DNA of 64,000 nt from Antedon mediterranea (Eukaryota > Echinodermata > Crinoidea > Comatulida > Antedonidae). Of this stretch, positions 1 through 64,000 are shown piece after piece. The notes under the pieces were generated by a model. It saw only the letters and a program-made list of their open reading frames with translations, was not told the origin of the DNA and did not search any database. Each line of letters opens with the position of its first letter. Position 1 is the stretch's first letter. The position numbers and the translations under genes are program-made. Location of the stretch: NCBI RefSeq assembly GCF_964355755.1, contig NC_092674.1, positions 28,570,001-28,634,000 on the forward strand, read 5' to 3'.

Positions 1-612
1 AGTTCAAAAATTCGTCAAAATTATGCCTTTTTTTAAACAGTCGTAGTTTCTGAACTAAACGGTTAAAATTATTTTTTTTACATATTCTGTAAGTAGATAA
101 GTTGATATTAAGATATTTTAATTAATTTATGTTAATTTCCACTTAATTTGACCTCAAATGACCCCTTCGGAGGGTCATTTTTTCTGTGACTAATGACATA
201 GAGTAGAATCCAAAAACGTTGAAAAACCTTTTTACGCAATTATTTCTAGGTTAAACGTTATTTTCCATCCACTAATTTTACATTTTCAAATTTCTTCTAC
301 ACGCTAATATGTTCTTGCTGATATCATTTCATTCCGAATTTGCTATCTTAGTGTTTCATTTTGAAACCGTCGCCATGTTAAAAATTGGAATAAATAGCGG
401 GTCCCGTAATTTAACCTATTCTACACTGTATGTGATATGTATACAGATTATACTGTGTATACTATATGACACAAAATAACAGAATTCAGCAATAAAAACA
501 TATCATATTCTTCAGTTCAGGTCATAACGCCATAATCTTTTTTCTGTGTGCGTGCACGTGGCGTTTGTCGTGCGGATAACTAACTCGTCAAAGTGACGAG
601 TTTCATGTCTAG
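1..612 (+). mobile_element. Helitron-like unit, truncated by the window edge
   Basis: Right-hand part of the first of four related units. It ends in a Helitron-type 3' terminus: a hairpin at 582-602 (stem AACTCGTCA, loop AAG, stem TGACGAGTT), six bases, then CTAG at 609-612 followed by T. Its first 70 bases match the segments starting near 1180, 2720 and 4247 of the following units. No long reading frame is present, so this is a non-autonomous copy. Confidence 0.65.
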
Positions 613-615
613 TTT

Positions 616-2148
616 TCTTCTTTCTTTCTCCTCTATTTTTGTGTCTCGCGTATCTCAAAAACGTGTAAACATAACATGTTATAACTTTGTCAGCATGAGG
701 GCATTCAGGTGAAGTTGTGCACCTCCTATTTTTGAATAACGTCAGAGTTGCGCAACATGACTTACGCGCGTTTTTACGAATTTCGCATTTTTAACATAGA
801 TTGAAAACCATATAGCAATTTAAATTGAAACTTAACGAAAGTTTAATTGATATCTTGCGCTAACAGAATGTGAAAAAAAAATGGCATGTTTCACAGGAAG
901 TTACGCGCGCACGCGCGTTTAAAATTTCAAAATGCGAAAAATCAATTTCTAATCAACTTTCTACGCGTTTCATGTCATTTTGAGCATGTAAAAAATTCCC
1001 ACGTACGCGCATTTTTTTACGCGTGCGGTGCGCACGTAGCGTAGAAAACCATTTTTTTCGCGTGATTTATGTTCTTCCAGCCTTTTCTAGTAATTTTACC
1101 AACTTTTGAACAATTTAGACTTAAAATTACGTCATACGGGCACGTCGAATTGGATAATTTACGTGCATTTTTGATGAAAAAGTTCAAAAAGTCGTCAAAA
1201 TTTGTCAAAATTATGCCCTTTTTTAAACAGTTATAGTTCCTAAACTAAACGGTGAAAGTTATTTTTATTGCATATTCTGAAAGGTGATGAGTTGTAGATT
1301 TTGAATCATGCATTAATATGGCTAACCGGACATTGTGACGTCACCGTATGCCCACGCGAATATAAAATATAGGATTTTTGTATCTTTCATCATAGCGCAT
1401 GACATTTAATAGAGCGCATCTCCAATTATCTGTTTTCCATTTTTACCCCGATTTTTATATTATCTAGGTCAATCAACTATCTTTCGTATGAGTTAAAAAT
1501 ATTTTAATATTTATGACGTCATCATGTCTAAAAATGTAAATAACGTGGGTCACTTATTTTCGTCCTTACAGTAAATTTCAATCTGTTATAGCTCGTCAGA
1601 ATAAAACGTGATAATCATGATTAAAACGTTTTCTGGAAGCTATTGGATTGTAGATACGAATTTATGTAAACATTTTCCCAATCGGATCTTGTGACGTCAT
1701 CATATGGCCAGTTGAATAAAAAAAGTCGTATTTTCATATTTTGCGTAATAGTTCATTATATTTAAAAGGGTGCGCATCTATATTTTACGTATTCAAATTT
1801 CTTCTACACGTTAATATGTTGTTCCTGAGATAATTTCCTTCTGAAATTGCTATCCAAGTGTTTCATTTTGATACCGTCGCCATGTTAAAAATTGGAATAA
1901 ATGGCGGGTCCCGTAATTTCACCTATTCTACACTGTATGTAATATGTATACAGATTATACTGTTTGCATGTACATACTATATGACACAAAATTGACAGAA
2001 TTCAGCACTAACAGCATATCATATTCTTCAGTTCTTGTCATAATGCCATAATCTTTATCTGTGTGCAATATTCCAACGTATGACGTGCACGTGGCGTTTG
2101 TCGTGGTGCGGATAACTAACTCGTCAATGTGACGAGTTTCATGTCTAG
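616..2148 (+). mobile_element. Helitron-like non-autonomous element, tandem copy 2
   Basis: Unit of about 1.53 kb starting TCTTCTTTCTTTCT and ending in the hairpin at 2118-2138 (loop ATG), then CTAG at 2145-2148 and a T. A 5' TC, a 3' CTRR and a short hairpin just before the end, with no terminal inverted repeat, are the hallmarks of Helitrons. The unit contains an internal partial duplication: a block with TTGTGACGTCA and TATGGCCA near 1330-1355 recurs near 1690-1712. No Rep-helicase coding sequence is visible. Confidence 0.7.
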
Positions 2149-2155
2149 TTTGTCA

Positions 2156-3675
2156 TCTTCTTTCTTTCTGTATGATTTTTGTGTAACGCTTTTCTCTAAA
2201 ACTTGCAAACATAACATTTTGTTAACTATGTTAACATTTTGACATTCACGTAACGTCGTCAAGCGAAGCTTTTCATGATGTTTACAATTGCGCAACGCGA
2301 CGTACGCGCGATTTAACGATTTTCTCGTATTTAACATATGTCGAAAACCAAATAATATTTTAAAGTGAAACTTTGCAAAAGTTTAATTTATATCATGCGC
2401 TAACTGTCTGTTGAAAAAAAATTGCGTGTTTTACACAAAGTTACGCGCGCACGCGCATTTAAAATTTCAAAATGCGCAAAATTAATTTCTAATCAACTTT
2501 CTACGCGTTTCATGTCGTTTTAAGCATGTAAAAAATTCCCACGCGTGCGCACATTTTTACGTGTGCGGTGCGCACGTAGCATTGAAAACGTATTTTTTCG
2601 CGTGATTTATGTTTTTCCAGCTTTTTCTAGTAATTTTACCAAATTTTAAACAATTTCGACCTAAAGATACGTCATACGAGCACGTCCAATTGGACAATTT
2701 GCGCGCGTTTTTTATGAAAAGGTTAAAAAATTCGTTTAAAATATGCCTTTTTTTAAACAGTCGTAATTTCTAAACTAGACGGTCAAATTTTTGTGGATGA
2801 CATATTCTGAAAGTAGATGAGTTTTAGATATCGGATCAGGTATTAATATGGCTAACCGGACATTGTGACGTCATCGTATGGCCACGCGAACATAAAATTT
2901 AGGATTTTTGTATCTTTCGTCATAGCTCATCACATTGAATAGAGCGCATCTCCACTTATCCGTTTTCCATTTTAACCCCGATTTTGATATTGTCTAGGTC
3001 AATCAAGTGTCTTTCGCATGAGTTAAAAATATTTTAATTTTTTTAACGTCATCATGCCTAAAAATTTAAATGACGTGTGGCATTAATTTCATCTTTACAG
3101 TAAATTTTAATCTGTTATAGCTCGTAAGAAAAAAATGTGATAATCACGATTAAAACTTTTTCTGGAAGCTATTGGATTGTAGATACGAAATTATGTAAAA
3201 ATGTTGCCAATCGGATGTTGTGACGTCATCATATGGCCAGTTAAATGAAAAAGATCGTATTTTCATCTTTTGCGTCATAATTCATTACATTTAAAAGAGC
3301 GCGCATCAATATTTCACGTATACAAATTTCTTCTACACGTTAATACGTTGTTGCTGAGATAATTTCCTTTCGGAATTGCTACCTTCGCGTTTCATTTTAA
3401 AACCGTCAACATGTTAAAAATTGCAATAAATAGCGGGTCCCGTAATTTCACCTATTCTACACTGTATGTGATATGGATACAGATTATACTGTGTATACTA
3501 TGTATGAATTTAAATAATAAAATTCAGCAATAACAACATATCATATTCTTCAGTTCAGGTCATAATGCCAACGTGAACACTTCCTTTTGTCCTCAACCTA
3601 TCCCCTTAATGTTAATGTTGCACCACTTGCGCGGCGGATAACCAAACTCGTCAAAGTGACGAGTTACATGTCTAG
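2156..3675 (+). mobile_element. Helitron-like non-autonomous element, tandem copy 3
   Basis: 1520-bp unit preceded by A and followed by T, as expected for insertion between A and T. It starts TCTTCTTTCTTTCTGTATG and ends with the hairpin at 3645-3665 and CTAG at 3672-3675. It is very similar to the next unit, including the last 100 bases. The 7-base filler at 2149-2155 separates it from copy 2, so the copies are arranged head to tail but not fused. Confidence 0.7.
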
Positions 3676-3687
3676 TCTTTTTCTTAA

Positions 3688-5212
3688 TCTTCTTTCTTTC
3701 TGTATGATTTTTGTGTAACGCTTTTCTCTAAAACTTGCAACTATAACATTTTGTTAACTATGTTAACATTTTGACATTTATGTAACGTCGTCAAGCGAAG
3801 CTTTTCATGATGTTTACAATCGCGCAACGTGACGTACGCGCGATTTAACGATTTTCTCGTATTTAACATATGTCGAAAACCAAATAACATTTTAAAGTGA
3901 AACTTTGCAAAAGTTTAATTTATATCATGCGCTAACCTTCTGTTGAAAAAAAATTGCGTGTTTTACACAAAGTTACGCGCGCACGCGCATTTAAAATTTC
4001 AAAATGCGCAAAATTAATTTCTAATCAACTTTCTACGCGTTTCATGTCGGTTTAAGCATGTCAAAAATTCCCACGCATGCGCACATTTTTACGTGTGCGG
4101 AGCGCACGTAGCATTGAAAACGTATTTTTTTCGCGTGATTTATGTTTTTCCAGCCTTTTCTAGTAATTTTACCAAATTTTAAACAATTTTGACTTAAAGA
4201 TACGTCATACGAGCACGTCGAATTGGACAATTTGCGCGCGTTTTTTATGAAAACGTTAAAAAATTCGTTTAAAATATGCCTTTTTTAAAACAGTCGTAAT
4301 TTCTAAACTAAACGGTCAACTTTTTGTGGATGGCATTTTCTGGAAGTAGATGAGTTGTAGATATTGGATCAGGTATTAATATGGCTAACCGGACATTGTG
4401 ATGTCATCGTATGGCCACGCAAATATAAAATTTAGGATTTTGTATCTTTCGTCATAGCTCATCACATTGAATAGAGCGCATCTCCACTTATCCGTTTTCC
4501 ATTTTCACCCCGATTTTGATATTGTCTAGGTCAATCAACTATCTTTCGCATGAGTTAAAAATATTTTAATTTTTTTTACGTCATCGTGCTTAAAAATTTA
4601 AATCACGTGTGGCATTAATTTCATCTTTACAGTAAATTTTAATCTGTTATAGCTCGTAAGAATAAAATGTGATAATCACGATTAAAACTTTTTCTGGAAG
4701 CTATTGGACTGTAGATACGAAATTATGTAAAAATGTTGCCAATCGGATGTTGTGACGTCATCATATGGCCAGTTAAATAAAAAAGGTCGTATTTTCATCT
4801 TTTGCGTCATAATTCATTACATTTAAACGAGCGCGCATCAATATTTCACGTATTCAAATTTCTTCTACATGCTAATACGTTGTTGCTGAGATAATTTCCT
4901 TTCGGAATTGCTACCTTCGCGTTTCATTTTAAAACCGTCAACATGTTAAAAATTGCAATAAATAGCGGGTCCCGTAATTTCACCTATTCTACACTGTATG
5001 TGATATGGATACAGATTATACTGTGTATACTACAGTATATATGAATTTAAACAATAAATTTCAGCAATAACAACATATCATATTCTTCAGTTCAGGTCAT
5101 AATGCCAACGTGAACACTTCCTTTTGTCCTCAACCTATCCCCTTAATGTTAATGTTGCACCACTTGCGCGGCGGATAACCAAACTCGTCAAAGTGACGAG
5201 TTACATGTCTAG
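3688..5212 (+). mobile_element. Helitron-like non-autonomous element, tandem copy 4 (last)
   Basis: 1525-bp unit with the same start, preceded by A after a 12-base filler (3676-3687). It has the same hairpin (5182-5202) and ends in CTAG at 5209-5212, followed by T. Similarity to the array stops here, which fixes the 3' boundary of the family independently of the hairpin. Short frames within the units are not conserved between copies and are not taken as genes. Confidence 0.7.
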
Positions 5213-6563
5213 TCTTTATTTTTCTGTCCATGATAAAGTTTTATATACTTTTGATTTGTAGATTTCTTTGTACTATTTTTACTGTTTCAAATAAATATGA
5301 ATATAAAATATCTACCATTCCTATATAACTTTTTCTTTAGCATCTTTCTACCTCTGCATACATTTTTAAAATGCATCAATTAAAAATTAAAAAAAATAAA
5401 AAAATCATGCAAAATTTAAAATTAAAAAATCATTTGTTGGAAGAGGTAAAAAACCAAATAAATAGGTATATATAATTTTTTTAAATATGTTTTCTTGGAA
5501 TGGTCTATAATTACAAAGATCTGTTTATACCACTTTTTTTGACAAAATGAGCTAATCATAAAACCCTTCAACAAAATCTATATTATAAAGTCATTGTACT
5601 TTAAACAATCCATTACAATACATCATTGTCAGATCAAATCCTGCTCCTCCTTCCTATCAAATTAATTCCAAATAGAGTCTGATTGATAAAATAGAATCTA
5701 TCTAATCTACTGAATTTAACCATTTTTTTCAATATCAGAATTTATACGAGAATTTACAAGCATGGATTCCATGCGGATTGGTGGTGAAAATCATGTCAAA
5801 CTTATTCTACTGCAGTTACTGCAGTAAAAAAAACTACATTTTGTATGTACCTTTAAACCTTGTTTTTTGCCATTTGCCATACAGTACCATACAAGGTTTT
5901 TTTCTACAGTACTGTATTTAACCATTTTTTCAATATCAGAATTTATAGGAGAATTTACAAGAATGGATTCCTGGGGGAAATAGTGAGAATCATGTAAAAA
6001 TTATTTTACTGCAGTTACTGCAGTAAAAAAAACATTTTTCTTTAACCTTGTTTCCATACCAAGTTTTTTTTGTACTGTTATTGCAGTAGTGCCTGATAAA
6101 CTTTAATAAATCATACGTTATTATATAGTTGTAAAAAAAGTTTTTACTGCAGTAACTGCAGTAGAATAATTTTTACCCTATAGTACACTTAAAAGCAGAA
6201 AAATGGAAAATAACAAATATTTCTATAGAGATATCATGTCAAAATTATTCATTTTTGCTTCTTTTATTTTATGGTATAAAGTACTGTACGTTATATAGTT
6301 TTAAATAAGTTTTTACTGCAGTTACTGCAGTAGAATAGTTTTTACCCTTACCCTACCCTTAAAAGTAGAAAAGAGAAAAAAGCAAAAATAACAAACAAGT
6401 ATAGAAAGATGACATGATCAGATTCCGCATGTAATGTATAGCTGTAAAGGTCATCGACTATTAAAGTAATCAAAATGCACTGTACATACAGCCTTACAGG
6501 CATGGCCAACTTGAAGCAAAACAATAGTTTGGGCCAAAATGACAACGATTTGTTAAAACTCAC
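5213..6563. repeat. AT-rich spacer or intron with duplicated TACTGCAG MITE motifs
   Basis: No gene is seen. About 200 bp starting near 5708 are repeated imperfectly from about 5918, and about 110 bp near 6085-6200 recur at 6270-6375. Each carries a near-palindrome TACTGCAGTTACTGCAGTA at its centre (near 5808, 6009, 6146, 6313). The copies at 6009 and 6146 face each other like the termini of a MITE of about 180 bp (5999-6176). The stretch probably lies within the intron downstream of the DH-domain exon. Confidence 0.4.
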
Positions 6564-6641
6564 CTTAACAAGAGTTTCAAGACTCTGTACATAGGATTGT
6601 TCAGTGTGAAGCATACTATTAGCAACCTGCAGTCGTATATC
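6564..6641 (-). CDS. Rho guanine-nucleotide exchange factor, exon with start of the DH domain
   Basis: A 78-bp exon on the minus strand, preceded by a good acceptor (tttccatag) and followed by the donor AAG|GTGAG. It is in phase 0 at both ends. It encodes 26 residues including MLHTEQSYVQSLETLVK. That is the signature of the first helix of a Dbl-homology domain, where E, S/T-YV and L-x-x-L positions are conserved. DH domains catalyse GDP release from Rho GTPases. The rest of the domain must lie to the left of the window or in exons I cannot see; 1-5212 is transposon. The phase matches the 883-codon exon upstream, so the two probably belong to one gene, but the 8.4-kb gap could hide further exons. 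Confidence 0.65.
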
Positions 6642-9441
6642 CTATGGAAACAAAAAAAAAGGCATTACTTTACTTGTATAAAATTTTTCAAAAAAATGCT
6701 GGTTTTAATACTTTGAGGTGGTCATAAGAGCATGAAAATTCTAAGCATAGTTTATGCATAATTCCATGGTAAAATATAAAACAAAAATTATTAGTATTTT
6801 CTATACTATAGTGTAGTAGACACATACTTCTATTTGCATTGTGTTATTGCATGGAGTAATTATTATTACTCCATGATTATTGTAGCAAAATAAACAATGT
6901 TTTTTTAGCATTTTGGATATCAAGTTTGTTACAAGCTGTACTGAACTCTTTTTTAACATCCCTTCATTTTTGTTTTTACGTAAATATCTTATTTATATGA
7001 TGAATGAATAAAGTAGGAATTGAATTAATTTGTTAATTCTCTACCTGACACTTGGGTTCAAATCAAGACTAGGTTTATTATAATGACAACACATACTCCA
7101 TTATAAACATTAATTGTTCATTTCATGAATATAACATCTTAAACATGTAACTTGATTAAATCATATTTGTATCTCTGGTGGTACTGTTATTGTTGTACCC
7201 ATCCTTGAAAAACAAAAGGTGACTGTCTAAGCACAGGTCGAAAAATGGTATTGATAAACACCCTCCTCTCCCTTTCTCACTTGCGATGTCACCTAAAACA
7301 TCCCTACCCCTCCACCAACCATACCCTCCCGCAACAACCACCCAGCCGATCAGATGATATTTGACACAATATGCAAATCTTTCATCAAACACAATAAATC
7401 ATGTTTTTTATCAGCATGTTTGTAGTTGTTATGATTCATGTACTACTATTAATTTATTTAATTGTTTTGGCATTTTGTTATGTGGATAATGTTTTAGGAA
7501 TGCTGAGAGGTTCATTGTAACAGGTGTTCGGCTGTTATTATAATAATTTAAGAATGGTATGTTCTCAATTATTCCCAAAGTACTTGCCTAAGTATGGTTC
7601 AACAATTGTCTTTTATGATGGGAGGTTGTAGTTGGTCTTTTTTAGGGAGCTTTAAATTTGTGAACTAGTTATGTGTGTTAATTCATTGTGCATATGAAGG
7701 GCCATTTGGAACATACTTTCTTGCTCGACTCAAAACTAGTTTTGGTGGATTCTAGTTGCCATGAGATATGCTCAACGAACAAACGACACACTATATATGC
7801 ATAGGTCATAGAAAAACAATTATGCTCATTGGCGAATCCAGGAATGTGAAATTTAGGAGGTGCCCGGGCCGAGTGGGCCCCCTTTAATCTGCCCCTGATG
7901 CTCAATAATTGTCAAATGAAAAGCACACCAGTCAACATATCAGGTGCTTTTGAAAGCGAAAGAGATAAAGTTCATATTATGAAATTATCGAGAAAAAAAA
8001 GCATAGAAAACATAGATCTACTGTAGAATTTTACTTTCAGAATCATTCAAGCGTGAATTCAGAATCACTCAAGCATGCGATTCAGAACAACTCATGCATG
8101 CAATTAACCTTAATATTTTCCTTCTTACAAAACAGTTTCAGCGATGACGGTGATTTAAGTAATCGGAAGGAAAATTCTATTCATAATTTATTGATATAAG
8201 ATTACAATATTAGATATTAAATGTCATTGAATATTTTAGATAATAAACAATATAGACAATTAAATAAAATATTTATCAATTAAATTAATTCGCTTGTATT
8301 CAAAATAAATCATTCTATCTTGACAACAGTTTGTAATATGAAATTCCTATCTACATTGTCAGACATGTCACATAGTTAAACTCATATTTCTAAAAAAGTC
8401 AGTTGAGCAATTTATACATTTTTTCTTGGTATCAAAAGCATTTTGATTTTTTACTTATTCAAATTTCTGACTAATGTTGTACAAAACAGATATACAAGAC
8501 ATTGAAAGAAAAAAAAAGGGTATTTATGTGTTTATAACAGACAAAGAAATAAATCAAATCAATAAAAACACAACTCCAATAACATATGTCGTTATTGCAG
8601 TTTTAAAGAAGTAGTTACTGCAGTAACTGCAGTAGAATTATTTTGACATGATTACTTGAATCAAGAGGACGTGCAATTTATCCTAATGACAAACTTTGGA
8701 TTGATTTGATTTTAATTTATTAGAAAAATCACTATAAAAAAAAACATACAAAGTGATAACATAAATTTCTAACTGGCTCACACAACATAAAGATAATTTA
8801 TTAAATTGTCATTAAAATCTGTTGACAATCTTCCAGGAAATTGGTGTATATAAATTTATTTTCTTTTAAACAACAAGTAATTCTTGTCATTTTTATGTAA
8901 CAGATCATAAAACCTCAATCAATTGGCTCACACAACATAAGATAATTTATTAAATTGTCATTAAAATCTGGTGACAATCTTCCAGGAAATTGGTCATAGA
9001 TAAATTTATTTTCTTTATACAACTAGTAAATTCTTATCATTCTAATGTAACAGATCTTATATACTATTGGTCAATTCCAAAAAAGTATAAAATTGTTTTC
9101 ACAAATCTGATATATAGCAGTTAGCAAACATTCTTGGAATTCCTGATGGCTAACTTTGACATTCTTGGACATAAATGAATTAAATTTTGTTTAAAAAAAT
9201 GTATAATTCATTTTTTATAGGTTTGCTTGGTGAATGTACTATACAAATTGAACGAAAAATTTCAAAATGTTTAGGATGTATGGGCAGTGTCACCCACATG
9301 ATGTTGATGCTCATATGGGTGAGCTGCTTTGAAGGGGTTTTTGTTTTGAGTTACAATTACTCCTCTGGGAGGATAAAGGCCTATTGTAAGTTTATCCAGG
9401 TAAAAGTATGACATAAAATGAAAAAAAATCCTTCAGTCATA
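6642..9441. other. Probable intron of the Rho GEF gene; no exon recognised
   Basis: No coding exon could be supported. Contents: a fragment near 7831-7905 with a transposon-like tip (CATTGGCGAATCCAGG); a short-period direct repeat with AGAATCA and CAAGC at 8034-8105; a lone TACTGCAGTAACTGCAGTA motif at 8615-8633; and a tandem duplication of about 150 bp (about 8770-8920 and 8921-9060), each copy starting with GGCTCACACAACATAA and ending with GTAACAGATC. Confidence 0.4.
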
Positions 9442-10259
9442 GGGCCTGTTTCTGCTGCAACTGCTCAAAATACTGTATAAAATACGGTATTTTTTATACC
9501 GTATTTTTTAGTACCCCGTTTCTGCTAACAATACTTCTTGGGTGGTCGTGTTAAATTTCATCTTTTTTACCCAAATTGCCATTCATTTATTTGATCGATA
9601 ATTAAAAGTCGCAATAAAGGAAGTTTTAAGTCTCACTTTCAACAGCCTAGCCCTAGTGATTGAGATATTGTGAGAGCACAGAAAACATCGTAATGGGGAC
9701 AATTAATTTGTTCCTTCCCCGGCCCCGAGTTATTGTATTTTGCAATGTTGTACTGCTTTCGCAGGCTCTTCAGCTTTGAGTTTACTTGCTTTGGAGACAA
9801 GTCTATTCCATACTCCTGCTTCATTTTTTTTTAGAAATGTCTTTATAAATGTGGTTGTCCCTTTTATTACCTTTTAGTTGGCCAGACATTTTAGCTTCCC
9901 CACACACATTTATTTAGTAAAACTGTGACGTCTTCGTTCCACATTTTCGCCGAATATATCTATACACGGTGTGTAAAGCAGCTGACAGCGACAGAAAATA
10001 AAAACACGAATGTTGACCTTTTGTCATGTAAAAAAAAATACGGTATTTTTTATTGGCAGCAGAAACGGGTACAAAAAATACGGTATAAATTTGTAAATAC
10101 CGTATTTTATCCACAAATTTTGTGGGGAAAATACGGTATACAAAATACAGTATATTTTTTATGAGCGCAGTTTCTGCTGCCAAAAATATACCGTATATAT
10201 ACGGTATTCAAAAAATACCGTATAATATACGGTATTTAGTTGGCAGCAGAAACAGGGCC
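9442..10259. mobile_element. PIF/Harbinger-like element with 3-bp target duplication
   Basis: Terminal inverted repeats start GGGCCTGTTTCTGCTGC on the left and, on the other strand, GGCCCTGTTTCTGCTGCC on the right. The direct repeat ATA flanks both ends (9439-9441 and 10260-10262), as expected for a superfamily that makes 3-bp duplications. The interior is full of the small palindrome AAATACGGTATTT. On the minus strand, 9639-9824 encodes a 61-residue fragment (NSKLKSLRKQYNIAK, NCPHYDVF) that resembles a Myb/SANT-like protein of Harbinger elements. No transposase remains, so the copy is non-autonomous. Confidence 0.6.
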
Positions 10260-11556
10260 ATACATGCGATAACACAATATAAAAATAGTGGAAAAACTTG
10301 TTTATTATTGAATAATTTAAAACAAAATATTTTATTCATCTTTTCATTTTAGGTTTGTGCAAATTCAATTAATAATTAATAATTTAAGTCAACGCTATTT
10401 TATTTTTTTTTACATTTTATAAATGTCAAAGTGTTAATTTGTGAATAATTAAAAGCAGAAATATATTTTTTATTAACGTATTTTATTCAGCAATTTTTAG
10501 GCTTATTAATCGCAATTTGTCTGCAACTATTAAATATACACGTGCTATTTATATTTTTTTTTTTATTTGGTTTAAATTATTATGTTTAATACATTTTATT
10601 TTACTAATTTGCAACAGTTTTATTAAACTCGTTCCTATTAAAATAATATTCCAGCTATATTTTATATTATGCTGTGAAACTTTAAGTTTACATAAACTTC
10701 AGGAATTTCCAAATTCCTCATTTCATGTCATTTGAAAATGTAAGGAATTTTAAATATCTACTTCAACAATTCTTTTATCAGTGTTTGTATTTTGCTAAAA
10801 TTAATATACCTCCTAATTATAGATATTTTGATCTATATTTAGCAAGTTTGTAACCAGATCTTCAAGAAGTAGTTTAACCTTAGGCCGCAATACCATATTT
10901 GTCATTATGTTGGACTCATTTTTTAACCACCTGTTATGGTACACTGCTGGAACCATCTCACAGCCTTCACTAAGTGCAGCATCTCCTGCAGGGCTAACTT
11001 TCCTCTAGGCCTGCAATGTTATACAACACCGCCATGATTTTACAATGGAGAATTTGAAAAGAAACCAAACTTTGGTGCAATATCTTTATGGAATGTTTGG
11101 CATTGCAAAATGGTAGCATGCCATGCTTCACTGGCACGCTATTGAGATCTGGGGAAGATACTGATATTTTAGATCCATTAAAGTTCAATAGCATTTAATA
11201 TCAATAACATTAAAATCTAATAAAAAAAAAAAAACATGTTATTTAATTATTGTGGGGAAACATATACAGTACTTCATTCATGTGGTCATTTTATCTCATT
11301 ATCAGCCCCTATGATTTTAGTAGTACTGTACACCCAAGATGGCCATTTGGGATTGAACTACATGTTTCCTATCTCTTTAATTTCTCATAACAGCATACAT
11401 GACATAACATCAACATTTTTGGCACACATATAACTGCGCTTGTTGCTGTCGCGACAACTTGAAATGAATGAAATGTTAGGATTTTAATTAGTAGATTGAG
11501 CACTTAAACTTCACTCTATAAAGAGTAAAACTTCAGAAATAGACCCCCTATTAAAG
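10260..11556. other. AT-rich intron or spacer, nothing recognised
   Basis: No exon, RNA gene or repeat boundary could be supported here. Short frames on both strands show no conserved motif and no splice-site support. Confidence 0.3.
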
Positions 11557-11623
11557 CTTGGTTCCCACTTTGATACAACAAAGTACTGTAGGTGCAACTC
11601 AAGTGAGTTGGCCAATCACAAGA
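11557..11623. mobile_element. Half of a palindromic MITE (tip AAGCTTGGTTCCCAC)
   Basis: Begins AAGCTTGGTTCCCACTTTGA and ends at GGCCAATCACAAG, where the tail of the neighbouring SINE starts. It matches the left half of the complete element at 19751-19939, so it appears to have been cut by the SINE insertion. Confidence 0.45.
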
Positions 11624-11928
11624 ATAATAATAATAATAATAATAATAGTTCATTCTTACAGTATATAGCGCTCTACAAGCAAGCTTCTCTAAGCGAGAAC
11701 ATTATTACCGCAGTCATTTTTTGGATCAAACACGTATAGAAACTTCTATAATGCAGCTAGTAATCAGCGCAAAGTTGTGTCTTGATCTACCCATTTATAC
11801 ACCTGGGTGGAGAGAGGCAAACGTAAGTAAAGTATCTTGCCTTAGGATACAAGCAATGCGGCAAGAGTTGGATTCGAACCTCGGTCTCACGATCAGTAGT
11901 CCAACACCCTGCGCCACACGCCCTCACT
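11624..11928 (-). mobile_element. tRNA-derived SINE
   Basis: Read on the minus strand it begins GGGCGTGTGGCGCAGGGTG and has a tRNA-like head: TGGCGCAGGGTG fits an A box and GGTTCGAATCC at about 11870-11880 is a perfect B box. A body follows with CTCTCTCCACCCAGGTGTA, and it ends in an (ATT)n simple-repeat tail at 11624-11649. Head, body and short simple tail are the standard SINE layout, transcribed by RNA polymerase III. The body wording resembles SINE bodies of marine invertebrates, but I cannot name the family. Confidence 0.7.
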
Positions 11929-11937
11929 AGAGACAGT

Positions 11938-12040
11938 ACAGTTGACCTTCTCATTTACGTACCCCTTGGTCTGAGTGAGAGGTTTTTGTAAATGAAAAGT
12001 AAATGAGAATATTCGGGAAAAAAAGGCCCCTCTATAAAAA
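11938..12040. mobile_element. Pogo/Tigger-like MITE fragment
   Basis: Starts TACAGTTGACCTTCTCATTTACG, close to the CAGTTGACC tip typical of pogo-type elements. A partly complementary stretch (AAATGAAAAGTAAATGAGAA) lies 50 bases further on. The right boundary is not clear. Confidence 0.35.
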
Positions 12041-12500
12041 TCTTTGGTCACCGTAAAAACATGCCCAAACTACAAAGGCCCTATGATGATCAAATTGATC
12101 AATGGTCATATAAATTTGAATTTTAATAGTTTTAGTCTATTCACTATTACCCACGTAAATAAACCTGAACCATAAAATATTAATTACTACACTACTCTTG
12201 TAAGTACAGTAAATATTTGATGAGCAAGAGTGCCAAGACTTAAGTGATGATAGTAGAAAATATAAGCTTTCTCCGGGGATCCGACCTAATACTGCTGCTT
12301 TATGGCACTGTGTATAAAGTTAAAGAATTTAAAGTTATATAGATGTGTGATATAAGAAAATAAACAAGGTTTTAAGCCTATATAATGAGGATACTGTATC
12401 TTCCATTCCTGACTTTAGAAAACTAGATAGAAATGGTGTACTGTAGTAATATTATTGTAATATTCAATATTGTACAGTATATTAGGGTTGGATCATTTCA

Positions 12501-12603
12501 AAATTATTCTATCACAGTTTACTGTAGTAAAACTACATTTGTTTACTTTATTTAAAGAGTAAACAGAATGTATTTACTGCAGTAAACTGCAATAGAATAA
12601 TTT
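12501..12603. mobile_element. 103-bp MITE with 31-bp terminal inverted repeats
   Basis: Left end 12501-12531 (AAATTATTCTATCACAGTTT and on) and right end 12573-12603 are reverse complements over 31 bases with only three differences. The tip sequence ATTATTCTAYYRCAGT is shared with the TACTGCAG repeats at 5800-6340 and 8615 and with a half copy near 13565, so these form one family. Confidence 0.55.
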
Positions 12604-15039
12604 GGACATGGTCCCTTACAGGTATTACTGCCTATAAACCTGTATATAAATTAGCCTGAATCTATCTGGTAGCTAATTTTTAACTAGGCAACTTTTTATA
12701 CAAAGCTAAATCATTTTTTATTTTTATTTTTAACATCAAAGGGTACAGTATACATTTAACAAGCCAACATACTGTACACAACATTGGTATTTGGGACTCG
12801 AGCAGTAATATACAGTAGTATATCTATCTAGTATTTATTAAAAGAGGTTGAAAACTCAACAAGGATTTATTCTTATGTCTACTGTATCTCTACTAGATTT
12901 AGCTCAGTGAGGCACCGTTTTTCTCGAAAAATAAATTTGTTTTTAGCACATAGTAAAACAACCTACAATATATCTTTAATTATTTATAATTCTACGAGAC
13001 AAACATGTAGTTCGCATAAACATACACACATTACTCTCCTCAAGAAGACTAAATCTATCAACTAAACGTGATAATTCATACAGCTTTGAATTCCTTGATG
13101 ACCTTAAAAAGAATTTGTTAATAAAAATAAAGTCAAATATTTTTAGTAACACTGTCAATGTACAGTAGGCTACTGTATTTAAGTATAAAATGAATTATTT
13201 ATCATTTAAATATTTACTTCTAAATCATGTCAAAATGAATTAAATGCAAATTCTTTTAGAATAGAAATTTCAATGCAATATTCAATGACACAGTTTTCGT
13301 CTTATGTTTTACAATGACATGAGATGGTATCAGAGATAACAGTAATTACAGAATATACAGTACATGTATGTTGAGAAGTATGAAAATAATTTTCAGTGGC
13401 AATAACACCTGAGATTGAGAAGCAATAGTTTCAGTAATACATGAGATTTTTTTTCAAGAGAGGTGGGAAGAGGGATATAAGTGATGTACTGAAGATTCAA
13501 GAACATTTTATTTGATATAAAACAAAATAAACATTTTATCATTACTTATTAAGATCCTGTCCAAATTATTCTCTTGCAGTTTGTACAGTTTGTTACTCTA
13601 AAACTATGCAAAAGCATAGAATAGCAAGTCTTTTTGTCTTAGGTCAGACAATGGGGTTTTGGTTAATTTTTAACTTCTTTAATTTTGTCTTTTTATAGTA
13701 AGTGAAATCATCATTTTTGTTCATTTATTTTTCTACTAATAATATTGCTATAAAATACTTTATTGAAAGTAAAATTTGATTTGATTTTATTCAGGTTTCA
13801 ACATAAAATTACAAGACAAAGATAAAAAATACAAATAGAAACATGCAAAGTATTGCCCAGTGTACACAAGAAATCTAGGATAGCCCATAAAGTCGAAAAA
13901 AAAGTTATTTGCAATGGGGTCCTAACTAAAAAATATGGCCTAATTAGAAGTTTGATTTTATTCCTCTTTATTTTTTGGGGAACAACACATCTTTAAAAGA
14001 GCATACCGGTACCTGTATTTACATTCACATCCAATTCTCACTATACACAGACATTGAATGAATGAATATTCATTTGGACTCAATGCATATAATGAGCACA
14101 GTGAAATCATTAACCTATTAAAAGTAAACCGGCTAGCTACTGTATCCATTTTTGTTTATCATGTGTCACGCATCACCGCATCGGTAATAAGTAATTCCAT
14201 CATTCTAGTTAGAAGCGGCACCTGCAGATTCATGGATGATGCTTAAAAACAAGATTCAATTTGTTCAGGATTTGAAAGATCGATCGTGATGTTTCAGAAC
14301 TGAACTATGCATCTATTCTTTTGTTGATTGGAATTGAATGAAGATTGAAAAGGTCACAAGGATATGAACTGAATATTTATACACAAAGGAGAAGTGTTTA
14401 TAAAAATCATCTTTGATCAGATAATTAAATATAATAATATTCTATACAGTAATCCTTACTACAGTATAGAGTAAGTATTATATACTACTGTGTACAGTAG
14501 AGAGTAGGTATTGTACTTGTACTACTGTAAAGTATAACTGTGTTAAATAAAACACAGTAGGTTTCCAATTGTTCGCTTCGCAAGAAAGTGTCACCTTTTA
14601 GGCCTCTATATTCAGGGGACACTCATATTTAGGAGGAACTTTGTTGGGTCCCAAGGTCCCCACAAAAATGGATACTGTAACTAATTACAACTTTTAGCAG
14701 GATCCCAATGGAAATAAAGCTAATAAGCTTTTTTTGGTTATTCTGGAAAATCTTTTATATTAATGTCCGTAATTTATGTTATCACTTTGTATGTATTTTT
14801 TATGATGATTTTCCTAATAAATTCAAATCAAATCATACAGTAGCACATAATACTAATAATACAATGCTATCACAACGATTAGTTTTATACCTGAGAAAGT
14901 TAAATAATGTTCTTTGTTGAAAACCAAATACTATAAGTATAAATAAATAAATAAAAAAAGACAAAATGTCATCTACTTGCTCAACCAACAATTATAAAAA
15001 TATTAAAGTCCAAAATTAAAATAATCAAATTGATCTTAC
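12604..15039. other. Probable first intron of the Rho GEF gene; no exon recognised
   Basis: AT-rich sequence with no supported exon. A half copy of the 103-bp MITE tip lies near 13565. A stretch near 13775-13890 (TTTGATTTGATTTTATTCAG) looks like the tail of an old retroelement. The remainder shows nothing I can name. Confidence 0.3.
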
Positions 15040-17688
15040 CTGTTGTTTCTTCCGTCGTGTTGGCGAGATATCTCTCTGTTTACTTGTCCGAGGTAATGTA
15101 GACGATTGCGAAGTGGAAACTGTAGATATGGCTGTCTTAATACCCGATATATCTTTAAGTCTTAGATTAACATTTTTTGAAAGATTCGGCGTTGACTCCG
15201 ATAGTGATAAACCTTGCGTAGGTCCTAGCGTCGGAGTCTGTGTATTGCGAGTTGGCGATAAAGTATATTTTCCAGAATTTTCTCGTTCACTTAAACTTAT
15301 CGATCTTAAAATTGTATCAACTTTGGTAACATCTGCCGAGTCTAAAGATCCTGATTTTACAGTAAAACGGTCGTGATCGCTAACTGCTCTCTGATGGATG
15401 ATTCTAATAAGAGGTGGTTTATCATGCACAATATTAAGATTTTGTTTTATTGCTTCTTGGCTTTCAGTCGATTCTACGGTGTTCGCTCCTCGGTTTCTCT
15501 TTTGAGATTTTCGTCTTTGAAGTTGAGGAGTCAATACTGGTTGGATGGGTTCTTCATCAATATGCAAAATTGGCTCAATATCTCCTGAGTTATTCAAACT
15601 TGTTTTCGAGTCCAGTGTAGAGTTCAAATCTTCTACCGATGTTTGAATTTTATCTCCATAAATCGGAGTCTGACCGGACATCATAGGATTGCTGGTGGAC
15701 GATTGTATGTTTGGCGTGTAGTGTTCGGTTACAATGCCAGAATTTCCATTTGGCCAAGTTAAAGATTTTTTTTTCAAGGATTTTCCATTCTTTTCATTTG
15801 AATCAATGTTTGAGTTGATAACGCCACCAGGTTGGTAAGAGACTTCCTCCATGGCATGCAGGAATCCTTGATCAGCAACAGTTTCACTGATCGAGGTTGC
15901 AAGACTTGAATTAGAAAGACTACTTTCAGTACTGACTATGCTTCCTGCATAACCTGTTGATGGCGTCTCAACGCTTTCTTTACTCACTGTACCACGTAAA
16001 AGAGGACTAACCAAATTATTTTGTGGATATCGCTCTGGCGTGGGATCGCTTTTCCAACGATCGGTATCTCCATTCGACGAATAATTATCCAAAGTTGGTA
16101 TTTCTCCGATGGCTAATTTTCTTCTTCGTCGCGTACTAGGCGTGGACGGATCTTCTGAAATTTTTGTGCCGTCAGATTTTCTGCCATTATCATGAATGTC
16201 AGTTTTGGGTTTTAGTGGTTTTAATGCTGCGTTTAACTGTTGAAATTGGTTAGGTGGTGTTGTGTGCTCCAATTTCTGTAAAATTTGTGGCAGTTCCGGT
16301 ATTCTTAGACTCGTTTTTTTAACGTTCCTCTGTGGTGAAATTTGAGGAGATTCCTGACAGTCGGACAAAACGCATCCTTCATCAGAAAGATTTGTGTCAT
16401 AGGAAGTGACACTGGGTGGTTCTGAAACTGGTGATATTGGACGAGATAAATTGTAAGGTGTGCTGTCCGCTGAGGGCGATACCGACCAAGAAGAAATTAA
16501 CTGATTGCGTAACTTATTAGTAATATAATGTAAAGATCTTGGAGTTGGAAGGCTGTTTGTTGAATTATCATCACTGCTTTCAACATCTTTATTTGATGAT
16601 TTTCTTAAAGACCATTTCAAATTACTATAATCAGTTCTTAAAGTTATCTCTGGACTAACTTGTGGGTGAGAATTTCCTTTACGCCAACCAAATGGTTGGG
16701 AAGCACTGTGCCTCATGTTTGTATTGCATCGATCTGAATACAATCCGCATTCGATATGAGCACCAGTGTCCGACATTGTTCTATGTAGCTTTGGGTTTAC
16801 TCCGGATCTAGGATGACGATTCAAGGATGAATTCTGAATTGGTTTGTGCTCAAGTTGGTAGCCAGCTTCCATCTCGCACTCCAGATGTCTATGTTCTTGC
16901 GGACTCGTCTCTATATCCTTCACAGTATCAACGCTAGAAATGCTGGATCTCCGACTCGTTGATCTAGAGCTTATGGGGCTGAGCTCTTCAAACGACTGCA
17001 ATGTCTTTTTCGTGACAGTAGCTAACCTAGTCAAGGCCAGAGGCTTGACTGGTTTAGCCAATGCTTTTCGGTTCAGTTGTTTAAAATCTGCTTTAACGTG
17101 ATAGTTAAGGCAAGACCCTTCATATTCATCCATAGGTTCAAATCTATTGAAAACATAATCATCCTGTGAGGCCTGTTCGCTTGACGCTGTAGGCCTATAT
17201 CTTTTCCGATGTTTACCACCGTTTGAAGAATATACTTGTCGACTATCTTGCTGATAAATATCAAATGGATTTGCACCTTCTCCTAATTTTAAGTGCCTAG
17301 GTAAAGTTGTGGATTTGCGTTTCATTGGCGTGACATCACCACCACCATATGCCATCCATCCACGTTGTTGAACTGGAGACACAAAATAAGAATCTTGTTG
17401 ACCAGTAGGCCTAGAAGTAGTATCGTCTTTCCGAGAATGGAATTTAGAAGCACCGTTGTTATCATTTACTTTAGCCATATTCATTGCTAATGTACCTTGT
17501 TGGTCTGATACAAGCGGGGTATCATTTTGCTGTTGGTAGTACTCGATATGGCTACCATTAGATAATGTTAATAACTCCTCCCCATTAGGCGTTTCATTAC
17601 CATCTTTATCCTCATTACACATCCACTCTAATCCAAATTCGCGGGTGAGGTAGCTGTTTCGACCCCTGCTAGGTGTCTGCTGAGACAT
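15040..17688 (-). CDS. Rho GEF (ARHGEF17-like), giant Ser/Thr-rich first coding exon
   Basis: Open for 883 codons from the ATG at 17686-17688 to a strong donor, CAG|GTAAGA, at 15040/15039. The open frame runs four codons past the donor, but the splice site is the likely end. The encoded region has no globular domain I recognise. It is rich in Ser, Thr, Pro and Asn, with many SP/TP sites and basic patches (RRRRKL near the middle, SPTRRKKQQ at the end), as expected for a disordered regulatory N-terminus. A long N-terminal exon of this kind followed by a DH domain is the layout of ARHGEF17/TEM4, a RhoA exchange factor at actin junctions. The link to the DH exon at 6564-6641 rests on same strand, matching phase 0 and order, so the name is an inference. 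Confidence 0.7.
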
Positions 17689-19750
17689 AACGAAAATATC
17701 GTACCTTCATTAATATTCCACCAACACGAACATTAGATGAATGACCAATAATACGTTTTAAATTAAAGATTCCAATGTTAATTGAAGGCTCGATTTTAAG
17801 TCTCAATTACAAGCAAGCTCGTTGAATTCGTGTATAGTAATTTACTGCTTCAGCGCCACTAAAGATGTTTGTGTCTTACCACGGTAAACCATTTCTTGCA
17901 ATCAAGCGATGGCGACCGAGTTCTTATCAACAATACTCCAATTGAACGCAGACAGAAAAAAGCATATCTACAAAATGACTGACATACCATTTACCAGCAT
18001 TGACAACGTAAAACTTCGTAACTGTATGCATTCTTTCCCTTTAAAATACTTAACTATTCTCATCAGCTACACAACAACATCAATCGTCCTCCGTGGTTGC
18101 CGCCGTACTTATTTCCTTTGAAACCCCAATGGCATTAAAAAAAAACAATAAGGCATTGGTTCCGCTTCAGTTCACTTAGCCAACTGTTGAAATCTAAGAA
18201 CAGCATGCGATGGCATTCTTTCATTTTTTTACCCTTTAAATTTGATTTATTTTTTTGTTTATTTATTAGTTGGCAAACAAAAAAATCATATTTATTTATT
18301 AATATTTTTAATAATAGTTGTTTTATTAACTTTTGGTCCAAATACCATAGACAATATAATTTTCTAAGCAAAAGGTAAACTAGATCGACGGAGTATCTTG
18401 AAGTTTTATAAAAAAAAAAATATCGCGCTCTTCTTTCATGTCATGTTAATTTTAGATAAAATTTGTAATTTGCATTTTTGATAATTTTGTATTAAAAACT
18501 AACATAATTCTTTGCAATCATAGGCAACAGCAGCAGAACCCCGTAATTGGTAGCCTTAATTTGTAAGTCAAATCGTGGACTAGTATATAGATACCTCCAC
18601 GGTCAAACGTAGGTTTGGTTTCGGATATTAACGGTTTTTTTAAATAATAAATTTAGGTAAAACAAGTTATTATCTAAATTTAATTTATACTATAAATCCA
18701 TGTTTAGACCAGGGAGTTGTTGTTTAATAGACTGAACTTAAATTTCTAGCCGCGTGATGGCGTACATCCATAATTCTATCAGTACATAAAACAATTACTG
18801 CATTACCTTTATTTTATTTTAGCGGTAAGACTGAGTACTAACTGAAAATTGGTAGATAATCGGCAGCAGGACTGTATTTATTCAAACGGTAGTTTAAAAA
18901 ACAATTTAATTTTAATAAACATTCCATCCCCTTTTCAATTCAAATCTCTCCTAAAAATTATCAATAGTTATTCTTTTCATGTTGCGCTGTGAGACTCCTT
19001 CGGTAAAGACTTTATAAATGTTGGATATTATTATTTTATTAATAAATATATATTACTCTACCGTGATTTTGTAGACTAATCGTTAAAGATAATTATATTG
19101 TCCTCATTTTTTTTTAATAGGCGCGCCTACTGTATTAATGTCACATAATGAAGTTATTCACATTGACCAAAAATTGGATCGAAATTATTTCGTTTTTGAT
19201 TATTGAATGGAACCGTTTATTTTGTCTTTTTATAAGTGAAAACAAATGTTTTTGTTTCTACGGATTCAACGTCTGATTTTATTAATTTTCCTTTGTCGTG
19301 ATTTTGTGGGAGAATTCTTGAAAATGTATACATGTAGGGCGTTTTCCGTTTCAGAATAAATGAGGAAGAATTAAAAATAACTTTTCGGCTCAATGTTTCA
19401 GGGTGTGTGTACGTACGTATAAACGTACTGTACTTTGCGGCCGTGGTTCCGCAAGCGTAAAGTTTTTTCTATTGACGTCGTTTACACGCAAAATAAAAAT
19501 AGGCACCTAATAAATAATATATTTCAGTTTTTAGCTCACTATGTCGGTCGGTCGGTTGGTAAACACTAACTCAAATTTTAACACACGACTGCAAACATGT
19601 ATATGGACTTGTTTAAACAATACAATTATTTCATAAGCTTGAATCAGGAAAAACAAAAATAAAGATTTCACTGACAAAATAAGCGATTACATTTAACCAT
19701 AAACCTGTTGTCTGGCAGACCATAGAGATATTATAACATAGGTAGACAAT
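17689..19750. other. Intergenic region with the probable Rho GEF promoter
   Basis: Upstream of the Rho GEF start codon and downstream of CCDC134. A 70-codon plus-strand frame (17909-18121) has a fair Kozak context but no recognisable content. Otherwise the sequence is AT-rich with no repeat boundary I can define. Confidence 0.3.
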
Positions 19751-19939
19751 AAAGCGTGGTTCCCACTAGCGACGCAACACAAGGACGTATAACGCAACGC
19801 AAGTGAATTGACCAATCACAAGCGATGGCTTATTCGCTTGTGATTGCTATTAACTGTCTATAACTTCGCTTGTCATTGGTTAAAACGCTTGCGTTGCGTT
19901 TACGTCCTTGCGTTACGTTTTAGTGGGAACCAAGCTTTA
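19751..19939. mobile_element. Palindromic MITE (tip AAAGCKTGGTTCCCACT)
   Basis: The 5' half (AAAGCGTGGTTCCCACTAGC, GACGCAACRC, CACAAGCGA) is mirrored by the 3' half ending GTGGGAACCAAGCTTT, so the whole 189 bp can fold back on itself. Related copies are the half element at 11557-11623 and a complete, more diverged one at 50461-50587. No coding capacity. Confidence 0.6.
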
Positions 19940-20424
19940 GTTTTCAGTTGAATATTTTAGATTAGGTAAATATGTTTTTCAATAACAATACAGTATGAGA
20001 CGATAAAATGGAATTAAAGTTATTTTTTCAGGTGAACAATATATAACATTATGATACATATACCAATAATTTGTACACAAATAACAAAGACATCCAAGTG
20101 CAAACACACTATATTTTTATTATCATCTATGTAACAAAGAACAATTTATTATTTATTTTTAAAGAAAATCTTAAAATTCCATTACTTTTCGTCCTATAAT
20201 TTTTATTTCACTTTTCTATGAAAAAAAAAAAATTAAAAGCAAACTTTAAAAAAAAGAAAAATCCTAACATTAAATAGTTGTCATCTATTTCTTAAAGGCT
20301 TGTTTCTGTTTACTAGATATCCTATTACAAAATGTGGTACTAAGTGCGTGTTCAGTATAAAAATAGACAAAATTCGGCGGTAGATTATCAGCAAACTACT
20401 GTAATAGCTCATAATACTGTACTT

Positions 20425-20430
20425 TTTATT
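20425..20430 (-). terminator. Polyadenylation signal of CCDC134
   Basis: AATAAA on the minus strand, 56 bp beyond the CCDC134 stop codon; it is the first canonical signal downstream. Confidence 0.5.
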
Positions 20431-20485
20431 TAATAATTTCATAATTAAAAATATAAATTTTAAAACTAATTTTATAAAATGTTCA

Positions 20486-23400
20486 CTACAATTCTACTTT
20501 GCTCATTCGTGGCCCTTTTTTCTTTGGTTTTTCCTTCTTTTTCTTCTTCTTTGGTTCAGATTTCTTTTCCTGAAACTACAAACAAAAATTATTGGAATAA
20601 CTTTAAAGAAGTATTTTACCCCAGACTTTAATCACAATTATTTGAATATTATTTTGTAGTTTTAATAAAGTTAATCACTTCCGTAGAAAAAAAAATTAAG
20701 ATCACTGACAAAATAGATTAAATTCAACCAAAAATTTATTGCTGGCAGCCAATATCACTATTTTTTGTTTTACATTACAGTTTTTAGGTAAATACATTTT
20801 TTTTTCGATCCAATTTTTGGTCAAAGTGGATAACTATTTTAATTTGACATTAATATGGCATATTCAACAATATTTTAACAATGTTTTAAGAATTATTTTT
20901 TCAGGGGAACAATAGATCATTAAAATATACATAATCTTTCCTACATGAAATGACCAATGGTAATTATTCGTAAAGTTAGAAAAAAAAATGAAGAAATACC
21001 TGTTTTTCTTTCTTTCTGTATGGATTATGGTATGATGGTTCTTTTGGTATAAATTCCATTTCCTGTGCCATCTATTTTCGACCGGATGAGAAAAAAATAG
21101 AAAAATATTTATCCTTAATATTTTATACTTTTTGGCACAACCAGATGCTCCTGGACTAGACTACTAGTTGATAGTTGGACAATGGAACATCCCATGAACC
21201 ATGGCTTCTAGTGTAGAACCACTCTCTCATACTACCTTCAACTGATTTGCTTTTTGAATGGGCTATCTGTAGTTTATCAAAGTAATAAATGAAAGCAAAC
21301 TAGCTATTGTGAAACTTCAGGTAGAGCTAATGGGTGTGAAAAGACCATTATGAAATTTAAAGTGTTATCATTTCGAAAGAGAAATAAATCAAATTTGGAG
21401 ACAAGTTGTCGTAACTAAATTAAAATCATAATTACAACTAAATACTTTCATTACAATAGTAACAAAACAATATTATCATAATTAAAAGAAAAAAAATTAT
21501 TCTTACTAAATGAAAAAGCTGTTTATGAATATCATCGAGAAAATCAGTCCTTTCTGCAAAATCCATCCCCCACCTTAACTCATCCATAAAATTTTTATTT
21601 TTGTCAAAAACTTTGTGAGAAATGTCCGGTAAGCGAAGAACAATGTCTCCTACAAATGCAACGTTTTCAAGAACTACAGACATCACTACAAAAAAACAGT
21701 AATATGAAGTTAAGAGTCACATAGATTATTTGGCTTATCATTATAGTTTATACAGTCAAATATAATGATAAAAGTAATTCCAATTAAAAAGAAAGTAAAA
21801 AATAAAACATATAAATTATGAAACAAAAAGGCGCACCCCACAAACTCAATGTGTAAATGCTTTTACAATCACAAATAAAAAACACTTTCATAATCAAAGA
21901 ATTTTAAAGTGGATCTCCACCCAGAAAATTCTATTTTTCATACATTTCAACTGTTACTTAAAAATATTGCTGTAACTTTCAATTAAACATACTTATACAT
22001 AATATAAGCTGAGAAAGTCTGAGTGGAGTCCCACTTTAACGGAAGGATAGAATAATTGTCTGTGTCTGCCGGAGAGTTCTGTTGGAGTTTGTCTTAGCCA
22101 GACACAAGATCAAAGGACTTTTACGAGTTCCTATATTGGCAAGGAAAGCTCAGTGTCCTGTTGCCAGATTGCCTTGGTTGGGTTAACTATTTCACATATT
22201 TTCTTATCTCTACAAAAACATACTTTCAGCATATTTCTCTCTATTAATTTTTAAAACACAAAATTATGTACGTACTGCTCCTAGTTGCTTCATCTGAAGG
22301 CAATGGCATCCCAGGTTCAAAGCTACTTTCTGATAGGAGTTTCCGAGCTTCAGAAAAAACCTGTAAACAAAATTATTTAAACTTATTAACTACAGCAAAC
22401 GAAACTATATATTGTGTACGCTTAAAAGTAACATTTAATCCAAATTCCAACATTATGTCCATGAGGATCATGAACCAGCCAGATGGCAGGGAATTTTTAT
22501 AACTCTTCTATACAAAATAGGTAGGTTAGTAGGCAATAATAATAATAATGTGTCAACGTTAATGTCCTCACTCCTGAGGGCGATCAAAGCATATTGATCG
22601 AAACGTCGAGAAACTCAACAGTTCTTTTCAGAACTAATATACATATACATGGTGTACCGCAAACTTTTTATCAACAATGTGTAAACGGCTATGAGTGCAC
22701 AATGCCTCAACTCAGGGGCCCCTGAGTTTGAGGACCCATTAGGAGTGCTACAGGGGCCTATGCCTCCTGCGTTACGCCACTCACGGCCACTGTGTGTAAA
22801 ATGGCTCTGCTAAGTACCTGTACAACTCTGTCTCTTATTAATTCCACCATTTGGAACTGCTTCTGGTAGTCGTAACTATCCAGCATCTCCTCTACAGCTT
22901 GCACATGCTGAGCTCGCTTTTGTAGAAATAATTTTTGGTCTGTTTCGATAACATTGTTAAGATAAAATTTCTATATTTTGATCTCAAATAATTTAAAGAT
23001 GTATTGTCCCTTGAAACACAAAAAAATGAAGGTCAAAATATTCTAAATTTAAAGTGGCCATATCAAAGTAATATTAAAGTTATTCACTTTAAGTCGAAAA
23101 TTTGAGCCAAAAACAACAAGTTTACGTAATTAACAGGTAAATTAGTTTGATTACATTTCATCTGGAAAATCGTCACGAGTGAAAGTAAACAAAGATTTCA
23201 AACCATGAGTATGCATTATGTATATGCTAAATTAGGATTGTTTACAACTCGTCACGGTTAAGAAGGTATTTTCACACAGATCATGAGGAAGTTTTATGAT
23301 TATGCATACAGAGTAGCCAAACAAGCGCGTTTCATTATGGGATATGTTTTGATTGAAAACTTTGACTGGAAGTCAAAGTTATTTTTTAAACAAAAAAACG

Positions 23401-24035
23401 TCTGTATTTCAGTTAATTATTTTTTTTTTCGAAAATTTTTGGGTGATAGTTAATAACTATTATGATACTTCAAAATGACCCACCTTTTTTCGAAATCTTT
23501 TATTTTTTATTTTTTTGGAATTAGTCAAAGGGACAATACATCTTTAATATCAATTACAAATTTAATTATAGCAAACCTCCACTCAATTATTGTTTATTTA
23601 ATATTAATGAATGATCTAGGAGGGAAACGTTTAATTTGGTATAAAGGAGTAGTTTGTTTGTGCTACTCAGCTGTACTTTCACACTAATCACAGACTCAGT
23701 CACCTAAATAAATCTCTTCATACAATTATTTCATACACATTTATTAAAGATTATAAATAATAAAATAAAATGATAAAATTACAATATCTTTTACAGATCC
23801 ACCCCATTTGTGTCCTATAAAAATGATATTATTTTTTGCCAAAAAAAAAAGCTAGCCCGAAGTGGCCTAAGTTATAAATAAGGATACACGTCTCCAAGGC
23901 TTTGTCGGCCTCTGCTGCATCATCATTTTTGGCCCCTCCTTTTCCAGGTGGTTCGGTGGGTTGATTTTGATCAGACTGAACAACAGCAAAAATAACCAAA
24001 AAGAGTAGAACTAGGAATGATATTCGTTGATTCAT
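20486..24035 (-). CDS. CCDC134: CCDC134 homologue, complete, 6 exons
   Basis: Exons (minus strand): 23888-24035, 22818-22939, 22276-22360, 21507-21685, 21000-21071, 20486-20569; 690 coding bases, 229 aa, the same length I recall for human CCDC134. Residues 1-21 form a signal peptide (MNQRISFLVLLFLVIFAVVQS). Family landmarks are ALETYQKLFLQKR across the exon 1/2 junction (human EIYKKMF), VVLENVAFVGDIVLRLP at about 122-138, MAQE at 179-182, a Lys-rich tail and KKGPRMSKVEL at the C-terminus. In vertebrates CCDC134 acts in the secretory pathway and has been linked to MAPK signalling and ER folding quality. Here the last four residues KVEL resemble a KDEL-type retrieval signal. The start lies 216 bp from the divergent YIPF6 start, suggesting a shared promoter. 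All junctions keep frame. Confidence 0.93.
22078..22178. mobile_element. Right half of a hAT-like MITE in a CCDC134 intron
   Basis: Matches the right part of the element at 40938-41161 (GATCAAAGGAC, GAGTTCCTAT, GGCAAGGAAAGCTCAGTGTC, GATTGCCTT). The left half is missing. Confidence 0.45.
22655..22790. mobile_element. MITE related to the CAGTGGCGTAACG family
   Basis: In CCDC134 intron 2, ending GCGTTACGCCACTC and containing GGCTATGAGTGC, CATTAGGAGTGCTA and GGGGCC, all shared with the better preserved copy at 26763-26909. Tip wear makes the left boundary uncertain. Confidence 0.45.
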
Positions 24036-24251
24036 AATTAATAAATGTAAACACTAACAGATAACTTGCATCATAATAAAATCATGATAATTTTAAAGGG
24101 AACACAGTAAAAAGGACTAAACGACGAAGTTTTGTTCGCGTACTTCGGTGGTGTCACCTGATAGTTTTTTTAATTTCTTTTGGTAAACCCACGTGACGTG
24201 AACGAGTTAATTAAGAGGGCGCCATCACAATCAACAAAAACACGGACCACC
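24036..24251. promoter_or_regulatory. Bidirectional promoter between CCDC134 and YIPF6
   Basis: 216 bp separate the two divergent start codons, so both transcription starts must lie here or in the 5' exons. I see no clear TATA box. ACGTGACGTGAACG at 24190-24203 contains a TGACGT core of the kind bound by CREB/ATF factors. Shared control of two secretory-pathway genes would make sense, but this is inferred from spacing alone. Confidence 0.5.
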
Positions 24252-26694
24252 ATGGCTGACACGGAGATTGACACGTCACAGGTGTGTTTTTAGATGTAAA
24301 ATCATTAATTAATCGTTTATTGAGATTTTTTAATTTAGATATAATAGTTTCCCGCATATTTTAGATATTCAGTGTGCAAAAATTAAACAGTAAAATTAAA
24401 AAGCATGGTCATTACATTATTGATGCTTTCTATTCAGCCTTCTAACTAGGCCTAGTAGTAGGCCTAGCCAAGATTCCGACCACCGATAAGTCAATTTGTC
24501 GGCGGGATTTAAAGCGTACCTCGGGCGCGTGCAATTATTGGTGCCATATGGTTGATTGCGGTGAAGGGCGATGTACGAGCTCTATCAGGAGACCACCTAC
24601 TGTGTATATTTATTATACACAGTTTTTATTCACTCATCCCTCATGTAGATTGATGGATTGATTTAGAATAAAAGATAATGTTTTTAAAAAAGATGAAATT
24701 ATTTAAACAGTGTGTATAATAATAATTTAATATTTTTCAGCTTGATTCGAAAATGCAAACTATTGATATGAACATGCCTATAGAGGGCGATATTACAGTA
24801 CCAGGAGCACCCGAGGAAGATGACGAAACTGCTTTTTCAACACTCGATGAACCGATTAGAGAAACAATTGTACGTCAATGTGATTTATTAATTTATGCAC
24901 TCGCTTTATATTAATTGATGCGAAACTATTTTACAACATCACATGTGTTAATCATTAATTTTTGTTTTCTTTCAGATGAGAGATTTAAATGCAGTTTTTT
25001 CAAAGTTTTTACATGTTCTGTATCCAAAACAAAGTAAAACATTATTGCGTGAATGTAAGTTGGACAATCATGTTAAACAAACATTTCTTTTAACCTCCTT
25101 AAAAGCTCTGTCTATCACTATCAAACTAGTCAACAGAAGAATAAATTTGATTTGTTTTACCTTTTTAGGGGACTTGTGGGGACCACTTATACTCTGCACA
25201 CTATTAGCGATGTAAGTATCTATTTTTTAATTACAGTACCGTATATCCTTTGGTATAATCTAACCACCGTAGAACACAAAATTGGGCTGACTTTTGGAGG
25301 TGTGGTTGTACCCGGGGAAACCCTGGTCCAGGCAAAAATTGATTGGTAAGCATTTCTTGTAAAAACCCATCTATACTGGCTAGAGAGAGGCCTACATCCA
25401 TACCAAAAGTCAATACTGGGACTATACCAGAGGATATTCCTGTTTGTGAAATCAGACATAAAGTAGGGGGTGTGATTAAACCGGAAGCTGGATTATACGT
25501 GAGGATATATGTATTCATTTTCTGTATGACATAAGGAAATCATAAATGCCTTAATATTCAGTCTTATTCAACATAATATAATTTTTAGGATGTTGCAGGC
25601 TTCTGATGAAAAGAAGACGGAGCAGCCTCAGTTCTCAGAAGTGTTTGTGCTGGTTTCATTTGGTTCTGTCATCGTAACACTAAACTCAAAGTTGCTTGGT
25701 GGCTTAATGTGAGTTGTATAATTTTAGATTTAAGCCCACCCTCAAATTTAAGCCCACCCTTCAATTTTAGCCCATACTTAGATTTCGATCTCATCCTCAA
25801 ATTAGCACATCCTCCATAGCCCATCCTAAGATTTTATCTCACCCTCAGAATATTTATAAGCTTTATAATTAAGTCCATTCTATTTATTTAACTAATTAAT
25901 AGAGTATAATTCCCATGTTAAGCCCATCTACAATAAATATAAGCCCATAGGTATAATGTCAACTTTCAGGTAGAATACAGGCTCAGTGGCTGTTGTCACC
26001 AATCACACTTACACAAGATATATATTTCCCTTAAATATTATTCACTTAGATAGAAGATTTTTGTTAATTTTAAGGGTAAGTGTTTGCCATAGCCTAAGGC
26101 TCCTATGCACAATTAAAATTCAATACAGTTCACATACAGTAACTTTATCATAAAAAATATTCTATTTTCTACATTTCAGATCTTTCTTCCAAACTGTGTG
26201 TATCCTAGGTTACTGTCTTCTTCCATTGAACGTGGCATTAATTTTCTGTCGGCTGTTGTTGTTATCATCAAATCAGTACTTATTTATTGTGCGCTTAATT
26301 GTTACGTTCATTGCTTTCTTTTGGTCAACATTAGGTAAGCTTTTTATTTATTTATTTTTACAAAATAAAGTAAAACAATTTCCAAATTTTTGTATACAAT
26401 TATTTACGTATAATAAATATGTACGTGTGCACAACATTTTGACTTGTCATCAACAAATCGTCAACTGGCAATGATCTTCCTACTTTAATAACTTTTTAAA
26501 AACCCCTTCCTACTCGAAGCAATAGAAGATTTATTTAGACAATAATTAATAAGTATTAATTTTATATTTTTATTTCAGCTTCTCTGGCCTTTTTGGCTGA
26601 TAGTCAACCACCAAACAAGAAGGGTTTAGCCCTCTATCCCATTTGTCTTTTCTACTTTGTTATCGCTTGGCTTATTCTGGGTCAGACAGCTTGA
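24252..26694 (+). CDS. YIPF6: YIPF6 homologue, complete, 7 exons
   Basis: Exons: 24252-24281, 24741-24869, 24976-25054, 25169-25211, 25589-25708, 26180-26334, 26579-26694; 672 coding bases, 223 aa. It belongs to the YIP1 family of five-span Golgi membrane proteins that work with Rab GTPases in vesicle traffic. Identification comes from motifs matching vertebrate YIPF6: an acidic cytosolic N-terminus, IRETIMRDLNAVFSKFLHVL (about 47-66), DLWGPL at 81-86, TLNSKLLGG before the third span, LGYCLLPL, and FLADSQPPNKKGLALYP near the end. Each exon junction falls within a conserved motif and keeps frame; for example, T|GG completes the Trp of WDLWGP. Start chosen at the ATG in ACCATGG, the only one upstream of the conserved region. 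Confidence 0.95.
25212..25588. other. YIPF6 intron 4 with an unidentified repeat-like stretch
   Basis: A more GC-balanced segment at 25236-25505 is open in several frames on both strands and has mirrored tips (CCGTATATCC near 25241, GGATTATACG near 25490). It looks like a transposon remnant. No family motif is recognised. Confidence 0.25.
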
Positions 26695-26762
26695 ATACAT
26701 CGTGGAAAATGATTCCTTCAGTGCAATATTATGTTCATTAAAGGTGGTTAAGTATTATTACC

Positions 26763-26909
26763 AGTGGCGTAACGGCTATGAGTGCTCACTGGCTAAACCA
26801 AGAGCTTATGGGGAACCTGAGCATCAGCAGTCCAATGCAACTACTCGGCATTGGAAGGCCCCTTAGGAGTGCTAAACTTGGGGCTTTTGCCCTGTGCATT
26901 ACGCCACTG
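26763..26909. mobile_element. MITE with CAGTGGCGTAACG inverted tips
   Basis: Starts CAGTGGCGTAACGG and ends GCATTACGCCACTG, nearly perfect reverse complements. The interior carries GGAAGGCCCCTTAGGAGTGC. Related to 22655-22790. The tip is of hAT type. It probably lies in the YIPF6 3' UTR. Confidence 0.6.
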
Positions 26910-27089
26910 ATTATTACAAGGAAAGGCAACACAAAACTGAAAGCGGATTGGTGTCTCAAGACCCAGGAGGATAAATGGGTGCTGCTGAAAAAGGATTATC
27001 TTCAACAGGCAGCAAGACAAACAATCTATTGTTAGGCCAACCAGCAATATGACAACAGACAATTGATGTTCCTGGTTGTAAACTTATCA

Positions 27090-27226
27090 TTGTCTACACT
27101 ATCAAACGAGTTTGACAGAAAGAATGATGTGCCTATGTACATATGGTAGTGATATGACATCATCATGTTTATATATGGGCACATCACAATTTTTTGTCAT
27201 GTTTGATAGTGTAGACAGAGCTTTAA
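27090..27226. mobile_element. AGCTCTGTCTACAC MITE, copy near YIPF6
   Basis: Mirrored ends TTGTCTACACTATCAAAC and GTTTGATAGTGTAGACAGAGCT, with the internal ATATGGTAGTGATATGACATCATCATG typical of the family cut here into pieces. Non-coding. Confidence 0.65.
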
Positions 27227-28305
27227 ACAATGAAACTTATAATTTTGGAAATGAATTTAAAGGCAATACAACAGATAATTCAACTGTAAAACTATGGATA
27301 GATGACAGGAGTATAGTGCTATTAAGCTAGCTGAAGCTAAGGAAAACAAACTTGCAGGAGACACAATTGAGTAAACAATGAAATACCCTTTTCACATCAC
27401 CTAGCAAAACTCCAGTTAACACACTGGTGCATCAACACCTGTGTTTGTATGGCTTGGCAATGTGAAAGGGGCATTACATAATCAAATCTCATATTCATAA
27501 ACCTCTTTCCAGTTATGTAATTGTACATGCTTGATTTAATGCAACTCGGCTATAACATAAAGTGTATGTTTATCTAGGCTATTTAGTATAATGTTAAACA
27601 AATTAGTATAAAAATGACAAAGCCTAAAACATGTTTATCAATCATTCTGTTTTTTTTTATATATTATTGCCTATTAATTTAAGAAATTATTATTACTCCC
27701 AATGCCATATAGTGGTATATGGCCTATTGTAATTAGTATTATAGAAAAGATCTACAGCAATTTATGCTATAATGTTTTGATACTTTTTTCTAAGTAAAAA
27801 TTATACAGTAAATACATTTGATTATATTAACCATTTTACTTGTTTTGCACTTGGTTTGATGGAAAGTTTTTATATTTTGAATGAAGTTTAGAGTTGCAGG
27901 GAATTAAAAGATTTCTTTTAAAATTAAAATAAACTTTCTTTAGGTTTATTACATAATATACTGTATATAATTGAGAAGTTTGCAATTTATAATTACTTTA
28001 AAAATTGAGATGAAAATAATCGTTTATTATTAATGTACATTTATTTATTATTTGGTGCCTTTTAAATAAAGGGGTTATACAATAATCCAATTCTTTTTTA
28101 TTTTGAGTGCATTTGTAATTAAAGGAAGATTCATTTTGAAAGTTAATGGATAAAATTATGCAAACTTTGGTTCCAACAGTTACTTGGACCATGCTATTGA
28201 AAAGTACAGTACGGGCATCTGTAGCCATATTCACCAGTTATAATACACTCAATGGACTAAAAAGAAAACTTGCTTAAAATTAAATAATATTAATATTGTA
28301 CAACT

Positions 28306-28428
28306 TTAAGCTCTGTCCACACTATCAAACTTTATGTGACCAAAAAAATGTGATGTCATATCACTACTATTTGGGCATATCACACTTGTTTTGATAAACA
28401 CGCTTTATATAGTGTAGACAGACCTTTA
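28306..28428. mobile_element. AGCTCTGTCTACAC MITE
   Basis: Flanked by TTA on both sides; ends AAGCTCTGTCCACACTATC and TATAGTGTAGACAGACCTTTA. Shorter interior than other copies. The flanking TTA fits a 3-bp TWA-type target duplication as made by PIF/Harbinger elements. Confidence 0.6.
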
Positions 28429-28735
28429 TGGAATTGAATATTTATTTACTGAAGTGAAAATTCTTGTTATAAATAGTTCAATATAGCCACTGCATATCAA
28501 GTCGGTCTTGACCGGGAAGGGGAGAGAAGAGATAATTTTATCATTATTGCTGGGTGCGCTGCAGTTTTTCAATGCATTTTAAAACAAAAGACACACTTAA
28601 ATACAAAACAAATAACAAAAACTTTCAATATTACAATGTTATTTTATTTAATCTTGGTTGTTTTATGGTTTTATTGTGGCTGTGGTTATTCTATGAAGAA
28701 TTTTATTTCTTTAGTCCGTTGTTCAGTTTAATTTA

Positions 28736-30101
28736 CTATTGTCCTTCTGGAATGACAATTGTTGTTTTCTCTGACACATAAATACCATCTAAGAATTTTC
28801 GAATATCCTTGTTCTTGACAGTTGTGGACTGTTGAATTGAGGCAGCTGCAGAAAAAAACAAAAAAAAACAGTATTCAATGATTTTGGACCGGTGACAATT
28901 GGGTGTAGTACACGGTGACCACTGGGTGTAGTACGCGGTGACAATTGGGTGTAGTACAGTGACCACTGGGTGTAGTACACGGTGTCTATTGGGTGTATAT
29001 AGTGTTTTTTATAAGCTGTAAAACTATCTGTTCATGTGTGTGTACAAGGAATTTTTTCGAGCCACAACACTGTTCATTTGTTGTACATTGTGTCCATAGA
29101 ATGTAATATGTTGTATACAGTCATACATGGTGTTTTTGTGTTGCTTGTGAGCTATGCATCAAGTTCAGTGTTGTGCATGTTTATTAAACAATAGATAACA
29201 CTGCAATTAAGAAGGTACCTCTGTACACCATCATCAGTGTGACAGCCCATATCCAAGATTTTACAATTCATCATATGATGATAAATGTATTAAATAATTA
29301 AAAGGCTATTGTTACATACCACATTGTGAAACCTTTTCGATGTCATTTCCTTCAAGAATCAGCTCATCTTTCATCTTGGGTGATGATGATACAATCACAC
29401 CTTCTTTCATCTGCACACGACGGATAAACTTCTCTCCGAGAAAGTTTCGGATCTCAATAAGGGAACCATTTTCCTGGATGTTGCAGTTGATTGGGAAATG
29501 AGCATACACAGACCTCATTTTGTATTTGTACCCCTAATAAAAACAATTTTTTAAAAATAAATTAAAGCTGATTTTGTGTCACTTTCAGCTTGTGCACTCT
29601 ACCAACTCTGGATTTGTTTTAAATAAAATACAAACATTTAACAACTTACAAGTGTTACACCTTTAATCATGTTTTCAATATGGGTGCAGATAGTACGAAC
29701 ACCAGCTAATTCCTTCTTAATTCCGAACCATTTGTCAACACGGATCTTCTTTCCAATGACAGTCAGTTCCACCCTCATGTGTCGGAAGGTACGTACCAAC
29801 ACCCCTCTGGGTCCTGTCACTGTGATGGTCCTTGCCTTGATGGATACCGTGACTGAAACAATAAGTTTATCAAGTTTAAAAAATCGAACTTGGTATAAAT
29901 TGTTAGAAAGTAAGGGAGGGGGTGGGTGGTGGGATGGTACACTTGTGCTGACATAAGTATTGAAGCCAGCGTTTAGGGGGTTGGCTTGGTGGTAGATTGA
30001 CTCATCATCAATATTGAAAACAAAAATTGTTTGAACTAAAAAAGAGTTCCTGTACCATTTTCCGGCACCTCCACAAATCTTGTTGCTAAGATAGTCTTCA
30101 T
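28736..30101 (-). CDS. RPL9: 60S ribosomal protein L9 (uL6), complete coding region, 4 coding exons
   Basis: Exons (minus strand): 30056-30101, 29650-29852, 29320-29533, 28736-28845; 573 coding bases, 190 aa (human 192). The protein is a core component of the large ribosomal subunit, near the sarcin-ricin loop and stalk base, and has two L6-type folds. Unmistakable segments are [16 protein letters not shown] at the N-terminus, [62 protein letters not shown] and [19 protein letters not shown] splice acceptor (ctttcag) lies 8 bases upstream of the ATG, so there is at least one non-coding 5' exon further right that I could not place. The C-terminus (TTIVIPEGQ) differs from the vertebrate one. 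Confidence 0.97.
28891..29000. repeat. 23-bp minisatellite in RPL9 intron 3
   Basis: About five copies of a unit GGTGACMAYTGGGTGTAGTAC with alternating ACAATT and CCACTG versions, one copy shortened. Located 46 bp from the exon 4 acceptor. Confidence 0.7.
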
Positions 30102-31351
30102 AGCTGCACCTGAAAGAAAAATTATTACAAAAATATATTATTACACAATTACTAAAATTATACTGTACTTCATATTATTGGCATAAGCCTATTTTCTCAT
30201 TGGTAAGATTTGTTTAACCCTTTTCTTACATTTCTGGGTGCAAAAACATATGTGGTCACTTCGTCCCAAACCTGGCCTTCTAATCTAAGCATGGGCCTAA
30301 CGCTAGGCCCTATCTATCTCTAGTTAGTACAGCAGTAATAAAACAGTACACTTCACATATAGGCCTAGGAGGCTAGGGCCGGCCTACATACAGCACAGTT
30401 CAGTACACATTCGTTCGTATCGCCTATTATTAGTAATTACTACTAGGTCATGGCGAGATATTCAGTAGATCAGTAATAAACTATTGAATGTTTCATTTCA
30501 TGCTCTAATAATAATCTATCCTGGGCCGGGTGTTTTTTTTTTTTTTGGTAATTCTGTAGTATACATCTCCTTTTTGACGTAGGCCTACATATTGGTTTTC
30601 TATGTACAGTACATGTAACCATTTAAATCAAGCATTTCATTCATACTATTATCAACTATCACAAACTAATAGCACACAGACTTTATATTATGTTTTATAC
30701 ATTTAATAAGGCAGTTTATAAAGAAGGATGATCAATATATAACTGAGAAATTTATAGATTTTAATAACTATTTTTCATAACTCACGAACCTCTGCTATCG
30801 CACAGACCGAAAAGGTCGATCGGTAGTCTCGGAGAGGTCAAATAAATGTAGTCCAACTTAAGCTATTAAAATTAACTTAGTTTAAGTTTAATTATGTTTG
30901 ATAAGGTTTACACTAGAAACATGATTGAAACTACAATTTTGGATATTTTAATATTATTTACAGCTAACAACATTAGTAATTTTATTACCTATTTATATTT
31001 GATAATAATAATAATTTCAGAATAATATTTTTGAGTAGGCTAGGTACTCGACCCACGTACACAAACTTTTTCCGAAGGACAAAAATATCGTGAGTACCAC
31101 TGTTAAAATTGTATTTATTAATCCTAGCCCTACTAATATATGTACCAAATAACGCTGTTCGCTTTTATTGTGTATAATAGTGTAGACTTCTGTTCAGGTG
31201 GTTTTTATGATACTGTTCTTTAATTTGATTAAAATCACCAGAAAAGTTAGGCCATTCTCATCGCCCACCACCAACCAGTTCAAAGTCGGACACCGCACAC
31301 AGACAGCAGTACCCACCCCCGTGCTGAAGGAAGGCAGGTATATAAACTATA
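30102..31351. other. RPL9 upstream region (5' UTR exon and promoter expected)
   Basis: The non-coding first exon and promoter of RPL9 should be here. TAGGCCTA-type words cluster at 30355-30390 (AGGCCTAGGAGGCTAGGGCC). A T-run at 30532-30546 and an AT-rich stretch follow. I could not fix a transcription start. Confidence 0.3.
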
Positions 31352-31382
31352 CCAAACTGGCGAGTAAATCATGTTTTACTTT
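31352..31382 (+). repeat. Left terminal inverted repeat of the foldback block
   Basis: CCAAACTGGCGAGTAAATCA and 11 further bases, preceded by TA at 31350-31351. It matches the complement of 39746-39776 except at position 6. Confidence 0.65.
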
Positions 31383-31559
31383 TTAAACCTCGCAACGTCT
31401 GGTTGAAAAGGCTACTCGGACCAATAATTGCTATTAGCCTAGGGGTTATTGCGATTTGGACGTTTCTGATTGGCTGTAGCCATGGACTATATTGATTAAC
31501 ACTGTTCTGATTGGTTGTAGCTTTGAATACATCTTCTCGGAACTCGTCCTTAATACAAT

Positions 31560-33050
31560 AGCAATTTAGCACAGTGTTTTACTATAATTAAATAGCAATT
31601 TAGGTAAATGTCTTTTGAAATGAAATTAAATAAATTATAACCAATTTGGTTAGAGTAAAACACAATGATAAAGAATAGGAAACATTTAATAATATGATAA
31701 ATTACATTTACATAGCAATTTAGCACTGTGTTTTACTATAACCAATTTGGTTAGAGTAAAACACAATGATAAAGAATAAGAAACATTTAATAACATGATA
31801 AATGACATTTAGCAATTTAGCACTGTGTTTTACTATAACCAATTTGGTTAGAGTAAAGCACAATGATAAAGAATAGGAAACATTTAATAACATGATAAAT
31901 GACATTCACATAGCAATTTAGCACTGTGTTTTACTATAACCAATCAGATTAGAGTAAAACACAATGATAAAGAATAGGAAACATTTAATAATATGATATA
32001 TAACATTTACATAGCAATTTAGCACTGTGTTTTACTATAACCAATTTGATTAGAGTAAAACACAACGATAAAGAATAGGAAACATTTAATAACATGATAA
32101 ATTACATTTACATAGCAATTTATCACTGTGTTTTACTATAACCAATTTGGTTAGAGTAAAACACAATGATAAAGAATAGGAAACATTTAATAATATGATA
32201 AATTACATTTACATAGCAATTTATCACTGTGTTTTACTATAACCAATTTGGTTAGAGTAAAACACAATGATAAAGAATAAGAAACATTTAATAACATGAT
32301 AAATGACATTTACATAGCAATTTAGCACTGTGTTTTACTATAACCAATTTGGTTAGAGTAAAGCACAATGATAAAGAATAGGAAACATTTAATAACATGA
32401 TAAATGACATTCACATAGCAATTTAGCACTGTGTTTTACTATAACCAATCAGATTAGAGTAAAACACAATGATAAAGAATAGGAAACATTTAATAATATG
32501 ATATATAACATTTACATAGCAATTTAGCACTGTGTTTTACTATAACCAATTTGATTAGAGTAAAACTCAACGATAAAGAATAGGAAACATTTAATAACAT
32601 GATAAATTACATTTACATAGCAATTTATCACTGTGTTTTACTATAACCAATTTGGTTAGAGTAAAACACAATGATAAAGAATAGGAAACATTTAATAATA
32701 TGATAAATTACATTTACATAGCAATTTATCACTGTGTTTTACTATAACCAATTTGGTTAGAGTAAAACACAATGATAAAGAATAGGAATTTAATAATATG
32801 ATATATAACATTTACATAGCAATTTAGCACTGTGTTTTACTATAACCAATTTGGTTATGGTAAAGCACAATGATAAAGAATAGGAAACATTTAAAAATAT
32901 GATAAATGACATTCACATAGCAATTTAGCACTGTGTTTTACTATACCAATTTGATTAGAGTAAAACACAATGATAAAGAATATGAAACATTTAATAATAT
33001 GATAAATTGATAGCACTGTGTTTTACTATACCAATTTAGTTTTGGATAAA
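31560..33050 (+). repeat. Left arm: about 14 tandem 101-bp monomers
   Basis: Successive GTGTTTTAC landmarks lie at 31729, 31825, 31926, 32027, 32128 and 32229, a period of 101 bp. Each monomer contains a palindrome centred on AACCAATTTGGTT with flanking arms TTTTACTATA and TATAGTAAAA or TAGAGTAAAA. There is a higher-order period of about five monomers: distinctive variants such as CCAATCAGATTAGAG near 31940 recur about 507 bp later, with the surrounding block almost unchanged. The last copies (after 32790) are shorter and more diverged. Confidence 0.9.
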
Positions 33051-33433
33051 GAATATGAATTTAAAGAATGGATATAATATGATATGATACAATATGATTT
33101 TCTCCAAATTAGTAAGACATTTTGGAATACTGCGTGCGTAGTGCACCTAACAAGATCATGTTCGCTATTTAAAACTCACATTTTAAAACCGTAAACGCAT
33201 AAATTTGCGGACAAACTCGTAAAACACACTTCCAGAGATTTAATAATTTTAACAGTACTACAAAATCCATAATATAAAGTAGTATAGATTTGTACAAAAA
33301 GAGCAGAACAATTAAATTAACTGTCATTACATCTACTGAACTGTCTCATTACATCTACTGAAAAATTCATCGCGATGAATTTATTTATAATACACCAATC
33401 AGATCACACGCAATTAGTATGGATGCCAGTTTA

Positions 33434-33625
33434 GGCGATGATAAAATCGCGTCGATGATGCAATGAAAATTGCGTCGATGTGATGAAAATTGCGTCGATG
33501 AATATAGTATTGATGTAATGATGTGATGAACATTGCGTCGATGAAAATTGCGTCGATGTAATGAAAATTGCGTTAATGTGATGAAAATTGCGTCGATGAA
33601 AATTGCGTCGATGAAAACTGCGATC
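33434..33625 (+). repeat. 15-bp tandem repeat, left arm of the inner foldback
   Basis: Repeats of GATGAAAATTGCGTC, some with a TGT or TAT spacer, introduced by GGCGATGATAAAATCGCGTC. The inverted partner is at 34045-34250. Confidence 0.75.
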
Positions 33626-34044
33626 TCCCTGCCGGTATGATTTGAATATGATGTCATGGATGCTGGACATCTGGATTTTATGTACTGAACTGGTGGATTA
33701 ACGGAAGCAATTAGCTAGAAGATATAATGTGTCCGAAAGGACAATAATGGATCCATTGCTAAAATGTGTTGACAATAAATCACTAAAATGTTAATCAGTG
33801 CATATATTTCAACATTGTTTTAGTGCGCGATCACTGTGCGCTTGTCTATAACGCGCGCTAGCGCAAGCGGTAAACATGTTTATCATATCAAAATATTCAG
33901 AAACCGTCAATTTTTAGCAACATGATAACATTATTAACATCATTATTAACATCAGCATTTACTTTACTAGTAGTCATTTTCATCATTGATTGAATTAAAA
34001 CCATTTGGAATTTTCATAATCAATTAAATTCATCACATCAATTT

Positions 34045-34250
34045 TCATCGATGCAGTTTTCATCGACGCAATTTTCATCGATGCAGTTTTCATCGACGCA
34101 ATTTTCATCGACGCAATTTTCATCGATGCAATTTTCATCGACGCAATGTAAATTGCGTCGACGCAATCTACATTGCATCGAAGCAATCTACATTGCGTCG
34201 ATGCAATTTTCATCGACGCAATTTCATCATCGACGCAATTTTTATCATCG
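34045..34250 (-). repeat. 15-bp tandem repeat, right arm of the inner foldback
   Basis: Reverse-complement version (GACGCAATTTTCATC)n ending with ATTTTTATCATCGCC, which mirrors the start of the left arm. The 420 bp between the arms is unique sequence. A minus-strand frame through this array (33995-34531) encodes an IASMK repeat and is judged to be a by-product of the repeat. Confidence 0.75.
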
Positions 34251-34914
34251 CCAAAAACTTGTGTAAAACGGCGTTCCATAAGTGACGAATCGCATATTCG
34301 CCGTTTATTGTTGAGGCGCGTAAACAGTGTGCGCAATGCACGTTTTCTTCCCATGACGAGACGAATCGATATTCGACTCTTCTTGTGACGAATAATCGCC
34401 AAATTATAATTAATATAATTAATTAATGAAATAAGATACGCAGTTGATGTTTGCATCAATTGTTCTTTAGAATAAATACTTTCGAAATACAAAACAAAAA
34501 ATGTGTGGTGAGTGACGATATGTTCAATCATGGACCTATAAATTACTAATTTATAGGTCCATGATTCAATATCTGTAGCTTCAATTCAAACATAATGTAA
34601 CAGAAAATTCGAAGCGTAAAAAACGTTCGTTTACACAACACTTTTTTTTATACTTTATTATTGATTATTATATTATACAGGAATACTATTTATTTCCTCA
34701 TTTCTACCCAAGAATAAACAATTTTTGGATACAAAACTTTATGTGAATTACATTACCAAAATATTAAAATGAGGATAAAAAAACATCGCGTAAAATACTC
34801 GTACTCAAAAGCTTCTGAAATTTGTAGATATATGTCATGAAAAAGAAATTTGACATTCCCAATAATTTTTTTTGGCAAAAATGTAATATATGAAACATAC
34901 AATTTACATAGTTT

Positions 34915-36690
34915 ATCATTGTTTTTTATTAGAACCAATATGGTTACACAGTTAAACATAGTGATAAAGAATAGATACTTGTTAGGTTACTACCCTACCC
35001 TCTAGTTTGAAGCGACATTATAAATTCATCGAGAAAAAAAAACGTATCGTATTCAGAAACGTTTGACATTTTGTATAGATATGTTCAATAAGACAAAACA
35101 AATTATAAATTTCAAGACAAATCGATGATTTCCATTATTTGCATTTCAAAAAATTCACACTTATGAAAGACCATACATTTTCAACATTTCCTTTTTTCTG
35201 TGTACCGAGTTTAGAAACTTTTTGAATACCAGACGTATTTTTTTGTGATGCTTTTTCATTTGAATTGTAGTATAAAATGTCATTGAAACGAGATAAAAAT
35301 CATACAAGACATGTTATAATAGGTTGCTCTATATACATAACAAAATTAGTTCTTTTTTTTGGTAAGAATCGCCAATGAAGTAGAAAGTTATTTCAGATGT
35401 AGTGTGCATTTATACGTCATTAATAGTAGGCCTAAAATATAATATTAAATATTATAAAGAATATCAAACATTTTATGTTATGAAAAATAAAATTGACATA
35501 TAAGTTTATCATTGTGTTTTACTATAACCATTTTGGTTAAAAGTTAAACACAGTGAGTGATAAAGAATAGAACTGTTTTAGTTTATTTAACCCTAACCCT
35601 AGTTTGAAGCGATCACATATTTAATATTCATCGCTAAAAATACGTATCGTCTTGAAAAACGTTTGATATTTGGTAGATATGTTCAATATAGGTTCTTACA
35701 TCTATAATGCAAAAGAAATATCCTAATAGTTTTATTTTGATTTCTGAGAATCATCAATGAAGTAAAAATGTGTTGGAAATGTATTGTCTTTCATAAGTGT
35801 AAATGTTTAGAAATGCAAATTATTAAAATCACGAATTTGTCTTGAAACTTTTATTTTTTGTTTGTTTTATAGACGTAAGAACCTATTGAACATATTTACC
35901 AAATTTCAAATGTTTCTGAATACGATACGTATTTTTTCGCGATGAAAAGTATGTGATCGCTTCAAACTAGGGTTAGAGTTATATAACCTAAAACAGTGTC
36001 TATTCTTTATCATTGTGTTTAACTGTGTAACCAAATTGGTTCTGTAAAACAAGATGATAAACTATGTAACTTGTATTTATTATTATTACATTATATGTAT
36101 CCTATAATGTAATATGAAAAATAAAATGTACATAGTTTATCATTGTGTTGTACTAAAACCAATTTGGTTAAAAGTTAAACACAGTGTTAAAGAATGAACT
36201 GTTAGGTTATTTAACCCTAACCCTAGTTTGAAGCGATCACATACTTAATTCATCGATAAAAATACGTATCGTCTCAAAAAACGTTTGAAATTTGGTACAT
36301 GTTCAATATAGGTTCTTACATCTATAATGTAAAAGAAATATCATAATTTGTTTTATTTTGATTTCTGGGAATCATCAATGAAGTAAAAATGTGTTGGAAA
36401 ATGTATGGTATTTCATAAGTGTACATTTTTAGAAATGCAAATTATTAAAATCACGAATTTTTTGTGAAATTTATATTTTTTGTTTGTTTTATAGACGTAA
36501 GAACCTATTAAACATATCTAACAAATTTCAAAAGTTTCTAAATACGATACGTACTTTTTCGCGATGAATTGATTATGTCGCTTCAAACTAGGGTTAGGGT
36601 TATATAACCTAAAACAGTATCTATTCTTTATCACTGTGTTTAACTGTGTCACCAAATTGGTTCTGTAAAACAAGATGATAAACTATGTAA
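34915..36690. repeat. Three tandem units of about 600 bp, each partly palindromic
   Basis: Units near 34915-35480, 35490-36070 and 36110-36690. Each starts with TTTATCATTGTG and GGTTAMA, then has CCTAGTTTGAAGCGA, ATACGTATCGT and ATGTTCAATA. The latter two units then show these landmarks again in reverse (AACCTATTGAACAT, GATACGTA, TCGCTTCAAACTAGGG). The edges carry half of the palindrome found in the 101-bp monomers, which ties these units to the arms. Confidence 0.65.
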
Positions 36691-36779
36691 CTTGTATTTA
36701 TTATATTATTACATTATATGTATCCTATTCTTTTCATAACGTTTAGATAATAAGATATGTTTAATATAATATTTTGCTA

Positions 36780-39395
36780 TGTAAATAATATCATATAATA
36801 AATGTTTCATTATCATTGTGTTTTACTGTAACCAAATTGGCTATAGTAAAACACAATACTAAATTTGTATGTAAATGTATCATATTATTATATGTTTCCT
36901 ATTCTTAATTTGTGTTTTACTGTATCCAGCACAGTGCTAAATATCATTTATCATAGTTAAAATGTTTTACTCTAACCAAATTGGTTATAGTAAAACACAG
37001 TGATAAATTACTATGTAAATGTCATTTATCATATTATTAAATGTTTCATATTCTTTATCATTGTGCTTTACTCTAATCAAATTGGTTATAGTAAAACACA
37101 GTGCTAAATTTCTATGTGAATGTCATTTATCATGTTATTAAATGTTTCCTATTCTTTATCATTGTGTTTTACTCTAACCAAATTGGTTATAGTAAAACAC
37201 AGTGCTAAATTGCTATGTAATGACATTTATCATATTATTAAATGTTTCCTATTCTATATCATTGTGCTTTACCATAATCAAATTGGTTATAGTAAAACAT
37301 TGTGCTAAATTGCTAGCTATGTATGTAAATAATCATTATTATTAAATGTTTCCTATTCTTTGTCATTGTGTTTTACTCTAACCAAATTGGTTATAGTAAA
37401 ACACAGTGCTAAATTGCTATGTAATGACATTTATCATATTATTAAATGTTTCCTATTCTATATCATTGTGCTTTACCATAACCAAATTGGTTATAGTAAA
37501 ACATGGTGCTAAATTGCTATGTAAATAATCATTATTATTAAATGTTTCCTATTCTATATCATTGTGCTTTACCATAACCAAATTGGTTATAGTAAAACAC
37601 AGTGATAAATTGCTATGTAAATGTCATTTATCATATTATTAAATGTTTCCTATTCTTTATCATTATGTTTTACTTTAACCAAATTGGTTATAGTAAAACA
37701 CAGTGCTAAATTGCTATGTAAATGTCATTTATCATATTATTAAATGTTTCCTATTCTATATCATTGTGCTTTACCATAACCAAATTGGTTATAGTAAAAC
37801 ACAGTGATAAATTGCTATGTAAATGTCATTTATCATATTATTAAATGTTTCCTATTCTATATCATTGTGTTTTACTATAACCAAATTGGTTATAGTAAAA
37901 CACAGTGCTAAATTGCTATGTAAATAATCATTATTATTAAATATTTCCTATTCTTTATCATTGTGTTTTACTCTAACCAAATTGGTTATAGTAAAACACA
38001 GTGCTAAATTGCTATGTAAATGTCATATATCATATTATTAAATTCCTATTCTTTATCATTCTGCTTTACTTTAACCAAATTGGTTATAGTAAAACACAGT
38101 GCTAAATTGCTATGTAAATGTCATTTATCATATTATTAAGTGTTTCCTATTCTTTATCATTGTGTTTTACTTTAACCAAATTGGTTATAGTAAAACACAG
38201 TGCTAAATTGCTATGTAAATGTCATTTATCAAATTATTAAATGTTTCCTATTCTATATCATTGTGTTTTACTCTAACCAAATTGGTTATAGTAAAACACA
38301 GTGCTAAATTGCTATGTGAATGTCATATATCATATTATTAAATGTTTCCTATTCTTTATCATTGTGTTTTACTATAACCAAATTGGTTATAGTAAAACAC
38401 AGTGCTAAATTGCTATGTAAATAATCATTATTATTAAATGTTTCCTATTCTTTATCATTGTGTTTTACTCTAACCAAATTGGTTATAGTAAAACACAGTG
38501 ATAAATTGCTATGTAAATGTCATTTATCATATTATTAAATGTTTCCTATTCTATATCATTGTGTTTTACTATAACCAAATTGGTTATAGTAAAACACAGT
38601 GCTAAATTGCTATGTAAATAATCATTATTATTAAATATTTCCTATTCTTTATCATTGTGTTTTACTCTAACCAAATTGGTTATAGTAAAACACAGTGCTA
38701 AATTGCTATGTAAATGTCATATATCATATTATTAAATTCCTATTCTTTATCATTCTGCTTTACTTTAACCAAATTGGTTATAGTAAAACACAGTGCTAAA
38801 TTGATATGTAAATGTCATTTATCATATTATTAAGTGTTTCCTATTCTTTATCATTGTGTTTTACTTTAACCAAATTGGTTATAGTAAAACACAGTGCTAA
38901 ATTGCTATGTAAATGTCATTTATCAAATTATTAAATGTTTCCTATTCTATATCATTGTGTTTTATTCTAACCAAATTGGTTATAGTAAAACACAGTGCTA
39001 AATTGCTATGTGAATGTCATATATCATATTATTAAATGTTTCCTATTCTTTATCATTGTGTTTTACTCTAACCAAATTGGTTATAGTAAAACACAGTGCT
39101 AAATTGCTATGTAAATGTCATATATCATATTATTAAATTCCTATTCTTTATCATTCTGCTTTACTTTAACCAAATTGTTTATAGTAAAACACAGTGCTAA
39201 ATTGCTATGTAAATGTCATTTATCATATTATTAAATGTTGCCTATTCTATATCATTGTGTTTTACTCTAACCAAATTGGTTATAGTAAAACACAGTGATA
39301 AATTGCTATGTAATGACATTTATCATATTATTAAATGTTTCCTATTCTTTATCATTGTGTTTTACTCTAACCAAATTGGTTATTGTAAAACACAG
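36780..39395 (-). repeat. Right arm: about 26 tandem 101-bp monomers
   Basis: Same monomer as the left arm but inverted: TTTCCTATTCTTTATCATTG, then the palindrome, then CACAGTGCTAAATTGCTATG. In the best copies the palindrome is 37 bases long, with 18-bp perfect stems around one central base (for example around 37870-37906). Variants mark higher-order repeats: ATTCCTATTCTTTATCATTC near 38041 recurs near 38736 and 39137. TAATCATTATTATTAAAT spacers recur in several copies. Confidence 0.9.
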
Positions 39396-39745
39396 TATAT
39401 TTTACCTCAACAACATCGCCGCAAAATTGTTTATACGTTTATTTTGATTGGCTAACTAAAGTACGGTCTAATGAATATTGATATCAGAAGATTCCCTAGC
39501 TTAGTGAAAAAGTTTTATTACCAAAAATATGCTGATTACGTCACTACCGGAAGTTGTAGTCTAGCATGATGCAGACGCAATTGATTATGTACGTTTGTTA
39601 AACATATAAAAAGCTGTAAATTACCACAAAACGACAATAGGAAAGAATTCAAAGAAATGCCCTACGTGTTCAAAATCATTGTTTTAATATAGTCTGTATG
39701 TATAACTAACAATTGACCTTGTGGAAGAGCGTATAAATTTAATTT
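39396..39745. other. Unique sequence between right arm and terminal repeat
   Basis: 350 bp without counterpart on the left side. It must include or adjoin the YIPF5 promoter. TACGTCACTACCGGAAGT at 39537-39554 combines a CRE-like TACGTCA and an ETS-type CCGGAAGT, a pairing typical of housekeeping promoters. Confidence 0.45.
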
Positions 39746-39776
39746 AAAGTAAAACATGATTTACTCGCCAATTTGG
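39746..39776 (-). repeat. Right terminal inverted repeat, 36 bp before the YIPF5 ATG
   Basis: Reads AAAGTAAAACATGATTTACT then CGCCAATTTGG, followed by TA at 39777-39778. Mirrors 31352-31382. Confidence 0.65.
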
Positions 39777-39812
39777 TATTGGATATATAGCTCAGGAAGG
39801 CCGACAAACAAC

Positions 39813-43352
<3,540 letters not shown>

Positions 43353-44213
43353 ACGAGTGTCGCATAATGATTTAAAAATACAATTTACAGAGGAATTAAA
43401 GAGCAAAAAGTGAATAATGATGGAGTGGTATTTACTTTTCTATACAGTGTATGTATGAAACTGGCATCTTATTTAAAAACAGCACGAAAGAACATCTAAT
43501 GTTGTGTGTATCAATGGAATTGACCCAAATCACCTCATATATGGATTTAGGCAGACTGGGTCAGGGTAAAAATTGCCACGTTCCTCTTTTAAAAAAAACA
43601 TAATTATATGCATTTATGTAATTAGGATTCGTTAGGTGTTAAAAACATTATGGTATTTCATCTCACTATATCATAATTATTCACTTTCATCTTTAGAAAT
43701 TATATACATTTTAAAATCTGAGATATGTATATGATTGCCAATATAAATATTATTTTCCTTTGTTTTTATTGTGTGCTTACAATTTGAGATTGACAGGTGG
43801 AAAAAATACATAGATCTGTATCTCATTCTTGTGAATACTTGACCAAAATATATCCTCTATTACTTATTGTATTATTTATTAAGCACATAATATATGTCAC
43901 AATTCAGCTCTTTTTAATAATAAAGTTTTCAATAAAAATATAATATGTAACTGGTGAATATTGTTTACATTTGATTTTATTAGTGCAAGTTTTTTGTACA
44001 ATATTTGATTTTTGCTGTGCCTGTTTAGGCATGAAATCAAGGCACTAGCCAAAATTAAAACTTACTTTTAACACTGATAAAAACACAATAATTAAGTGTT
44101 CTTTTAAATTTATTATTTTCAAAATAACATTAATTCTAAAATATGATTATACATATTGCAGACATTTTAATGAATAACTAAATTAACAAAATTATTTCTC
44201 ATTTCTTGAAAAT
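43353..44213. other. Convergent 3' ends of YIPF5 and SDAD1
   Basis: 3' UTRs of two converging genes. Plus-strand AATAAA at 43919-43924 and 43931-43936 fits YIPF5. Minus-strand AATAAA at 44109-44114 fits SDAD1, 100 bp past its stop. The two cleavage zones are under 200 bp apart, so the transcripts nearly touch or overlap. Confidence 0.55.
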
Positions 44214-47200
44214 CTATTTTGAGTTCTTCATTCTCTTTATCAAGGAATCTCTCAGAGCGATCTATATTAAAGAAACGTGAGAAGAAATTTAATAAATAAA
44301 GATACACATATAATAGTCTAATAGTGGACATGAATTATTAGTCCTGTCATTTCACCCGATGCTCTGTACTGTGTCTCCACATATGGCGTAATTTGTCCAG
44401 TGTTGTAGGCAGATTCTATGATACAGCATCACATATGTATCACATGTTGTGCCCTTATTAAGTCAAGGTTAGGCTTATGGCCTATGATACATACTCAGCA
44501 TGTGATACATATGACAGTGTATTACAGCATTTTCCACTGATGCTGTGCAAGTTAAACATAAAGTACTGAGAATCATTCAGCCTATAAATATATTGTACAT
44601 TACCTGTTTTTCTCTAAAAGACCTCTTTTGTTTTCCTTTGATGTTTCTCTTCTGCTTTACCATCATAAATGGTTTTTTTTTCTCTTTTTCTTTATTACTT
44701 GTGCTTGAATTAGGATTTTGTCTTCTCTTCTGTTTGGTGTACTTTTCTCTTCCCTCTCTGCCACCCTGTAAAAAAATTCTATAAATTTACAATTTCTAGG
44801 AACACACTAAAAGCAAATTTACCCATTTAACGGTAAGCGGGAAACCGCGTAGCTTGTCCCACGTAGAATCTGTATAAATCCTGAGCGGAAACCGCCCGTC
44901 TTATACGTATGTTGTGTAAATGGTCAAAAGGAATAACATAGGTTTAATATTTTTATTACTGTTACCGCTCGTCTGTGTAAATTGGCCTTAAAACAACTTG
45001 TATACACCATGTAAAGCAAACACAAAAACACAGTGGAGGTATTCACCAATCAATATTTTAATTTGTGTGACTATGTCCAGAGCTTGTATAAAATACATTC
45101 TATTCTACTATGAAATGACACATACCATAACAGTTGTGAGTCGTGATTCCTTGTCGTGTCTTGGTCGATATTTAATAGCTTCAATTCTGTCCAGTGAAAG
45201 TATTTCACCTCTGTAAGACAAAAAAGAACAGTTAAAATGTAGATAAAGAGATTTTTTATTGGGATGAAAACCGTACAAACAAGGTTTAAATAAAATATTT
45301 AAAATATCTTACCTTTCTTCTTCCTCTATTGAAGTATTTAGTTTTCTTTTCTTTCCTTTTTTGACCTTTGCACCCTCCATTTCTCGTTGCATCTGTTTTA
45401 CTCGGATTTCCTTTAAAAAAAAAACAAAGATGTGGTGTAAACAATTAAAAAATAAAATATTATAAAAAAACTGCTTTTTCGATATAGCAATTAAATCGTA
45501 GTGGAGCTGTAGCTTGGTGGTTAACATGCTTGCTTTCCAATACCAAGGTCTAGGGTTCAATCCCGACCTAGTGCCAGGGTTGTAACTCACAATTCTTTTC
45601 AACTCCCTAAGTCTCAAATCAGACTTAGTTTATAAGCACGATAAATTATAAAATATCCTGTAATTGGCCAGTTTGTGCTCGCTGTTGGATAAGTATGAAA
45701 AAAAAAATAAAAATTACCTTAAATTCATCCTGTGTCAATAACCTTGAGCTACTAATCTCAGACGCCCTCGCTTGTCTCTCCGCCGCGGTTAGGCCATCTT
45801 CAACACCGCCCTCTTTGTTCTTGGGTACTTCATCATCTGAATGTACCACGTCATGCCAACTACCATCGCTGTCATCGCCAGAATCACTACAGCTCTCCCA
45901 ACCAACTTTTAAAAAATAATATGATAATACTCAATTAACAGACGGAATTAGTAATAGTTAACAGTCAGGCGTTATAAACTGTAGGAACTGTTGTCAATAT
46001 CTTGATCATTGGGATGTGGGTTTGAACTAGAAAAATATATACATTGTATATACATTCAATTTGCTTATCAATTAAAGGCCAACTCCATCGTACGATGGGT
46101 CGTCTCATTGGGATAAAATTAAACATGCTGAAAGTTCTCGCGACAACCTAAAACTACACCGGACGCTATCTCAAGACGACTCATCTTGTCTGGATTAAAC
46201 TGAGACAGCACAGATGAGTCAAACCGTTCTGAGTTGGCCATTACAACAACCATACCTTCTTCTATTTGAGCTTCTTTTAGTTCTGCAGCATTCTTTAATA
46301 CCTCAGCTCCTGGTATAAAATCTGGGGCGACAAGTTCTCCATACTCCTTGGGCTGAATGTCTAAGCTATGCTCCGTTGGTTTACCCTGTGTGTCAATACA
46401 AAATCAGATAAAACATATTTTTATCATGGTTGGCAGAAATTGAAAATCAAATATCGATGAATGTATGGATTACATATACAGTATACAATCTTGAGTTGTT
46501 TATAAGAATTTGTACGGAATAGTGGGGACAGTCTAACAATAGAAGGTTTTGGGGTGATCAACTGGAATGTTCTGTTCACAAATATACAATGAAATGCATT
46601 ATCTGCACTACCAAACCTTATGTGACAACAAAATATGATGTGTGTACCCAATGATGTAATATCACTACCATATTTGGACATATCACTACCATATTTGGAC
46701 ATATCACTACCATATTTGGACATATCACTACCATATTTGGACATATCACTACCATATTTGGGCATATCACTACAATATTTGGTAGATTGATAGTCTAGAA
46801 AAAGCTTTTTGTTATGATAAACTCACTCTGTCTTTACGATGCAATAACTCTGGATTAACATTACGGAATAAGCCTATAAGTGACCTAGCAGCAGACATCA
46901 CAGATTTGTTCTTGTAATTCTTGTACTGAGCAAGGTCAATCAAAAGGTCAGAGTTCATAGCTAATGGGCATCTTGCACACACTTCTCTTACAGCGTTGAG
47001 ACTAAAATAAGATTTAAGAAGAAAACTGAGTAATCATTGTCTACACTATCAAACTTTATGGGGAAAAAAAATGTGATGTGCCCATATATGGACAGAATGA
47101 TGTCATATTACTATTTGAGCATATCACTACCATATTTGGGCACATCATACTTTTTTATCAAACTAGTTTGATAGTGTAGAGATTTATGCTAAACGTTTGA

Positions 47201-50200
47201 ATGCATGAATTGTTTGGTAACAATATCTAGACTTGGAAACATTTTTATTTGACATAATATATAATATAATATTATATATCATATTAATAACATTTCAGGG
47301 CATCACGTATGCAAAACCCAGGAGAGCAACAAATCGCTCTCCTCAAATCACCGAGGAGAGCAATTCGCTCTCCTTGCAAACATTTTAAATCGCTCTCCTC
47401 AAATATTTATGTTGAAGTTGAAGGATGGTCGCCCTTATTAAAAATGGCTGGCCCTTATTAATTTTTTGTACACATTTTTTTGCCCGACATGGGATAACCC
47501 CCCCCCCCCTTCCCCCCCCCCGCCGGGCAAAACAAATGTATACTGTACCTCTCCCCTAAAATCCCCCACACCCACCTTTACACACAATATTTTCCGTGGG
47601 GATCGTATTATTCTACAGTACAAAAAACTCAAGCCAATTTTTTTTTTTATGGCCTGCCTTGGTAGATTGGGTTTCAGGAGCCTGGAGAATCCTGTCCTTG
47701 CCAACTATATGCCTTTTAGCCTAGCTTTTCTAGCCTAGCTTGTTGGCCTAGAAATCAGACAGAAAACTTGAAAAGTATTTACCTGCAATTCATAAATTAT
47801 ACAATTCTAACATGCAACAGCCATTAAAATATTGATAATAAGTTACAAAGTGTCATTTTAAAATAATTAAGAAAGATATTTGATCGTGTTTACATGTGTC
47901 ACACATGGGCGCACGCACAATAGGGGAGGGCTGAGAGAGCTTCTAGAAGATGCTGACGTCACACATCAGCACGTGTTTTGAGGAGGATTTGAGTGACCAA
48001 AATTGGTTAGAACTTTCGAAGAAATAATCCATCTTCAAAATGACATAATTAAAGCAACCAGCAGCTAAGCTTTTTTAAATAATAAACATTATATTTAGGC
48101 CTCCTATATTAATGTTTCCTCTTAAAATTAAATATATTTTATTAACTCGTTCCTTAAAAACATAAAGGGAAAAATTATTGGTTGGGACATGATCTTCCTG
48201 TAAAGGAGGTGTTTCTTTGACACCGTACTGGTTGCACTATGAGGCGATGAAGTAAACTCGCCCTTGAATGCGCGCAGGCAGGGGAATCCCCTTTGTTGGT
48301 ACCTCGCACTCTGTGAGATGGAGCGCGATGAATTGCTCTCCTTTTCGAAGGTTGTTGATTGCGATCGCGCTCGCGATCCTTAAAAACGAGGGACTGCCAT
48401 TAGGCTTGTAGCTTTATAACTTAGCTTATATACTATTAGCCTAGGCCTAGATTGGTTTTAACTTTTAAAAATCCACGTGTTTTTAGGCCTCTTGACAGAA
48501 AAATCAACACTGTCAAAAGCTAGGCTCTATTTTGAAAATTAAGGAGCGCGATAAATTGCTCTCCTCGAAGCCTGTTGAGGAGCGCGGAGGAGCGCGGTCG
48601 CGCAGGCGCTCCTTATAAATGATGCCCTGACATTTATTAATTATGGATAAGAAAACAATGTACGCTCACCCTACTGCCATTACTTCGCTTGAGTTCCTCT
48701 CGGTAACAAAGTTGTTAACTAGCGTCATAATCAGCGACTGGATTATATCTGGTGGCACAAGCTCATGACTTGCTTGAGCCGAGTACAGCAACAGTTTTGT
48801 TACCTCTAAAAATATAATAACATGTATTACATGGTTGCAGTGATGTCATTTCCAGTTATTTCTATTACGCCTTATATAACTTATTAAAAAAGATAAATAT
48901 TTATTCTAGAATTAGTTACTTGATTTTTGTGATTATTATTATTTTTATTTGGTCCAATATAAAAAAAAACACATCAGAAATTCCTCTAATATACACTGCA
49001 GAGATAGTAACAAATATACATACAAAATACAAATCTATATAAAATCACATATAAAATATAAAAAAAGTCTACGATCCAGGTGTTCTCTCCATGAGTTAGC
49101 GTTGGACAAATTTGTTATAGGTGACAATAGACTGTGGGACTAATGATTTATTATAGCGTTTAGTTCGGCTTCGAGGCAGACAAATACGAATATTAGATGT
49201 TAGAAAAGTGTATTCCTTATGGAGGGGGTGGTCTGTTTGGGAGAGTATACGCTTTACCAAGGAGAGAACACCTGCATCATAGTTGAAATTAAGTACGGAT
49301 ACATCAACTATTACCTTTCTGATGTGGCTGGATGAAGCGTTGTAAGAATGGATAAAAATTGAATAGAAAGAGTTGATGAATTCCGACAAGACGCGAGATT
49401 AGATTCATCAACATAAGTTTCACTTCAAACCGCTCGTTGCTGCCCTCAAGTTGTTTGAACAATCTCTCAGCAAAGCCTAATAAAATGAAATACATAACCT
49501 ATATATAATCAGTTGTTTTAATGTAATTTGATATTAAAATGAACAATCCTGTGGGAAAGGTCCTAGAAAACTGGGACAGAATCAATGGAAAAAGCATGAT
49601 AAGACTAGCAAGCGAGTGAGTGGCCATGCAGATAAGACAGTGGAACCGTAATTAAGTAGCACATAGTAGAACATGGCAAGGTTTCGAGATTCACTCGCTC
49701 CATGGTTCTGGTGGTAGCTAGCTCATGTGCACCCTATGTGAGTAGGGGGTTATCCCGATGTACTAGTACATCACAGTCACTGATCATAACTGGGCCCTCT
49801 GGGAGATAAATGAATAATAACAAACTAGGATGAGCTTATACCACAGTCATCGTGATATATAAGATACGATAGGCTTATTCCTGAGTCAGCATGGTATATA
49901 AGACAAGATGGGCTTATACCTGAGTCAGCATGGTATATAAGACAAGATGGGCTTATACCAAAGTCATAATATATAAGACAAGATGGGCTTATCCCTGAGC
50001 CAGCATGGTATATAAGACAAGATGGGCTTATCCCTGAGCCAGTAGGTCAATTGTTACTAACTTTGTGGATCATGAACAAGATGAATGGCCGAGAAGTTGA
50101 AGCTTTCAACTTTCTTTTTCTTTTTATGTTTATTAATCACTTTTAATGCTCTGCTGGTTTGTTTCTGTCGCTTCCTTGTTTTCTTGTTCACCCTCTGTGC

Positions 50201-53200
50201 TAACAATAACTGTTTTGCTGATGGTCCTTCGTCCTAAGGAAAAATAATACATTTAGAATTAAGCTCTGTCTACACTATCAAACTTGTTTGACAAAAAAAG
50301 TGCGCCCAAATATGGTAGTGATATGCTCAAATATGGTGAAATGACATCATCATTGTGTCCATCACATTTTTTTTCCTCATAAAATTTGATAGTGTGGACA
50401 GAGCTTTAGGGTGGTTTTGTGATAATTTCTAACTTGCCAATGAAAAATTAAGTTAATAGTTAAGCTTGGTTCGCACTTGGACACAATGCAACAAGTAAAC
50501 ACAAAGCAAGTGAGTTGGTTGTGATTGGTCAATCTACTTGTGCCATGTTTACATCCTTACATTGAATACAAGTGTGAAGCAAGCTTAAAAGAAAGGACAG
50601 GAACACTACCTCGGACTCACTATCACTTTCTTTTCCGTCACCACCATCATCGTCGGAACCAAGAAAGAATTTTAGAGCAGCAACAAGTATCTAGAAATAT
50701 AAAATATAGTTTTAATATATTGTTTGTTTCTTATCTATATTATATTTTAAGGGAAGTTGAGTGGTAAAGTTAGTTAAACATTCATTTGAGTGGATTAACA
50801 TGTAACTCATTTTGAATGGTAGGGCTTCTCTGCCAGTTTGGTTCATTACAGAAGGAGAGAAATATGTGTCAATTCTAGGCTTGACAAAATAAAAAAACAT
50901 TTTAAATTACCTTTGTGACCTTAGAAAAACAAGCTGTTACAATAACATTAACAGTTTTCTCATCCTTCCTGTGTAAAAAAAACGCAATTTTATTCGTACT
51001 TCAAACATTGGAATAATTTACACAAATAAAATCTTTATTATTAATAAAAAAACACATTTCAAATAAATATACACATACCGGTATCAAAAATGTTATATCA
51101 TTATTAGGTGCTTTATAAATAAAGGATATTATCATAGTTTACCATATATTTCTTCTGTATAACTCCATCATTATATCCAGTGATGTCTTAGCTGCTGTTA
51201 CATTACTGTCTCTCAACATTGTATATATAAAATTCTGTAGTGACTGAAATAACAATAAGTTTTAATTGTATTTAATTATTATTATAACTGTGTTAAGCTC
51301 TATCTACATAACGCTATCAAACTAATTTGACAAAAAAAGTGTGATGTGGCCAAATATGGTGGTGATATGGCCAAATATGGTGGTGATATGGCCAAATATG
51401 ATGGTGATATGGCCAAATATGGTGGTGATATGGCCAAATATGGAGGTGATATGCCAAATATGGTGGTGATATGGCCAAATATGGTGGTGATATGGCCAAA
51501 TATGATGGTGATATGGCCAAATATGATGGTGATATGGCCAAATATGGTGGTGATATGGCCAAATATGGAGGTGATATGCCAAATATGAAGGTGATATGCC
51601 CAAATATGGCAGTGATGACATCTTCATGTCCATCACATTTTTGTCACATAAAGTTTGAAAGTGTAGACAGAGTTTTAGGCAATACAAAAGCATAATACTT
51701 ACAGCAAGTACTAAGTAAATACATAATAGGGTGTATTAACTGTACTACAGTATTAACTTTATTTCTATTTCTCCATATACAAATTACTTACAGTGTTAAC
51801 TTTGTTGTTTTTGTGTTTAGCATTAATGGATCTAATGTCTTGTACGATGTAATTATTTAGCGTCTTCCTCAGCAGTTTGTCTTGACATCTTAGTAGTTCA
51901 AAGAACAACTCCAGTAACGAATTTGGGGTGATCAGATTTTTGTTTCGGAGAAGAATTAATCCTTTACAAAATGCCTGTGAAGAAATAGAAGAAGAATAAA
52001 TAAATAAAAGATTAAATAAAGAACATAAAATAATGATTTCTTTGTCTGAAAAACATGTGTATGTTATTTCTATGTTATTGACTATTAGTATGTGCGTCAT
52101 TCCTTGGAACCACAACCAGTGGCTTCAAGTTCATCATCCCTAATTTGGCTAAAAATTGAATCACATGATAGGTTTAAATAACTGTATACGGCCATACTGC
52201 GTTGAAACACCGGTTCTCGTCAGATCACCGAAGTTAGTTGGGTCGCGTTCCGGATGGGAGTCCGTGTAGAAATATAGCAGCGGGTGCTGTATATAGGAGA
52301 GTGATGGTGTAATGAGAATATTGGACTAGCATGTGATAGGCATGGATGCGAGGTTATCTGTACCATACTGAGGGTCCCAAATGATCAGCAAGTGCTTGAT
52401 GGATCACCCTCATTAAATATGGTAAAGACAACAACAACATTTTGAAATTTTGATTGAAGGTACATGTGATTAAATTTTTAGCCAAATCAGAGATTATGAA
52501 ACAGTTCTTATCTAATATTACCATTTTAAGTTATTGTAATTAATAAATGCTGTTTTTATTTCATGAACTGTTTCTAAATAAATGTTGTTGTTGTTGTTGA
52601 TACTTTGGCATGATATGACTACCTGTTCAAAACATCTTATATTTTGTCTGCTTTTTAAAATACCTTACCATTCTCATATCTGGGTCTAAAACTGTGCTTT
52701 GTTTTTGAAGAAGCTCAGTGAGTTCTTGTGGTAAACTATTCAATTCATCTGGATAACAATGAGCAATCTATAAAAAAATAAAACCAACTTATTCAACCTG
52801 CTTGATAATAGGTAATTATAAAAAAACAGTAAAAAAAAAAGACCAATTATGGTAATAGTTCCCAAATGTGATGGTTTATGGAAACCTGTATGCATTTAGA
52901 GGTTTGATTTTAGGCCTAGTAAATAATGAAATTGATGGTAGCTCAACACCTTACCTGGCATAAGAACATGACAAGTTCTTGAAGAGTTTTTGAGTGCTGC
53001 GATGGCTTTAAGTGGAAGATTTGAAGGTTTGACTTGTAGTGCCGATGTTGCTGGTAAAACTGGAAAAAAATAATATCTTTTCAAAATATTTATAATTACG
53101 GTAATTTTGTGTATATTTGTTTGGTATAAGACTGTGGCATTGCATTAAGATAGTGAAACCAAGGGTGAAAGCTAGCTTTTTATCATTATTTATTTTATTT

Positions 53201-53774
53201 AAAAACCCAAACCAACAACAAAATTAATTCCCCAATAACATGTAACATGGTAATCGGCTTTATATATTATTAATTTATTTGGCGTATTCAAACTATTTTG
53301 TGCTAAACACCACACACACAGAAATATATCAATACAAAATTGATTTTAAATAGACCTAATTCTGCATACTAGTACTACTAGGCCTAATTAAGCCTAATTC
53401 TTTATTTAAAAAATCATAGATGAATGTAAATACTATTTATATTTAAAATAAACTATACAGTTTACTAGCTAGGCCTAAGTTCACATTGAGCGCTCTAATG
53501 AACTTTTTTAACAGCTACCAAGTGCTGTGCCTTGCCATGTTGACTGCACTGGTCTCCGAGTTCCCCATAGAGGGCCTAGACTAGTACGTGTAGGCCTACC
53601 TATAATAGACCCGTTCGTAGGCCTAGCTAGCCTAATATAGCCATCACACAAGCGACCACATCTCACCATAACAAACAAACTTACCTCCTCCTTATATGAT
53701 TCTGGATCTCTTTTTATTAAGTTCTGCAACTGAGGCAGATTATTGGGCAACTGGTTTCTGTTTCGGTCACTCAT
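44214..53774 (-). CDS. SDAD1: SDA1 homologue (SDAD1), complete, 17 exons
   Basis: Exons (minus strand): 53685-53774, 52955-53059, 52669-52767, 51792-51974, 51143-51243, 50911-50968, 50610-50690, 50062-50233, 49315-49476, 48670-48805, 46827-47001, 46256-46385, 45718-45905, 45313-45410, 45126-45210, 44604-44765, 44214-44261; 2073 coding bases, 690 aa (human 687). SDA1 is a nuclear factor for 60S ribosomal subunit maturation and export. Diagnostic stretches are [17 protein letters not shown] (11-27), [20 protein letters not shown] in exon 4, [20 protein letters not shown] in exon 9, FIPGAEVL in exon 12, an acidic patch near 499-523, SRLLTQDEF and a Lys/Arg-rich tail ([20 protein letters not shown]). 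All 16 introns are GT-AG and keep frame. The introns carry at least five transposons and two minisatellites. Confidence 0.96.
44820..44990. mobile_element. Possible MITE in an SDAD1 intron
   Basis: Left part ACCCATTTAACGGTAAGCGG and right part GTTACCGCTCGTCTGTGTAAATTGG are partly complementary, with GCGGAAACCGCCCG between. Boundaries are unclear. Confidence 0.3.
45499..45610 (+). mobile_element. tRNA-derived SINE in an SDAD1 intron
   Basis: TAGCTTGGTGGTTAACATGC resembles an A-box region and GGGTTCAATCCC is a good B box about 35 bases on. The head begins at GTGGAGCTG. The 3' limit is uncertain; it may extend to about 45690. Confidence 0.6.
46076..46243. mobile_element. MITE with GGCCAACTC tips in an SDAD1 intron
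   Basis: Starts GGCCAACTCCATCG and ends TTCTGAGTTGGCC. Internal complementary blocks GGGTCGTCTCATT and GACGACTCATC lie between. About 168 bp. Confidence 0.5.
46598..46798. mobile_element. AGCTCTGTCTACAC MITE with expanded 21-bp repeat
   Basis: Worn ends (TCTGCACTACCAAACCTTATG and GATTGATAGTCTAGAAAAAGCTT). Its internal motif CATATCACTACCATATTTGG has grown to six tandem 21-bp copies at about 46654-46780. Confidence 0.6.
47034..47186. mobile_element. AGCTCTGTCTACAC MITE in SDAD1 intron 10
   Basis: Ends TTGTCTACACTATCAAAC and GTTTGATAGTGTAGAG, with the family's internal CATATATGG and ATGTCATATTAC. Confidence 0.6.
47296..48629. mobile_element. 1.33-kb transposon with CAGGGCATCA tips and 6-bp target duplication
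   Basis: Inverted tips CAGGGCATCA at both ends; the direct repeat ACATTT flanks them (47290-47295 and 48630-48635). Both subterminal regions contain repeated boxes of the type GAGGAGAGCAATTCGCTCTCC (47320-47402 and 48312-48604), like transposase-binding arrays. The interior has a C-rich tract at 47498-47522 and no transposase. The CAGGG tip and duplication length suggest a hAT relative. It occupies most of SDAD1 intron 10. Confidence 0.65.
48920..49310 (-). mobile_element. 5'-truncated non-LTR retrotransposon fragment (CR1/Jockey type)
   Basis: The minus-strand frame ending at 49096 contains [33 protein letters not shown]. This fits the C-terminal tail of CR1/Jockey-type reverse transcriptases, where a pattern of RxRTxRYxxSFxPxxI follows the RT domain. 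Downstream, a 3' UTR-like stretch ends in AT-rich sequence near 48920. The insertion sits within about 10-15 bp of the donor of SDAD1 exon 9. Confidence 0.55.
49832..50043. repeat. 48-bp minisatellite in SDAD1 intron 8
   Basis: Four to five copies of a unit containing GATGGGCTTATMCCTGAGYC, AGCATGG and TATATAAGACAA, the first more diverged and one shortened. The array ends 19 bp from exon 8 and thus lies directly beside its donor site. Confidence 0.75.
50261..50408. mobile_element. AGCTCTGTCTACAC MITE in SDAD1 intron 7
   Basis: A well-preserved copy flanked by TTA on both sides. Ends AAGCTCTGTCTACACTATCA and TGATAGTGTGGACAGAGCTT. Confidence 0.7.
50461..50587. mobile_element. Palindromic MITE (tip TAAGCTTGGTTCGCACT)
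   Basis: Left TAAGCTTGGTTCGCACTTGG mirrored by AAGTGTGAAGCAAGCTTA; the interior carries GTTGTGATTGGTCAA. Same family as 19751-19939. Confidence 0.55.
51294..51680. mobile_element. AGCTCTGTCTACAC MITE with long 21-bp repeat expansion
   Basis: Ends TTAAGCTCTATCTACATAAC and GTGTAGACAGAGTTTTA. The single internal CCAAATATGGTRGTGATATGG of other copies has become about 12 tandem copies at 51345-51615. That expansion creates long repetitive frames on both strands (MAKYGGD on plus, HHIWPY on minus). These are not taken as genes. Confidence 0.75.
52193..52440 (+). mobile_element. 5S rRNA-derived SINE (SINE3 type) in an SDAD1 intron
   Basis: 52193-52294 follows 5S rRNA closely: TACGGCCATACTGC, ACACCGGTTCTCGTCAGATC, ACCGAAGTTAG, GGATGGGAGTCCG and GGGTGCTGTAT. 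An unrelated body follows and then an (ACA)n tail. A head from 5S rRNA with its internal pol III promoter, a body and a short simple tail define SINE3 elements. An isolated 5S pseudogene is the alternative, but the body and tail speak against it. Confidence 0.75.
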
Positions 53775-54473
53775 TTTTATTGAAATTATAGCCCCTTATT
53801 TATGGCAAAAATATAACACGTGTTACACTTAAAAAATCATCGAGAAATTTAAAGGGAAAGTTTTGTATGGAACGACATGTGTGCATTTACAGAATCTTTG
53901 AGGCGTTATAGACGCATTGCGTCAGTAAAGGAGCCAAAGGCATACAATCCAATTAAGATTGTTTATCATCATCTTAATAATTGTTGCAATAACATTTAGT
54001 GTTATTGAGGTGTGTTTTGCATTGTACGATACACTACTAATACTTCTCTATGTTGGAATCTCTCTCTTGGTTCTCTTCAGCCGGCCATCAGTATTTTTTT
54101 CTAGTTTTATAAATGTATTTCATTAAATGTCCATTTTCTGAACTTGTTTCCCTCTCTTGACCTCTAATTTGAATCATAAGTATTACTGGATAGAAGAGGT
54201 CACCTCTTGTTCACATTCAAAACAAAATAAATGTAACAAAACAAAGTGTTTACTGCTAAGGTGTTTTAATAATGCTACAGTTAAATTACGCAATTTCCCG
54301 TTTAGCAAAGTATCATTTCTTGTAATAAAAAGAAGACATATATATAATTATACTACAGATACTGATTCCTTATTATTATTAAATACAGGAACACTGACTA
54401 CACAGCACACTACACATTTTGTATGGCAAGTTCAATACAAATCACAGAATGGTTACATTTGGGGATTATTATT
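53775..54473. other. SDAD1 upstream region and promoter
   Basis: SDAD1 transcription should start here. TAGGCCTA-like words (AGGCCTA, TAGGCCTAGCTAGCC) lie in SDAD1 exon 1 to intron 1 at 53380-53640, not upstream. A plus-strand 109-codon frame at 54157-54486 has no support. No repeat boundary is seen in 53775-54470. Confidence 0.3.
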
Positions 54474-54908
54474 ATTAACATCATAACACTACATTTAAAT
54501 CTATTGACCATTATGGAATATTATTGATCTTCAAATAAAAAATAAATGCAATGCTGCCCTCAATGTTGAGCTAAATAGCGCCCTCAATGTTGAGATAGTT
54601 AAATAGATAGATCGATTATTAACATCATAACACTACATTTAAATCTATTCTGACCATTATGGAATAATTATTGATCTTGAAATAAAAAATAAATGCAATG
54701 CTGCCCTCAATGTTGAGCTAAATAGCGCCCTCAATGTTGAGATAGTTAAATAGATAGATCGATTATTAACATCATAACACTACATTTAAATCTATTCTGA
54801 CCATTATGGAATAATTATTGATCTTGAAATAAAAAATAAATGCAATGCTGCCCTCAATGTTGAGCTAAATAGCGCCCTCAATGTTGAGATAGTTAAATAG
54901 ATAGTTAC
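54474..54908. repeat. Three tandem copies of a 144-147-bp unit
   Basis: Copies start at 54474, 54618 and 54765 with ATTAACATCATAACACTACA and end with GCCCTCAATGTTGAGATAGT and AATAGATAG. The two inner copies are nearly identical, and the first lacks TC in CTATTCTGACC. Each unit holds two CCCTCAATGTTGAG palindromes about 26 bp apart. Confidence 0.85.
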
Positions 54909-55678
54909 AGTATTGCAAACACAGTTGTTATTCATGCACATTCCCACATAAATTATTATAATAATCATATTTTAATTATAATCCATAAAAGTAAGTTTTT
55001 GGTTAAGAAATAAACTGGAATGAGAGAGAACAAAAATCTAACATACAGTCAGAGTAATCTATTAAACCTAATCGTAAAATAACCAACAATATATATTATA
55101 CGGTATTTAATTTGTGTAACAAATAGAAATGTGAGAAGATCTTGTGATTTCGTGAATCTAACTATAATTTGTAGTGAAACAAAAATGTTATATACAATTC
55201 TTGTGCAGCAGAAAAAGTGAATAAACTCATATATCATAAAACCAACCAAACATCATTTTGTCCCTCAACTGTGAATTTGATCATTTATCTGACTAACAAT
55301 AAGAGCTCTGAATCAAAATAATGAATATTTAATTTTTATACACACATATATGTAAATCATCCGTCAATATTGACCTTTGACATACAAGTATTTGACTTTT
55401 ACCGCAGACTTTACATAGATTCATTAACAAGCAGCTTAATGTAGCTTGATTCCAAGCGAAATTAAATGATAAATAAAATACAACCGAATTCCCCCTACAG
55501 AAAAATATCCCAAAAAACGTGTATTTGTTTACAGAGCTAGTAGAGATAATTTTCCCGTCCAGAATTTAACTTCCTAAAACCAGCTAAGATCGACAGTAAC
55601 TGAATTGGTCAAGTGTAAAAACATATGAATGTTCTGGAAGACCTCGGGTTGTTGACTGTCATGATCCGAGTAAGCCGC
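54909..55678. other. Intergenic or 3' UTR sequence of the JPT-like gene
   Basis: Downstream of the JPT-like stop codon. AT-rich, with no frame or repeat that I can support; part of it should be the 3' UTR. Confidence 0.3.
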
Positions 55679-58600
55679 TTAGAAACTGATGCTAGATTTA
55701 CCGCCTGGGGGCTGTGATCTTTGACGGTGAGACTCCTCCCATGGTACATTGGTTTTCGCACCCGCTGCTGGTAGCTGCTCAGCCTGCTTCTTTTGACTGT
55801 GGATTAGAGATCGCCTAGATGGAGAATCGTTCCCTGCTGCTGCTGGGCTTGAGACATCATTGGTGATTGGGTTACCCTGGTCTGCGGGTGACAAAAAAAA
55901 AACAACTTATGAAACAAAATATCACTATAGTTTAGTTTAGTTTATAGTCTGGTTTTCAAATAATGATGGATAATAGAATTGATTTCATCCAGTTTTTTTG
56001 TAATTCTGCAATCATAAAGATAGAATAACAATAAAGATACATATATTAGCATAGCACATATATTATTACCGTTATAGTGTATAATAATATAATATAAATA
56101 TAGTCATATTACTGTCATTATGTTGCCTATATGAATTAAATAAAAATAATGATATGATGAAAATGTCTTATAATTGAACAACTCCCTGGTAACATATACA
56201 TTTATTCATGGCCACTTATATTGTAAATACAGAGAACATACAGTAATAGTCAGTAACTACTGTAAATAAACAGTGCATTTTATTTTCTAACAAATGCAAG
56301 CATGCCATGCGCCACACTATAATATTGTTTGTTATGTTAGCATATTTTTTTAGTTTATATTCTTTATATTCGTTAGTAGAAGAACCTGGTCTTTTGGATA
56401 TTATTATTACAACACTATTAAGGGGACATGTTATCTGTGAAACAAATGTTTTAACAATAAAAATATAAAACACTTAGACTATATTAAACACTTTGTTGGC
56501 CTATAAAGACTGTATTAAACTTAATTCATTCTGAACTGAATCACACTATTATAACCAAATAATAGGCCCTTTCAATACATTATAAACAAAATTGACTATG
56601 TTTATTGTTACTTATAAAAAAACCAAATATCTCTAAAAGTCTGAAAAAAAAATCCTTAATAAAAGAACTCCATAAAAAATAAATCAAAAATATAAATTAT
56701 AATAAATTCAACAAAAATAAATATTATAAACAAAAATTAAAGTATCAGTGATAAAAGGGATATATTTACAAATTACATATATTTTATTTTATTTATTAAC
56801 ATTGGACAACAAACAGTAATGAAAACCACCACAGGTTGAATGATAATATAAAATACTGTAGAAAATAATAATTAACACTATACAGTAGTATGCAATAATT
56901 GACAGCCAGTCAGCAGTAGAGATCATTATAATGAAGAGTTATGCATGTTTTCTCATTCAACTATTTTGAGTGCAGAACCTGTTACAAACAAACAGATACA
57001 AATGAGCCTACGATGGCACACATAACATATATCACTACTACATTTATCTGCTTTTAAGTGGAGTAAATTACTGAATTTTAAAATATGCAGTGTAGTGCAA
57101 TGAATAAGTAGCACCATAGATAGATGAACTACTTGTTCCATCCATGGTACAGTAGTATCTGATATTCAACGGCCAATGCTCCTAATAATCAGAAGGGGGA
57201 GGAGGAATGTGAAGGCCTGATGTTAATCTCTTTCTACACTATCAAACTAGTTTGAAAAAAAAGTGTGATGTGCCCAAATATGGTGGTGATATGACATCAT
57301 GTCCATATATGGGCACATCACATTTTTTTGTCACATAAAGTTTGGTAGTGTAGACATGGCTTAAGGAAGCAGATAAAGTGGGCAGATACAGTATATAAAC
57401 ATTAAATTGACAACATGAAACTGGTGCCCCATCAAAATTATTCAAAAAGAAAAAAGAGTTGGCGCTGTGAAGGAATAAAAACATTGTCTTGTGTTTGTAT
57501 TTGAGTTTATTACATACTTTGATATCAAAACCAGACATCATGCTATACATATATCTATTTACACCCGCTCAAATATATAACCTAACTATAAATTTACCAT
57601 CACTTTAAAATACTCAAATAAAAAACAAACATCACTCCGTAATATAGGAAACCAGACATATATTAGGTATATAAAGCAACATAAATAAACTTACTACAAT
57701 TGCTTTCGGAAGAGTCCACTGCGAGATTAAAATTAATATGAAAGAAAAAAATGATAAAATAATACAATGAATAACTAAAAAGATAACATAAAGATTGTAA
57801 ACATAAAATATTAAAACATGTATTAACGAAAATGAACATAAAACTTGGATTTTGAATTTTATACAGTATACACCATATTGTACAATAATATAGTACTGTA
57901 CAGTACTGTGTACCGTAATACAATATTGTGAAATGTATGCTGTTTGATGTGATTATACAAATGATTAGTGTAGAAATCTGTAGACATGGCATATTTGAAT
58001 AGGTCATAGGTCATGTTCTGCAACAAGAACATGATGTATCAAACAAATCTAAAATGTCTTCCTGAACAAAAATGAATAAAACTAAAATAAAAGGAAAATA
58101 ATATTGAAATACTACAGTATACATATAAAGAAGATAAACCAAAAAATATAAATTTAGTAAATAGAGAATAATAGTTTAAGAATAACAAAAAACAGATGCC
58201 AGGACAAATTATGATTCATATTTAAATAAAATCCATCCCATTTGGATGGAAAGCTAGTAGGCTTAAAACAAAACATAATTATCACATTTTCCTTTTTAAA
58301 ATATGAAGGTATTAGTGAGTTCATCACTTCTTCATGGTGTAGAATAAGCCGTTCAGATTCAACAATAAAATAAGGTTTGAGCACAAAGAATTATTAACAA
58401 TAACATCAATGGAAGTAATCTTAGATTTGCATCTACCGGTACATTAACAAAGAATCTAAATGCTATCCTAAAATCCTCTAAAGCCTCTCATAAAATCCTT
58501 AATGATTTTCATTAATCAAAATGAAAATTGATTTAAAAATAATGAAAAAAAATGTAGGATACTCACTATTGAATAAAATGTACCTAAATGAATTAACACC

Positions 58601-61600
58601 GAAAGTGCTAAAGATAATATTTAGAAAAATAGCTAGCTGCTACAACAAGAGTTACCAAACTACCACGTCTAGGTGTTATCCGACAACTGAATCAATGAGA
58701 TAAGAAAAATCTACTCATCCTCACTCTGTCCGCCGCCAAACATGGGCAGAAGACGGGCTATTGATAAGCTGTTGCAGATACTACAAAAAATGGTTTTATT
58801 TTGAATCATTGGCTCGGAAGAACAGACAATGGGACAAATGATAGGGTACAATAGTTGAGAGGAACAGCTTGCGTGCTGAAGTGTCAATATAAAAAGTTGG
58901 TCGTTCTTACACTTGGCAGAACAGGTCTTCGATTGGAATTTTCAGGTAGTGTACACAAATAGATCTTATGGCCAGTGTGGGATGCTAGGCATTTAGGTTC
59001 GAATATATGAGATATAAGAATTTCTCCTAGCTTTGAGTAAAGAAGTTGTTCATCATATTGCATAGAAAAGTAATAGGCTACATGAGCTATTACAAAAAAA
59101 AAAATAATACTGTAACTGTATTCCCATTTTCAGCCTTCCACAGCAAAAAATAAATCACAAAAAATCGGAAAAAGTCAAAAGGCAGAAGCCTATGCTTTAG
59201 ATAAGGAACGTTGATTATACAAAGAACCTTGTGCTAGACATTACATAATAAAACAAGGACAGAGACTATTGAAAAAAAAACACATTACAATAATAGTTTG
59301 TGCATATGATACAACCTGTGGATGGTGGCGGTATTGGTTCACTCTTTTGCGGTTTGACCTTTGGGTGCGATACATAATTATCCTCTCCGCCGAACGAGAA
59401 CGATGAAGCTTGATTCCGTTTTTGATAGGCATCTCGCTGAGCTTTGAGATCGGAAGCGCTGTCAGCATCCCCAAAGCCAAGCGTGCTGAACGAGTTAGTG
59501 TCACCTACGGGTTAAACATGCGTTTTTTTCAAACATAAAATGTCATGCTATTAGTATTAATCTATCCTTTATTGGAATGAGATGTTGTATGACTCACTAC
59601 TTTAAGAAAATACTCTATTACGCATAATTTAAAACTAATCTAATTCTATAAGCTTTGCTAAACAGTTTTTTCGTTTCAATTCATTTTTAATGCATTTTTC
59701 CATTCAGAAATAAACTCCTAAACCCAAGTGAAATTTTAAAAATAAAAAACAACTTACTACTTTTTTTAAATTATCATGCAAAGTTAAAAATCATGCAAAA
59801 AAGCGGGGATTTAAAAGAATGCCTGTGGGTACAAATATAATACTGTACTCGGAATGGATCCGGCGTGTGTACGTACAGAACATCAGTATACACACATTTA
59901 GATTCTTGCAAAGGTTTGGATCCAGCAAAGGTTTGGATGCAGCAAAGGGTTGGATCCAGAGAATGGTGGATTCAACGAAAACCAAAAACAGGGACTTTAG
60001 GTATAGAATAAACATCAATATTTTGCCACATCTATTATAAACAACATTTTATTTAAAAACAAAAACACAAAACAAACGCAATTAACTAAAACTAAATAAA
60101 ATAAACAATAGAATAGTCAACAAAAACAAACTGGTTAGAGAACAAAACAAAGTTAGAACTATTTTTATTATATAAAAAATCCGGAGTTATTTGTGAACTA
60201 CCTATTTTTCCCTATCTAGTATAATTTTGTAATATTACATTGTACCAGTAACTCACTAATATTTCACAAATCTTATAAATACTGTACACTTTTTTCTACT
60301 AGGGTTCTGCAACACTTGCATTTAGTTTGAAATACAATGTGTATGATTCACAAAGAGTACAATACTTTATTACCAATGCTATAAATTTTGATTTATGTTA
60401 AAGATTACGTCCTAATGCTATTGCTAAATCTATTTAAATTAAGGTAAGAACGTTTTAATATTGTTTATAAACACATGTGTATATTAGTAGTATTTATCAT
60501 CAAACTTTAAAATTTAAAATGAAAAAACATGGTAATGATTAAGACATAGAATAAAAGCATTAATAATAAGCAGACGTTGATTGCGTAGATGATACAAAGA
60601 AAAGTCAAAAGCTGGACTAGCTATAGAGAGTGATATTCTGTTCAAAACAACAGCAGGTCAGTCAAGGGTCACCGCACAACTTGGTCCTGCTGAATAAACT
60701 GTAAAATTCATACCTTTCTATATTAATGTGGTAACCATATTATTACATTATTCTCTAATATGATTCTGATAAAACAAACTTACGATTCCAATTAGAAAAA
60801 TTTAAATTTTCATAAAAATCTGAACACAAAACTTTAAAACAATTAAGAACATTTTAAAGCAAAAACAAATAACTCTGAAGAAACCCAACAATTTTATGCT
60901 TGAGTGAATTCCATAAACAAACAAGAATTGGTCAAGCATAACAAAATAAGATCAACAGCTGACTTTTAATCATAAAAATACATACGAAGACGGTAGTAAC
61001 GTCTAGGTGTGGGCTGTGAGGGCGCTGGCACTGGCTTGTCGGAGCCGAATATGTTGCTCCTAGTATCTAAATCTGTCACACCATCGGGAGGAGGGAGAAT
61101 AATTATTAACTAGTCAGTTTCATTGTACGTGTTCATTGTACGTGTTTATTGTATGTGTTCTTCATTGTATGTGTTCATTCTTTTGATATACCGCCGCCAT
61201 TCTTTTGTTATAATATTATCTGTCGTCAATTTGTCTGCTAACAAAGAGTTGTAGTTCTAGGCACATTGCCAATGGCAAATTTTATAAAGAAAAATTGAAT
61301 AATAAAATAAAAGCATTCATAAATTACAATTCCTGCACTATTAGATATTGGTATATTAAATTTTGAAGGATTTTGCCCAAAAATTTAGCACTTTGGAACA
61401 TAATATAATACATTACAGTTAACTCTTCCATTACCGCTCTCTCTGAAAACCGAAAACACTCCCAAAACCAGACTTTTCATGAAGGTTCGAATGGTCTAAA
61501 GTTAATTTTTAGTACCATTAAAAAAACATTTAAAATATCATAAACAAGACATGTTAGGCCAGCCCAATGTTGTCCGGTATTGGAAGAGTTGACTAATAAT

Positions 61601-62485
61601 ACTACCTTGATCAAAAAAAAAAGAAAAAAGAGGTTTAAAGAGGGTGATGAAAGCCAAGCAAATATTGGAATTTAAAAAATATTTAAAAGCAAAATCCTAA
61701 TACATGATAATAAATGAATTACTTAATTTATAAAATAATATTAATAATAATTCTGGTTAAAATAATAATTTTAATGAAATAAATGATAAAGTTTTTGAGA
61801 ACAAACTACTGTACTTCAAAGAACAATGGGCAACCAACTTGTTTACACAAACCAATTGTACATGCATCCACATGCCTAGATAAACTATAATATTTGGATA
61901 TCCTTCAAAATGATTTCATATGCTTCAAAAAACCTGACAAAATCTCACAAATATCTATGTACATGCTTCCGAATTACTGTACATGCTTACAAAACACAGC
62001 ATTGTGATAACTTGTGCAACTACCCCAATTTTTTATAATCATAGGAGCTATCATAAGGCTTTAAACTACGTTCACACCGAGTCTAGATTCCGGTCCAGTA
62101 GCGGGATAAAAAATTGTTTAAAATCATATGTATAGTGTTTAGGATAGAATAGATGATCATAATATTGCATTCTGGATTCTCTGGTCACCGGATCAAATCC
62201 AGGCTTGGTCGGAACGTAGCTAATAGTCTTATAAATGTAAAAGTGCCAAACAAAAATAATATTGTACACAATTCTGAATCCAATGTAATTTTTATTTAGT
62301 AAGTAAAGTATTTTTAAGTAAGAAATATCATACTTCTTGGTTTGGCAGACTGGGCTGGTGTACCAATGATACTAGTGGTTTGTTGCTGTTGCTGAGGGCT
62401 TGTCTTCTTTGCCGGGGCAGGAGCAGGCGTGTCATCACCACCAAACATGGAGATATTGCTTTTACCACCAGGTGGATTCAAAACT
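55679..62485 (-). CDS. Jupiter/HN1 family protein (JPT-like), four 3' coding exons, 5' end missing
   Basis: Exons (minus strand): 62334-62485, 60986-61072, 59316-59504, 55679-55881; together they encode about 209 residues. The family comprises small, disordered, microtubule-associated proteins (JPT1/HN1, JPT2 and Drosophila Jupiter). Evidence is the N-terminal repeat motif RVLNPPGGKSNISMFGGDD at the first exon seen, SNIFG in the second, FSFGG in the third, and the C-terminal QPPGGKSSISF, matching the PPGGxS boxes of HN1. The first exon seen starts in phase 2, and the two internal exons are 87 and 189 bp with phase 1 at both ends, so they can be skipped without shifting the frame. The initiator exon was not found and probably lies beyond 64000. 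Introns are large and AT-rich. Confidence 0.85.
57225..57363. mobile_element. AGCTCTGTCTACAC MITE in a JPT intron
   Basis: Ends TCTACACTATCAAACTAGTT and GTTTGGTAGTGTAGACATGGCTT, internal CCAAATATGGTGGTGATATG. Confidence 0.65.
57695..57718 (-). CDS. Putative 24-bp cassette microexon of the JPT-like gene
   Basis: Between exons 59316-59504 and 55679-55881. It has an acceptor (tttaatctcgcag) and a strong donor, A|GTAAGT. At 24 bases in phase 1/1 it could be included or skipped without frame change. Inclusion would add VDSSESNC and change the junction residue. No conservation evidence is available, so this is only a candidate. Confidence 0.3.
59905..59960. repeat. 17-18-bp short tandem repeat
   Basis: Three to four copies of GCAAAGGTTTGGATCCA with small changes, within a JPT intron. 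Confidence 0.6.
61419..61591. mobile_element. Pogo/Tigger-like MITE in a JPT intron
   Basis: Flanked by TA; ends CAGTTAACTCTTCCATTACC and GGTATTGGAAGAGTTGAC, nearly perfect inverted repeats. A TA target and CAGTYAACTC tip match pogo-type elements. Confidence 0.6.
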
Positions 62486-62657
62486 CTAAAATATAAAAAA
62501 TGGTGAAGACAATTATTTAAAATGTAATGGTGTACAGTAAATGAGACGTCAAATATTAATATTTTAAAAAACCAACATGTACACACAAGATACAGTCTTT
62601 ATAGGTCTTTTGAGCGTGGGGCGGACACCTGGATTTGAACCAAGGACTTAAGCTCTC

Positions 62658-62776
62658 AAAAGCGTGTTGTGCCCAAATATGGTAGTGATATGCCCAAATA
62701 TGGTAGTGATATGACATCATCATGTTCATATATGGGCACAACACATATAAAGTTTGATAGTGTAGACTGAGCTGTA
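62658..62776. mobile_element. AGCTCTGTCTACAC MITE lacking its left tip
   Basis: Internal GCCCAAATATGGTAGTGATAT occurs twice; right end GTTTGATAGTGTAGACTGAGCT. It abuts the tRNA-like remnant at its left. Confidence 0.6.
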
Positions 62777-63297
62777 GATTTGTAGGGAGGAATCTTAACT
62801 TACTTTTTATATTTTTAGACCTTACCCACCCAGCACTCCTATACCTGCTGCCACAATAGTTTGTATAAAACACTACATGAACCGTAGTTAATTTATAGTA
62901 CCATCATTTTATCATTGGCACAAGAATCATTTTGTTCAAGGCAAGGTTATTTAAAAAACGTGACTAATTACTAACATAAACTACAAAAAATTCCATCAAT
63001 GAACCCATTTGGAAAACACAACATCATTTAAATTTTGCAAGCTTTATCGGTGAACACACAAACCTAATTTAATTTCAAATTTGCCAAGTGTCAAACGAGG
63101 TGTGCGTTCTATTGTAATATTAATGCATGCATGGCTTTGAAGGTATGTGTAATGACAGCTTTCTGAATGAAGTCTATTAGAATACATAGGATAATTTAAC
63201 AACCGACACACTTAGAAAATACTGACTGTGACTGGTAATAAAGAGTATAGTCTACATTAAATGACTTTATGCCACACACAAAATGGCTATTGTTACT

Positions 63298-63477
63298 TAA
63301 GCTCTGTCTACACTATCAAATTAGTTTGACAAAAAAGTGTGATGTGCCCAAAGGTAGTGATGTGCCAAATATGGTAGTGATGTGCCCAAATATGGTAGTG
63401 ATATGACATCATCATGTCCATATATGGGCACATCGCATTTTTTGTCACATAAAGTTTGATAGTGTAGACCGAGCTTT
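63298..63477. mobile_element. AGCTCTGTCTACAC MITE, full copy
   Basis: Flanked by TTA; ends AGCTCTGTCTACACTATCAA and TTTGATAGTGTAGACCGAGCT. Three internal copies of the CCAAATATGGTAGTGAT motif, one shortened. Confidence 0.7.
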
Positions 63478-64000
63478 AGAAAAGACTGGGGTATAAATAG
63501 TAGTCTACATTAAATGACTTTATTCACCAAGTTGTGTACTTCCTATGAATTGGTATTTTAAAACAGTTACAAATAAAATCAGCATATGTTTGAAAAGACC
63601 ACATAGGGCTGGTGTAGTACTGTGAACTAATTTCATCCAAATGTTACTCAAAAAAAGCTTGGGTTAATTTTACGATTCGGAAGTTGACCATTCAAATCAA
63701 AGCCGATAACAATTAGCAGACGACACATGTCAAATCCACATGCATGGTATAAATTGATTTTCACACATAGTGTATACCCTAGGCTTACTAATAAGCATTT
63801 GTTTCATGTGGTGGCAGTTACTGTTACTGATTTTTGTTTTGTGTATAGGTCTATGGATACCTCAATATTTTTAGATCTCCCAAATCTCTTAATAATCTCA
63901 CCGAGTTTCAAGATATTTTTATTCACCCTCTCGCCTTCTACTAAGGGGAAATTTCTGCCGATTATTTGCAATATGGAAAAAATATTCCGATAATCTACAA

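Follow-up and report, generated by a model that had tools for sequence, protein, structure and literature searches.

F1, the family represented by one copy in the 64-kb stretch of DNA analyzed here (the window), is a foldback transposon, apparently non-autonomous, whose arms are most likely multiplied subterminal transposase-binding sites, a reading to which we assign a probability of about 0.68. Specifically, a transposase made elsewhere would recognize the tip together with an inner motif and cut at the CAGG and GAGC tips, and insertion would follow a staggered cut of 7 bp in a target weakly palindromic over 19 bp. The arms would supply dozens of further motif copies and thereby a larger share of a limiting transposase. 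The reason for repeat-filled foldback arms is an old question, and F1 and its sister family b, with dozens of copies each, offer a natural comparative test of terminal repeat and arm motif changing together.

Boundaries and organization of the window copy

An alignment of all copies placed the window copy at 31335–39793 (CAGGTATAT...ATATAGCTC; all coordinates without a contig name are positions in the window), with the target-site duplication AGGAAGG at either side (31328–31334 and 39794–39800). The two tips of F1 differ, reading CAGGTATAT at the left end (CAGG) and GAGCTATAT at the right end (GAGC). The left terminal inverted repeat (CAGGTATATAAACTATACCAAACTGGCGAGTAAATCATGTTTTACTTT; 31335–31382, forward strand) is composed of an imperfect outer 14 bp and an inner 34 bp (31349–31382) that differs at one position from the right end, where the corresponding repeat (tip GAGCTATATATCCAATACCAAATTGGCGAGTAAATCATGTTTTACTTT, read inward) occupies 39746–39793 on the reverse strand, including an inner part at 39746–39779. 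The initial annotation had described a 31-bp enclosing inverted repeat with one mismatch: the inverted repeat is real, but the longest end-to-end inverted stretch with ≤1 mismatch is 34 bp, i.e., these two inner parts. That annotation had also ended the element at 31352 and 39776, between TA flanks, which has to be revised: the TA is internal, 15 bp more are conserved beyond it in nearly all copies before similarity breaks off (left, CAGGTATATAAACTA; right, GAGCTATATATCCAA), and the ends lie correspondingly 15 bp farther out. Since most copies have a TA adjoining the near-perfect 34-bp repeat, a Tc1/mariner-type or other TA-target element might be considered; however, the conserved 15 bp outside the TA, the copy-specific 7-bp duplications that form the true flanks, and the empty sites (see below), which retain one copy of the 7 bp, leave this reading with a negligible probability. 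Tc1/mariner was rejected as a candidate, as the TA is not the duplication, the true one being 7 bp.

Inward of the left terminal repeat lies a subterminal part outside the arrays that holds degenerate pieces of the monomer (31383–31635, forward strand); a 149-bp stretch starting at 31352 has matches in 40 scored copies, at 99–100% among the matches listed. The two opposite arrays of a single 101-bp monomer that had been noticed at the outset were recovered by TRF, as a left arm of 13.7 copies (31636–33007, reverse strand, 93% matches) running in the reverse of the right-arm sense, and a right arm of 24.4 copies (36963–39396, forward strand, 90% matches). Two minisatellite-like blocks of opposite sense (TGATGAAAATTGCGTCGATG and CAATTTTCATCGACG) occupy 33439–34246, and the central region spans 34240–36700 (forward strand). 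The right half of this region is an imperfect palindrome with degenerate monomers (74% self-inverted, 35446–36745). Open reading frames of the F1 center are low-complexity, and the longest had no Pfam match. A right subterminal non-array part (39397–39745, forward strand) separates the right arm from its terminal repeat.

On the outer side, the ATG of a predicted reading frame starts 12 bp past the right duplication (39801–39815). By eye, its beginning resembles that of a YIPF5-type gene, and the F1 insertion may therefore sit in the 5′ leader of that putative gene.

Genome-wide copies, target sites, and mobility

Searches covered an assembly of 354 Mb in 18 contigs, with all listed matches on the 11 large contigs (C1–C11). 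At ≤3 mismatches, a 30-bp terminal repeat had 60 matches on each strand (60 + 60), and a reversed control of it had 0 matches in the genome. Inward-facing pairs accounted for 112 of the 117 listed matches, i.e., F1 comprises at least 56 two-ended copies, spanning 0.5–23 kb (mostly 7–11 kb). The summed length is ~0.52 Mb for F1 pairs and 0.31 Mb for b pairs. Exact 7-bp target duplications, with a sequence private to each copy, were found in 51 of the 56 copies, and 8-bp duplications in none. The target preference is symmetric about the duplication, with a pyrimidine 6 bp before and a purine 6 bp after it (Y at −6 and R at +12, each seen in 46 of 51 sites and each with p ~ 1e-9), and the target is weakly palindromic over 19 bp. 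Paralogous contiguous empty sites with a single copy of the duplication were identified for four F1 copies (C5:29599703, C8:17104887, C11:16928078, and C10:7470342), the first of which has its empty-site paralogue in the window itself (40312–40442, 98.5% over 131 bp).

The genome search for paired ends and empty sites that the initial annotation had suggested thus yielded both, and its foldback-type mobile element is borne out by the 56 paired copies, their target duplications, and the four paralogous empty sites. We consider it nearly certain that F1 is a mobile foldback family. Same-unit arrays that face each other in a long inverted repeat can also result from local inversion, and the structure in the window might then be two satellite arrays in chance opposite orientation, or the product of segmental duplication, without any mobility. 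That 56 pairs are dispersed over unrelated places, that their 7-bp duplications differ from copy to copy, and that paralogous empty sites exist makes such an origin extremely improbable. Structurally, F1 is filed as a foldback element, having long inverted tandem-repeat arms around a different center and dispersed copies with target-site duplications.

Inheritance of arms and structural variants

F1 is a young, recently active DNA transposon family: the central 2.46 kb is found full-length in 24 loci at 97–100% identity. Seven copies, including that in the window, were read full-length. Monomers that occupy equivalent places in different copies were more alike than monomers of one arm (96.6% vs 94.7% identity), indicating that each arm was carried along when its element was copied, without homogenization since then. 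The initial annotation had named two outcomes contrary to its reading, a terminal repeat found nowhere else and arms made separately; instead, the pairs are dispersed and each element brought its arms with it. Sizes also recur among F1 copies (8098 bp twice, 9036 bp twice, and 10813/10814/10842 bp), as expected if variant copies transpose.

Arm-less, inverted-center, and chimeric copies provide material on what transposition needs. The center is inverted in one 10.8-kb F1 copy, and a 0.5-kb copy (523 bp, C10:7470342) consists of two right ends without monomers, flanked by a perfect 7-bp duplication. Transposition may thus not depend on arms, unless this copy lost its own once it had inserted. 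A chimera (L121, C1:58080–59500) joins the right end of family b and a single b monomer to F1-type subterminal sequence and, after it, F1 monomers.

A second foldback was encountered inside F1. Two nested 7.2-kb inserts, each a giant inverted repeat, are carried by a 22.8-kb F1 copy, and the same insert is carried by a 16.4-kb copy. This ~7.2-kb insert is a different giant foldback, with 3.5-kb arms that are 96% alike, tips reading TATGGCAAGCCTCAGCTG, and 6-bp duplications (CAATTT and CTGTGT). It sits twice in the left arm of the F1 copy at C4:31170900–31190899 (L069-L070; positions 1195–8409 and 8633–15923 of the joined copy), and was also seen at L126.

The monomer palindrome and its match to the terminal repeat

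Within the 101-bp unit, a palindrome of ~52 bp has 23 of its 26 pairs complementary, and the DNA fold of the monomer reaches z = −6.8 vs shuffles, with 0 of 200 shuffles as good, in agreement with the earlier observation that the monomer is itself a palindrome. Monomer cores number 2270 genome-wide at ≤2 mismatches, and the arrays, in the part listed, are almost all within mobile elements, which points to a satellite-like repeat spreading by transposition. The further proposal that a 9-base tip, CCAAATTGG, forms the center of every monomer was too broad: the left tip is CCAAACTGG, and CCAAATTGG is present in 427 of 571 full monomers. Taken alone, the 9-base match between tip and monomer does not clearly exceed what chance would give in DNA this rich in AT (p 0.06–0.11 from shuffles), and it is only through the comparison with family b that a tip–monomer match becomes significant.

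Family b includes 42 pairs with the same kind of left/right asymmetry as F1 (CAGGTATATAAAATATACC / GAGCTATATTTCCTATACC). Its arms are built from a ~106-bp unit that is homologous to the F1 monomer but diverged, with a palindrome weaker than that of F1 (fold z −0.5). Repbase places elements in the same superfamily when duplication length is equal and terminal positions 1–11 are alike with ≤1 mismatch; F1 and b agree in both respects (CAGGTATATAAACT / CAGGTATATAAAAT), with the 7-bp b duplication (CAATCGA) taken from one b site.

Other ends in F1-flanking DNA follow the pattern [CG]AG[CG]TATAT-N5-ATACCA. Among these, the copies read of tip families a and c proved short or old and held no arrays. 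The family a tip (GAGCTATATTATCTATACCATTCCGGTAGGTTGAG; L119, L123) belongs to a ~0.6-kb repeat, with many solo copies, which make up over half of the 100 matches listed of 130; an opposite end that would pair with this tip type is absent from the matches listed. Family c tips (L131, L132, C10) are rare and near genes, and a reading frame in L131 matches PF04073, an aminoacyl-tRNA editing domain (E 4e-20).

Between F1 and b, the block inside the tip differs (GAGTAAATCATGTTTTACT vs TAGTTGAGAATTCTCAACT), and so do the flanks of the monomer palindrome (GTTTTACT..AGTAAAAC vs TTCTCAACT..CTTGAGCAC). In each family, the inverted-pair motif of the inner terminal repeat recurs at both sides of the monomer palindrome (AGTAAA..TTTACT in F1, AGTTGAGA..TCTCAACT in b). 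Evaluated against shuffled monomers, the inner terminal block resembled the monomer of its own family and not that of the other (own-minus-cross p = 0.0004), in a comparison of two families only, with tip families a and c left out, blocks chosen after the sequences had been seen, and shuffles that ignore shared ancestry. Within families, block and monomer matched in b (p = 0.0004) and matched weakly, short of significance, in F1 (p = 0.07); the cross-family comparisons of block and monomer gave no match (p 0.86 and 1.0).

The presence of a terminal-repeat motif at both sides of the monomer palindrome suggests that the arms are probably multiplied transposase-binding sites of subterminal type. 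This had been the initial proposal, to which the correlated divergence of terminal repeat and monomer between F1 and b now lends partial, sequence-based support, and for which the F1 comparison alone is non-significant. Conversely, the arms may be passive, i.e., tandem repeats that expand within the long inverted repeats of a foldback, through slippage, unequal exchange, or failed gap repair, and have no function, with the shared motif merely recording the origin of the monomer by duplication of terminal sequence. Structural variants are indeed common (inverted center, array length differences, the L121 chimera, and an arm-less copy with an intact duplication), and no clear compensatory changes in the palindrome were seen among the 571 F1 monomers, both of which would fit passive arms. 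The weaker palindrome of b also counts against the binding-site reading. Yet the terminal-repeat motif and its counterparts on both monomer flanks changed in step between F1 and b, beyond what descent from a shared monomer alone would give, and we regard passive arms as rather unlikely. A more specific form of the binding-site reading is put forward as a tentative idea: in the two coexisting families, terminal repeat and arm dyad motif would have changed in step because one transposase per family reads both, and the arms would be long arrays of dimeric docking sites that compete for transposase and may also steer new insertions, given the five double insertions described below.

Double insertions, transposase search, and superfamily

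F1 and b elements were found side by side far more often than expected by chance. For three F1 copies, the distance to a b element is 17, 21, and 80 bp, vs ~0.006 such cases expected, and two b–b pairs are 7 and 11 bp apart, vs 0.003 expected. All five double insertions are oriented right end to right end (C2:14556331/14556349, C5:29599607/29599688, C7:26553429/26553451, C1:15791976/15791984, and C7:4710397/4710409), and in the b–b pair 7 bp apart, CAATCGA, the duplication of b, makes up the whole gap. Double insertions of this kind are also made by P elements, and the cases seen here serve as a lead.

Profile searches of the genome returned 35 matches to PF21787 and 12 to PF21788 (both P-type). 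In these non-exhaustive searches, none of the P-type (PF21787, PF21788) or hAT (PF05699, all but some of the weakest) matches checked was inside any F1 or b pair. Likewise, no transposase was detected within the large F1 copies sampled, those of 14.8, 15.1, and 19.5 kb being array, family center, or unrelated DNA at the places sampled. Given that the pairs tested were without transposase, F1 elements look non-autonomous, and we infer that they would be mobilized in trans, by a transposase binding the shared motif. A P-like frame of 794 aa occurs at three sites (C1, C3, and C8) with equal score. At one of these (L118, C1:2821000–2826800), the single P-like locus read, a second frame of 337 aa runs antisense over the start of the first, inverted repeats lie on both sides, and the locus looks recently mobile; none of the F1 tip motifs was found there.

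Two further superfamilies were tried and rejected. For hAT, the F1 duplication is 7 bp and never 8, and the PF05699 matches checked lie outside all pairs. Dada elements target small RNA genes, have no terminal inverted repeats, and make 6–7-bp duplications, whereas F1 has terminal inverted repeats and diverse targets. With P elements of the Galileo type, F1 shares a 7-bp duplication and a palindromic target motif extending beyond it. An origin of F1 in the P superfamily is a possibility, at slightly less than even odds.

Comparison with known systems

By description, FB of Drosophila and TU of sea urchins share with F1 long inverted, repeat-built arms around a variable center. Their duplication lengths, 9 bp for FB and 8 bp for TU, differ from that of F1. 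Helentrons, which are part of the Helitron group, are not known to have target duplications or paired terminal inverted repeats, unlike F1. The satellite-like arrays of oyster Helentrons are similar to F1 in that a mobile element of a marine animal disperses tandem repeats (PMC7492417). Tetris / DAIBAM of Drosophila virilis is likewise a non-autonomous foldback with tandem repeats in its arms, modular variants, and a short tip-sharing relative, but it has 8–10-bp duplications, 220-bp repeats, and only three structurally complete copies reported; in addition, satellite expansion outside the element was shown for Tetris / DAIBAM and is barely seen in F1 (PMC4079207).

The closest known system is Galileo, of the P superfamily. 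In Drosophila, its target duplication is 7 bp, rarely 8 (PMC4168063, PMC3573991, PMC3688188), its arm repeats hold multiple THAP-domain sites shown experimentally, and its arms were proposed from binding assays to be multiplied transposase sites (PMC3688188). Further likenesses are a palindromic target motif that reaches past the duplication, tandem repeats inside long arms, the lack of transposase in recent copies, and chimeric copies that mix subfamilies. In contrast, the Galileo target consensus, GTATTAC, does not emerge from the 51 F1 sites, and its repeats are ~140–210 bp and few per arm, where F1 has 14–24 or more palindromic 101-bp units per arm and left (CAGG) and right (GAGC) tips that differ. 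Overall, Galileo-like foldbacks already show this architecture and duplication length, as well as chimeras and arms that vary, while the long palindromic arrays, a sister family with a covarying motif, and the right-to-right double insertions are new here.
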